Source: Dysidea avara (Eukaryota > Porifera > Demospongiae > Dictyoceratida > Dysideidae). Taken from it: DNA of 64,000 nt. The notes below the pieces were generated by a model, which saw nothing but the letters and a program-made list of their open reading frames with translations, was not told the origin of the DNA and did no database searches. Where the stretch lies: assembly GCF_963678975.1 (NCBI RefSeq), contig NC_089285.1, positions 11,766,694 through 11,830,693 of the forward strand, given 5' to 3'. Of this stretch, positions 1 through 64,000 are shown piece by piece (the stretch's first letter is position 1; each line of letters opens with the position of its first letter). A program made the translations under genes and the position numbers.

Positions 1-129
1 GCACATGCAGTGTCATACTGACTTACAAACCTACACTGTATACTTGCTGTGACGTAGTAATGTGTATGATTGTTTAACTGAATTGTACATGCATTAATTA
101 GAACTCTACAGTTTGTTATTGCGTGCATG

Positions 130-516
130 TTAATTCAGACCTGGATCACATAAGTTAGCGTCATCGACATTCCATTCTTCATTGTAGCTAGGACCTTCAC
201 CATAGTCCGTCCTGGGATCTTCTCTATGTTCTTCATACTGAGAGGACAACGCAGCATCTTCAGACTTTTCTGCAAAATCTTCATTGGCCTCGCTATCTTC
301 TTCACTACCTGTGTATATTAACTGCATCCACAATGCAAATCATTTCCGCTTACTGTCAGAGGTGTCAGTACTAGATTCATTATCGGTGTAAACGTCATTT
401 CCGGTGAAATACTCGGCGACAAGCGCCTCCATCTCCCTGTTGTCAAAAGAGTTGCAACGAATAAACTCGTCGCTGGTGAGCGTATGGAGAAGGGATACAA
501 TCTCCTTGGCAGCCAT
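130..516 (-). CDS. Acidic two-exon protein of unknown function, possibly partial
   Basis: I read exons 516..354 and 308..130 joined across a 45-nt GT-AG intron (353..309), giving 113 residues from ATG at 516. The N-terminus (MAAKEIVSLLHTLTSDEFIR) is ordinary; from about residue 43 on it is very rich in Asp, Glu and Ser. The frame stays open across the splice, which supports it. A second possible donor (GTCTGA, 140..135) could carry the gene past the left window edge instead of ending at the stop at 132..130. The acidic Ser-rich lead resembles in style, not in alignable sequence, the first exon of the P2X7-domain gene at 54 kb. I do not recognise the family. Confidence 0.45.
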
Positions 517-779
517 GGCTGTTCTTTCCCACCTTCAGCAACAAATCGGCCGATTTGTTCTTCATCCGATTTCTTCCGTGTGAGGTAATGATTATACGCT
601 TATATAACTATCACTGTGTGTATCTAAACGCTATGAAACATCACAGAAAGACGTGTTTTATATATACCTTTGCTTATATGGAATAAAATATATATATTTT
701 AAAAAGTACGTTTTTTTGTTTTTGTTCATATCTCGAATTTATGGCTTGTGCGTCGAAGCCTTGTTTTGTCAAATTCGGT

Positions 780-1560
780 CACAGATTACTTTAAAGATCA
801 GTCATTATAATTTGCAGTGATTTTGCAATGATGATTCTTCCACTCACATCTACAATATTTCTAAACTCTAAAAATGGCTTATTGTGAGTGAAAGACTCAT
901 TTCTGCAAAATTACTGAATGGTTATATGACTGTTCTATTGGAGTAACTTACAATAGTCTCCAACCAAAATTACATTATTAAGATGAATCTAAGAAAGTAG
1001 TGTGAATCCTTTGTGAACTTTGTGAACTGATTTCAAATTACAGCTTACATTGACATGAGATGTCTATTAGCATACAGTGATGGTTGGTTGAAAAGAATAC
1101 AGTGAAATGTTAAGAATACCAATTGATTTTGATTGTAAACTTCTAAGTAAAATTTTTCAATTGAAAAGTTTGATTGATAAGTGTCTGTTAGCAAAGAGTG
1201 ATTGATGGAAAACATTATGGTGAAAGTTGAAGAAAATATGTTTTTAAATCTACAAATTTCTCAGTTTACTGGATATCAAAGAATTTTTAAAGTATGCAAA
1301 TGCAATGAACAAGAAGAAGGTAAGAGTGACTAAAACAAATTACTAGGCATCATAGTATGCAGAAATCTTGCAAAAGTGAGACTATGAGTCTAAGAAAGTA
1401 GTGTGAATCTTTTGTGAGCTTTGATTTCAAAGTGCGTGATTTTGAGCATAAAGTACAAAGCTAAAAAAATTCAATTAAAAAGTTTGACTGATATGTGCCT
1501 CTTAGAAAAGAGTGGTTGATGAAAGAGATTCTGGTAAAACTTATGATCATAGCTAAGTAG
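780..1560. repeat. Dispersed repeat family A, copy 1
   Basis: The block shares long stretches with 15440-16990 and 19795-20945, for example the run around TTTACTGGATATCAAAGAAT (1264-1283) followed by a GCAAATGCAATGAACAAGAAG-like stretch, and the segment around GACTGTTCTATTGGAGTAAC near 929. Copies occur in both orientations. No coding frame survives. Neither ends nor target duplications could be defined, so the class is unknown. Confidence 0.75.
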
Positions 1561-2357
1561 GGCTAAAACGAATATTCTAAATGAAAGAGACCGAATAATT
1601 TTAGTCAAGAACGAATAATAGAATATTCTATATAGTGTAAAACTGAAGCAATGTGTGTGTTATTTCTTATTATTTGTATTCAATTGTAAAACATCAATAA
1701 AATTTATTTTAAAACCTCAGTAGGAAACTTTTGCAATGAAGTAAAAGTGTCTGATGATGTAGCTACTAGAGGTGTACCGATAAGGATTATTCAGTTGTAT
1801 CGATATCCGATTAGTTTGTACCTAAAAGAGCTGATACTGATCAAAGGTTACATGCCCCTGGTTTCGAGGCGGAATCTTTTAGTAAGGCTGAGATTTCACT
1901 GTGCGGATTTTAAAAGATTGCGTAATAGATCCCTCATGTAAATAATTCAAAGTAGTGGTCACGTGTTTATTATTATTGTGGGCGCGCGCCTTGTGCTCGC
2001 TACTCACTACGGTGAGTCTTGATTAATGGGTGGGGTTAATTGTCGGAACAGAACAAAACGGAATGAAATCAGGGCTAATCTACAGAACGACATAAAGGAA
2101 CACTACATTAAATCAAGGTGTAAAGCTTACACTATTGGGCCCCTACGACTTTTTTAGCGGTACCTCCAGCTGATCAATCTAGTCACATAACAGATCGAAG
2201 TAATTTACGGAGTAATTGTGGGTTTAGTTACCATTACGCCGTAACGAAATACCATTTGTGGGATTATATATTTTTTTTTTCCGGGCTAGATGGACTGTCC
2301 TTGCCACCACCCCCAGCACTAGGTGTTAAAGTGCTGGACTGCTGGAAATACCAGCAA
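1561..2357. other. Non-coding stretch, no gene seen
   Basis: AT-rich sequence with a short GC-rich patch (GGGCGCGCGCC near 1980). A 64-codon open frame at 1747-1941 has no recognisable content and I regard it as chance. The part from about 2270 is probably the 3' untranslated tail of the retroelement remnant that follows. Confidence 0.4.
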
Positions 2358-2800
2358 TCAAACAAGGCCGCCAGACTCCAAGCGACCATCGTAGTAGGCC
2401 AGATCAATATTAGTAGTTGATGGACGGCCAACTGAAGAGCGATGACCCCTCAAACACATCACTGCAGATCTTAACAATGAAAAATAAACCCTACATTGCA
2501 GCCAGAATAAGCATTTGCTGTAATTAATGCTGCGCTTCATTGAAGCAAGCTTCCTAAAAACTGTTGTAGCAGTGAGCCCCATGCCACCAGTAGCTGCAAA
2601 CACCAATGGCGAAAAGCAAGCTCTCTCAACCTCTCTAACACGCTCATCACATGCCCGCCTTTTTTCATGTTCATGAAGCTGGTAACATCTGGACAATTGG
2701 GAGTGAAATTAAGAGTGCGCATAAGGGTTGAAAACCCTGGCATCGAAAAACTCACGCTCCCTATTTTGACCCCAAAAATCCCTGGCAACAACATCAAGAC
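2358..2800 (-). mobile_element. Retroelement ORF tail (RT-type polyprotein C-terminus), broken fossil
   Basis: The minus strand encodes the C-terminal tail of a reverse-transcriptase polyprotein that I know from many invertebrate genomes: a segment like RVREVERACFSPLVFAATGG, then a FWLQCRVYFSLLRSAVMCLR segment ending in an Arg/Ser-rich tail. The upstream part of the same tail lies in another frame between about 2690 and 2800. Only the tail is present; RT and endonuclease domains are missing. I cannot decide between a non-LTR and another retroelement class. Broken copy with at least one break. Confidence 0.55.
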
Positions 2801-3797
2801 AGATTATATTATTTTAGTTCTGGGAATGGTATTAGTCCTGCGTATACATTAGCTGCAAATAAATAAATAAAATAGCTAATGTTTACAAGATAATTTGACA
2901 CATTGAAAAGTAACTGTAGCTATAGCCATAAAATAGAGATATTACAAACATTTAACACATTTACAGTCTCTGATTTCCTTTATGTACATCGTGACTTCCC
3001 GTCTGGCTTCTGTCTGCTGATCTTTTTCATGAGGATCCATTGTGCAAGATGTTTAAGGAGTGGTAAGGGGTACATTAAGCATAGCCAGAAGCACAAGCTG
3101 AATGACCAGGAATTTGCCAAGCCACTAAGACACTTGAAAAATAAGATTAACAGTTAGCCATTGGTGTTTCCAAGTATTGGCTAACTGGCTCATTTCTTTT
3201 TTTATTCACAATCTCTATAAGTTTATTCCCATCTTTCAAATTTTAATAATTATTTTACACTGATTACAAGGTGATTCCAAGGCTTCTTGGTGTGACATTC
3301 TGTTTTCCTAGTCGCTGTTGAAACACCATTAGCAACTTGCACAATAGCTGCCATGTGAGACAATCACACATCATAGGATTATGTCATGTGAACAACTTCA
3401 TTGTACACAATCACACATCATTGGGTTATGGCATATACATGACCAATCTTTTCTGGCCAAAAAATCATCCAATCACTTATTGAAGCTTGTGATATAGCAT
3501 AAGCAACCATTATTCGAATGGGTTCAATTACCGGAAATGTATGCTTCAAATTATCGGGTGTGTTATACAAATAAAAACAGCAAAATTCCATGTTACAAAG
3601 AAGTGGCATGGTACACAAAGAGTGTTTTATGTTTGTTAAAGGTTGTAATTCTACTGATACAGGATTGAGCAAAGATTAACAATTTGTGTTACTTACATAC
3701 CATAGATTTAGCGCTGTTTTTAGAAGCAAGTTCAGCCTGCATCATCAGTAGTGCACTCTCTTTGTCACTTTGAATTCCCATGACAGTCTATTGTTAA
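2801..3797. other. Intergenic; two anonymous open frames
   Basis: Open frames at 2903-3157 (+) and 3418-3672 (-, 84 codons) show no motif I recognise. The minus frame has a coding-like composition (segment around TFPVIEPIRIMVAYAISQ) and might be an exon, but no partner exon or clear splice sites were found. A short direct repeat (TCACACATCAT) lies near 3363 and 3410. Confidence 0.3.
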
Positions 3798-4356
3798 CCC
3801 TTCAAGGACCAAATATATTTTCTCAGTATGGAAGAACTCGTAATTTTGTGTTGCAAGGAAGGCAGTGGCCTTCTGTAAAATGAAGACGGATTATTGTTTG
3901 CCATTAACGTAATGGTAATTTCATACACAATAATAGTATCATAACGTCACAAAACAGTACTTGTGATATGAAGCAAAGAATGAGCAATGTCATCTCCACT
4001 AAATGTCCGCTTGGTTATTTCTTGGTTGTATATTCATGAGGTAGTCATATGATCTTTTGTATGTAAATCGAATCATCATCACGTGCTGAGTCTAATGGCG
4101 TTTAGTTTGATGCTCTACAATGAAATACCCTTGAGATATGGCCAATCAAAGTAGCAAGTGTAGAGTAATAATGGAAGAGCTACTTTTTCTTGGCGGCCTA
4201 GCAGCAGACATTCTTTTCAAACAAAGCAATACTTGGTGTGATTTTGTCAGGAATTTCATGGTAAGTATTGTGGTACTAGTGAATTCTTTCTACTGTGTAC
4301 TGATAAGTAGTTGTATTTGTGCCCAATATATTGGGCTTTGGTCCTCAAAGGGTTAA
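3794..4356. mobile_element. piggyBac-like MITE with TTAA duplications
   Basis: TTAA at 3794-3797 is followed by CCCTTCAAGGACCAAATATA; the other end, read on the minus strand from 4352, is CCCTTTGAGGACCAAAGCCC, followed outside by TTAA (4353-4356). A terminal inverted repeat beginning CCC and a TTAA target site are the hallmarks of the piggyBac superfamily. The 555-bp interior has only a meaningless open frame (4138-4356), so this is a non-autonomous element. Confidence 0.8.
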
Positions 4357-4886
4357 TTAATTAATTTCTACTTCAGTGTTAGTCACTAAACAATAAAGGA
4401 AACAAGCGAAGCCATGATCAAGGCCAGCAGTCAGACAGTTCTACAGAAAAGTACAGTACTGTATGTTAGTGTCGAACTTGGGAGTTAAACGTCATAAAAA
4501 GCTGGGTTCTTTTCAGATTTTTGTGAGGTTCCAGCATGAGGCCATGACCAATCATTCGACCAATGTCTGATAATTTAATAGAGCAGTCAAATCAAGATGC
4601 TCAAATAGAGCAGTCACAGTAGGCTTTTGAGGAGCACTGTAGCAAGCTATGTATACAGTTATAAATAAGGAAATGTAATTGGTGAGGGAATCTATGGTGA
4701 GGGAAGTTATTGTCAGCAGTTGATGACGTTTCTTTTTGGTCATCACCTTACAGCTAGGCTGAAGTTGCAATTCCAAAGTGGAACCCCCCTTTTAAAAAGT
4801 CTGGATCCACCCCTGGTGTTGTTGCTTGCAAAGAAGTGTCAAATGTGTGCAGTATAAAGTGTAAACAGTGTCAAAATGATGTGTAA
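4357..4886. other. Intergenic with a hAT-like element end near 4818
   Basis: No gene seen. Two AATAGAGCAGTCA motifs lie at about 4577 and 4604. The sequence GGATCCACCCCTGG near 4804-4817 matches the end of the element at 50815-51113 (ATCCACCCCTG), so a related element probably ends here; its other end was not found. Confidence 0.35.
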
Positions 4887-6248
4887 ATGTTTTGTAAACT
4901 AGTGAACAATGAAGAAGATAATAAACAAGAAAGAGAAAGGAGTCAATGTAAGCGGCTGTCAAACGTGTGGAAGCAGCCTGTGCACAATGATAGAAAGATA
5001 AAATATTGCGATAACCTTTTGAATTTAGCACAACAAGTTCAAGAGGAGCTGATACCAGATATAGGCATTGATAAACACCATGATGAGGTGATGGCATCAT
5101 ATGATATAACTGTGCGATGCTGACTATTAATAGATATTACATCCAGATGAGATTGTTATCAAAGGTTACAACATCAGATCTCAAGATATGCGTAGTTTAA
5201 ATGATAATAATTGGTTAAATGATCACGTAAATTCCCTGTAACTAATATATCACTCCCATTTGTTTATGGTGCAATTAGATTATCAACCTTTATTTCAACA
5301 TGATATCAGAATACTACCCAGATGTGTACACTTATAGTACATTTTTTCACACCAAACTTAAGGGAAAAAGCTATGATGGAGTAAAAACATGGACTAAAAA
5401 TGTAACATGTATATATACATAATCTTGTAATACATATGAACAGTAGTACTTTTTAGGTGGATGTGTTTAGTAAATGACTGTTATTAATTTCAGTGAATAG
5501 TGGGTATCATTGGTATCTAGAGGTGAGGTTTTGATTATATTAGGCAGTATGATTGATACTCTACGTTAGGACATCGATTTTACATTTAAACAAATACTTT
5601 GTTTTGACTCAAAAACAGCGAATGGATCAACTGAAGAAGAAACATTATTAAAGTGTGTCACCATTGTTAGTGTAGCAGTGTTTGAAGTTATTTTGGTGTA
5701 GGAAATACCTAACTCTAGAATATAAAGAGAAAAGAACAAAACATTATGACTTTTGCTGATTGGGAATACATTTGCCAGAAGGTGAGGACATTATAGAGTT
5801 ACACTACACTATAATTATTCTCCTGTCTCCACACCTCTTCAATCCACATACACATAACATATTTTCCTCTCATATCATCCTGCACTATAGGAAATTCCAT
5901 TTCAAGATTTACAAAACACATATGATTGTGGAGTGTTCATGTGCATGGTAAGGCAGACCCACAAGAGTAATTACATGGAATGTTGTGTATTTTCATGAGC
6001 CGAAAGCTTTTGCATATGATATATGATTTCACTATAGTTTGTTATCTGGATTTACAGTAACATTATTATATGTTGACATCATATATTACACTATAGTATG
6101 CTAAACGTTTAGCAAAAAATGAACCGTTCAGCTTTTAGACAGGTAAGCTGCTGTATATTATAAGTTGGTGTGGCTGTTAGATCTGATATAGCAGAGTGAC
6201 ATGCCTTTAATTCGAAGAGAAATGAAGACAGAAATTCGTAGGAAGTAA
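4887..6248 (+). pseudogene. SENP1/2/5-like SUMO protease (Ulp1, peptidase C48), decayed
   Basis: A compact multi-exon C48 domain can be read in order. 5147-5226: EIVIKGYNIRSQDMRSL then WLNDH. 5310-5401: VYTYSTFFHTKLKGK and KTWTKN. 5457-about 5560: VDVFSK, then VNSGYHWYLEV with the catalytic His, then IRQYD with the Asp. 5702-5781: KYLTLEYKEKRTKHYDF. 5891-5947: EIPFQDLQNTYDCGVFMCM with the catalytic Cys. 6097-6142: YAKRLAKNEPFSF. 6195-6248: SDMPLIRREMKTEIRRK and stop. Most borders have GT/AG. Lesions: TGA at 5475-5477 where Asp is expected, a +1 shift in the T-run before IRQYD, a shift near 5755 and another in the T-run at 6133. The open frame at 4887-5123 may be upstream coding sequence. SENPs mature SUMO and remove it from targets. 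Intron retention argues against a processed copy. Confidence 0.8.
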
Positions 6249-6344
6249 TTGATATTATAGCATGAATCAGGCTACAGAAAGAGCTAGTGCTACTAAATTA
6301 CTGTGAACCACATTACCATTTAAAGCAAAAGCAAAAATGAAAAA

Positions 6345-6695
6345 CATATGCGACCGGATCTGCGAAAACGTGATGCAGTAGCGCAAGCCTAAATTTCCAA
6401 TATAAAATATTGAAAATGATTGGTGAAATATTTGTGTATTGTTGAAAACAACATAAATTTTTTGAATGCCACTTTCTTAGTAAAGAAAGGGACTAACAAT
6501 AAATACCTGGATATTATCTTATTCACCTACTCAAGAGGAGTTAGAAATTCTTACTTTCATTGCAGTAGACCTGGCCAAATGTATGCAAGTTATGGGCATT
6601 TGTTTACATGACATTGAAGTGATCGTAAGCAATCATTTACGAAGTTTGCCTTTGTATCCAGTGAAGAAAGGCAGTAAAAGGACAAACTTACCGTA
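6345..6695. repeat. Partial copy of the MITE at 38080-38798
   Basis: Segments GGGACTAACAATAAA (6489) and CTCAAGAGGAGTTAGAAA (6531), and the left part CGGATCTGCGAAAACG (6355), match the left half of the element at 38.1-38.4 kb in the same order. The right terminal repeat is missing here, so this copy is truncated. Confidence 0.7.
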
Positions 6696-7402
6696 GGCGC
6701 GGTACATTTGACGGTGATTTTAATTTGGCGGTTTGGCGAATTCTGCCTAAATCGCCAAATCAAACCACACACTAAACTACACACAGAACACACACTAAAT
6801 TAAACACACACACATGCGCCCACACATGCACACAACATAAGACACTCCTCCTCTCCACTACCATATAAAAATCTGTGTGTCTATTGTTAACAACTGCTTG
6901 TAGCTACAAAAAAGCGCTAGCCAAGTATTCATGATTAAACGCATTGTACAATAATTGATGCGCTGACTAATACAATTTTATATATGTATCATAGCGGCAG
7001 AGCAGACAGCAGAGCTCTTCTAAAAGTGTTCTGCCATTGCCTGTGGCATTGGTATGTCACAGTTTTAGTCCTGTGCCCAGACCAATGTTTTCCCTTTTCT
7101 CCCACCCAAGGAAAAAAAGTGGGGGAACATATGCACACACTACACTCATGCATGTGCACCCACACACGTACGCATGCATACACACATACACACACACACA
7201 CATACATACATACATACATACATAGACACCTCCTCCTCTCCACTACCACACAAAAATGTTTGTGTCTAACATTGTTAACAATTGCCTGTAGCTACAAAAA
7301 AGAGTCATCAATCAACTCATCCAGTCAAGTTCACTAAGGCAGAGGATGATAAATTTCTGTATATGATAATAGTGATTTGGCTTAACATATTACCACCCTT
7401 AG
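6696..7402. repeat. Microsatellite and an 80-bp direct repeat
   Basis: A (CA)n/(CATA)n tract occupies about 7125-7225. The segment 6838-6915 (CTCCTCCTCTCCACTACCA ... GTAGCTACAAAAAA) recurs at 7224-7303, so the tract lies just left of the second copy. The 117-codon open frame across the tract (6984-7337) is a microsatellite artefact. A short inverted motif (TTTGGCGAATT/CGCCAAAT) lies at 6729-6762. Confidence 0.7.
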
Positions 7403-7655
7403 GTTATCATACAACAAAGTGACTATACATCTGTCAGACCTAAACTGCCTACAAGATAACTAATATCTAAATGACAAAATAATTGAATTCTACCTAAAGT
7501 AAGTGGTTACTACTGTGAGAGATGGTGTTCTATCCATCATAAATAATGAAGGCCGAGTCTATCTATCAGATTCATCACAGTGCATCTTTTAGTATTTCTT
7601 TAGTCCAGCCATAAAACCAATCACTTTTTGACAAAAGTACCAAAAAAAAATATGG

Positions 7656-8959
7656 GACTTGTATAGTGTTGTTTTAGTTCTAAGGAACTAGAACTAAATC
7701 TAGTTTTAGTACAGCAATTTAATTCTAGTTCTAGTACACTAGAACTAAACTAAAATTGTGGTCTATTTTAGTTCTAAAACTAAAACTAAACTAAAATTCT
7801 GTCAAGTTTTGGTTCAAAAACTAGAACTAAACTAAAACCTTTAAAACTTTTAGTTCAAGAACTAGAGCTAACTAAAAGGTTTCTCAAGCAATCCTACATA
7901 AAAGGGTGTTGTACACTATAACCACTTAGCACTTTCCTTTGAAGATGGTGATGCCTGAAAATGCCTGCAAATGCTACCATAAACATTGTCAGAGGAGGTT
8001 GGACATGCACACATGGGTGCATACATTTTGTATTGAAAGTTTAACCAAGCGTCCATGAAAGTTTTCACAAATACCATTCGAGAGTGCACTTCAAGTTTAG
8101 TCTATTCAGCCGGTCAACCCCATTCAACCCCACTACTCCAGGCTCGTAAATTTCTCTTGAAATCTACAGGATCATGTGTGTAAGCATTCGCTGGGTGGAA
8201 TCCATGTGTAATACTGTAGGAACGCCTTATGTACGTGTATTTAAACACAATGATTGTCGAAGAAAGCAATGTGCATGCTAACAAAGCCTCTCAGAGTATT
8301 GAAAAAGAAGAGCGGACGCCGCTAGTTTGGCCTTACAGAGAATCGAAAAGAGAATTAGAAACTCACACACCCGCCTTGCAATAAGAATTTGCTGTTCATC
8401 TTAAGAAGCACAAGGTAACATGGTGTGGATATTGCTAAACATTTCTTCTATCACTTACTCCTTGTCATATATAAGAATTACGCAATTAACAGAAATAAAT
8501 TTCAGAAGTGCTTGTATCGTGTCCAACCTCCTCTGAAACATTGCTATTCAGCATTAATTCTGCCTATTTAGGTTATTTAAGCTCAGTTCTATTAGAGCAT
8601 TTGTTCATTTGTGCACAATGGTAAGTGGAAATAGTGCTGAACATCAAAACACCAAATCTAAAGTTTCTGTAAGTTTAGGGGGTGCTACCAAGGTTAGTAT
8701 ATGTGAAGATATCTAACACTAAAACTAACACTAACTGAAATGAAACTAATACTAACTAAATTACAGAAATATGGGGTACCAGAACTAATACTAACTAAAA
8801 CTTTAGTGGAATTGGGGTACTAGAACTAAAACTAACTAAAACTATGGTAGAATTGGGATACTAGAACTAAAACTAACTAAAACTATGGCAGAATTGGGGT
8901 ACTAGAACTAGAAGTAAACTAAAATGAATTTGCTGTACTAAAACAACACTAGACTTGTA
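7656..8959. mobile_element. hAT-like non-autonomous element in a SENP intron
   Basis: The 8-bp target duplication GACTTGTA occurs at 7656-7663 and 8952-8959. The element (7664-8951) starts TAGTGTTGTTTTAGT and ends with its inverted complement. Both ends carry runs of a degenerate AACTAAAACTA motif for 200 bp or more, i.e. subterminal repeats. An 8-bp duplication with a TAGTG/CAGTG start is typical of hAT. No transposase; it hosts a second element. Confidence 0.85.
7981..8543. mobile_element. Second hAT-like MITE nested in the first
   Basis: Inverted ends CAGAGGAGGTTGGACA (7990-8005) and its complement ending at 8535 are bounded by an exact 8-bp duplication AAACATTG (7981-7988, 8536-8543). 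It lies entirely inside the element at 7664-8951, so it inserted later. About 547 bp, no coding capacity seen. Confidence 0.8.
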
Positions 8960-9239
8960 GCCTTTTTACTAAGTGGTTTTAGAAGAGGAGGCATTTAAAG
9001 TCCATTGAAACCCTATTTTGAACCATTTGTTTGTTTACATGGAGTATATCATATGAGACCCCATAAAGCATATTCAGTTAATTAGTTTACTGCCATGCTT
9101 TTTAGCAGGAAAGAACAAATTTCACTGTGATAATGTGTGATCCCTATTAAACAGTGTTACCACTAAAGTGCAACAGGATTATACATGATTCCATGGAAAT
9201 ATCTGTACATAATATTTACAGATTTTGGGGACTATCATA

Positions 9240-9455
9240 CAGTACAATAGCAGTGAATAGTAGGGATTAACGAAAGGGTAAGCCTGGCCCATACTAAAAT
9301 ATCATCAAGAAATCTACCTCAATTTCTTCTCACAATGACAAGGCAGTATTGGTTAAGTTTACCTAACAGAATTTCTACTGGCTGATCCGTTCAGTCAAGT
9401 GTAACAGAAAACTGGCTACAGTTATGGCCCTAATTATTTCCAGAAATGTTTCGAA
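9240..9455. repeat. Dispersed repeat family B, copy 1
   Basis: A diverged repeat with the order TAGTAGGGA ... AAATATCA ... GGCAGTATTGGTTA ... TTCAGTCAAG ... GAAAACTGGCT. The same landmarks recur at about 11505-11640, 11985-12190, 13250-13400, 57945-58215 and 61440-61620. Copies are old and no ends were found. The rest of 8960-10259 holds no gene that I can see; it is an intron of the SENP6/7-like gene. Confidence 0.6.
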
Positions 9456-11504
9456 TTCACTTAAAAAGCAAACCCTTGGTGTATTAATACAAAGTGACAT
9501 TTATTCACTATTGTCATGCCTTTTAACTATCCTCCTTTACCATTCTGCCAATTGTATAGGCTTTAATTTACGGACATATACATATTGAACCAATATATTG
9601 GAATAAACACATTGGCGAGCTGTTTTACATTACTGAGATATACACATGTGAGTGCATAACTATAATTTAGTGATTTGTATGTGCTGTTGCTTGTCAGCTG
9701 ACCAGTAGAGTTTCATAACTACTTGCATTTCTAGATGCATTCTTGCTGTGACAAACACTAACCAGCATTTATTTGTTGCAAAATCTGTTGTGTGTTAGGT
9801 AGACACTGAGACATAGCCAGAACCCATACCCCACATCAGCAATTGCACATCAAGATCAAGATAAATAGAACAGTCACCATAATACACGATGTACTCAGGC
9901 AAATAGAAATTCAGTGATAGTGGCTTTTCTAATCAGCTGTTAAAACAGCTTTCAGTTCAATTTCAGATGGTCATTTCCTGGATGGTATATATAGCAGTCA
10001 ACAGTCAACCAAATTATATATTTTGGGATGATGCCTCCCACATATTATATATACACTAAGGTATGCCTTCCCTGTATTACTAGTGCTGTGTAGCTAAGCC
10101 CTACCTACATAGTACTGTAAGCTGATAGATAAATACTAGAAGTTCGCTTAAAAAGTAGAGTAGGGAACAAACTGGATCTGGAAGTAGCTAGTACGTACTC
10201 TGTAAAGTAATAATAAGTGAATATAAGCTCATCCCTAACAAGATTATACCTCCTTACAGGTATCTGTGGAATAAACTATATATCAACAAAGACAGGATAC
10301 ATGTGTTCAGCCAATTCTTCCTTCACAAGTTGGTTAACGAAACATTTGGTAGCAGAGATGATGCTCCAAGAACAAGGAGTAGAACTTGGGAGTAAGTTGT
10401 GTTATATAGGATCAGCTCAAATACCTACAGCAGGTCAACCTCCTCAGTACATAATGTAGTATATACAAGAGAGTTACAAGTTTCCTCAGGTGTCCAGTAC
10501 CTCAAGCAGCATAATCAAAAATGGTCTCTTGCCCTGCTACTGTGGTCAGTGAGGCAGGCAGTAAAGAATTCACTTATATTTTGCGTTTTGTTGATTTTTT
10601 TTAATCAGGCCACCTGAATTTGATGTATAAGTGAGATGGTTTTCAAAGGAAACATTTTGGACAGCACGGAGTGATCTCTACTTAAACAATGTCACTGTAC
10701 TGTTTGATATATAGTATTGTATAGTAATTTAATGCATGCACTCAATGTTGTTGTTACAGTTCAGAGAAGCTTCACTCTCTTGTTAAAAGATGGACTAAGA
10801 CTGTTGACCTATTCTCTAAGGAATTAATCATCTTACCAGTATGTGAGAGGTGAGTATACTCACCTACGTTCCCTTGCTACATCATGTCTCCAATAGCTCC
10901 CACTGGTAAGTAGTCATCATCTGTTGTCCTGGCCAGTTTAAAGCAACCCGTGAGACCAAATCATCTAAGGTAATATCTGATATACATATTATTGGATAGT
11001 TCTGCGGTATAGAATAGCCAACAATTGCTGTAAAAGATAGTGTAAAGATAAAAGTAGTGTTTAAACGGTACAGAATGTAGCATTGGTTTCAACTCTACGT
11101 AGTGTCTACTGATGTGTGCACACCAAATTTCATCACTCACCTCACATGATACTGTAATGTGTCAAAGAATAATAATAATGGTTCATCTGATTAATTAAAG
11201 TATTTAGAGAGGATGCTCATATCTGCCATGACTTTTTTTGTGTTTGGCATCCTTTTCATGAGGGGTACAGGTAATGTAGGAGAAAAATTCATGTTAGAGT
11301 TATTGAAACAAAGTTTATGAGGTGTATTTAGTGCCAATGACATAGAGAATTTGTTAAGGAAATGTTTTCTTTGAAATCACAAGTTGCTTGATGACATATT
11401 ATCAAATTGCTGTATGAACATACGCGTGTGTGTCACTGCATATTTATAACAACCACATCTGTCTACATAAGCTTGAGAATACTGCATTGTAAAAACTAGT
11501 ACTG

Positions 11505-12190
11505 TATGGTAGAGATTATGGAGATTAGGCCCACCCAACACACACCAACTTCACCATACAGTTTGGCAGTATTAGTTAGCATAACCAAGCCTACAATATA
11601 ACCAGAGTGACTTCAAGAACAAAATTTACAAAAGTGGAAGAAATTTCATATTAGAATAGGGATAAAAAGCAATGAGATGATCTAATGCAGTTATACTAGT
11701 CAGACAGCCTCACAATAGACTGATCCACTAATATAGCTATAGGTGTAGATCATCTCTCTTCTTTCATTGCTATTATTCTGATATCCCTACTCTAAATTAC
11801 ACTTGTATTAAAGGAAGAGAAGTTTTAAGTAACAAAATAATACCTCATTGAGCCATACCTACTACAATACCATTTTGTAACTTAACACACTGAACAGGCA
11901 GAACAGATGCCTGGCCCACTTAGCCCAACTACCACTTTAAAATCTCGGGATCACAACCCACACATTTTGTTACTCTGAAGTAGGATACTCCTTCTCCCCT
12001 ATCATACAATACAGCAATACTGATCATGGAGGTTGCAAATTCTCACAAAAAATGTGACTAAAAACCAAGCCTTTAATATGCCTCCCATAAGTTGCTACAA
12101 TTACTGCTCACTGACTGACTGAATTTCAAAGCTACATGACTCGATAATGGCTAAGGCTATAAGGCTTGAATTGGTTGTTTCATTGCTAAA
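11505..12190. repeat. Family B copies 2-3 and an imperfect foldback
   Basis: Family B landmarks appear near 11510-11640 and 11985-12190. Between them, 11650-11806 is an imperfect inverted repeat: TAGAATAGGGATAAAAAGCA on the left pairs with TGCTATTATTCTGATATCCC on the right, both next to an AGATGATCTA block. It looks like a small foldback MITE. All lies within an intron of the SENP6/7-like gene. Confidence 0.55.
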
Positions 12191-13249
12191 TATTGCCTCA
12201 GCCTGATTGTTTGCAATGCTGCATTTGTGGTATTGGGTGAATGTACTGAAAATAACACAGAAACAAAGCATAATTCATTATTTGCTAATAGACCGTTGGG
12301 GCACACATTCAGCCAAAAAATGTTGGCTGGTGTCATTCTTTTGGTTCGCCTTATTTTTATTATAATAATATATAGTGAAACAAGGCTGACTGGTTAGTTT
12401 GATGTTCATGCTCTTCATCTACAGAAAATCTGGCATCCTACTCATTTACGATCAAATTGCTTCTCCCAACAATCAGCTTGAGATGGTCCACTCACTGTGG
12501 CATTTGATTTAGCTTGACAACTACTTATATGTACATGTAGGGCATAACTTGAAGATACATGTATGTGTTAACCACAATATGCACATGATAAAGAATGAAT
12601 CGTACATACGGTACAATGCATGCACATGTAGAATTGCAAGGTAGTTACATTTTGGACATAATAATTTTTCTAAGTCCCTGTGCAGTACTATTAGGTTAGG
12701 TAATCCTTAGGCTACAGCACATGTTACTCTTTCAGTGCTGGTCACTGTAAAGTGATAATAACTTTATGTGGTAATTACCTAACTTGATATTTAGACACTC
12801 CCTGTTTGTGTGTGTTCATTATTTCCACCAGCTTAGTGGTGACTGTGGCATTTGGCAGATTGTATGTGACCCGGTCCTAGATAATAAAAAATATCCGACA
12901 GAACATAACATACCATGCATGAACCATACATGCACAAGATTCAAAATTTTTACACTAGCTATTGTGGTTGACTGGATAATACGACACAAGTACCGTACAC
13001 TGACAATTTTCAGAATAATTTTCTTCCTCTGAACACCTACCAACTTCTAGTATTCTGACTACAAGTATTCCAAGTTGTCGACAAACTTAGTTACAGCAGC
13101 CATCATCATATTTGCAAATAGCTGGTATTTCAGGAGATAATAAAATTCATTATAAAACCTTGCAGTTAACCAACTAGCTAGATAGGCAACTAGACATACA
13201 ATGTACTGTCAAAAGTATCTTCATGTACTTAATCATACAGTATTACTGT

Positions 13250-13400
13250 ATAGTAGGGACCACAAAGGAGTAGGTATGGCCTACAAAATAATATCACCCA
13301 AAGAACAGCTTCAATTAGTTAGGTAAAACTAAGCCCAAACAAGTTTTTAGATCAACCCAAAATGCTTTCAACAAGTTGCTACGGAATTTTTAAAAAAAAA
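13250..13400. repeat. Dispersed repeat family B, copy 4
   Basis: TAGTAGGGACCACAAAGGAG, AATATCACCCAAAG and the A-rich end match the order in the other copies. Intron of the SENP6/7-like gene. The adjacent open frames (12784-13043, 13407-13655) have no recognisable content. Confidence 0.6.
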
Positions 13401-14156
13401 TCTTGAATGAGCCCTTGTATACTATGTATATATCAGGACATCCAAATAGTTTGGAGGGGAAATGTTGAGTATCAAGTGCCACTTTCCTGGCTTTGGGATA
13501 AGACTCAGCAGGCTTTTAGATCTATAGTTGGTCTTCCTCCCCTTAGTGGTAATTTCCACATCCTTTTAAGAGTCACCTCTCCACGTAAATGCACTTATTC
13601 CATGAAGATTGTTACAGTAGATCACTGTATCAATCCTTCATCAGTGACCTACTGACACAAGTGTGTAAATAGATGTCAATAAATTCAGGGTCATCAATTT
13701 ACGGGTGGGCCTGTTTCGAAAATACGTGGGATAATACATGCTATTTTTTGTAATATTGTTGTTTACGTGTAAAGATCCTGAACAGATGCTAATCTTCTAC
13801 ACATGATCCAGAGTACAGGGCATGGTCCAGCATATTAATTACCTGCTTTGTAGTGGACATTATATAGAATGCCACTCAATTGTTCATTCACCGGTATTAA
13901 CAGATCTAATAATTATGATTGTCTCATTGTTTATAGTGTGTGACCCTGGGCGTTTTCTCCGCCAGCACAGTGTTATGCACAAAAATCATTACCATACTAA
14001 TTTAATTGAGCTTGTGCTGACGTTAAATATTTTTTATGAATAATTAGTCAGGGATTTGTCTTTTTAGTTAAAAAGAACAGCGACCTCTTTATTCTCTTAG
14101 TCAGGTTAAAGTTAAAATGCTTTGCATACTTTGCAAATATAAAAGAATTAACTAAA

Positions 14157-14609
14157 TGTGACCTACTGAGTGAAAACCAGCCATTTTTGCTATTCTATTT
14201 TATTGCTTCATTACATCCAAAGTTTCAGCTTTTATGATGAATGGTCAGTTATAACAGCAAGTTCAATTTGTAAAGCTACAATACAGCAAATAAATACAGG
14301 TGTTTAAATAACTGATCATAATTCATGACTATATAAATCATTCTACGAAAATGGAATTTGTTCACCATTAACTGACAACTCCATCAAGCTATAGTGCTTT
14401 CCTGTAGTATTTACTGTAAAAGCTTTTCTTACTCTCCATAAACAGTCTAGTTTGTTGGCATATAAGTTTTATTGATTTGAGCTTTATTTTAATACATAGC
14501 AAAGTGACTGAAATGTGCATAAAACTATTATGTGGCACACTTGTATCTTATAATTCATTTGTATAAGTAGAATATTGCAAAACAGCCAGTTTTCATTCAA
14601 TGGGTCACA
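14157..14609. mobile_element. MITE with TGTGACC termini
   Basis: The left end TGTGACCTACTGAGTGAAAA (14157) is inverted at the right end, TTTTCATTCAATGGGTCACA (ending 14609), followed inward by the shared ACCAGCC/AGCCAGT block. No target duplication could be fixed. A much shorter element with the same terminus sits at 33078-33146. Intronic in the SENP6/7-like gene. Confidence 0.7.
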
Positions 14610-15059
14610 AATCCCATTGTCTACCAGTGAGATCGTAATGGGGTCAGTATATTGTGCATGCAAGGTGATGTCACTGCCTTGCTGGGTAACCCACCTAATG
14701 ACAAACTTTGACAGAGTTCCTAGTATAGCTCATTGTCTACTAAGTTTTGCATTGCTATGATGGTTAGCACCCTTTCATCCAGTTACAGTAGTTTTCAAAA
14801 ATAAAGGTGTTCTTGTATACTATTTAGATGCCACTCCAAAAGAACGACACGGATTGTGGACTGTTTGTACTACAGTATGTGGAGACACTGCTTCAGGTAA
14901 GTACTACTCTTATTAGAGCCTCCTGTATTATCATACTTTTTGTAGACAGTGATTGTGAATAGTCACCCAATACCTACGGCCACACAGGAATGGTTCTCAC
15001 CAACATCGGAAAAGAGGAAGCAGATACATGAATTACTGATGAAATTAAGTGGAATCTGA

Positions 15060-15300
15060 TAGCAACTGTAACTTTTGTACGTTGATTTTTTAAGCGTAAC
15101 ATTTTAATACTAGTTGTTGTACCTTTTTGATGACCATTGCATTTGCCTACTTTAAAAACTCTTTGGTAACCAGTAAACTGAGAAATTTGCAAAATATTAG
15201 ACTAAAATGTCTTATTGCTCTTTAACTTTTACCATCATCTTTTCCATCAGCAAAACTTTGCTAACAGACACTCCATGTCAACTTCAGTCAAACTTTCCAA
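15060..15300. repeat. Family A fragment, inverted
   Basis: Just downstream of the SENP6/7-like stop codon, the minus strand carries the family A core (CTCAGTTTACTGG, 15185-15173, then a GCAAATGCAATG-like stretch). It probably includes the old 3' untranslated region of that gene. Confidence 0.65.
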
Positions 15301-15314
15301 TAGTTCTATAATGT

Positions 15315-15440
15315 TAATATGGCGACGGAAGGTTCAAGCCAGGAGCTAACGACTCGGTAGAGCGTGATTGATACGGATAATGATGACACGCTACAACACA
15401 CACAGCAACAACTTGGCACACGTGATCACACTATATTTAG
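15315..15440 (+). other. GC-richer segment with a short ATG frame
   Basis: ATG at 15321 starts MATEGSSQELTTR, then TAG. Composition differs from the repeats on both sides and resembles a first exon or promoter piece. No continuation was found; function unknown. Confidence 0.2.
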
Positions 15441-16990
15441 ACTATTCTAATTAATAATGAGTCTTCCACCTTACATCTACAATGTTTTGCTTTGAACTAT
15501 TCTACAAATGGCTTATTGTATATAGCAGAACACTCATTTTTGCACAATCACTGAATAGTATTAGGACTGGTCTATTAAAGTAACTCATTTTAGTCAGCAA
15601 CTTTACTAAGAAGAGTCTAGAAAGTGGTTATGTAAACACTATGTGAACTTTCGTGAACCTGATTCAAAATGGGCCTGACATTGACGTTAGGTGTTTGTTA
15701 GCATACGATGATGGGTGGTGGACAGGATTGCAGTGAAATGTTAAGAAAACTAAGTGATTTCTTAGATTCATAGTCTCACTTTTGCAAAATTTCTGCATAC
15801 TGTGATCCCTAATAATTTGTATTAGTCACTCTTCCCTTCTTGTTCATTGCATTTGCATACTTTAAAATTTATTTGATATCTAGTTAGTAAAATGTTAAGA
15901 ACACCAAGTAATTTTGATCATAAACCTCAAAGCAAAAATGTTTCAATGGAAAAGTTTGGCTGATAATTGTCTGTTAGCAAAGAGTGTTTGATGGAAAAGA
16001 TTATGGTAAAAGTTTCAGAGCATAAGATATTTAGTTTACTGGATATCAAAGAATTTTTAAAACATGCGCAAATGCAATAAACAAGAAGAAGGGAAGAGTT
16101 ACTAAGACAAATTACTGGGCATAAAGGATGCAGAAATTTTGCAAAAGTGAGACTATGAGTCTAAGAAAGTGGTGTGAACACTTTGTGAACTTTGATTTCA
16201 AAGTGTGACTGATCTTACACCAGTTGATTTTGAGCATAAAGTGCAAACAAAATTTTTCAATTAAATAGTTTGACTGATATGTGCCTCTTAGAAATGAGTG
16301 GTTGATGAAAGAGATTATGATTTAGTAGATATCAAAGAATTTTTAAAGTAGGCAAATGCATTAACTAGAAGGTATGAGTCACTAAAACAAATCATTTTTA
16401 TTAACTTTGGTTTTGACAGAAACAAATTACTCTAATAGAACAGTCAATATAATTTTGCAGTGGTTTTACAATAATGATTCTTCCACTCCATTCTACAATA
16501 TTTCTATACTCTAAATATGGCTTATTGTTAGGGGAAGACTCATTTTTGTAAAATTACTGAAGTGTTATATGACTGTTCTATTGGAGTAACTTGCAATAGT
16601 CACCAACCAACATTACTTTATTAAGAGGAGTCTAAGAAAGTAGTGTGAACCCTTTGTGAACTTTTGTGAACTGATTTCAAAGTATGACTGACATTGACAT
16701 GATATGTCTGTTAGCATACAGTGATGGTTGGTTTAAGATTGCAGTGAAATGTTACGAACACCAAGTGATTTTGATCATAAACTTCAAAGCAAAAAATTTT
16801 TCAATTGAAAACTTTGACTGATAAGTAGCAAAGAATGATTGATGGAAAAGATTATGAAGTTTAAGATCATAAGGTAACTTTAAATTTACTTCAATACAAA
16901 TTTCTCAGTTTACTAGATATCAAATAATTTTAAAGTATGCAAATGCAATGAACAAGAAGGGAAGAGTGACTAATACAAATTATTAGGTCT
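15440..16990. repeat. Cluster of family A repeats in both orientations
   Basis: At least three family A segments abut: forward 15470-15760, inverted 15765-15895, forward 15900-16400 and forward 16410-16985. Shared markers include GAAAGACTCATTT-like blocks, GTGTGAACCCTTTGTGAAC, TTTACTGGATATCAAAGAAT and TACTCTAATAGAACAGTCA (16428-16446). No open frames of note. Confidence 0.75.
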
Positions 16991-17035
16991 TATTTGTAAT
17001 AGTATCTAAGTATTGGGTTGAAAAGGTTTAAAAGG

Positions 17036-17335
17036 CATACACTCAGTACACACACCACAGTACACTATAATACGGTACACTCAGTACACACACCACAATC
17101 ACTATAGTACAGTACACTCAGTACACACATACCACAGTACACTATAGTATGGTACACTCAGTACACACACCACAGTACAGTATAGTACAGTACACTCAGT
17201 ACACACACCACAATCACTATAGTACGGTACACTCAGTATACACACCACAATCACTATAGTACGGTACACTCAGTATACACACCACAATCACTATAGTACA
17301 GTACACTCAGCACACACACCACAATACACTATAGT
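17036..17335. repeat. Minisatellite, about 35-40 bp unit
   Basis: Eight or so imperfect units built on ACACTCAGTACACACACCAC followed by AATCACTATAGTACGGT. Length differences between units suggest slippage. No coding function. Confidence 0.9.
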
Positions 17336-17809
17336 AGTGGGAATTATACTCAAAATTTTCATCATTATTCTATTCCAAAATTGTTTTAAAAATTTATCAT
17401 TATGCTTTTTATTATTCCCAAAATTATTCCTAATTTTTGTAACTTTTTCTTCATTTTAGTATTTAAATTGTACAGCAAAACTTTGAAACAGTAAAAAGTA
17501 CTAAATCCAGCTGTGTCAATTCATCACAAAAGCTTTTTTTTGCTAGTAAGATGCTTACTTACTAGTAGTATGAGTAATGCTGCTAGTACAATTGAGAATT
17601 CTGTGAACAAACTTGCTATTTATGCATTGTTTACACCTAATCATGCTCCTTTCTTGTGAAAATACAAGAATATGGTTCATGAATAGAACTATTTAGTAGT
17701 CATTTAGAAGTGTTACATCCATCATGATAGTGTAGAGGCTAAATATCACAATACGATTTGAAAATTTATATCTCGATACTCGATATTTTTTTACCATTAC
17801 CCAGCTCTA

Positions 17810-18075
17810 CTTGGGACCAGTGTTGTATTGTGCTATACTTAATTGGGACCCGTGTGATATGTACTTGGGACCTGTGTGTTATACGTACTTGGGACCAGTG
17901 TTGTATTGTTGGGACCTGTGTTGATTGTGTGATATGTAATGGGAATCAGTGTTGTATTGTGTGATACGTACTTACTGGGGACCTGTGTTGTAGTGTTGTA
18001 TTGGAACTTGGGTGATACTTACTGGGGACCTGTGTTATACTGTGTGATACGTACTTGGGACCTGTGTTGTATTAT
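17810..18075. repeat. Minisatellite, GGGACCTGTGTTGTATTGTG type
   Basis: About nine degenerate units of GGGACC(T/A)GTGTTGTATTGTGTGATACGTACTT pattern, 25-40 bp each. The 68-codon frame across it (17758-17964) is a repeat artefact. A short (CA)n tract follows at 18178-18235. Confidence 0.85.
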
Positions 18076-18235
18076 GTGATATGAACTGGAGAGCAATGAA
18101 AGTACATGTAAAATTATTTAGGTTTTTTTACCCGATGTGTTTTTCTCAAAGTAGTCAGATTTTCACTTAGCAGGTCACATACACACACGTGCGTGCACAC
18201 ACATGCACACACGAACTCATGCACATACACACATG

Positions 18236-19122
18236 TAGATTATATATGTTAATATGAATCTATTTTTTGTGCCAAATGATCAAAGCATTGGATCTACTAG
18301 AGAGAAATTATTGGCACAAGCAGCTGGTTCTCTTGCATGAATGCCTGTGAAATGTTCACATGCTTGTAAGTTACTACATGTAGAGTTTTGCTGGGTTTAA
18401 TTCATATCTTTCTTTGCTGGCAGGCTATAGGCCACCTAGAGTAGGCAATGAAGTATTGATCCTTATTAAGGAGGCATCATGAACTAGTTAGGCCACGGAC
18501 AGAAAACAATAGATGGGAGTGTTGCAACTATTCATTTACTGTACATATTGGGGGGTAAATAGGATTGATGACGGAGTTAATGAAATGAAGATAGGAAGTT
18601 CATGTAACAACCTTGTTTAACAAGTTAAACTTCATTTAATAGAGCAGTCATGATCAACAGTCAAACGTTTATATCTATCAATAGCAGTACAGTTAAGGCA
18701 AGCTGAGACTATATCAAGCTTGTGTGACATTCATGAATTATTGTTCAAGGTACTCTCATCACTGTCATCAACAAAATAAAGGTATACAAGCAGTATAAGT
18801 ATACACCCAAATATATTCTGCAGTATAAATACAACAATTGAGATAATTACTGTCTTAATGGCCACCTGACACCTGCATAGAAATGCCAACTTTTAAGATC
18901 AAAAAATTCCCCTATGAGTATTCCACCTGCCTAAAGTATTAAGGCCAAGAAAGTTTGGCCCGAAGGTGACCATTATAAATTATAGACAGGTTCCACTGTA
19001 TAATACACTTGAGATCTACATCAGTGTAAGTGTATATAGATGTGCACTTTATTATTCCCTGCCCATATGCATGCATGAACACATGTATATATGCTTGCAT
19101 GCATGCATACTATGGTATGGTA
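18236..19122. other. No gene seen
   Basis: AT-rich sequence without a convincing frame, splice pair or element end. One AATAGAGCAGTCA motif lies near 18638. A GCATGCATGC-type patch lies at about 19065-19105. Confidence 0.4.
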
Positions 19123-19668
19123 TGTATTAACAGTGTTGGGAAAGTTACTTATAAAAGTACAGTAACCAGTTGCATATTACATATTACTTGCAACTGAACT
19201 ATTTAGTTACAGTTACATATTACCCATAAAATAAAGTAACTATAATAATATTACATATTATATTACTTTGTGTCCACAGCCCTAGGCTGTCATGAGTGAA
19301 ACTACCACCTTATCACGTGACATGCATGATTGCGTTGTTGGACAATGTGCAAATCTTGTTTATAAGCAAGAAGCTGGTGAATAAGCTTCATTCAGTAGAC
19401 TTCATTAAATTGTTGTGGCTAGGCATTACACAGTGGATTACTAAAGAGATTGGTAACTTTGTTACTTGTAGTAATAATATTACATATTATTAGACTAGTT
19501 ACAGTAACTATATTACTTAGGTAACACGTTGCATTACTAAGTAAAGTAACTTGAGTTATGTTACCTGTTTTTATAGCGTATTTCATTATATTACTTTGTT
19601 ACCACAAAAGTAATAATATTACATAACGCGTTACTTATATACATGTTACTCCCAACATTGGCTATTAA
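19123..19668. mobile_element. hAT MITE, CAGTGTTGGG family, copy 1
   Basis: The left end CAGTGTTGGGAAAGTTACTT (19131) and right end CCCAACATTG (to 19660) are inverted. The interior is rich in GTAATATTATTACATATTAC. Flanks TGTATTAA and GCTATTAA are a weathered 8-bp duplication (6 of 8). Same family as 39252-39753 and 43739-44298. Confidence 0.8.
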
Positions 19669-19794
19669 TGGCATGTATATCATACCATACTTACCAAATG
19701 ACCATATACATGTGCAAACAATCAGACATGTAAGCATGCATGCCTGTGACATCATACCATTGGTATGACCTGCTAGAAGCATAATGAACAAAGC

Positions 19795-20945
19795 AAAAAA
19801 ATTTCAATAAAAGTTTGACTGATATGTGCCTCTTAGAAATGAGTGGTTGATGAAAGAGATTATGGTAAAAGTTTATTCTCATGAGATATTTTTTTAACCT
19901 AAATCAATGCATAATTTCTCAGTTTAGTAGATATCAAAGAAATTTTAAAGTAGGTATGAGTCACCAAAACAAACCATTTTTATTAACTTTGGTTTTGACA
20001 AAAACAAAGTACTCTAATAGAACAGTCATTATAATTTGTAGTGGTTTTGCAATAATGATTCTTCCACCCATATCTACAATATTTTTATACTCTAAAAATG
20101 GCTTATTTTGAGAAGACTCATTTTTGTAAAATTACAGAAGAGTTATATGACTGTTCTATTGAAGTAACTTGCATTAGTCACCAACCAACATTACCTTTTT
20201 AAGATAAGTCTAAGAAAGTAGTATGAACCCTTTGTGAACTTTTGTAAACTGATTTCAAAGCATGACTTACATTGACATGAGATGTCTGTTAGTATACAGT
20301 GATGGTTGGTTTAAAAGATTATAGTAAAATGTTAAGAACACAAAGTAATTTTGATCATAAACCTCAAAGCAAAAATTTTTCAATTGAAAAGTTTGGCTGA
20401 TAATTGTCTGTTAGCAAAGAGTGTTTGATGGAAAAGATTATGGTAAAAGTTTCAGAGCATAAGGTATTTAGTTTACTGGATATCAAAGAATTTTTAAACA
20501 TGTGCAAATGCAATAAACAGGAAGAAGGGAAGAGTTACTAAGACAAATTACTGGGCATAAGGATGCAGAAATTTTGCAAAAGTGAGACTATGAGTCTAAG
20601 AAAGTGGTGTGAACACTTTGTGAACTTTGATTTCAAAGTGTGACTGATCTTACACCAATTGATTTTGAGCATAAAGTGCAAACAAAAAATTTTCAATTAA
20701 ATAGTTTGACTGATATGTGCCTCTTAGAAATGAGTGGTTGATGAAAGAGATTATGGTAAAGGTATATGCTCATAAGATATTCTTTTAAATCTGAATCAAT
20801 GAATAATTTCTCAGTTTAGTAGATATCAAAGAATTTTTAAAGTAGGCAAATGCATCAACTAGAAGGTATGAGCCACTAAAACAAATCATTTTTATTAACT
20901 TTGGTTTTGACAGAAACAAATTATTCTAATAGAACAGACTGACAG
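19795..20945. repeat. Dispersed repeat family A, long copy
   Basis: Two successive family A units with the same internal order as at 15.9-16.9 kb, including TACTCTAATAGAACAGTCA near 20009 and its inverted partner near 20148. The copies are close in sequence, suggesting local duplication of this region and the 15.9-16.4 kb block. Confidence 0.75.
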
Positions 20946-21439
20946 TGTGCACGACTAGAACAGCTGTTGTATGACTAATCAATGAAGTGAGGGATAATAA
21001 CAAATCAAACATTCATTGTTTTTTGATTTGAGGTTCTCATAAGTCTTGGTTTCAATTGAAGATGTACAGGTCTGCAAGTGTAAACGGAAGTCATTAGTAA
21101 ATGAAGATTGTTATGTGTATAGCAGAGAATATACCCTTGTTGTAAATCTTAGGTAAATGGTTCCTTTTTGATAGCTGGATACTTAATTCAACATGAATCA
21201 TCATCATAGAGGGTAGGTTATGTTTCCTACCTTCTACTAGGCAAACCGCTTAGAGCAATGAGCTGAAAATCGGTGCATAGCTGGAATAATCTTCATAGAA
21301 AGTCCTTGCAGTAGTACAGAAGAATCGGATTACAAACCACTGAGTTATGATTCGAAAGCCAACTCCGTGTAGCAAATGCGAGATCGAGATACTCTAATAG
21401 AACAGTCACCCTAATAGAGCATTCGGCTAGTTTATTTAT
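20946..21439. other. Unique-looking spacer before the satellite
   Basis: No coding frame. Contains one TACTCTAATAGAACAGTCA motif near 21391 preceded by ATCGAGA, the same context as the copies at 51 kb. The satellite starts gradually from about 21440. Confidence 0.4.
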
Positions 21440-24400
21440 TCCATTATAGAATTTTATTACATCACAAGTTATTCTGTAGGGAGTTCAGCTGCAAACAGTT
21501 AATCTTATAGACAGTTCAGCAAGAAGACAATCACCAGAGTTAAGCAAATATATCACTATAGAGATTCAGAACATTACAAGTACACTGAAGAAAGTTCAGC
21601 CATAAATAAGTCATGCACTGTGTAGAGAATTCAGCTACAGTTAAGTCACTCTCTAGAGAATTCAGCTACACAGAATTCAGCTACACACAAGTCACTGTGG
21701 AAAGAGTTCAGCTACAAACAAATTACCCTTTAGAGTGATCAGCTACAAACAAAACACTTTGCAGGGTGTTCAGCTGCAACAAATCAACCTTTAGAGCGAT
21801 CAGCAATGAACAAATCAACACAAATCTACCTGTGGAGAGATAAGCTAGAAACAAATTAACCTGTAGAGAGTTCAGGAACAAACAAACCAACCTGTAGAGT
21901 GATCAGCTAGAAACAAATTACCCTGAAGAGAGGTCAGCTACAAAAAATCACCCTGTAGAGATATCAGCTGGAAACAAATCACCCGAAGAGAGGTCAGCTA
22001 CAAAAAATCACCTTGTAGAGAAATCAACTACAAACAAAACACTTTGCAGAGAGTTCAGCTACAAACAAATCAACCTTTAGAGCGATCAGCAACAAACAAA
22101 TCAACCTGTAGAGAGATAAGCTAGAAACAAATCACCCTGTAGAGAGTTCAGCTAAAACAAATCAATCTGCAGAGAGAGATCAGCTATGTACAAATCACCT
22201 TATAGATAGTTCAGCTACAAACAAATTACCTTGTAGAGAGATCGGCTACAAACAAATCACCCTGTAGAGAGAACAGCTACACACATATCAACTTGTACAG
22301 AGATCAGCTACAAACAAATCACCCTGTAGAGAGATCAGCTACAAACTAGACACAAAGTAAGGAGTTCAGCTACAAACAAATCACCCTGTAGAGAGATCAG
22401 CTACAAACTAGATACAAAGTAAGGAGTTCAGTTACAAGCAAGTTACACTGTAGCCTACAAGCAAATCAACCTGCAGAGCAATCAGCTAGAAACAAATCAC
22501 CCTGAAGAGAGGTCAGCTACAAAAAATCATCTTGTAGAGAGATCAGCTAGAAACAAATCACCCTGAAGAGAGGTCAGCTACAAAAAAAATCACCCTGTAG
22601 AGAGATCAGCTAGAAACAAATCACCCTGAAGAGAGGTCAGCTACAAACAAAACACTTTGCAGAGAATTCAGCTACAAACAAATCAGCTTGTAGAGAGATC
22701 AGTTACACACAAATCAACCTGTAGAGAGATAAGCTAGAAACAAATCACCCTGTAGAGAGTTCAGCTACAAGCAAAACACCCTGCAGAGAGTTCAGCAACA
22801 AAAGTTCAGCTACAAGCAAAACACCCTGCAGAGAGTTCAGCAACAAAAGTTCAGCTACAAGCAAAACACCCTGCAGAGAGTTCAGCAACAAAGAAACCAC
22901 CATGTAGAGAGTTCAGCTGCAAACAAATCACCTTATAGAGAGTTCAGCTACAAAAATCACCCTGTAGAGAGATCAGCTAGAAACTAGACACAATGTAAGG
23001 AGTTCAGCTACAAGCAAATCACTCTTTAGTGAGTTCAGCTACAAACAAATCAACCTGCAGTGAGATCACCTACAAAAAAGCACCTTGTACAGAGTTCAGC
23101 TACAAACAAATTACCCTGTAGAGAGATCGGCTACAAACAAATCAACCTGTAGAAAGATCAGCTACACACAAATCAACTTGTAGAGAGATCAGCTACAAAC
23201 AAATCACCCTGTAGAGAGATCAGCTAGAAACTACACACAATGTAAGGAGTTCAGCTACAAGTAAATCACCCTGTAGAGAGTTCAGCTAAAACAAATCAAC
23301 CTGCAGAGAGATCAGCTACAAATAAATCACTTTATAGACAGTTCAGCTACAAACAAATTACCTTGTAGAGAGATCAGCTGCAAATTAATCAACCTGCAGA
23401 GAGATTAGCTACACACAAATCAACTTGTAGAGAGATCAGCTACAAACAAATCACCCTGTAGAGAGATCAGCTAGAAACTACACACAATGTAAGAAGTTCA
23501 GCTACAAGTAAATCACCCTGTAGAGAGTTCAGCTAAAACAAATCAACCTGCAGAGAGATCAGCTACAAATAAATCACTTTATAGACAGTTCAGCTACAAA
23601 CAAATTACCTTGTAGAGAGATCGGCTGCAAATTAATCAACCTGCAGAGAGATCAGCTACACACAAATCAACTTGTAGAGAGATCAGCTACAAACAAATCA
23701 CCCTGTAGAGAGATCAGCTACAAACAAATCACCCTGTAGAGAGATCAGCTAGAAACTAGATACAATGCAAGGAGTTCAGCTACAAGCAAAATCACCCTTT
23801 AGTGAGTTCAGCTACAAACAAATCAACCTGCAGTGAGATCACCCACAAAAACGCACTTGTACAGAGTTCAGTTACAAACAAATTACCCTGTAGAGAGATC
23901 AGGTAGAAGAATTCACCTGGTAGAGAGTTCAGCAACAAAGAAACCACCATGTAGAGATTTCAGCTGCAAACAAATCACCCAGTAGAAAGATCAGCTAGAA
24001 GAAGTTACCTTGTAGAGAGTTCAGTTACAAAGAAACCATCATATAGAGAGTTCAGCTACAAAGAAATTACCCCGTAGAGAGTTCAACTAGAAGAAGTCAC
24101 CTTGTAAAGAGTTCAGCTACAAAGAAACCATCATGTACAGAGTTCAGCTACAAAGAAACCACCTGTACATAATTCAACTACAAACAAATCACCCTGTATA
24201 GAGATCAGCTAGAAGAAGTTACCTTGTAGATAGTTCAGCTACAACATTTCACCCTGTAGAAAGATCAGCTAGAAGAAGTCACCTTGTAGAGTGTTCAGTT
24301 ACAAAGAAACCATCATGTAGAGAGTTCAGCTGCAAACAAATAACTCTGTAGAGAGTTCAGCTACAAAGAAACCGCCATGTAGAGAGTTCAGCCTCATACA

Positions 24401-24446
24401 AACCACCTTGTAGAGAATTCAACTACAACAAATCACCCTGTAGAGA
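21440..24446. repeat. 3-kb satellite array, about 31-bp unit
   Basis: Roughly a hundred head-to-tail units of GTAGAGAGATCAGCTACAAA plus CAAATCACCCT. Variant units (TTCAGC for ATCAGC, AACCTGCAG for CACCCTGTAG, GAAGAAGTCACC) recur in order. A block of about 250 bp around 23228 is repeated around 23478, so there is higher-order structure. The array resumes at 26719-26815 after a hAT insertion. No coding or CRISPR character. Confidence 0.95.
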
Positions 24447-26718
24447 AGAAGTTAGGCTTGCGCATGCGTATTATTTCCATTGTTGTAAAATGAAATGGCG
24501 AAGAAGCGCTCCGTTATTTGGGAGTTTTTCGTGGTGACTGAGGACATGAAATACGCTGTTTGCAACACTTGCCAGGCGAAAGTTTCGAGGGGAGGAGGTA
24601 GCACAAGGCGAAAGTTTCGAGGGGAGGAGGTAGCACAAGGCGAAAGTTTCAAGGGGAGGAGGTAGCACAAAGTCCTACACTACTACAAATCTAGTGAGCC
24701 ATCTCGCTAAACATCCAGACATCAATAAACATTATATTGAACAAAAAGAGTCTCAAGAAACTCCACCTCAGAAGCAAACACGTAAAAGGAAGCTTGAACA
24801 GCAATTGTCACTTGAAGAAACGCAAGAACTGTCGAAGCCATGGGATATAAACGATGTCAGGTCTCAGCGTGTGCATAAAAGGATTGGTGAGATGCTAGCA
24901 GTAGACTGCCAACCATTATCAATGGTTGAAGACATTGGCTTCAAAAGGGTGTTGCAAGCTCTGGAGCATCGCTACAAGTGTCCAAGTCGTAAGTATTACA
25001 CAGATACCATTATACCTAAAATTTATACTGGCATGAAAGATGAAGTATATAAGTTGGTTGGTGGGGCCAAGTACATAAGCTTCACCACAGATATATGGAG
25101 CAGTAGTATTAATATAACTTGTTTGTTAAGTTTAACTGCACACTGGATTGATGATGCATTTGTAAAGGTGTCTGCTGTCCTACATGCACAGCCAATACAA
25201 GAAGCTCACACTGGTGAGTACATTGCAGCACAAATGGAGAGTATGCTTCAAAACTGGGAGATATCTCGGGATAAAGTGCATGTTGTTGTGAGTGACAATG
25301 CAAGCAATATGGTAAAAGCCATGAGAGATGCCTGTTTTATGCACTTTGGTTGCTTTGCACATTCTCTGCAATTAGTAATAAAAGATGGACTATTTGTACA
25401 AAGAGCCATAAATGATGTAATAGCAATATGTCGTAGCATAGTGGGACATTTTCATCGTTCTTCAGTTGCCTGCTACAACCTGAAAAGAATACAAGATAGT
25501 TTAAATGTACCACAACACCAGCTTAAATCAGATGTTGTAACTAGATGGAATTCTACCTTATTTATGTTTCAATCTGTTCTGGAACAAAAAATGGCACTGG
25601 CAGCCTACTGTGCAGAAACTGGCAATATCCAGCAGCTCACACCACATCAATTGGAATTAATGAAGAAATGTGTCGATATTTTAAGTCCTGTAGAGGAAAT
25701 TACACGTTCTATATCAGCAGATATGGCTTCAATATCAATTGTCATTCCATACATAAGGATACTAACCATAACACTTGAGAAAAACAACAATGATAGCGGT
25801 GTTCAAACAATGAAAGGTGAGCTGCTGAAATCTTTAAAGTCTCGCTTTGCAGGGATAGAAGAAAAGAAAGAATTGGCCTTGAATACTTTGTTGGACCCCA
25901 GGTTCAAAGATTAATTTTTTTCGGGGAATATCATCAAGGCCACAGTCAAAGAGATGCTGGTTGAGGAAATGAGCAGTTCTGTTAATATGGCTAGTGAGAC
26001 TGCAGCTGAAGAACCTGGTCCCAGCCAACCAAAGAGAACGTGTCCGCTCAAAAGTGCAGTTTTACTTGATGTCATCTCTGAAATAATTACTGACTCTACT
26101 GGTGATACTCCTGCTACCACATCAGAAGTGGAGAAGTTCTTAAGTGAACCACTGTTGGATTACAAGACTGGCAATCCTTACACGTGGTGGGGTCAAAATA
26201 AGAAAAGGTTTCCTATGCTGGCAACTCTGGCACAACACTACTTATGTCCCCCAGCAACATCAGTTCCTTAAGAACGGCTGTTCTCTGCAGCAGGTAACCT
26301 ACATGATGATAAGAGGAACAGAATTTTACCTACTTTGACTGAAGACCTGCTTTTCATTCAAAACAATTTTTGCCTAGTTGGCTCTCAGTACAAATACTAG
26401 TAAGTAGTTTAGTGATTACCACTGTAACTGTATACAGTTGGTCTTGTGTGACTACTGGTTTATTTACTTTATTACGCGTATCTAGTTCTGATGTATTTTT
26501 ACTACAGTAGCTATAGCTGTACACCACTAAGCAGTTTTGAGTACCATAAATTACATCCATTTATTTTTTGTATTTTCAACTACTATGTATTGCTACACTG
26601 ATTAAGAAACTTGTCAAATATATTTTTTACATCGGATCGGCTAAAATTATCGGCTCTTTCCTTGTCCAGTATATCGGTTATCGGAATATCGGCTAAATCC
26701 CATATCGGTGCAACACTA
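24447..26718 (+). pseudogene. hAT-superfamily transposase (ZBED type), nearly full length, broken
   Basis: A BED finger starts at ATG 24495 (SVIWEFFVV, CNTCQAKV, then NLVSHLAKHPD). The hAT core follows: TDIWSSS, VVSDNASNMVKA, CFAHSLQLVI and VVTRWNSTLF. The C-terminal hATC dimerisation region is at 25954-26390 (WWGQNKKRFPMLATLAQHYL, LFSAAGNLHDDKRNRILP). Lesions: a 32-bp segment of the finger is present three times (24575-24670), shifting the frame; TAA at 25912-25914; TAA at 26269-26271 in the usual SVPSERLFS. The right end reads TAGTGTTGCACCGATA inverted (to 26718), a typical hAT terminus. The left terminus is absent: satellite abuts directly at 24446. The element sits inside the 31-bp satellite. 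Confidence 0.85.
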
Positions 26719-26815
26719 CCTTGTAGAGAGTTCAGCTACAAAGAAACCATCCTGTATATAGTTCAGCTACATTTCAAGTCACCCAGTAGAGAGATCAGCT
26801 GCAAAAAAATATCCT
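26719..26815. repeat. Continuation of the 31-bp satellite
   Basis: Three to four units (CCTTGTAGAGAGTTCAGCTA and variants) follow the hAT terminus directly, showing that the transposon split the array. Confidence 0.9.
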
Positions 26816-27089
26816 GTGGGGCATAATGGGCATGTAATAAATATATGTATATAATTTGTATAATTACTAATAAAATCAAAAATAATTGAAGCACCTTGTA
26901 GAGCAGTTAATGGAGAGTATTCAGGCCAATTTTCAGTCATGGAGGATCCTTAGTTAAAGAGTTACAGTGGTGAGTTCATGCCTGTGTAATATACAAAATT
27001 TCGGTAAAAATAATTCAGGTAACGGGGTATGCGTGCCACTTTAATGGCTTTTAGGTAACAAAGGGTTAACACCTGTAACATTTTCAGAT
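26816..27089. other. Spacer with a piggyBac-type terminus
   Basis: AAAGGGTTAA at 27058-27067 looks like an inverted piggyBac-type end (TTAACCCTTT), but the partner end was not found. Nothing coding. Confidence 0.3.
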
Positions 27090-27540
27090 TGGGCGGCTCC
27101 TATCGTGCCAGTGCTTAAGAGTGACAAAAAGAGTATGAGACTCTGTGGGGATTTTAAACGAACTGTAAATCAAGCTTGTAAGGTAGATAAATATCCAATT
27201 CCCAAGACTGACGACTTGTTCACCTTACTTAAAGGGGGAAAATCATTCACCACTTTGGACATGAGCCAGGCCTATCAACAGGTGTTGCTTGACGAGCCCA
27301 GTAGAAAGTTGGTGGTTATCAATACCCCTAAGTGAGTATTCCAATATACCCAACTCCCTTTCAGAATCTCCTCTGCACCGGGTATCTTCCAAAGGGTAAT
27401 GGACAGTTTGTTGCAGGGCATTCCGGGTGTGGTAGTATACCTTGACGACATATTGGTGACAGGCCCTGATGATGCCAAACACCCAGAATGTTGAAAGAAG
27501 TGCTTGGTTGGCTACAAAACGCTGGTAGATTAAAGGAGAA
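27090..27540 (+). mobile_element. Ty3/Gypsy LTR retrotransposon fossil, RT fragment
   Basis: The plus strand shows a reverse-transcriptase segment of Gypsy type: DWAAPIVPVLKSD, LCGDFKRTVNQ, FTTLDMSQAYQQV and the VVYLDDILVTG catalytic box. No gag, protease, integrase or LTR remains nearby. It is a short broken piece with a couple of breaks, truncated by the hAT fragment on its right. Age cannot be judged without LTRs. Confidence 0.85.
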
Positions 27541-27915
27541 ATGTCATTGTGACTGCAGGCTTCACAACATTATCTCTCACCTGACTGTACAGCCTGGGTA
27601 TTTCTTTCTCAGAAAAATAATTTCTTGAAGGTAAAGTATAATTTGGATCAAAAACGTTTACCATCTTCTGAAAATCCGGTTTCTCTACAGTGTAAAAGGG
27701 CTGCATATCTTTAGTGATAAAATAAGTAACAGCGTGATCCAGTTCTTTAGCTCTCTTCGAACCAGCCTCATAACATTTACCTCTCTGGATAGCTTCCCCA
27801 ATTGTAGGCTGATTGGCTGGTCTTTGTGCTACTAACTCAGCATATATTTCTGAGTGATTATCTTGTAAATGTGAGAATAAATTACTTGTGTTCGATCGCT
27901 TCGTTAAGACAGACT
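27535..27915 (-). pseudogene. hAT transposase N-terminal fragment (BED type)
   Basis: The minus strand encodes CHKSVLTKRSNTSNLFSHL (BED finger second half), then AVTYFITKDMQPFYTVEKPD, PSRNYFSEKEIPRLYS and QVRDNV, the usual N-terminal order of ZBED-type hAT transposases. The first finger cysteine and all of the catalytic core are missing. It lies between the Gypsy fragment and the PHD exon, and is distinct in sequence from the hAT at 24.5 kb. Confidence 0.8.
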
Positions 27916-28071
27916 TGTGACAGTGTCTATTGTATGTGTAGATCAATAGATGATGGAAGCCCAATGGTGTGGTGTGACAAATGCAATGAATGGTTTCACC
28001 TAAGTTATGCAAAAGCTAAGACAGTTGCAGAAGACAGGTGGTACTGCCAGACTTGCTCTCTAGCCAATTGA
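27913..28071 (+). pseudogene. PHD finger C-terminal exon, one zinc ligand lost
   Basis: After an AG at 27911-27912 the frame reads CDSVYCMCRSIDDGSPMVWC then DKCNEWFHL, SYAKAK, RWYCQTCSLAN and stop. This is a Cys4-His-Cys3 PHD finger as in histone-tail readers, but the cysteine expected after HL is Tyr (SYAKAK). A related finger ends the Ulp1-PHD gene at 56.8 kb, so this may be the tail of another such gene. No upstream exon found. Confidence 0.6.
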
Positions 28072-28774
28072 ATCATTGCTTTTTAATACTTACAAATAAC
28101 ACAATTATCATTAAGCATAAAACTAATTGAAATTTTATTTATATGAAATCTATGCCTATTTCTCAATTTTTATAAGTAATATCTTGAAATCTTCCCTGGA
28201 ATCTTGAAGTCTTTGGTAAAATCTAAAGATTTTGAAATCCCATAGGTAATTTAGCTTGGTTTTGGACCCCTCGCATGGGCATAAATTCAAACTGGAGACA
28301 CACTCATACTTTGGTGATTATTAGTAGACTGCTGATTACTGTGACACTGCGGCAGTACTGGTGGATCTATATAAGGCATGTACCAAACTAAAATGTAATG
28401 TATACTATACAGTTGAGTTCAAATTTTGTGAATATGCTAAATCAGCCTCTACCAGAATGTATTGTTAATTGAAACATACTGATTACACAAAAGTCATAAG
28501 GCACTTCGTGGGCACACACCACAGCAAGGGTTTCCAAAATGGGGCATAACAGTGAAGGGGATTATTCCATCATGTCCACCCGAAAATGTTCATTTTGCTT
28601 TCAAATCGTTGCAAATACTTCTCGTGGGGGTTAGGGGGATGGGTCTCAGACCAGCAACCAACCTATGATGTCATTAGAAGCTGCATCCCACAGGCTTCTT
28701 ACTTCAGAGCATTCTAACATTGAAGAAATAGCAGATAAGTGATCAGTGACCAGTTTATTATGAAACAATACAAG
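28072..28774. other. No gene seen
   Basis: AT-rich, no coherent frame. A GGGGGTTAGGGGGATGGG patch lies at about 28625-28642. Confidence 0.4.
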
Positions 28775-29505
28775 ATACCTTGTCAAATGGGTCTTGTTCA
28801 TCAGTCAGGTCTTCAATATCAACACAACCAACACCGATTTTCAGACCGCTAGCAGTCTTCTTTGTCAGCAGTAAATAATTGCCAATGGTCCACGGCTTTT
28901 CCTTCCCTTTCACAGTGACATTCTCATGTAATATTTTAGCCCCACTCAGCTTAAATACTGTCCTTGCTCCACTACAACTACAAGCAGCCCAAAGGCATCA
29001 TCTTTCTATGCCTTATTTGTGTGAACTTCAACGTAAGGAATTTTTCTTTGTCTAAACCGTCCTGGACGTCGTTCGTGCATAGCACAAACAGGGATCTATA
29101 TTAATGTAATTCTATATTGAAAGTAATGTAACATCAATAATCATACCAGAACAGTGTCATCTTGATGCTTGGTTGCTTTGACAGATCCACGAGACTTCAT
29201 ATCTTTCTGCAACCTGTTAGCCTTTCCAGTACATCTATAGCTAAAGTGTAATAATGCAAACTACTTCAGGTAGGACATGAGCAAAATATATAATCCTAAA
29301 TGAAAATACAGATTGGCACCTTGTTCTTTGTTTGCATCCTCTCTCCCTTCCTCCACATGTTCGTGGTCATTGCATGTCTGATACGGGGCCAATGTCCACG
29401 GCCGGTATTGTTGTTGGCTTCCAGAACTTTGGAGCGATCCGAAAGAACTTCCCCTAAATTCTGTAACAGGGAACTAGTGGATTGATCGCTAAGATTTAGC
29501 TGTAT
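28775..29505 (-). CDS. Unrecognised multi-exon coding remnant
   Basis: Several minus-strand segments look coding. About 29500..29323: LSDQSTSSLLQNLGEVLSDR, GRGHWPRIRHAMTTNMW. About 29240..29146: YRCTGKANRLQKDMKSRGS, then KHQDDTVL before a GTATGA donor. About 29098..29010: IPVCAMHERRPGRFRQRKIP, YVEVHTNKA. About 28990..28779: CSCSGARTVFKLSGAKIL, KPWTIGNYLLLTKK and CVDIEDLTDEQDPFDK before a GTATCT donor. Polar and basic with Cys, no catalytic motif I know. A TAG follows YVEVHTNKA and not all splice phases resolve, so it may be decayed. It could belong to a transposon or to the host. Confidence 0.45.
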
Positions 29506-30312
29506 ATACATTAATAGACTACTAACACGTGTGAGCATGTGTAGACTCACATGTGCTTAAACTCTTACAGCTCACCGCTCCACATGTGACCCAAGGCCGA
29601 GGTGGCTTTTGCAGGGCAGAAGCAGCATTCACGTTGCACTGGGCCAACGCAGCTTCAACTGAACCGACGCGGCTTTTACCGGGCCAACGTGGCTGACCCT
29701 TCTCAGCCAACATAGAAACAAATATTCAAGTGGTGTAGAAACACAGGAATGGAGAAACAATAAAAATCCTGTCAAATTGCTTAATGTCCTACTCAAGTTT
29801 CACAATGCCCTGACTGTACGACAGGACATGTCTGAAAAGTTATTTTGCACACTGCAAGCCACATGCACCCACTCAACAGGGGAAGTGTAATTCCCAATTA
29901 ATGATCACCACAGTTGATAAGTACAAGACACGATGAAACTGGGTCTACAACGCCCAGGGGTATCTCATAAACTAACCGCCTACTCAGTATTCAGTGCTAC
30001 AACTGTCAAAGCACATGACTCAATATTCAGTGTTACGACTGAATCCCATTCACTTCTTGACGTCAAGAATGTGTGCCATTTCTATAAATTGTTTTCTACA
30101 TGATGGGCATTACATAGAACCTTGAGCAAAGGTACCACAAGTCACTTTGTCTAGAAAAAAGTATGTAATACTGACCCTTATCTGAACCTTGGCATGCATA
30201 GGACTAGTGTGAGTCATATTAAACAAGATTCCAAAAAGCAAGAATTTAATACAGAAAAGCTAGTGCCAGCAAGGAATTGTGACCAGATCCTTGGTAAATC
30301 AGTGTACTAGAA
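29506..30312. other. Spacer with a GC-rich patch
   Basis: 29590-29705 is GC-richer and contains loose repeats of GGGCCAACG(C/T)(A/G)GCTT, about 20-25 bp apart. The rest shows no gene. Confidence 0.35.
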
Positions 30313-30900
30313 GATAATACAGCCTTCTGAATACGATGATCTGCAATTAGTGGCTGCTTATTCCAAGCCATCACCAGAATTCCAATCTATGAAAAGCATT
30401 TTACTGCATTTGAAACTTCAAAAACATGCAGTAAGAGGAGACGGCAATTGCCTTTATCATGCAGTTGCCCATCAAGCTGGATTGATACCATCATCCAGTA
30501 GTGGTAATGAAGCAAAGTGCAGGAACCTTAGACACTTGACTTTTTTGACCATGTTGAATTATCCCACCATTCAGTCAGAAGGCTCGTTATCACAAGTGGA
30601 CTGGATGGACAAACAGCAAGCAGTACTACGAGACAATGAATGGGGTGGAGACTTAGAAATCCGACTGATGGCCATTGGCCTTAAGAAAGAAATGATTGTA
30701 GTTACTGACTCCACTGTTGGAAATGTTTTTGCCTGAAAATACCTTTACCAACCACCACCTGTTTCTAAAATGAAAGGTGGAGTGTTTATTCCATTGACTT
30801 GTGACGAGTTGTGTGCCCAGTATGATTCTTTGCCGTGTCATAATTCATTGGTTCTTTTGTACAATGGACATAATCATTTTGATTCTACCAGACCCTTGTA
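30313..30900 (+). pseudogene. OTU-family cysteine protease domain with one in-frame stop
   Basis: The frame contains the OTU catalytic signature AVRGDGNCLYHAVAHQ (Asp-Gly-Asn-Cys around 30435-30475), a middle region VLRDNEWGGDLEIRLMA, and the C-terminal histidine box LYNGHNHFDSTRPL before TAA at 30898-30900. OTU proteases are deubiquitinases. A TGA at 30734-30736 (after GNVFA) interrupts an otherwise continuous frame. No ATG at the start; an AG at about 30321 could be an acceptor, so upstream exons are likely. OTU domains are carried both by host genes and by transposons; I cannot tell which applies. Confidence 0.7.
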
Positions 30901-30992
30901 ATTTCATGGAATTTTCAAATTACCACACACAGACTTCAGTACATATGTAGATATAAATCACATCAAGGGGGAAATCCTAGGACTGTACATAT

Positions 30993-32490
30993 TTAACCAA
31001 CAAGGGGAGGACTAAAATTACATAGTATGGCACAGATATATATGATTTCATTGATGGAGTCCCACATGGTGGCACAAATTGGGGATTGTAAGATACGGAA
31101 TTCTTTGATTCTCCCAATGGCTCTCTCTACATGTATTCGCAGCTTCGCAATTTTCTTTGTATGCATAACATCTTCGCTAGAAAGCTGGCTGTTAGATGAC
31201 AAAAATGGAGGTATGTTTAACTTCACTCCAAGTGGTGCTAATAAATCTTGAATATCAAATCCTTTATCAGCCATAATCTCATCGCCTACTTCGAGTTTAT
31301 CCAATAATCCACTTTGTTCTACTAGCTTTTTATCTGATATTGACCCTTCATAGGTAGGAGATACAAAGACGACAACTCCGCTGGGAATAATTCCTATCAT
31401 CACCTTAACTGTATTTTTGTTCTTATACGACGAAAAGGTAGTAGCTTGTGTAACCAAAGAAGAAGGGCGTTCAATGCCAAATTCTGTACAATCAATCACA
31501 AGTCTCGTGTTCGGGTATTGCTCCTTAAAAGCTACCGGCATATACTTTTGTACTATGTGCCATGGTGGAAAACGTTCCAAACCCTTTAAACTGTGATACA
31601 GCAAGTTGATCCATGTTGCAATGATTCTGGACACACATGACTGTGACAAGCCAAACCTGATGGCTAGGTCTAGCTCAGGGTCGTTAAGCCGAAGTCTTAC
31701 TAGTGTAAGGAATAATTGCTCAAATAAGGGCAGTTTGTAATCCCTTCCCGTCTTTACATCATTATAGCTCTCCTTTGATTTTCCACCTCGCCACTGTCTC
31801 ATAACTTTTGCATCGGATTCCAAAATGATGTTGTAAAAAGTTAAAAGAGTATTATAGTCTGGGAAGCCAGTATAAAATGAAACTAAGCCATCGTCTTCCT
31901 TGATGTTTGCAAGCCGGAATAATGATTTCTCATACTTAGCTTGTGTTTTAGCTAGCTGTTCTGACAACTCTGCCACTTGAGCTTTCAAATAATCAACTGA
32001 ACTGTAATCAATATCTTCTGTATCAATTTCAAAGAACCTACTTAAAGATGGTCCAGAACTAACACTGTCCTCCTCAGAAAAAGATGAATCACTTTCTAAT
32101 ACCAAAGCTGCTCTTTGAGATGTGGTGGTTGTGCGCTTTTTGATACTGCAGCTGGGCCAAGAAAATAGTGAAGGAACCGCCGTCTTTGTCAGCATACGCC
32201 TAGCTGCTTGCGGATCCTCTCCACCACAAAGATAATCCTCTGGTTTAAAATGCTCAGAACATACTTTAGTGTATTCATTGATCACAAAGTCTGGCCCAGG
32301 GTCTCGTCGTATCTTAACAATCCATTCTTTAGCCCTTTCTTTGTCTGTAGACAAATTAGGAAATGAATGAAAAGAGACTCTAGCACTACCAAGTTGCCTT
32401 CGTTCGGCTGATCCACCAGATGCGTTACGACACGAGGGAACACAGCAATATTGACCCTCCTGACGCCATCTCGGATGCTTATCACTGACC
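30993..32490 (-). CDS. THAP-DDE transposase, ISL2EU/Harbinger-like (DDE_Tnp_4 type)
   Basis: One long open frame runs from an AG acceptor at about 32491 to the stop at 30993, close to 500 codons. The first internal ATG would cut the THAP finger, so an upstream exon probably supplies the start. THAP ligands: YCCVPSC, then VCSEHF. A Ser-rich linker and a coiled-coil stretch (YLKAQVAELSEQLAKTQAKY) follow. The helix-turn-helix is near LAIRFGLSQSCVSRI. Catalytic core: LVIDCTEFG (Asp), IMADKGFD (Asp) and HVERAIGRIKEFR (Glu). THAP binds DNA ends and the core cuts and joins them. No stop or frameshift seen. The YqaJ-type partner common in ISL2EU was not found, nor were terminal repeats. Confidence 0.85.
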
Positions 32491-33077
32491 TGTTTTAAGA
32501 AACCAGCATTACTTCACTGAATCGAGGAAGAAATACTGTTCAGACATTCATATATATATACCACAATACAATATTTGTACATAACTCATGTTGAAGGCCT
32601 TTGTACGCTGGGTACACGAGACACTTAAGCAAGAACTCCAATACCAAAGATAACCCTGATATACAAGCATGCGTATTAAGAAAAACAAATCTTTAATTGT
32701 GCATGCTGCAAGACAAGTACACTAGTTTTATGGAGCAGTTATTCAGAGAAACAAAACTCAAATCAATTTAAACTATATGCTGTCTTATTAGCCTATTAAT
32801 GGAGAGTTCTAAACATTTTTGGTATTGGTATTCATGTAGATTTTAAATTGCTATCTTTCTCTGTTACAAGCAGCTGTCAACATTGTCATGCAACAATTAC
32901 ATAAAGGGTCTAAATATGCAAGTTAGACGTCATAACGGCCCTGTGTCATGGCAACTGAGCAAAGGGGATGCTGCTACAGGACCCAAGGGGAGTCAAGGGG
33001 AGTGTGGAAAACCCGGAATGCTAGAACAATCTGGATCAGCTTTATTTTTGTGATAGTGATCACACGCAAATACTATA
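32491..33077. other. Upstream region of the THAP-DDE gene, no further exon identified
   Basis: The first exon and promoter of the minus-strand transposase should lie here, but I could not fix them. No other gene seen. Confidence 0.35.
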
Positions 33078-33146
33078 TGTGACCCCCTGAGCAAAAACCT
33101 GACTAGTTTGCATAATTCTGTTTTAATTTTCACTCAGTGGGTCACA
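33078..33146. mobile_element. 69-bp palindromic mini-MITE, TGTGACC termini
   Basis: TGTGACCCCCTGAGCAAAAA on the left and its imperfect complement TTTTCACTCAGTGGGTCACA on the right; most of the 69 bp can fold on itself. Same ends as the MITE at 14157-14609. Confidence 0.7.
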
Positions 33147-33165
33147 TATAGCATGCCCCCATGCA

Positions 33166-33566
33166 GTGTTTATATCCTAACCTCTTAGTAACTCTGCAGT
33201 GTGCACAACAGATCAACGGCGAACATTAATTGGAATACACAATTGTTACTTTCATCATAAAACAACCCGGCTACACTCCACACCCTTAAACTGAACGGAT
33301 TCTCAAGCATCTTTAAAGCAAATGAACCATGCTAACTTGTCAGTGTGACTCTAATAAATTCAGTCGTTTTAACATGCATATGAATGAGCCAATTCTACTA
33401 GCTAGAAATTGCAGGGGTTTTTTTTTAGTTTAAGGGTGTGGAGTGTAGCTAAGATAGCTAGGTTAATTGTTATAGGATGAATGTAGCACTTGTGTATTCC
33501 AATTAACGCTTGCCATCAATCCGTTGTGTACATTGCAGAGTTGCCACGAGGTTAGGATATAAACAC
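33166..33566. mobile_element. Foldback element with arms of about 130-200 bp
   Basis: The left arm (GTGTTTATATCCTAACCTC ... ATTGGAATACACAA ... CTACACTCCACACCCTTAAA) is repeated inverted in the right arm with the same order and modest divergence. A short centre separates them. No coding capacity. Target duplication unresolved. Confidence 0.8.
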
Positions 33567-33948
33567 GTATTCAATCGTGGAGTGTTACAAATACGTACAT
33601 TAGTATATCTGCAAATACGTATATGCAACCTCTCTTGTATAACAACCACTCAGCTATTCCCTTGTTACTTTGATCATAGTTACAACTTTAGGCCACTGGG
33701 GTCTATCTAACTTAGTAACCCTCAGGTCCGAAAGTATGCAAAATTCAGAGTAACCCATTTTTATTTTTGTAATTATGATTACGTACAAACACTATACATG
33801 TAGCATGCCTATTTATAAGTTAACCTAACTCAGTCATGGTTGTAGACTGAAGTTAATATCCATAGTATAGCTCCCTTGTTTCATTACTTTATTCTTTTGA
33901 TATCCAACTTTCTTCTACTGTATACTGGTTACTTTTTTTTACATAGGA
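33567..33948. other. No gene seen
   Basis: Sequence between the foldback element and the BEN exon; it ends in a pyrimidine-rich run and ACATAG, a good acceptor for the following exon. Confidence 0.35.
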
Positions 33949-34368
33949 CCTTATAATCGAGATGGCCAAGATCAACGGAATGGAAGGTGCCATTAAATGT
34001 ATGGTTAAAGAAATCAAAGGACTTAAATCTACTAAATCTAAAGAATTAGTTGAATCTTACAGTGGAAAAAAGACAAATGTCAACAGAATACCTGCAAAAG
34101 ATGTGTATCAATATGGATTAAGACTTTTAGATGTGCTTTTTTCCAAAGAGATGATGGGATTTCTTCTGGTGACATCTAAACGATCACAAAAGCCAGCTTT
34201 AGACAAAAAGTGAGTGGACATACTTTGCACCCTAGTTGACAAAAGGTTTGGAATTGGGAGATGGATTTACTGATTGCTAAGTGTAATCAAAAGTGTCGTG
34301 ACGCAGTGAATTACTTTGATTCAAGTGAAGGCGATGATTCTGAAGATGATGCCAAAACTGATAATTAA
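33949..34368 (+). pseudogene. BEN-domain exon, decayed
   Basis: After the AG at 33947-33948 the frame reads EMAKINGMEGAIKCMVKEIK, then a basic linker, YQYGLRLLDVLFSKEMMG, VDILCTLVDKRFG and LLIAKCNQKCRDAVNYF, ending in an acidic tail (EGDDSEDDAKTDN). The last blocks fit the BEN domain, a DNA- and protein-binding module of chromatin factors, often in transposon-derived proteins. TGA at 34211-34213 falls inside the domain, and a shift of one base is needed near 34255 to reach LLIAKCNQK. Upstream exons not found. Confidence 0.6.
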
Positions 34369-34559
34369 GTTGCTGAATTCTTTTGCTTAATAAGTTGCTT
34401 TTAATAACTGCTAACTGTAGTTGTTTGTTTAATTGTTTGCTCTATGTGTATCCCTATATCCCTTATTTATACACAACTCTTTATCTATGTATGTACTGTA
34501 AATATGACTGTTTCATGCGAAGATATTATGATTTTATTGCATGATTATGCCTAGAACTC

Positions 34560-35179
34560 TACACATATTGTAACGACTGATCTTGGCATTTTGATGCAAG
34601 ATTCTTATCTAATGCACCTGATGTCATTAGATCTTTGCATACAGTCGGAGATGATCCTAGAACATGCAGGCATGAACCTGCGCAAATTGAATTCGAATGC
34701 ACCGGACCTTTTGATAAAGCTACAGTCTGCAACAACATCAGAACAGACTACTGGTACTGTTAAGAATCCGGTCGAAGATGATGAGACTTATGCTAAAACT
34801 ATGAGCAGCCATAGTGTTTTTAACCAATGTGGTAATCAGTATAATTTTTTCATTGCCACACTCTGTACCCATCTTATTGACCGATTCAATGACTGAACTT
34901 CACTGGATAAGGGAAGAAAAACCATGGAAACAGTACATCAGCCACCGAGTGACCGAAATATACCATTTAACTGTATGTGAGCAGTCCTGGGGATGTCAAT
35001 CCAGCTGACATACCATCACAGTGAGAAATTAGCAGACAGTAGGATGTGGTGGAAGGGACCTTAATTTCTGCGATTGTCAGATGATCAGTGGCCAAGAACC
35101 GAGGCTTTCCCCCCAAGTGAGATTACTGAAGCAGAAGTGGTCAAGAATCCGAGAGGTCTCACTCATGTTATCCTACATG
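34560..35179 (+). mobile_element. BEL/Pao LTR retrotransposon fossil (pol fragment)
   Basis: Segments typical of BEL/Pao pol appear in order: GMNLRKLNSNAPDLLIKLQS, an acidic DDETYAKTM block, LIDRFND, and after 34990 the stretch DSRMWWKGP and LSDDQWPRTEAFPPS. The remains are broken in several places and carry no LTR of their own. The fossil is cut on the right by the Gypsy element starting near 35180. Confidence 0.65.
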
Positions 35180-37156
35180 TAGTGTCTTGTACCATGTATT
35201 TATTGTTGTGTAGTCTAAGATAAAAGTATTATCCTTAAGCGTGCAATTATTACCGGTCAGATACGACAGTGGCGAGGATATAACCACGGCTACTCATGGC
35301 AGGCACCATTGTAGCGTTTTCCAGTTCACAAGAAACATGGACAGTGTACGTCGAGCGACTCGAACAGTACTTTACAGCCAACAAGATAGAGGATGCAGAC
35401 CAACAGAGAGCAATACTCCTCAGTATCTGTGGACCAGCTACCTACCAGCTCATTTGCAATCTGGTGTCCCCTAAGAAGCCAACGGCGTTCAAGATCGAGG
35501 ATCTCATCACCATAGTACAGAAGCATCATGATCCTAAGCCGTCAATGATTGTGCAGAGATTCCGATTCAGTGGCCGTAATTGTCATACAGGAGAATTAGT
35601 CACAGCTTATGTTGCAGAGCTACGCCAGCTTGCAGAACACTGTCAGTATGCCACTAACCTCAACAATATGTTACAAGATCGTCTAGTTTGCGGAGTAGAG
35701 GATTCCAGAATCCAGCGCCAACTTTTAGCAGAACCGGAACTCACCTTTGACAAGGCTTTCGAGATAGCTATGGCATCTGAATCTGCAGAAAAGGATGTGA
35801 AAGACTTACAGTCCCCTGTCCCTGTTAATGATCTGAAGACTCATGGTACATAGAATCCGTGCTACCGATGTGGAGAGAAACACAAGACAGCTGATTGTTG
35901 TTTTAAGACTGCGGAATGCTGCAAATGCAAGCAGAAAGGACACATTGCTCGTGTGTGCAAAAACAGCCCTTCCCACAACAGAAAGATGGTATCACGTCTT
36001 GTCCTACTCACATAGTAAAGGAGGAGGAAGATGATTACTCCACTTACAAGGTCACCGCCACATCTGTGAAACCACTTCTAGTGCCAGTGAGTATTGACAA
36101 TGCTAGTTTGGAAATGGAGGCATACACCAGAGCTTCAGTTTCTATTATCATTGAAGAAACTTTCAATTGTCTGTGGTACCTAACCTTTCTACATGTCTTG
36201 CTCCTTTGTACAGCTTGCTACAGAAGAAGCATCATTGGTCATGATGAGAAAAGCAACGTAAAGCTTTTGAGAAGGCCAAGGCTTTGTTGACATCTTCAAG
36301 TGTCTTGTTGTTGACATCTTCAAGTGTCTTGACACACTATGACCCATCCAAACCACTGATTTTGGCTTGTGATGCATTCCCTTATGGAATTGGTGCAGTT
36401 TTGTCTCACCAAGTTGGAGATGATGAACTGCCAGTTGCTTTTGCTTCACGTTCTCTGGCACCTGCAGAGAAAAATTATGCACAAATAGACAAGGAAGCAC
36501 TTGCCATTGTTTTAGGAGTCAGACATTTTCACCAGTACTTGCACAAACCCCTACAGCACTTCTTACGAGAGAAAAGGTATTCCGGTGATGGCATCAGGAA
36601 GAATACAACGATGGGCCTTAACACTGGGTGTGTATAACTACACAGTGCAGTATGTGCCTGGTAAGGATAATGCAAATAGTGATGGTTTCAGCCGATTGCC
36701 ACTATCAGTGCAGCCAAAAGATGTACCGATGCCTCAAGAGTTAGTGTACTTGTTAGAAGGCTTGGAGATTTCTCCAGTAACAGTGGTATCATGGACTGAT
36801 CAAGATCCTATGTTGTCCAAAATACACAGATTTGTGCAACATGGCTGGCCACAAGCAGTTGATTCAGTACTTAAACCATATCAATCAAGACAGTTGGAAA
36901 TCCTTAGCTAAGTTGTACTGTGTACTTTGATTTGTTTTTGTACTTAGCTAAGTAATTACACATGCATTAGCAGCTTTTCTTATGGTTATGTTAATTGTAT
37001 GTAATAGAGTAAAAACACACTATTATGGTAACGTGCTATTTAAGGTTTCTTTTTTATAGCATAAATATAGTGTCTTGTACCATGTATTTATTGTTGTGTA
37101 GTCTAAGATAAAAGTATTATCCTTAAGCGTGTAATTATTACCGGGCAGATACGACA
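35180..37156 (+). mobile_element. Ty3/Gypsy LTR retrotransposon fossil, internally deleted
   Basis: A 90-bp LTR end is shared by 35180-35268 and 37068-37156 (TAGTGTCTTGTACCATGTAT ... CAGATACGACA) with about two differences, so the copy is fairly young. The 3' LTR may begin near 36914; the 5' LTR is truncated. Between them lie a gag region (35296-35853, AGTIVAFSSSQETWTVYVER) with a following zinc-knuckle stretch, and an RNase H region (36284-36540, [33 protein letters not shown]) plus the region after it. Reverse transcriptase and integrase are missing. Several breaks; not functional. Confidence 0.85.
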
Positions 37157-37179
37157 CACCGGAAACAACAAGTGTCAGT

Positions 37180-37362
37180 AAATGTTGTTGAATCTGAATG
37201 GTCTAGTAATGTCTGGAGTCCCACTGGGATCAGGTTTAGGTCCAATTTTCTTTATCATATATATAAACAATTTACCCAGTATTCTATCAAACCTTTACTT
37301 ATATTTTGCTGATGACACCAAAGTGTACAGCCTTTTATATAATCATGTATTAATATTATTTT
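37180..37362 (+). mobile_element. LINE reverse-transcriptase fragment
   Basis: The frame contains SGVPLGSGLGPIFFIIYINN, LPSILSNLYLYFADDTKVYS: the SGVPQGS and FADD boxes of a non-LTR reverse transcriptase. One catalytic-region fragment of about 60 codons, truncated on both sides. The family (Jockey/CR1-like) is a guess. Confidence 0.75.
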
Positions 37363-37545
37363 AATAATATTTTTGTCAAATATAAATAGATCTGACTCAT
37401 TTGAGTCATCAACCAGATCAGTGGTTGCACTGATATTGCATTGTTTGGGCAAACAAGAGGCAATATCAAACATCATTATAAAATGGTAAGAATATAGCAA
37501 CCTTGCTATTATATCAATGAAATTCATTGCTTGCAACTGCTTGAT

Positions 37546-38079
37546 TACTCAGACCACCATGGCACCATCTTCACTCAAATCATTACTTACAACTACCTGA
37601 CCATCACCATCACTAAACCGTGTCACAGTTTCTGCTACTTCTTGAACAAATGATGTGTCAGTTTCATAAAAGTTCTCTTGTGCTATATCATGATCAGTAG
37701 TGTCAGTGCCTCTTAAACTGTAACCAATTAGTACATCAATTGTGTTGTCACCCAATATAGCTGTAGTTCAGCAGCTGTCATAATAACTGGAAGTGACTCC
37801 AGTGACCTTTTTGTCATGTCAAGACAGTGATCAGGGTTATCCCATTGTTTCTACCGTGTCACTAATTGTGATGCTAGTGCAACTAGTAGTGCTTTCAAAT
37901 TTTTATGATCCATGTTATAATAAGTCATAAAATCTGATACAAAAGCACTATAACATGCAGGCTTTCCATAAGGATTGTCATGAACACTTCGTTCACCAGA
38001 AGGTTTTGTATTGGTGATCTGGCACTGCAAATATAACTCCCAGTAATCTTTTGCAATGAATGCTCAGCTTTCTTTACTT
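37546..38079 (-). pseudogene. Unrecognised coding remnant next to a MITE
   Basis: Minus-strand segments with coding character: KKAEHSLQKITGSYICSARS and PIQNLL; then, in another frame, NPYGKPACYSAFVSDFMTYY, NMDHKNLKALLVALASQLVT and TKRSLESLPVIMTAAELQLY; then GDNTIDVLIGYSLRGTDTTD and an acidic tail ending at 37549. One frameshift near 37978 and an in-frame TAG near 37855 separate them. It directly abuts the MITE end at 38080, which may have interrupted it. Family unknown to me. Confidence 0.45.
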
Positions 38080-38798
38080 GTGAGTGGATCTGCAAAAAAG
38101 GGACATAATCGCACAAGCCTAATTTTACAGTTTAAAGCATTTACTACATCGGGTCAAATGCTTGCGCATTATTGAAAAAATTCCATAATTTTTTTAACCT
38201 CTTCCTTAGTGAAGGAAGGGACTAACAATAAACCCTGGATATCATCTTATTTTCCTGCTCAAGAGGAGTTAGAAAATCTTTTTTTCGTTGCAGTAGACCC
38301 AAGGATACAGAAGTATAAGGTTTTGTTTACGTCACGTCGAAGCAATCATACACGATTGATTTTCCTTCATGAATGTTGCCTTTGTATGCAGTGAAGAAGG
38401 GCGAGTAAAGGAAAAACTTACCCAGTAATTGATTCCCCTATTCATGGCGAACACGATGGTGAAAATTTTAGCTCTGTACCTCAATTTGTTGGTACTCAGT
38501 TAAAAACTATTACCAAATCTCAGAAACACTAAATTTGCAATTTTTTTTGTGGAGGCATGTCCCCAGACTGGTAAGTTACAACCGTTTTTGTAAGTGCCTA
38601 TAATTTATTTTCCTTGTACTTGCTGTACATATCAATTTTTCTGTTGCTGCTACTTTGTAGGGCTGTAACTCCAAAAGTTATTGGCATATGAGGCTGAAAC
38701 ATTGTCAGTGGGTACACTTGGCTAAGTAGATTATAAATATTTAATGAACAGGATTCAAAAAGAATGCAATTATGTCCTGTTTTTGCAGATCCAGTCAC
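38080..38798. mobile_element. MITE with GTGASTGGATCTGCAAAA termini
   Basis: The left end GTGAGTGGATCTGCAAAAAA and right end TTTTTGCAGATCCAGTCAC are inverted for over 30 bp, continuing through GGACATAAT(C/T)GCA. Interior non-coding. A truncated relative lies at 6345-6695. The target duplication is not clear. Confidence 0.8.
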
Positions 38799-38966
38799 AT
38801 TTATTCAATCTGCTTAGGAAATCTTGGTAGGTAAAATTGGCAAATGTATTTGGTTCATTAGCTGTGCCAACCACACAGAACTGAATACATAGCCTCAATG
38901 CCCCATTCCCAGTAATTCTGATGCTTCTATTACCAGCATTTCTAATGCACCTATTCCCAGTATTTC

Positions 38967-39821
38967 TAACACCCTTTTCATATGGCCACCCAAAAGTGGG
39001 TTCAACCCCAGTTGAATAACCCACTTTCAACCCAGGTTCAACCCAGTTTTTGTTCACAAGCAATCATCACATGATGGTATTCATTGAGTGATAATTGTCT
39101 TCTATGCATTTTATGTATTCATTTAAAACCGCAACTCGCTTTTGAAGCTATAAACTGAGTTCAACCCGAGTTCAACCCGAGTTCAACCCTACTGCTTTGT
39201 AGGGTTGAACTGGGTTATGACTTCTGGGTTCAACCTGGTTATGGTCATATGCAGTGCAGTGTTGGGCAAGTTACTTTGTAAAAGTAACTAGTTATATATT
39301 ACATATTACTTGCAACAGAACTATTTAGTTACAGTTACATATTACCCATAAAATAAAGTAACTGTAATAATATTACATATTATATTACTTTGTGTCCACA
39401 GCCTTAAGCTGTCACGTGTGAAACTACCATCTTATCACGTGACATGATTGCGTTGTTGGACATTGTGCAAATCTTGGTTATAAGTAAGAAGCTAGTGAAT
39501 AAGCTTCATTCAGTAGGCCTCATTACTTCGTTGTGGTTAGACGTTACTCAGAGGATTACTAACGAGATTAGTAACTTCGTTACTTTTAGTAATAATATTA
39601 CGTCATATTAGACTCGTTACAGCAATTATATTACTTAGGTAACGCTTTACGTTTGTAAGTAAAGTATCTTGCGTTATATTACCTGTTTTCATAGTGTATT
39701 TCGTTATATTACTTTGTTACCACAAAAGTAATAACGCGTTACTCCCAACACTGGTCATATGAATACGTTAACCCGGGTTGAATGTGGGCTGGTTTAAAGT
39801 GACCATATGAAAGGGGTATAA
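38967..39821. mobile_element. Harbinger-like MITE with TAA duplications, host of a nested hAT MITE
   Basis: CACCCTTTTCATATGGCCAC (38970) is inverted at GTGACCATATGAAAGGGGTA (to 39818), and TAA flanks both ends (38967-38969, 39819-39821). A 3-bp TWA duplication suits PIF/Harbinger. The left interior has repeated GTTCAACCC(G/A)AGTTCAACCC motifs in both orientations. It was later split by the hAT MITE at 39252-39753. Confidence 0.75.
39244..39761. mobile_element. hAT MITE, CAGTGTTGGG family, copy 2, nested
   Basis: The exact 8-bp duplication GTCATATG flanks it (39244-39251, 39754-39761). Left end CAGTGCAGTGTTGGGCAAGT has its first five bases doubled; right end CCCAACACTG. Very similar to copy 3 at 43739-44298 in inverted orientation. 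Confidence 0.9.
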
Positions 39822-40527
39822 GGCTGTATTCTTCGATATCCAAGTACGGAAATGACAAATACAAGACAAGTTGATGGAAAATCACAGTTTTGATGCGCAT
39901 GTGGTGTAATATCAGCATGTCTAATCTTACAAGTTGGACTTCTAGCCTTGAGGGCCTTCAGGTCATGGATGGTGGCAAAAGAATACGAATATTGCCTGGT
40001 GGCAACACTTATCTCATTCATCAAATTTTTGATCGAAGTTTTCCTGAATGGTCCCAACAAGGGGTAGTGCTAAAAGCCGGAACAGAATGGAACGGAACCA
40101 ATTGGGGCACGCGCCAAGTAGAAAAATCGTTTGATATGGATTTTGCATTGTTTCCAACTGCCACACAGTGACTACAATTGTGCTAGAGTTCATTTCCTTC
40201 TACTTATATGCAAGCTAGAAATCGCACTCTCGAAGTTTCTATTTAATGCCCGCCATGTAGCATGTTGTGCTCTTACTAATCCATCAAATTGTGATGTAGA
40301 ATTGCTTCCTTATCATTCTAAAAGGTAAACTATTGTAGTATTTTCATGTTACAGTCGTGTCCAACTCTTTAGTAACAGCGAGGATGGTTTTCTGAAGTCT
40401 GCCAGCATGGGAAATAATAGACTCTTTCCAAAAAAAAAAAAAACGTCACTGCTTAGCAACCATCTTTCCAACATTTTGATTGGGACCAACCCGTAATTAT
40501 TGATATTGGTGCAGGTAGCGTTCGTGA
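39822..40527. other. Anonymous stretch with one 93-codon frame
   Basis: Open frames on both strands (39890-40171 + and 39794-40060 -) overlap and neither shows a known motif. GC content is a little higher than around it. Possibly 5' sequence of the THAP remnant. Confidence 0.3.
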
Positions 40528-41247
40528 TGTCTCATAATTGCTGTGTCCCGTTGTGCAAGAAAAAAGGATACAGAACAATTTTAGTTGACGGAAAAGAAAT
40601 GAAAGTATCGTTCCACACCTTTCCAGATGCTTCTAAAAATGAACTAAGAAAGCATCGGTTAATAGCTATTCACCGTGATATTGGTAAGTAGCTAGTCGAG
40701 CTAGCTAGCCGCTATATATAGCTACAAGCTAGCCTTGTGTGTGTAGTCATGTATGGTTTTTTTAGGTACTGTTTTGTTTTCCAATAGGTGAGGACTTTCA
40801 ACCTGGACAACCAAGATATGCTCATTACATTTTGAGCCAAAAGATTTTTATAATTTTTGGGGTAGTTATAGATACCTTAGGGAAGATGCTGTTCCATCCA
40901 TTTTCCCTTTTAAGCTATCCGTATCAAAAGGTAGAACAACACGAGTTTCTCGTGGTGAGGTAGAAAGATGCTCAGAAGCTGCAAGTCAGCCTTCCCTCAA
41001 GCTACCCAAAGTGATGATGACGCTGAGACTGATACAACATCAGACTGTGATTGCCAGTATGTGTACAACAGACTTCAGAAGGACTTAAATGAAGCCACAC
41101 AAGAGATATAAAGATTGAAGAAACTACTTGAAGAAAGCCAACATACAGAGCAACAATTAAATGAAATGAACTCAGAGTGCAGTAGACAGCAGAAACTAGC
41201 TGAGAAAGGAAGATTTTGTTTTTCCAACTTTGAGACTGTAGTGTAAT
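40528..41247 (+). pseudogene. THAP-domain transposase N-terminus, decayed
   Basis: Exon 1 (40528 to a GTAAGT donor near 40684) reads MSHNCCVPLCKKKGYRTILV, FHTFPDASKNELRKHRLI: the first half of a THAP finger. After an intron and the AG at about 40787 come FQPGQPRY and, in another frame, CSLHFEPKDFYNFWGSY with the Cys-x2-His ligands, then REDAVPSIFPF. An acidic linker and a Glu/Gln-rich coiled coil (KKLLEESQHTEQQLNEMNSE) lead to a TAA at about 41247. One base is lost before CSLHF, a shift occurs near 41010 and TAA interrupts near 41109. No DDE core follows. Confidence 0.7.
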
Positions 41248-41384
41248 AGCTAAATAATGTAATGTAATGTTGTACTTATAATTAGATAGTAATATAGTGT
41301 GATGTAATTCCACATGTATTCTAATACTTTAAGACTGTATTGTCATCCTTGCCATCGCGGTTAGCACACGGTGACAGGACTGGG

Positions 41385-42960
41385 ATCTCTACGAAAAAGA
41401 GATTATTAGACTGTTATTTTGCTAATGGCGTCATATCAAGTGGCTCCACCGAGTGCCTTCAACTTCTCCAACCCTGAGGAATGGCCAAAATGGATTCGCC
41501 GGTTTCAGAGATTTCGTCAGGCATCTGGTTTGTATAGGTAATCACACACATTTGAGTACAATTATTCCATAATTGCAGAAATTCCATAATTGCAGAAAAT
41601 GCGTGTGATTGCCTACTAATCACATAGTGACCACCCTTCGTGGTTTGTAGTACACATCTATCCAGTTCTATGTGGCCATTAAGTTCTACCAGGTGATTGC
41701 ATCATCATACATCATTTGTTGTTGCTCTGGAAATTCTTACAATCAGTACTGGAACTGAGCCATGGATGGTTACTATTTCATTGAACACATTCCGGTCAAT
41801 TTTCAGATTGACACAGGGGCTGATGTCAGTGTCATTCCAGAGAAGCTTTATAAGAAGCTACAGGCACCACTACTAGAACCTACCAAGAGATCCCTCATCG
41901 GACCTAGCCAAGATAAGCTACAAGTACGAGGACAGTTCACTGGTACTCTTGTACACAACAGTAGAACAGTGCAAGAAGTAGTCTACGTGGTGTCTGCATT
42001 ATTGACCACTTTTATTACACCTATGGGAAGATTTTGCTTTAATCATTTGCCATTTGGCATAACATCTGCTCCAGAGTTTTACCAGAAGAGGATGTCCCAT
42101 ATTTTGTCTGGCTTACCAGGTGTGGTCAGTATGATTACAGTAATGTCTTGTTTACCAACTACAGAAAGGCAACTTGCTGAGGTGAAACAGAAACAAGCAG
42201 TTGAAGACATACTTCTCATTATCAGCTGAGTTGACAGTTCAACATGACATTCTGATGCGTAATCACCGAATTGTGGTTCCGTTGTCTCTGTGTCAAAATA
42301 TTCTAGCCAGATTGCATACAGGACACCAGGGGATCACAATGTGTCCTTACAATCTGTTTGGTGGCCCGGCCTGTTAGAACAACTAGTGCCAACCTGTGTG
42401 GAGTGTTGTAGAAACAAGCACCAGAATGCTGAACCTTTACTACTAGCTTCATTTCCCAAGCTTCCATGGCAAAAAGTTGCCATTGATTTGTTTGTGGAAG
42501 AATTTGCACTATCCTTTGGTCATTGATTACTTCTCTAGATATATTGAGATAGCGAAGCTGACTTCTGAAAGTACAGGTTGTGTCATTAAACACATGAAAT
42601 CAATCTTTGCGAGGCATGGGATACCACAAGAGTTGATCTCGGACAATGGTCCACAGTATTCTTCGAGGGAATTTACTAATTTTGCTAAGGAGTATGGATT
42701 TGTACATACTACTAGTAGTCCTCAGTATCCGCAGGCAAATGGCGAAGCTGAGCAGGCGGTGAGAACGGTGAAAACACTTCTTGAGAAGTCAAGTGATCTA
42801 TACCTTGCTTTGTTGACATATCGGGCTACACCAATCACAAACACTGGCTATAGTCCTGCAGAATTACTCATGAACAGAAAGATTAGAACCACCTTACCAA
42901 TTTTACTGCAGGATAAATCGACCCTCCGTAAGAGATTTGAGCCGGACAGTAGACGAGAGC
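41385..42960 (+). mobile_element. Ty3/Gypsy LTR retrotransposon fossil
   Basis: Order of parts: a gag start (near 41424, ASYQVAPPSAFNFSNPEEWP), an aspartic protease (41762 on, VNFQIDTGADVSVIPEKLY), a short reverse-transcriptase piece (PMGRFCFNHLPFGITSAPEF), an integrase zinc region (ARLHTGHQGI) and the integrase core (42477-42950, VIDYFSRYIEIA, LISDNGPQYSSREF, SSPQYPQANGEAEQAV). Large parts are missing. Broken, with several breaks. No LTR pair recognised. It ends abruptly where the gag of another Gypsy begins. Confidence 0.85.
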
Positions 42961-43734
42961 TTTATGCAGTCAAATTCCAAACCAGGAGGCGTCAAAAGGG
43001 AGAGTTATGGGCGGAACTGGTCGACAATTTACGGTTGTTCGCTGATAAGGTGTTTCCTGACTTAGAAGAGCCAGCGAAAGAACAACTATCTCTGGACAGA
43101 TACCTTTCTTTACTAGACGGCCCTCAACTAGCCTTAGCAGTTAGGCAGAAACGCCTTAAAGACGATGGACAATGCTGCTGCGTTTACTCTAGAGATTGAG
43201 TCCTACTTGACGGTGCACCCCCTTCCAATTAGCAACAAGTCTGTACAGTATCAGACAGACAATGTTCCCTACGCATCAGTTGCAGCAATTCACATGCAAC
43301 AAGGTGAAACTATTAAGAAGATGCTAGGTACCCTTAACATCCGCCTTGAACAGTTGGAAAAGACCGTTTACAAAGGCAACCGGCACTCACAACAGAACGA
43401 TGCAGCCACCAACAAGCCTCGAGGCCCAGTGATATGTTTGGAGGTGCGAAAAGAAGGGGCACTTCGCCAGGGGGTGTGCCACCACCCGTCAGGGAAACTG
43501 ACTGCCCTCGATGCTACGGATCAAGCAAAAGAGGGCTATAATATTGTGACCCATGAAAATGAACCCTTATGTGATTTTATTGATGTACCTGAACATAGTG
43601 TTAATGAATCAAAGTTATTGGCTGTGAATCCTGCCGCAGCATACCATGTTGTTGTATCTATAAAATTTAATGGGGTTAGTATTAAATTTATGCCAGATAA
43701 AACACACAGCCTTCAGCTGGGTACTGATATATAG
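42961..43734 (+). mobile_element. Second Ty3/Gypsy fossil, gag to protease region
   Basis: From about 42961 the sequence changes to a Gypsy gag of a different family (FQTRRRQKGELWAELVDNLR, DRYLSLLDGPQLALAVRQKR), continuing at 43165-43734 through a linker and a Cys/His stretch to a protease-adjacent segment. The open frame 42477-43199 runs across the junction with the first element. Fossil, broken in a few places, ends next to the hAT MITE. Confidence 0.75.
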
Positions 43735-44306
43735 TAATCAGTGTTGGGTGTAACGCGTTACTTATGTAACGCGTTACATAAGTAAGTAATATTATTACTT
43801 TTGTTACCACAAAAGTAATAATATTACTTTTGTGGTAACAAAGTAATATAACGAAATACGCTATGAAAACAGGTAATATAACGCAAGATACTTTACTTAC
43901 AAACGTAACGCGTTACCTAAGTAATATAATTACTGTAACGAGTCTAATATGACGTAATATTATTACTAAAAGTAACGAAGTTACTAATCTCGTTAGTAAT
44001 CCTCTGAGTAACGTCTAACCACAACGAAGTGACGAGGCCTACTGAATGAAGCTTATTCACCAGCTTCTTACTTATAACCAAGATTTGCACGTTGTCCAAC
44101 AACGCAATCATGTCACGTGATAAGGTGGTAGTTTCACACGTGACAGCTTAAGGCTGTGGACACAAAGTAATATAATATGTAATATTATTACAGTTACTTT
44201 ATTTTATGGGTAATATGTAACTGTAACTAAATAGTTCTGTTGCAAGTAATATGTAACATGTAACTAGTTACTTTTACAAAGTAACTTGCCCAACACTGAT
44301 AGTAAT
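43731..44306. mobile_element. hAT MITE, CAGTGTTGGG family, copy 3
   Basis: An exact 8-bp duplication ATAGTAAT (43731-43738, 44299-44306) flanks 43739-44298, which begins CAGTGTTGGGTGTAACGCGT and ends CTTGCCCAACACTG. Most of it matches copy 2 inverted with few differences, so both moved recently relative to copy 1. Confidence 0.92.
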
Positions 44307-44317
44307 GTTCTGTGAGA

Positions 44318-44425
44318 TGCTTCTAGGGACCTACTAAGTACTGACACACCCTGCTTCTAGAGACCTACTAAGTACTGACACACCCTGCTTCTAGAGACCT
44401 ACTAAGTACTGACACACACTGGTTC
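44318..44425. repeat. Tandem repeat, 36-bp unit, three copies
   Basis: Three units of GCTTCTAGAGACCTACTAAG followed by TACTGACACACCCT; the first and last differ slightly. Confidence 0.9.
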
Positions 44426-44627
44426 AGGGGCCTAACTAGTAGTATAGTTGTTGGATGAACACGGGGGGTGTGTTCATAGCCTTCATCGAGGTAGTGAAAG
44501 CAGAAGTACGGTTAGTCGGCAGAGGCAACTATATATATATAGGTGTTTGTTTAAGGTCATTTACATTCCAGTTGACCAATATATAACAGGTTCCAACTGC
44601 TCCTCTGTCATTTTCTCTTTCCACAGT

Positions 44628-44803
44628 GCCCACTTATGATTTACCACCTGAACTATGGATCAAGAATATGGTTCAACAAGCTCTTGCTACCCCTCCCCAC
44701 ACAGACATGTGGTTACAGATGTGGTTATCATCACTTTCGGCTACCAGTACTCAGGAGATTCCTCTTACAGCTAGGAGTGTGTGTATCCCCTTAGCAGCAT
44801 AGA
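44628..44803 (+). CDS. Unrecognised exon-like frame
   Basis: After a strong acceptor (TTTCCACAG, to 44627) the frame reads VPTYDLPPELWIKNMVQQAL, then ATPPHTDMWLQMWLSSLSAT and ends IPLAA before TAG. The composition is protein-like, but no family is recognised. It may be a gag-like N-terminus or part of the P-element-like gene downstream. Confidence 0.35.
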
Positions 44804-45143
44804 TAGGTATATGCTTGGGATGCGATGGAGCGAAGGTGATTTTATTCAGTGTCTACTGCTGGGTGTACTATTTATCAAGTTACCTCAAAACACCTATAAA
44901 TATATGAAATAACACACAGCAGTGCTTTTATGAGCCCAGGCCTTAACTAGTGACACAGATATCGTCTCGAAGTTTGCCTACATATCAATGAGAAACAAAC
45001 CATTTTCTGGTACTCTAACTTAGTTTCATGTGTGCCGAAACACATGTTGTTACATGCCTGCATCTTGACATACATTAACTGTAAACTCTGGGTAAGCAGT
45101 GTATTTCTATATTTTTAATCATTCAATAGTTTTATTCCATTAG

Positions 45144-45472
45144 TGCAATGGTAAAGAGATATCTTGGAAACATCTAGAAAAATTCTATCTTGAAGAAACT
45201 GCAGCAAAAGGCTTGAGATTAGCACCTAAGTTAAAATATGAGCATAAGCAGTTTTGTAGTATAAATAATTATGCTTGCATCCTCATGCTTGTGGTAAAAT
45301 ATCATATGCATGTACTATAAATTTTGTAACATTACATAGTGGTTGAAAGAGGAGCTACTCCCATACCTGCAGCAATGAGAAGAGAGTGCTGAACAACGAG
45401 ATGGTTTTACGGCTAAACAAAAGGCCATGATGGTTTTGTCAAATGAAAAATGCTTAGGGATGCAAGCAACCA
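45144..45472 (+). pseudogene. P-element/THAP9-like transposase exons, decayed
   Basis: Exon 45144-about 45240: NGKEISWKHLEKFYLEE, GLRLAPKLKYEH. Exon 45340-45472: WLKEELLPYLQQ, stop, EESAEQRDGFTAKQKAMMVL, SNEKCLGMQATS, then a GTAAGT donor. The blocks ISW-H, GLRLAPKL and a later GF-T-KQ-MM-LS segment fit the P-element transposase family as I know it from invertebrate THAP9-like proteins. TGA at 45376-45378 replaces the expected Trp. No THAP finger or catalytic core found nearby. Confidence 0.5.
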
Positions 45473-46972
45473 GTAAGTTTAATAGTGGAAGTTGTCACAC
45501 CTTCAGGGATGTGCTTGGCAGTGCCAGAACTTTAACATTAGCCAATTCGCTTTAACACTATCATGTTTTTGCTTGGTTTGGTGGCTGAATTGGGCTAAAC
45601 ACAGCAATCCTTAATCTACCTTCGCTAAACTTACTTATCTATACTCCTTAGTTGATCTAGCGACAAAACGCCAAGATCTAGTTCTATTCTTAGGTTAAAC
45701 TAACTGCCCTTCACATGTATACGACCGAATTTATTAGAGTTACACTAGAATTCAGTAGGGAAGTCCAGTGGTTGTGTGTCTTTACTCTTTAAATGGATTT
45801 CAAAACACTTCAGGTTTGAATCAAGAGTGTAGGTAAGTAAAGCTAGCAAAGGTAGATCGTACTAGGGTGATTGGTTGTGTGCTCGTCCCATTTAATGCTC
45901 GCCAGCTGCTGTTCTATCCATCGCCGTGGTGTGCCATGCAGAGTTGTTATAAGGTAAATAAAGTATAATTACTTTAGAGCATATAACTATTCGTACAATC
46001 TGCAAAGATAAGTTTTGCTTATTTCGTTATTCCGTTATTCCGTATTCCGCATTTTACTAATTCCCATTTTACAAAAAGTTAATATTTAAAAATATTTAGG
46101 AATTGTGTTCAATAACAAGCTAAATGATCAGATATCTCAAGTATGTAAAAAATGTCTTACTACCTATTCTGGATTAACTCTATTAGAAAAATCGCTTCAT
46201 TAAAATGCTTATTAACTCTCTTATGATATCACATTTATAGATTATGCACTCCCCGTGTACTCACACAGAATCTAGTAGATGGATTACAGCATCTGCAGAA
46301 CTGGGGCAGGCATACTTATAGATTAGTCTTTATGTAAATATGATCATGTATTTACATATCGTAACAACCTATCATGACTATCATATTCATTATCGTTGCC
46401 TCTGCTATGCACCATTTCACTATTCTCAGAACAGATTCTCCTATCTTATTTGATTCACTTCATAGTCATAACATATGGCACTCCACAACTTATGCAAACA
46501 CTGAAAGGTGTCAACTACACAACAATATTTTAGAATTCAAACAATTAAATGGATTATTTAACAATTTATTTATCAATAACTGTTAAGAATTTACTTCCAT
46601 TTTACATCACCATTTATATACTGATCTCAAATTTTTTGTATACATATATGAATTGTAGTATGGTGCATGGGTAGATCAAAGGCTGCCACCAGTGTTACAA
46701 ATCAGTTCTAAACCAGTTTACAAATAACTGTAGCATGGTAAGTACCTCTTTTGGCCACAGTTTAGTTCAAAGGCTTCAAACAAAACCAAACAAAAATACC
46801 AACACAGGAAGTCACAATACAAGGCTAATACATCAATGACTGACAAGGAGGTAAATCGCTCTGGAACAAATCACAGGAAAATTTTCATAATTCCTGTGAT
46901 GGGAATTATAAAGGGAATGCTACTATTCCCATCACTGATTCCCATTATGGGGAAAGTGGAATATATTCGACT
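45473..46972. other. Mostly non-coding; possible LINE tail
   Basis: 45893-45960 resembles a short first exon (ATG at about 45898, then a GTAAAT donor). 46090-46590 reads in pieces like the tail of a LINE polyprotein but is too weak to call. GAATTCC-type patches recur near 46880-46945. Confidence 0.3.
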
Positions 46973-47300
46973 CTATGTGGATGACCTGTAGTTAAAGCTA
47001 AGAAACACACATTTTGAAATTCCAAAATAGAGTTCATTAGTAATACTCCAGTTGAAGAAGGAGTCCAAATCCTTCTGTAAAAGCACACTGTCTGAAAGTT
47101 GAGATATGATTTTCAATAGCTTTGTATCATCTGCAAACAGAAAAGGTTTTGAGGAAGTAACCTCTGATGGCAAATCGTTCACATAGATTAAAAATATAGA
47201 GGGCCAAGGATACTTCCTTGTGGAACCCCGGACAACACTGGTAAAGTGTCAGATAACGTGTTGGTGATGAGAGAGAACCTCAAAAACTTCAGCTTCAGTA
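46973..47300 (-). mobile_element. LINE reverse-transcriptase fragment
   Basis: On the minus strand LPVLSGVPQGSILGPLY (about 47260..47205) is followed by NDLPSEVTSSKPFLFADDTK and LQKDLDSFFNWSITNELYFG. The SGVPQGS and FADD boxes identify the catalytic region of a non-LTR RT; one frame change lies between them near 47185. Truncated on both sides. It is in the opposite orientation to the LINE piece at 37.2 kb and is not the same copy. Confidence 0.85.
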
Positions 47301-47602
47301 ACTAAGTGAGCTCAGAGAATTGAGCTGCTGTTGGGTATCATCATAGTTGGGAATAGACCAATTCATTTAAGGACCTTAAAAATGCAATTAGTGTTAATCG
47401 CGTATGACGTAACAACTGGATGCTGTGGATTCCCAAAAAAAAGTATTGAAGCCATTGGGAAAACTATGATAATCGATGGGTAAATCTTCGTTACTGGAAA
47501 AGTATACGGTATGTTCCAATTCTCTGTACATACAACGAAACTACATTGATTTCTCTGTCGCTTCGTGGTTGTCTGCTGTGAATAGGGTAAAAGATGAGCA
47601 AG

Positions 47603-47857
47603 TTATAGAGCCACAAAGTTTAAGATTTTGCTGAACAACGCTTTCCATGGCTGGTAATAGTGAGTTTGTACTTCAGAACTGATTGGCAAAGCTTTGTAGT
47701 AAAGTTTTCTGTGGTTCGCATCAAAGATAAAGGCTACTATCGACTTAATGGGCTGACAAGCAAACACCATGTTTAGTGAGTCAGCAAACACTATCCGGGT
47801 GATCCTAACGCTTGTTTTAGTGTTGTTATTCCATACAAACATAGAAACAAAATTCAT
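47603..47857 (-). CDS. Unrecognised exon-like frame
   Basis: 84 codons: FVWNNNTKTSVRITRIVFAD, then LNMVFACQPIKSIVAFIFDA and LYYKALPISSEVQTHYYQPW. Protein-like composition. Possibly downstream exon of the frame interrupted by the MITE at 48038, which is on the same strand about 80 bp upstream. No family recognised. Confidence 0.3.
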   Translation of the reverse strand: MNFVSMFVWNNNTKTSVRITRIVFADSLNMVFACQPIKSIVAFIFDANHRKLYYKALPISSEVQTHYYQPWKALFSKILNFVAL

Positions 47858-47936
47858 GCAATAATAAAATAATCATGTGTAATGAACTATCTACATACCT
47901 TATAATCAGCATAAAGGAAAATTTCTATATACCTCA

Positions 47937-48490
47937 TAGTTTTTACCATTTAGAGACACACTTGGTATCTTTATCAGTGCATTAATCTGCTTGAGAGGCA
48001 ATTGCATACCCTTTGCTATGTTTTTAAGTCTCCTCGATAGGGAGCCGCCTATTATGCTCATAATTTTACCTATTATGCTATGCTGCACTGCTCAAAAATT
48101 TACCTATTATGCTTAAAGTTATGCTCAATACTTATTTATTATGCTCAAATTATGCCCAATTATTTATATAATAAGTGGCTGAAGCACAAACTTATTTGTC
48201 AAAATGCATATCACAGAAAAGATCAATATACTCTAATAGAACAGTCAGCTATGTGATTGTTCTATTAGAGTTACTGACTTTTCTATTAGAATATATCGAT
48301 CTTTCTGTGATACCTATTTTTATAAGCAAAAATTCATACTATTACACAAATATTCTACCTATTATGCTAGAATTATGCTCAATGCTTTCAGGCACCTATT
48401 ATGCTCATAATTATGCCAGCATAATCGGCGGGTCCCTACTCCTCGATGTACATCTACATGTCAATAGAGAGTACTACATACAATTGTACA
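47937..48490 (-). pseudogene. Exon split by a hAT-like MITE
   Basis: Removing the MITE and one copy of its target duplication leaves a frame RRLKNIAKGMQLPLKQINAL, then IKIPSVSLNGKNYE before a GTATAT donor (about 47936), preceded by CRCTS from the right flank. The flanks join in frame, so the MITE seems to lie in a coding exon, or in one that had already lost its function. Family unknown. Confidence 0.4.
48030..48446. mobile_element. hAT-like MITE with 8-bp duplication CTCCTCGA
   Basis: CTCCTCGA at 48030-48037 and 48439-48446 flanks 48038-48438. Termini TAGGGAGCCGCCTATTATGC and GCATAATCGGCGGGTCCCTA are inverted. Many TATTATGCTCA motifs fill the interior. Its centre (48212-48320) is a smaller palindrome carrying TACTCTAATAGAACAGTCA and its complement. 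Confidence 0.9.
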
Positions 48491-50111
48491 ATTACGATGG
48501 AGTTTGCATGTGATTTGTTACATGAAATCACTGTTGTTATATTTATTATAAGGTGGTCTCTGCCTAGATTGATCACAAGAATGTCAATGCCATAGGTAGC
48601 AAACCGGAACTTTCTATTCCTTTTAATAGCTGTGTTGTCTTGGCCTTAATCAAGGCTAGTTTTCTTTGCTTCTGCCTTTTTTTGACTCTGTCAAATTCCT
48701 TTCCTGTATCAGTGAAGTTATTTAGCTATTATATGTAAATGGAGCTATAGCTACTGACAAACTATATTAGGCATTCATGCATAAGTCCTGTCAATAATGA
48801 TGGCAATAATATACGAAATAGAAGTTATAATAATATCATTAAAAAATCCAGCCACATCCACCTGGTAACTTCAGCATATTGCTCTGATTGTCAAAGATGA
48901 CCTCACTTTCAAAAACTTCAAAAAACTTTTAAACTTCAAAATACCCATAACTTTCTTCTAGATAAAGATTAGTACATCATTTTTGGACACCAAGTGGAAA
49001 CTAACTTGACTTATAATATACTTGAATGGTAAGGTCATGACACACCCCCTGGAGGTGTGGTTGATTAAACATCAAATATACATTTTGAGAAATTTCTGTG
49101 CTACCATTTATCTCAAGGTGCTATCCTTTCTTGCACAGATTCCCCTTCATATCACACAACTTTTCACAGAAGATATTTTACATACATAACAGTAGCCATG
49201 ATTTATAACAGTTTCAGTCACAGTCACATCATTTTTATAAAAAGAAATTTCAAGCAGCATACAAAAGCTATTGACTTACAATAAAGATCACAAGAATTTC
49301 AGTAAAATGTTCTTAAATTTCACTGAAGATATTTTACTAACACAAAACAGTTGTATAGAATTAATTCCATGAAAAGGTATTTTTTCGTCTTCCATCACAC
49401 GCGTAATTGATATGATTCATTTTGCATCGATTGCGTTTTCGTCTTGCTCTGCCATTTTAATAAGTTGCAACCACATGATACTACATACCGCATGATATGC
49501 CATGACGTGATGAGTCTTTTGATGTTTATCCCAGCACTGTAGTGTAAACGGGGACAAAGTTACAGCAGGTTTTCTAAATATACATGAAGAATTTAGTTTT
49601 AAAATGATGTTTCAACCCCTTACTATTGTTCAAGAAAGAAATCTTTGGTACCATAGCGATCGCCAATCCATAAGGAATAAAACAGCAGTTGATTCGTGGA
49701 AATAGTGCCAGGGAGTGTCGAGTTATAAGAATTTGAATGGAATGGTGTAAAATCTAATGTGGAAGTCTTGGGCATTTATGGATGCATGCACCATTATAAA
49801 CCAGAACCAACGTAGCTATGTAAAAGCAACTACTAACCTAGATATAAACTTGAACAGTAAACTAGGGTGCTCATATATGTTATCTAGAATATAATCTGCC
49901 ATTCGTAGCTAAGTGATTATTTTCTACTTTCACAGACGTTGCATGTCCTTCGTGTAGCTCACACACTCTATACCAGATGGATATTAAGGCTGTTCCAATT
50001 TTAAGCACTCCTCCAGGTATAGCCAATGAAATAACAGCATGTGAGATACCCAGCCAATGAAAATGCAGACATTTTGCTATATAAAGACTCAAAACCTCAA
50101 AAATATCTTAC
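48447..50111. other. No recognised gene
   Basis: AT-rich. A minus-strand frame at 49880-50092 has a hydrophobic stretch (LGISHAVISLAIPGGVLKIG) and could be a membrane-protein exon following the signal-peptide exon at 50112, but no legal intron joins them (only about 24 nt between). Confidence 0.3.
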
Positions 50112-50184
50112 TCTGCCAGTGACGTAGCTATATACATTACTGATAAGCACAATGGAAACCAGAAGAAAGACAGTAGATGCCATC
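50112..50184 (-). CDS. Possible first exon with a signal peptide
   Basis: From ATG at about 50184 the minus strand reads MASTVFLLVSIVLISNVYSY then VTGR before a GTAAGA donor. A short n-region, a hydrophobic core and a VYS-Y cleavage-like site make a plausible secretory signal. No downstream exon could be joined, so this stays a suggestion. Confidence 0.3.
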
Positions 50185-50814
50185 TCCCTATTAAAAGGAT
50201 GCATAGATGTGAAAGCAAAAGTGAGCATGTATATAGAGTAAGCCACCGATGTTCGGCCACCAGGTGTTTTCGGACGCCAGTACACAGAAACTACAGAATC
50301 TATCAAGTTGAATTTTGCATTGTTATTACCTTAGACCATCACCATCCAGCACACCAAGTTTTGTAGAATTCCATCAAGGACTGTAGGTTTGGCCTACCAT
50401 TAAGTGGTTGTCCGAATCGCATGCAGTTTTGGCCAAAAGTATGAATTTTCGGACTGTAGCTCGCAAATCCCAGTAAATGCACAGATCTCAATGCAACTTG
50501 GTAATTAGTAAGAGTAGTCACCTAAGGTTCAGCATACCAAGTATTAGCTAATTACTCAAAGCCAACCCGAGCAATCGTTGAATATATTATCGCGTGTAGA
50601 GCAATCAAACATCGGACATTTATTCTACACGAAACTATACAACTTTTGGTGGATTTATGAGCAAATTTAGACGTGTTCACCTGTTTTATGCTAACAAACA
50701 ACAAAATAAATTATATTAAGTGTTTATTGTAGTCTTATGATGATCTGCAGCTGCACAGCTAGCGAGCTAGCTATTTGATTTTGAGAAGTCAGGACTGCTA
50801 TACAGCCAGGGGCG

Positions 50815-51113
50815 GTTTTAGGGGTGGAGGGGGGTTTCTGAGGTTTCCAAAAACCCCTCTAGGATGGGCTTGCTTCAGAACAGCTGTCCAAACATTAAGC
50901 AATAGCTATCCAGCAAACCTTTATAAGATCAAGATACTCTAATAGAACAGTCAATCAAATCCTCCAGATGTGTACCTCTGGAAATCCCCTTTCAAAAATC
51001 CAGCTATCCAGCAAACCTTTATAAGATCGAGATACTCTAATAGAACAGTCAATCAAATCCTCCAGATGTGTACCTCTGGAAATCCCCTTTCAAAAATCCT
51101 AGATCCACCCCTG
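50815..51113. mobile_element. Small element with CAGGGG termini and an internal 96-bp duplication
   Basis: CAGGGGCGGTTTTAGGGGTG on the left pairs loosely with CCTAGATCCACCCCTG on the right, the latter also present near 4804. Inside, about 50905-51000 is duplicated at 51001-51096 (CAGCTATCCAGCAAACCTTT ... CCTCTGGAAATCCCC), each copy with TACTCTAATAGAACAGTCA. Flanks share ACAGC only. Confidence 0.5.
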
Positions 51114-51216
51114 ACAGCAATTAAATTAAACCCCTTTTGCTAACTTATTCCCTCAAAATAAAAGTTAATTGATAAAGTACAGAATTTTTTGTAGCTATTA
51201 GTGATTGTTCTATTAA

Positions 51217-51323
51217 AGGTCAACTGAAATGGGAAAATTTTTTTTGCTAAATATGTTTGTTTACTCATGCAATGCACAGAACAACAATTTTTATAATTCA
51301 ATTATGTGTAATTGTCGAGTTAC
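51217..51323 (+). repeat. Left terminal inverted repeat
   Basis: 107 bp from AGGTCAACTGAAATGGGAAA to TTGTCGAGTTA. It differs from the right copy by a few single-base changes and homopolymer lengths. The transposase promoter presumably lies in or just after it. Confidence 0.95.
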
Positions 51324-51481
51324 GACACCTCAAAATTGTGGACGAAGATTTGTGGTTATTATTGCGGAAGCAACGTCAGGATACATCACCTCGAGCGGAA
51401 GTGTACGTGATGACGAAGGCAGTAGTACGACTACAAGAGAGCTTATCATCACTATCACGTACAATTGTCAAGTCTTTAGCT

Positions 51482-54156
51482 ATGCCTCGACGTTGCGTTG
51501 CTGCTGATTGTAAAACTACTAGCGGGATGGGGTACAGTTTGCACTCCTTCCCTACAGACGAGAATATGCGACGACGGTGGACAAGTGCTGTGAAGCGATA
51601 CAGAAAAGACTGGAATGGCCCCTCGACAAGCTCCCTTTTGTGCTCAAGGCATTTTACTGAAGATTCCTTCGAGACAGAAGGATCCCTGTATCGTGATACC
51701 TTTGGAATTCCTGCCCAGAAACGCCTAAAGCCAGGTGCTGTACCTACCGTCTTTCCAAAAAGCATCGACCAATTGCACACTAGCAGCAGCAGTGCTTCAC
51801 ATAGTCGTCCATTATCCGAAAGAAGAGAGCAAAGATCGGTAAGCCCATACTACGTAGTACACATGCAATAGGTATATCATTATACAAGTTAGCTAGCTAT
51901 ATATTATTACGTGTACAATTACAAATAATGTCAGTATTAAAATTATTGTTGTGATACAGGTGGTAGAAGAACTCCTCTCTGCAACTACAAGTGCTGAATC
52001 AACTCTTGAGCATATGGATACCACTAATTCCACTGTACAACTTCCTTTGTGTCGTGATCCTATGTCTCACTCTTCCACAATGCCTGATCCACCTACACAA
52101 GAGAAAAACCCTAAGAAGAAGTCCGTATCTGTGACTGTTCGTGTCAAAGGGAAGAATAAAGGTATAAAATAGATACAGGTGTAATAGTATAGCATGATAT
52201 AATAACATCATGTTCCTCTATGATAGCAACACAGACTGACACTTGTCCTCAACAAATCAGTATTGGCACACAATGCAACTTGTTAAATGCCCCACCTCTG
52301 CAAAGGCTTCCACAGGTGACATCACTTGACGATTCCTTTGTCACTGAAGAGGAAACAGATCTGGACACATCATTTTTGTCAAACCAAGAAGACTACACCA
52401 CAGAGTAAACACATATAATAGCAACACAAAAATTGAATAATATACCTTTGTGATATCGTAGAGATGACACACAAGAGCTACCACCTCAGGATGAAGTCAA
52501 GTTCCTTGTGTATAGGTCCCATCTGTTAAGCCTATTCACAGCTTGCAGATCATGCCACCAACTATGTGATGGTGAGGTTGCCAACCTGAAGGGTACTTTT
52601 ATCAGCATCAGACAAAGCTGCCATCACTGTGGATACACATGGGTATGGAACAGCCAGCCATTTATCAGAGACACTCCAGCAGCAAACATACTGTTGTCTG
52701 CAGCAATTTTATTTAGTGGTTCCACTCCTGGAAAGATTTTCCACTTTTTGGGGTGCTTACGTGTAGCATGCACCACAGATAGAACATTTCACCTCCACCA
52801 ATCACAGTATCTCCAACCGGCTGTTATATCTGTATGGAACCACCACCAACATCAGATACTTTCAGCCATCGCAAAGAAAGACTGCCCTCTTACAGTTGGT
52901 GGAGATGGAAGAGCTGACAGTCCAGGTCATTCAGCAAAATATGGATCATATGGTGTTATTGACCTGGATACAAACAAAGTTTTACATATTGAACTTGTAC
53001 AGGTATAATTGTCAAGCATACACTTTAATGTTTCAATTAAATTTCTGAGTTACAGAGCAATGAAGTGAAATCCAGTAATCATATGGAGAAATTTGGATTG
53101 GTAAATGCTCTTCAGTTTTTGGCTGACAACTCATTGCAAGTGACAACACTAGTAACTGACCGTCACAAGCAAATTGCCAAGTACATGGCTGAGGAAAAGC
53201 CAGATATTGAACATCGTTATGATGTGTGGCACATATCCAAAGGTGTATATATATATACAGCTGCATAATAATAATTAATATCATTGGTTAACAGGAATTA
53301 AAAAGAAATTAGCACCCTTGGCAAAGACCAAGCAGTGTGACCTCATTGGAGAGTGGATCAAGAGCATTACCAATCATTTGTATTGGTGTGCTGCCTCTGC
53401 TCCAGATGGTGATGGTGATGAGATAGTGAAGCGGTGGAAGTCCTTGATGTACCATGTTTGCAACACACATGAAGATTGTTACCATGACCCTCTAGATAGC
53501 CTAGAAGAGAGACGAAAGAAATGGTTTATACCAGGTCAGCATAACTCTACTTTTATTTAACATGTGGACAGTTGTTGTGCAGGGAGTAAGGCAAGTGAGA
53601 AACTTGACACTGTGGTGGCCAACACCAGATTGTTGCAGGACATGAAGAAGCTATCACCATTATACCAAACCAGTAGCTTAGAGGCTTACCACAGTGTGAT
53701 CAATCACTTTGCCCCTAAGCTATTGGCATTTTCAGACCATGGAATGCATGCAAGGTGACTGATGTGCAATTGAGCTCCATTGTGCATACACTTCAAACTA
53801 GATTACTGATAGCAGCACTACACTTCAATGAGAATTTTGGGAGGGAACAAGCTACAACTGCAGCTGGAGCAGAACGAAAGCGCATCTGTTTTCCTAAACC
53901 TAAACAAGGAGAATTTACACCAAAGCCAATTCCTGTTCCTAAAACCTACAGTTAGTTGTGTGTATTCGTTTATTGTTTGATTAATGTAATGCATTCTATA
54001 GATTACGTTGCTGAACTAACTGAAAAGACCATACAGTACTGCATGAAGGATGATGAGGATAAGCCCACACTACCCCCTCATAAACCATCATTAGCAAGTG
54101 CATACATACACCCAGATAAGGACCACATTCCATTATTTTCACGTTATAAAAAATAA
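51482..54156 (+). CDS. THAP-DDE/E transposase, Kolobok-like, nine exons, intact
   Basis: Exons 51482-51838, 51960-52161, 52227-52404, 52462-53002, 53056-53242, 53295-53534, 53583-53754, 53802-53950 and 54002-54156 join with consistent phases and GT-AG introns of 47-121 nt to 726 residues. The start is chosen because MPRRCVAADC begins a THAP finger (C5, C10, C54, H57); an in-frame ATG at 51257 lies in the terminal repeat. A Ser/Thr-rich linker (120-245) precedes a Cys pair region (RSCHQLCD, CHHCGYTW). The core has GGDGRADSPGHSAKYGSYG (D394/D398), LVTDRHKQIAKYM (D461), YDVWHISKGIKKKL and SSLEAYHSVINHF (E602), the likely catalytic acids. It should bind the ends and move the element into TTAA. 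No stop or shift. Confidence 0.9.
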
Positions 54157-54208
54157 AGAGTGACTTGATATTAATGTAATTTATAGACATGCATATGTAC
54201 ATACATTA

Positions 54209-54972
54209 CTATGGTGTTGGTGGTGGAAATTGATGACCTGTGTAATCATCAGAAGGAAATTCACTCCTTATTCGTGATACTGCACAAGAAGGGAGTACCA
54301 CACGTCTGTGTCGGCCCAAGTAGCCCCAACCCCACCACGCCAGTTGTCTGTATGCCAGAAACCTAAACTTTCTACGAAGAAATAATTATTTATAATTATA
54401 AGACTTCATAATTAACAATGGAAAAATCACCTGTTCTCCTCAGCAGGGATATCACTAGTTCCATAATGGTGTCGGTGGCCATGAGAGGCTATCAACAACA
54501 CAACTCTACACAGGCAAGCATTGGCAAAGTCCATGTGCTGTGTGATACAAACAGGAACAGGATCACCAACCAACAGATTTTTGATTTCGTCAATTTCTTG
54601 ACAGCAAACAGATTCCCTGGCTGTTGGCATTGGCTGGCAGTGATAGCACGTGCACCTGAACAAATAACTTGACTAACTGAGCATTAAATAGTCCCCATTC
54701 ACTTACCAGTTCGTGTTTCCAATTCGCTCTTCGCCTGAGTCACCTGCTACTACAGTCGTTTCATCTTCAGATTCGCTGTAGGTCCCGGAACGTCTCTCTG
54801 GTTCGAACAGATATGGTAGAACTTCGTCACGAGCGGGTTCGTCCACCTCCTCTGGCTCTGATATCGCTTCGCTGTCTTCACTGAGATCTGTCGAATAACA
54901 CACAGAGCCTGACAGTATCGAATCGCCATCAGACTCGGAGAGAGAACTCGAGGTTAACACTTCACCTGCCAT
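54209..54972 (-). CDS. P2X7-type intracellular (ballast) domain protein, three exons, intact
   Basis: Exons 54972-54707, 54655-54431 and 54371-54209 join with good GT-AG introns (51 and 59 nt) to 217 residues. Residues 1-88 are acidic and Ser-rich (SESDGDSILSGS, LSEDSEAISEPEEVDEP), likely disordered. Residues 89-217 carry the P2X7 C-terminal signature: CTCYHCQPMPTARESVCCQE (C90, C92, C95, C106, C107), then FANACLCRVVLL, and after exon 3 FLAYRQLAWWGWGYLGRHRR followed by VVLPSCAVSRIRSEFP. In P2X7 this region binds a dinuclear zinc site and guanine nucleotides. There is no transmembrane segment or ATP-binding ectodomain, so it is not a channel. It lies wholly inside the transposon. Its role may be regulation of transposition, DNA or RNA binding, or host interaction; unknown. 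Confidence 0.9.
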
Positions 54973-55087
54973 TGTCGAAATATGACAGTGTAACTGTTGT
55001 ACAACTTTTACGCGGTGGCTCGAGTTGACGTCATAAGGTTGCGGTTGATTTTCCCGGATATGACGTTTCGCTGCTTTTAAAGCTTTA

Positions 55088-55192
55088 TAACTCGATAATT
55101 ACAAATAATTGAATTATAAAATTGTTGTTCTGTGCATTGCATGAGTAAACAAACATATTTAGCAAAAAAAAATTTTCCATTTCAGTTGACCT
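55088..55192 (-). repeat. Right terminal inverted repeat
   Basis: 105 bp, read on the minus strand AGGTCAACTGAAATGGAAAA to TTATCGAGTTA. The ATG of the P2X7-domain gene lies 115 bp inside its inner edge, so both genes start close to almost identical ends and may share promoter elements. Confidence 0.95.
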
Positions 55193-55196
55193 TTAA

Positions 55197-56848
55197 AGTA
55201 TAGTTGAAACTTCATGCTTGACTGTTTTATCAGAATATCTTTTAATTAATGACCTAGAACGTTATACTATAATAGTCTTATTTGTGGGAATGTCATGCAT
55301 GGCCTTTGTCCATGCCATGCATGAAATATTGATTTTGATATAATTATAAGCTATTTTTAAGGTCATAGAAATTCCATACTGAGAATAGCACATATATAAT
55401 GTATAGAAGATTTAAGAAGAGAATACTGAACTATTCATTTTTTGTAACAAACCAGCTACTGCAAAATTTGTGTAAATGTTTGTATCTGTGCATTATAGGA
55501 ATGTATTATAGCCTAACTACCAGTAAATGAATTATCTACAGAAACAGGCGGAGTTCTGTTAAATCGTTCATTATATATGCATTATAGTTTCTTTTAGCTC
55601 AGACAGTAAATGAATTATCTACAGAAACAGGCGGAGTTCTGTTAAATCGTTCATTATATATGCATTATAGTTTCTTTTAGCTCAGACATCTTGATGTCAA
55701 GGTAAGACATTTGCAAGAGATACTACAATTAAAATAAATATTGCATACAAAGATGTGATAGTAATTAATCAGTTGGTAATGGGCAGCTTATCCTCAGTGC
55801 CTAACAAACTAAAGCATGCAAATATTTTATAGTGAGCAGTCACTTATAATTAATGCACAATGCTTCAAAATTTGTACTGTATCATGCATGATTACTTTAA
55901 TAAGCAATGTAGGCTACTATCAGCAGTTCTGACTTTTCTCAATATAGCTGTGCAGCTGCAGATTGTCAGGAGACCACAATATATCCTCAATATGATTTAC
56001 TTTATTTATTGTGTTGTGCAATACCTCAAAAAGAGTATGGTGCACAAAGACATTGGTGCAGTTACAAATATGTATGTCATACATCAATTAATTAGCTTTG
56101 ATGTTGGTTAATTTACTCTTAAATTTACAAGATGCAGTTACATGTAAAATTGTATAATAATATGAAATAAATGGTTGCCTTACAATAGATAGGCAGCCAT
56201 GAAAACATTTAAACTCTTGAATGGGAAAAATTGATCATAACGTAGCACTGTACCCTTGAGAATAGGCAGGAGTGAAATATGTAGTGATCTGCACTTTAAT
56301 TTCATTATTCTGATAAAGCAGTCAACTATTATGCATTTTTACTAGACATACGTTTGCCTGGTTGCAGCTATAGCTATGGAGTTACCGACGAAGGTCAGAT
56401 ATGGCTATTCTATACATAGCTGTGGCTACATCATAAACTTGTTACCACATATTTACAACTAAATTTGGGTCCCTTTTGATCCATCCCTGCTACACACACT
56501 CATACATTTGGATGGTTACCTGTGCTAAATACTGAGCTGTTGTGCACTTTGTGAGCTGCTCACCAAACCAAGTCCTAATGAAATTCTACAAAAACTTTGT
56601 ATGCTATATGGTGAGAGTCTAAGGTAATAATGATGCAGAATGCAAGTTAATACAGTGGGTTATATTTCAACGTGCTGCAGCTGGCATCCAAAGCTACCTG
56701 GTGACTGTACATTGATGGCACACTTTACTTACAAATAAAAATATAACATAAAGCTTTCAAACTGATAATACATACCATAAAGACAACTAATAACATGTTA
56801 CTTGTATTAGAGTTTATATACGCCTTGCAGTGTTGTCACTCAAAATCA
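55197..56848. other. No gene; 85-bp tandem duplication
   Basis: 55519-55603 (CAGTAAATGAATTATCTACA ... TTTCTTTTAGCTCAGA) is repeated exactly at 55604-55688. The open frames at 55860 and 56795 have no recognisable content. Confidence 0.6.
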
Positions 56849-57721
56849 TCAATCATTTACACACTTACTGCAAACCCACTGAACATCGCTCTCAGTGAAA
56901 ACTTCCTTGGGAATATTCTCACAGGAATGATGGTACCATTCGTGACATTTCTCACATGCTGCCATTGGTTCTCCTCCCACCAACTCTGGCAGACGACAAG
57001 AGCAGTATATGTCAAAAGTAAGTGTGGTGGGCGAGGCCTTTCTTCTTCTGATTGACTTAGATGGAAATGGAACCAATTTTTCTGATCTAAGACACTCTAC
57101 AAAATGAGGCCTTAACTTGTCTTGATAGTAACGCAAACAAGAGACATCATTTCCAAAACACAATTCAGTTGCATATGCTATTGAAAATAATCCACAGTCA
57201 CTGCTTCCAAGCTGTTCTTGCATTGTCTACAATTGAAAATTAATGGACTTACTGGAGCTCTGTATAATTGCAGCAATTTGAGCTTGCACATTTTCAATGC
57301 TGGCATATTCCATGTTATCATATACTTTTACTAAAGATGAGTTTACTCCTTTCACTGTCAACCAGTGATTTTTAGGATGTAAAATCTGCACAAACGGGCT
57401 ATCAGTGTTGGGAAAAGACAAATCTTGTCCATACTTTGTGTCATGTAAACCCAAAACAGAAGGAAACTGAGCCTTTAGAAGCTGACTTGCTGCATTAATG
57501 TGAGTGTCGTTCAACCACTTTCCACTCAATATGCACTGTAAAGAAGGAAGTTTGAAGGATACTAAATGCTTCACGGTTTTTCTACTGTCTAGTTTTTGAC
57601 GTCGTATCTTTGATTTTGATAAAGGCTTGTCACTATTATTACAATTCGTAATTTCAACATCATCAGACACTTCATAATTCTTAAATTTCCCTACAAATAG
57701 ACCACATTTCCTTAAATTCAT
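56849..57721 (-). pseudogene. Ulp1-like (C48) protease fused to a PHD finger, one in-frame stop
   Basis: From ATG at 57721: a basic lead (SKSKIRRQKLDSRKTVKHL), then the C48 core with SGKWLNDTHINAASQLLKAQ, HPKNHWLTVKG (catalytic His), VKVYDNMEY (Asp) and QLGSSDCGLFSIAYATELC (Cys), then a PHD finger near the C-terminus (CSCRLPEL, ACEKCHEWYHHSCENIP, WVCSKCVND) and stop at 56849. One TAG at 57229..57227 interrupts between Asp and Cys; otherwise the frame is continuous over about 290 codons. It is unlike the two SENP genes in exon structure (intronless) and looks like the transposon-associated Ulp1-PHD type of marine invertebrates. The PHD would read histone tails. Confidence 0.8.
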
Positions 57722-58857
57722 TACACAATATTATGTAGAACTATATATACACTACTACCTAGCTGTATTTAATTTTAATCAAACAAAAATTGGAACCTAT
57801 GCAAAACAACATATAATAGCTGTGGACATCCAGTACATGCAGCAGAATTCACTAGCACATGACGACAAAAAGTAGTGATACCAGAGTGCAACCATACGTG
57901 AGGTGTGCTTGTTACGTACGTATCATACAGTACGACAGTACGGTATAGTAGGGACATTGGTGATTTGTGGACGTGGTCCATGAAGAAATCAACTTAAACT
58001 TATCTTCACAAATCCTTCACGACCACTTGGCAGTATTGGTCATGCAGAAACAAGCCAAACTGTGTCTTTAGAACAACTCTAAGTGTTTTTGACGAGGTGC
58101 TATGATATTTAAGAAAAATTATTTAGCAAATATTCTACTGACTGTCTTTCTGCCTGATTCATTCAGTCAAGCGTAGTGGAAAACTGGCTGCAGCTACAGC
58201 CTTACTTCTTTGGTGGAAATGCCTAGAATTTCAAGGCGGAAAACTTTTCACAATTTTAAGCACTATTCTGTTACAGTTTTAGCTTTGATCTTTCTTTATC
58301 TTGGCCATTGCTCATCTATATGGCTTCCATTAGTAGTCAGTAAGCAGTACTGTACAATCAACACGTATGACTTAACAAATTGTAACACTCACGTGATTTT
58401 ATTTGAGATACACCATGGGTAGGGACATGCTTGTATGCTGCAAAAGGATCACAGAAGGTCCGGTGGGGGTACAGCTGTACAGGTACTCACGGGTTAAATA
58501 GAGGGCATGACCAGTTTGCTAGCTACTAGCTAAATAAAGGGCGTGTCACCTGACTTTGCTAGCTGTAAACCTAGCACATTTATGCTGGAATGCACTATTG
58601 TACTGTATATGGCTTCCCACTAATTACACCAATGTTTCACACTTGTGCCGATTTCAACAGTGTGTTGTGTTATCTACTTTACCATGCAGTTAGTTACTCT
58701 TGTACATCATCGAGAATGTACGTGCTTAAAAGTATTTAGTGTGCTTCTTTTAAGCAAGGTTAACTAGCTAAGCCAGTGCCTTTCTTTGCTGTGATTAACA
58801 CACTCTAGACACAATTGTGTGCTAAATAAAATTCATTTACAAAAAAGAGTACACAAA
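57722..58857. repeat. Family B copy 5 and anonymous sequence
   Basis: 57945-58215 carries family B landmarks (TATAGTAGGGACATTGG, TTGGCAGTATTGGTCA, CATTCAGTCAAGCG, GGAAAACTGGCTGCAG). 58216-58857 shows no gene; the 70-codon frame at 58210 is anonymous. Confidence 0.5.
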
Positions 58858-59131
58858 CAAGTGTAAGAAAAAATTAGGAATTTTCAGTATGAGTAGGAAC
58901 TGCAATTAAAAGCACTGAAACAAGCTGGCAAAGCAAAATTGAACATGACTCAACAAATGAGTATATGCATTTTAATCCTTGCTTTAGCCATTTGTTATTA
59001 GTTGCACATGGCTAAAGTAGGGATTAAAAAGCATACACTCAGTTGTTGAGTTGTGTTCAAGTTTGCTTTGACAGTCCTTTTTATTACAGTCCCTACTCAT
59101 ACTGAAAATTCCTAACTTTTTCTTATACTTG
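58858..59131. mobile_element. 274-bp foldback (palindromic) element
   Basis: The left arm CAAGTGTAAGAAAAAATTAG ... TTAATCCTTGCTTTAGCCAT is mirrored almost throughout by the right arm ATGGCTAAAGTAGGGATTAA ... CTTTTTCTTATACTTG, with a short loop at about 58990-59008. No coding capacity; likely a MITE. Confidence 0.85.
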
Positions 59132-59477
59132 TATAGTACAGATCAGACATGCACTTAGTAAAGTCTCTGAATCCTATAAAGCTTCTTGCATAATTGCCAG
59201 CACTGTGTATATGCCTATGTGGTGACTTGTGGGCACACTCGTTGTAGCAGCTATAAAAATAGTATACAGGCTTTAGATACTATACAGCTATACCACACAA
59301 TAAAATTTTGGTGATATTTCACAACTTTTACTGAATTTATAAGACTGTAACCATGGATATGAAGCTTTTCAAACCCTCTTCGAAGGTATAAAGATTACGA
59401 AGCCTTCATTCCAGCCCCATACGAACATGCACACAAAGTAATAATTATCAATGGAGTCAGCCAGTAGTGTATCAGGA

Positions 59478-60709
59478 TTATATAATCACGCTTCCTGTAG
59501 TGCTAAACGCAGCCATAATATTTATAATTGTCATGCTTTTCATCCAAGCTTTTGAAAATAAAGGAGAAAAATTGTATAGCGTAATCAGTTTTCCAGGGTT
59601 TTGAACAATATAATCATGACATACCTTCCTCCACTCAACTTTTAGACGCCCGTACATACCTTTATCCAAAGGTTGTGTTAAATGCGTTGTATTAGGTGGC
59701 AAAGCCCTCAGCACCACTTCATTTTCAGAAGCACGGTGAATAACACTTGGACAATAGTGTGCGGAATGTCCATCCATCAATAAAAGTAGTGGTCTAGTCG
59801 ATGGAGTATAGCACAAAAAGTGGTCAAACCACTGATCAAACAGGTCTTGATCAATCCAACCTTTGGAAGACAACCCATAGATTGTACCAGGAATTTCATT
59901 TTCCACCAACGCAGCACTGATAGCTTTGTGACCATAGATGACCATAGGAGGAATACAGTAGCCTGCAGCATTGACACATCCGACTATAGTAATTTGAGAC
60001 TTGTTACCTGAGCATATTGAAGCCGGATTCTTTGATCCTGTGCCACAAACCATTTTTAAAGGTTTGGGATTAAGAGGCATACCAGTTTCGTCAACGTTAA
60101 ACAGCTGGCAAGGTTTATCACGAAGGTCATATAAATCCATGGTGCTTTCAAGAAGATCATAATATTTGTTAATAACAGTAGTGTCTGACGCTTTAGCTCT
60201 GGAAAGGGATAAGGAGGCGGTAGCACGCAATGCTACATTAGGATGACAGTGGCAAAACAATTCCCACCAACCATGTGTCACAGTTTTTTCAATCCCACAG
60301 TCACTTAATAGACGCTGCACCATACCAATCCAATTGAAGCACACTCTAACAGAAAGTGTACAAGCTCCTCTTCTTGCTGTGTGTTGAGATACCTAAGTGG
60401 ACCACTTCTAGCTCCCTCCATCACACGCCCACTTATTCGATCTGCAGTTGTGGATTTTGGTATGCCATACAATTCCCCTGCTTTTCTTATACTAGCTTTC
60501 TTCTTAAGGACACTGTCAACTGCGCGAACCATTCTATCTTCATCCCAATCTTTGTACACACCTCGGCTAGTAGTAGCAATACTGGTATTTACAACTGTAC
60601 ATCCGACAGATTTTGCCTTGATGACACTTTCCTTGAGTGGTGGATAAAACTGAGCCATGCATATATGTTCCGTTCCAAAAATGGATGGAAATGGTGGACC
60701 TATTATCAT
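59478..60709 (-). pseudogene. pogo/Tigger-like (Tc1-mariner) transposase with a small internal deletion
   Basis: N-terminal part (60650..60305): YKDWDEDRMVRAVDSVLKKK, ASIRKAGELYGIPKSTTADR (Psq-type helix-turn-helix) and EEELVHFLLECASIG. C-terminal part (60344..59478): MVQRLLSDCGIEKTV, THGWWELFC, then the DDE_1 core with QLFNVDETGMPLNPK (first Asp), LLLLMDGHSAHYCPS (second Asp) and TTHLTQPLDKGMYGRLKVEW (third Asp). At about 60330 the two frames overlap and roughly ten conserved residues between SIG and MVQRLL are missing, so a small deletion has shifted the frame. Catalytic residues are kept. No PHD or CENP-B tail beyond 59478. Terminal repeats not found. Confidence 0.8.
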
Positions 60710-60794
60710 CCACTTTTGGAAGGTTTTTAATATTACTCCAAAAGTGGATTGAAATGACGCATTCCCCTATATAGTGACCAAAATGAGTAATAAT

Positions 60795-61190
60795 GATCCA
60801 TATTTGGATTGTTTTAGCCTTCCACTTTTGGATGATTATTCTATCATAAAACAATCATCCATATCTGGATTGTTCTAGCCTTCCACTTTTGGATGATTCT
60901 TTTCTCTTAAAACAATCATCTATAACTGGATGGTTTTAGTCTTCCAATTTTGGATGATTCTTTCATCATAAAACAATCATCCATATCTGGATTGTTTTAG
61001 CCTTCCACTTTTGGATGATTCTTTCATCATAAAACAATCATCCACATCTGGATTGTTTTAGCCTTCCACTTTTGGATGATTCTTTTCTCGTAAATCAATC
61101 ATCCATACCTGAATGATTTTAGTCTTCCTGTTTTGGATGATTCTTTCATCGTAGAACAATCATCCATATCTGGATTGTTCTAGTCCCCCC
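60795..61190. repeat. Tandem repeat, 61-bp unit, about 6.5 copies
   Basis: Units of AATCATCCATATCTGGATTG, TTTTAGCCTTCCACTTTTGG, ATGATTCTTTCATCATAAAAC. Each has two self-complementary pieces (TTTTGGATGATT and AATCATCCA), so the array can form hairpins. The sequence 60680-60795 has related fragments (CCACTTTTGGA), placing the array upstream of the pogo transposase start. Confidence 0.95.
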
Positions 61191-62253
61191 TTCCCCTTAT
61201 CAACCCAAAAGTAGACATACAGAGGTCACCAAAACTTTTCTTCAAAATTTGTCTTATACTCATGCTTCGCATGAAAAGGTAGCTTCACAAAAGACTCTAA
61301 ATGCTGCTGATACTATCATTTTCTAGCTTCACAAACAAGAAAAACATTTAATTTAGTGGGGATAAAAGTTTAAACAAGTAGAATAGGGATTGGACATATG
61401 ATTTTAAAAAAAAAACAGAGTAATCAAGAAGTACTCATATAGTACAGTAGTACTATAGGGATCATGGAGGCTAGGGATTTCTTGCCCCAAAATATCACCC
61501 AAAACCCTTAATATTTAGTTTCTGACATCTAGGCAGTATTGGTTAGGCATAGGCAAGCTCAAAAATGTCTTCAGATCGCCAAAAAGCCTTTCCACTGAAT
61601 TGATATTAAATTTTAAACAGCAATCAGAGGACTGCCTCTTTCCACAAGGCAGTCCTCTGATTGCTGTTTGTACTTACACAAGACTCAAATGCCTTAGTGC
61701 ACAGCCATTGCAGTGCTGCGATGCCAAGAACAACTTACAGTTCTGTTTTACTATGTATTAAAGCTGTGCTATACCTAATCTCTCCTAAAGTTTAATCATC
61801 AACTATTCATACAGCTAAGAGTGTATGTAGATGGCAGTTTTCTCATACTGCAGTTCTCTGCCAAGATTTGCAATGGGCAGAAGGCTCCCTGAAGGCCTTT
61901 GATTTGCAAAGACAGAACAAATATGACCTCAGAATGTGTAACAACCAAAATATGTCAGTCCAGTCCAGTGATTAGTAATATCCCTCCATAGTAGAACCTG
62001 TTGTGAATACATGATATAACATGCCTAGCTACTGACAGATTTGCTTTGTACTTGGTAAGATGGAGCTAGTCCTTAAAGGAATCTCGTTGTGAGTGATCTT
62101 GACATGTATTGCTACGGTGCAAGCCCTTTGTCTATTGCTAGCGCATAATGTACCGCAGCTTTTATGTTATATACTAGAATTATAATTAATTTAAAGATGC
62201 ATATGCAGCTATTTGAAATAAAGAGGTTAGACTACAAAGTAAGTATTTTACTT
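61191..62253. repeat. Family B copy 6 with a perfect hairpin; otherwise no gene
   Basis: Family B landmarks span 61440-61610 (AAATATCACCCAAAACCC, TAGGCAGTATTGGTTA). At 61615-61669 a perfect 23-bp stem (AAACAGCAATCAGAGGACTG plus CCT) encloses a 9-nt loop. Nothing coding is seen in 61670-62253. Confidence 0.65.
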
Positions 62254-63051
62254 TTACTCCAATCTTTGTGGTTGGTGTCTTTGCCTTTTAGGTTTTCTAA
62301 CAGCCAAAGGTGTGAAATCCGGTCTTTTTCTCTGTCTGGTTTTATTATTACCAATTTGTTGACCTCCAGATTCATCATCTTCATCTTGGGGATCTCTAAA
62401 TTCATCGTCTTCTATTTGAGGACCTCTAGATCCATCATCTTCAATTTGGAGATCACGAGGAACAGGAACACGTTCACGTGTATCCTCTGCATCTGGCTGA
62501 ATGTATGTACGAACATCCAGTCCATGATGAGTATAGCATGCTGTGATTATTTCTCGTAGAGCAATGCTCCAATTCCCTATGTTGATACACATCAAAAACT
62601 TTTTTCATTGTGGTAACTAACCTTCAAACTCTGGAGCAGGCTGTGTCACATTGACAAATGGCACAGTATCTGGCCACCATTCTGGCTTGTCAGAATTCCA
62701 TGAAAGTTTGAGATCTTTCATTATGCCCCGAATTAAAGCTTTCATTGTAATTCCATTTAGGCTATATAATGAATCTGGCAAAGGGGGTAACAAAACTTTA
62801 CTAGAGCTCTCCATCTCCTCCTTTTGCCAATCTGGATCTAAGAGTATCTCATCCTTGTACTTCTGCACCACTTTGGAAATTCTTTCATCTCCAAAAACAT
62901 AGAGACCATTGGTCTTTGTGGTAGAATATGCGACAGCAACAGCCACTCCCAAACCTTTCAATTCCTGGCATTTCTTAGAAATCACATCCAACTTTCTCTT
63001 GATATCCCTGGCATTGTTATTTACTACTTTTGAAGTCATCTTCAGATCCAA
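62254..63051 (-). CDS. Intact two-exon protein of unknown function (KPEWWP motif)
   Basis: Exons 63051-62622 and 62576-62254 join across a 45-nt GT-AG intron to 250 residues. The N-terminal helix region (NNNARDIKRKLDVISKKCQE) may be a coiled coil. The central block is GITMKALIRGIMKDLK then KPEWWPDTVPFVNVTQPAPE, running into NWSIALREIITACYTHHGLD across the splice. The tail has acidic repeats (QIEDDGSRGPQIEDDE) and a basic end (RKRPDFTPLAVRKPKRQRH) like a nuclear localisation signal. The WWP-xx-(P)F/W-V plus LR-I-xxCYxxHG pattern recalls small proteins found near transposons in corals and fish; I know no function. Probably nuclear and nucleic-acid or protein binding. Confidence 0.75.
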
Positions 63052-63589
63052 GCTTTACTGTTACTAAATGACTGATAAAAATCTGACTTCAGCTTTTAAG
63101 GGTTTGAGGTTGCTGAAACAGCAAAAATCACACTTCTTTGAAGTCTTTGACACAAACAAACCTTTGAATTAAAACTGTCTACTCAGCTGCACAAAATATT
63201 TTATTTAGTCTTAAAAGTTGTAGAAAAGGTCCTGGAGGCTTTTATAAGTAACCCGAAGTCTGGAGTGCTGTTTTTTAAAAGGGTTTTATCAGTCCCCAGA
63301 TCAATGAGGGCTTCAAATAATAATTAAATTACCAGTACAGCCACACTAAGTAAAGTTCACCTTTTGGCAAGTTAAAAACAACATTACTGGTTATAAAGAA
63401 CTGTTGATAGGTGTTAAATAAGTTGAAGCCTTTGCACACTATATAGTTATTGATAGTTCTACACAGTGTGTTTGCTGAGTTTGACACAGTCTGTCTTGTT
63501 AATACTACTATCATCAGCACCTGTCCTACATGCAGGACAACTAAGAGAGGGGTCTTCCTACTAAAATTTAATTTGATTTTTCCATATAG
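63052..63589. other. No gene seen
   Basis: Upstream region of the minus-strand 250-residue gene and of the plus-strand exon starting at 63590; contains a pyrimidine-rich acceptor (TTTTCCATATAG, to 63589). Confidence 0.4.
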
Positions 63590-64000
63590 GTTGGTGAATT
63601 TCCACTACAATCTGCCTTTGTCAGAAGCCTAAAAAGTTCAGGCCGATATTATGAGTTGTCAAATAGTCAAAGATATGTCATTGCTGATTGCGATAGTTCA
63701 GGAAATCTCAAGTCAGGCTATTGTTTAGTTCAAAAGCTGTACCTTTCTCAATCTATTGTGATACTGTTGTGTTCGTGTCATTCTCAAAGTTTCAAAAGGA
63801 GAGATGCAATTCATACTGCCATGGTGATTTTTCTGATTGCAATCTACGTGTAAGGGCCTCTGAAGAAAAAAAGAGCTACTGTGTACATGCTTTGGCAACA
63901 GAACAATTGTTTGAGTCAGCTAGTGAAATATGTCACCAGCAAGATAGTGATGAATCTGTTGATATTATATGTACTGATCCTCTGTTAGTAGCTGTGTATG
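63590..64000 (+). CDS. Partial SWIM-like zinc-finger exon running off the window
   Basis: After the AG at 63588-63589 the frame reads VGEFPLQSAFVRSLKSSGRY, ELSNSQRYVIADCDSSGN, VQKLYLSQSIVILLCSCHSQ and RRDAIHT. It continues, one base out of frame from about 63825, as CHGDFSDCNLRVRASEEKK, YCVHALATEQLFESASE to the window edge. CSC followed about 40 residues later by CVH fits the CxC-xn-CxH pattern of SWIM fingers. The shift makes it a probable broken gene unless the sequence has an error. Family unknown. Confidence 0.45.

Follow-up and report, generated by a model that had tools for sequence, protein, structure and literature searches.

The window, that is, the whole 64-kb stretch of Dysidea avara DNA that we analysed, carries a transposon of 3,984 bp at 51213-55196, both TTAA target sites included. 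Between its terminal inverted repeats (TIRs) lie two convergent genes, one for a THAP-DDE/E transposase of the Kolobok type and one for a KolX-type protein (Table 1).

Table 1. Features of the transposon, with positions in the window.
Feature	Position	Strand	Basis or detail
TTAA target site, left	51213..51216	.	sequence
Left TIR, about 106 nt	51217..51322	+	5' start AGGTCAACTG; aligned with right end
THAP-DDE/E Kolobok-type transposase, 9 exons, 726 aa	51482..54156	+	hand splice model, GT-AG introns, PF05485 and PF20700
Transposase exons 1-5	51482-51838, 51960-52161, 52227-52404, 52462-53002, 53056-53242	+	hand splice model
Transposase exons 6-9	53295-53534, 53583-53754, 53802-53950, 54002-54156	+	hand splice model
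THAP zinc-finger domain, exon 1, residues 5-91	51494..51754	+	PF05485, E 1.5e-15; coordinates calculated from residues
Interval between convergent stop codons, 52 nt	54157..54208	.	sequence
KolX-type protein, 217 aa	54209..54972	-	exons 54972-54707, 54655-54431, 54371-54209; hand splice model, PF20478, PDB P2X7 match
Right TIR, about 105 nt	55088..55192	-	CT-3' end; aligned with left end
TTAA target site, right	55193..55196	.	sequence

An earlier, sequence-only reading of this DNA had placed the element between these same two TTAA sites, with inverted repeats of about 105 bp, and its coordinates proved exact. When the two ends were aligned with TTAA included (110 nt on the left, 109 nt on the right), 105 of 110 columns were identical, the differences being four mismatches and one gap. 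Without gaps, the match fell into two blocks, one of 79 nt (97%) and one of 47 nt (83%). We scored pairs of TTAA sites spaced 500-10,000 bp apart over 30 inward bases, with ten first-order Markov windows as the control. The window contains 396 TTAA sites; read inward from 51213 and 55193, 28 of the 30 bases match. The best pair in the control windows reached 21 of 30, and eight of the ten had no pair at 20 or above. Thus, the TIR match at 51213-55196 is far beyond chance expectation. The termini read AG...CT, following the Kolobok 5'-RR...YY-3' rule. To the left of the transposon, 113 nt away, two 98-nt units that are 99% identical stand in tandem (50904-51099).

Counting the transposon's own, four TTAA pairs in the window matched at 24 of 30 bases or better. 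We rejected the others, 39404/44151 (29/30) and 15152/20840 and 15152/19948 (25 and 24/30 between them), as relatives because the ends compared were unlike the TIR: 39404, 44151, 15152 and 20840 scored 14, 14, 20 and 23 against it, which is no resemblance (19948 was left out of this comparison). The 39404/44151 pair scored higher than the transposon's pair, but its TTAA falls within an inverted repeat of 477 nt that belongs to another element. That element (39257-44298) has inverted ends that are 98% complementary. It contains an integrase frame (42447-43196; rve, E 1e-14) and a second frame (41759-42226) whose aspartyl-protease matches fall below the Pfam cut-offs; when read, its flanking sequence showed no evident duplication of a target site. 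Two TIR patterns, each allowing up to three mismatches, found no copy in the 64-kb window beyond the transposon's own two ends.

Several further frames are present in the window. A second THAP transposase occupies a single open frame of 506 aa on the minus strand (30996-32513; THAP, HTH_Tnp_4 and DDE_Tnp_4), adjoined by an OTU-like cysteine protease domain on the plus strand (30311-30733, E 1.4e-08). Frames resembling hAT lie at 24634-26268 (+) and 27533-28015 (-): the hAT dimerisation domain is in 25915-26268, 24634-25911 has no Pfam match, and 27533-28015 has a BED finger below cut-off. A retroelement remnant (35284-36911, +) includes an RNase H domain (36248-36634, E 1.3e-30) and a weak PNMA/gag-like match below cut-off (35284-35850). 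Beyond the right end of the transposon, the minus strand holds a frame that ends in a PHD finger (56852-57226, E 4.8e-07), with no Pfam match in the frame upstream of it (57230-57730); a transposase in two overlapping frames with HTH_psq and DDE_1 (59481-60766), presumably pogo/Tigger-like; and an Nrf1 DNA-binding domain match just below the Pfam cut-off (62620-63054, E 0.00014).

The transposase combines the THAP DNA-binding domain (PF05485) that is usual in Kolobok (PMC6004289), accompanied by an AVPTVF box, with a match to the Mutator-like transposase family (PF20700, E 7.5e-12, best stretch residues 430-551). MULE (E 0.00073), DDE_Tnp_ISL3 (0.21) and HMG14_17 (0.26) matched below the cut-offs, and piggyBac and P-element families were absent among its five Pfam matches up to E 1. 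A PDB search returned three sequences, all THAP domains. The motifs follow in order: a DGR block with D394/D398, D461, D482-V-W-H485 (DxxH) and E602. By motif and order, this is the Kolobok DDE triad with DxxH between the second D and the E. A zinc finger between C/DxxH and the catalytic E has been reported for almost all Kolobok elements, Kolobok1 excepted (PMC9587614). Here, a C/H-rich, zinc-finger-like stretch (residues 516-552: H516, C520, H542, C544, H547, C550 and H552) lies between DxxH and E602, and the 141-residue interval D461-E602 has no recognised nucleotide domain. We set the exon borders of both genes by hand from the reading frames; all ten modelled introns (eight in the transposase gene, two in the second gene) are GT-AG and measure 47-121 nt, a shortness that would suit a sponge. 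Because the borders were chosen to keep the frames open, the intact status of both genes is partly one of construction.

The same reading had described, convergent to the transposase, a 217-residue protein made of an acidic lead and the P2X7 C-terminal cysteine domain. Our three-exon model on the minus strand bears this out. The first 85 residues are acidic (24 D/E, 4 K/R and 21 S/T), and residues 78-208 match PF20478 (P2RX7_C) with E 4.9e-15 over profile positions 70-189 of 192. The best PDB match is P2X purinoceptor 7 (9e3m, E 2.5e-5; residues 87-211 against chain positions 474-592), and P2X7 makes up four of the six distinct PDB sequences matched. We set aside NDUFA8 (8iuf, E 0.24), and likewise DfmD (9j0j), which outscored all but one of the four P2X7 sequences (E 9.8e-05) with an aligned stretch that starts in an apparent His-tag/protease-site leader. 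Aligned with two P2X7 tails, the protein is 35% identical to each, and seven cysteine columns are invariant: C90, C92, C95, C106, C107, C125 and C193. The CC pair was left unaligned by phmmer against 9e3m, unlike in the alignment with the P2X7 tails. The P2X7 ballast is reported to have seven conserved cysteines and two zinc ions (PMC9587614), and the seven found here probably correspond to those zinc-site residues. In rat P2X7, five residues coordinate GDP: R546, H547, R574, R578 and K583 (PMC7016195). On the assumption that 9e3m chain numbering equals rat numbering, two of the five are kept (R546 as R167, R578 as R199) and three are replaced (H547 by F168, R574 by V195, K583 by S204). The transposon has, on the minus strand between its TIRs, the second protein expected inside a Kol0 element, as judged by PF20478 and by comparison with P2X7 sequences.

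Kojima and Bao (2022; PMC9587614) reported that Kolobok elements target TTAA and have 5'-RR/YY-3' ends, unlike piggyBac. Kol0 elements, which they found in vertebrates, annelids, cnidarians and sponges, encode a DDE transposase together with KolX, a protein that is similar to human P2X7 476-595 and takes on the cytoplasmic ballast fold. The element at 51213-55196 combines the TTAA target, AG...CT ends, the DxxH signature and a KolX-type second protein. On these grounds we hold it to be, very probably, a Kol0-type member of the Kolobok superfamily, present as a full-length DNA transposon of the cut-and-paste kind that appears intact; the assignment was made by motif and order in a single copy. 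The sequence-only reading was thus right to identify a Kolobok-type TTAA element with a P2X7 ballast domain. It had also taken the pairing to be undescribed, which does not stand: KolX, its ballast fold and its pairing with Kol0 transposases are all in PMC9587614. The two-gene pairing is real, and it is a further example of a layout published in 2022, not a discovery.

Could this one copy of a THAP/DDE Kolobok-like transposon have acquired its ballast-domain gene from the host by chance? We examined one copy, and stand-alone ballast genes occur in many animals (PMC7016195). However, a layout with two proteins is what characterises Kol0 in different phyla according to PMC9587614. Moreover, the second gene sits entirely between the TIRs and is separated by 52 nt from the stop codon of the transposase, its frame is open under the splice model, and it matches most of the domain profile. 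We regard such a chance capture as highly improbable. A piggyBac-type element would also use TTAA, yet none of the five Pfam families listed up to E 1 is piggyBac (THAP and Mutator-like matches appear instead), the ends are AG...CT, and all seven cysteine columns are present here whereas piggyBac proteins are reported to lack most of them (PMC9587614), which leaves this identity with next to no likelihood.

How ballast genes are distributed among animals has been read in two ways. Rump (2020; PMC7016195) described stand-alone ballast (ZCD) genes across Metazoa, reported as not found in fungi, plants and bacteria, and took them to be host genes of an old family whose neighbours are conserved; no word beginning with "transpos" occurs in the main text of that paper. 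This published range makes an animal host most likely for the element described here. Kojima and Bao, on the contrary, read them as parts of Kolobok elements. In their account, a P2X4-like gene fused with KolX to give P2X7, and Nanor probably descends from a KolX that was domesticated (PMC9587614). The suggestion in the sequence-only reading that Kolobok-like transposons may spread ballast genes or have given rise to them agrees with the latter account. Rump also reported two markers that accompany ZCD genes in animals ranging from sponge to mollusc, arthropod and echinoderm, and took this linkage as ancestral synteny (PMC7016195). If one of these markers is a Kolobok transposase, the linkage may be partly the transposon itself. 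That an immune ion channel owes its ballast to a DNA transposon protein is striking, and was published in 2022 (PMC9587614).

We sought relatives in prokaryotic, viral and phage collections, where misses are uninformative on animals. KolX gave nine pattern matches in viral contigs, none confirmed, and no tblastn match against phages. None of the pattern matches to transposase exon 4 was confirmed either (22 in viral contigs, 46 in prokaryotic genome contigs), nor were those to the KolX/P2X7 alignment (67 and 21, respectively).

What might KolX do? Judging by the family, binding of the transposon ends is probably the task of the THAP domain, while cutting and joining at TTAA would fall to the RNase H-like DDE core; KolX would consist of its acidic lead and a two-zinc ballast fold as in the P2X7 tail. 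Kojima and Bao class KolX as an accessory protein of transposition, and they report that accessory proteins differ by Kolobok lineage (nucleases, a helicase, KolX), some lineages having the transposase only (PMC9587614). Because several lineages have an accessory protein of their own and others do with the transposase, we favour a role of KolX in the reaction or its control, and a ballast protein as transposition accessory is plausible. Our leading proposal, to which we give about an even chance, is that KolX, stabilised by zinc, works with the transposase in the nucleus as its structural or regulatory partner. Among the matches listed, we found no experiments on the role of KolX in transposition in open-licence PMC papers. 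The element described here, as an apparently intact two-gene copy, could be used for asking what KolX does in transposition.

KolX might instead repress transposition or modify host transcription, rather than help. The acidic, Ser/Thr-rich lead would suit regulation, and for Nanor, which is related, PMC7016195 passes on the hypothesis that it regulates transcription. The sequence, however, does not separate a helper from a repressor, and we consider this possible but rather unlikely.

The P-element transposase, whose superfamily shares the C/DxxH motif (PMC9587614), depends on GTP that is bound by its insertion domain (PMC7776569), and the P2X7 ballast contains a GTP/GDP site to which no function has been assigned (PMC9859053). 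Together with the lack of a recognised nucleotide domain in D461-E602, these observations raise the idea that KolX serves in trans as a guanine-nucleotide-binding module, helping to place the transposon ends in the active site as the P-element transposase does in cis. If true, the GDP-binding tail of P2X7 would be a relic of a transposition cofactor. The replacement of three of the five guanine-nucleotide contact residues counts against this reading, and we judge it quite improbable.

Among known systems, P-element and THAP9 transposases share with the transposase an N-terminal THAP domain and an RNase H-like core (PMC7776569), and the C/DxxH motif is common to a superfamily group that includes P and Kolobok (PMC9587614). 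The P element differs in that its transposase contains a GTP-binding domain (PMC7776569); the element here has a TTAA target, long TIRs and no P-element Pfam family up to E 1. The Xenopus Kolobok transposases resemble the transposase here in having a THAP domain and AVPTIF-type box, a DDE triad and a C/H-rich motif. The paper on them (PMC6004289) treats the transposase only, and the words "KolX" and "P2X" are absent from it.

The KolX-type protein has the WCxCxxC, CC, CIT and LPSC cysteine pattern of the P2X7 ballast and ZCD proteins, including Nanor and Panther PTHR36981 (PMC7016195), as well as their AYR and RIRxEFP blocks. Invertebrate ZCDs are reported to keep only the R546 and R578 equivalents (PMC7016195), the same two GDP contacts that are kept here. 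Unlike P2X7, the protein stands alone, has an acidic lead, lacks the P2X channel part and lies inside a transposon; unlike the ZCD proteins, it has Leu where Rump reports a conserved Y/F553 (PMC7016195). With the Kol0 lineage, for example Kolobok-1_XT (PMC9587614), the element shares the TTAA target duplication, RR/YY ends, a C/DxxH DDE transposase and a KolX with the ballast fold, and among these compared features we found no difference.
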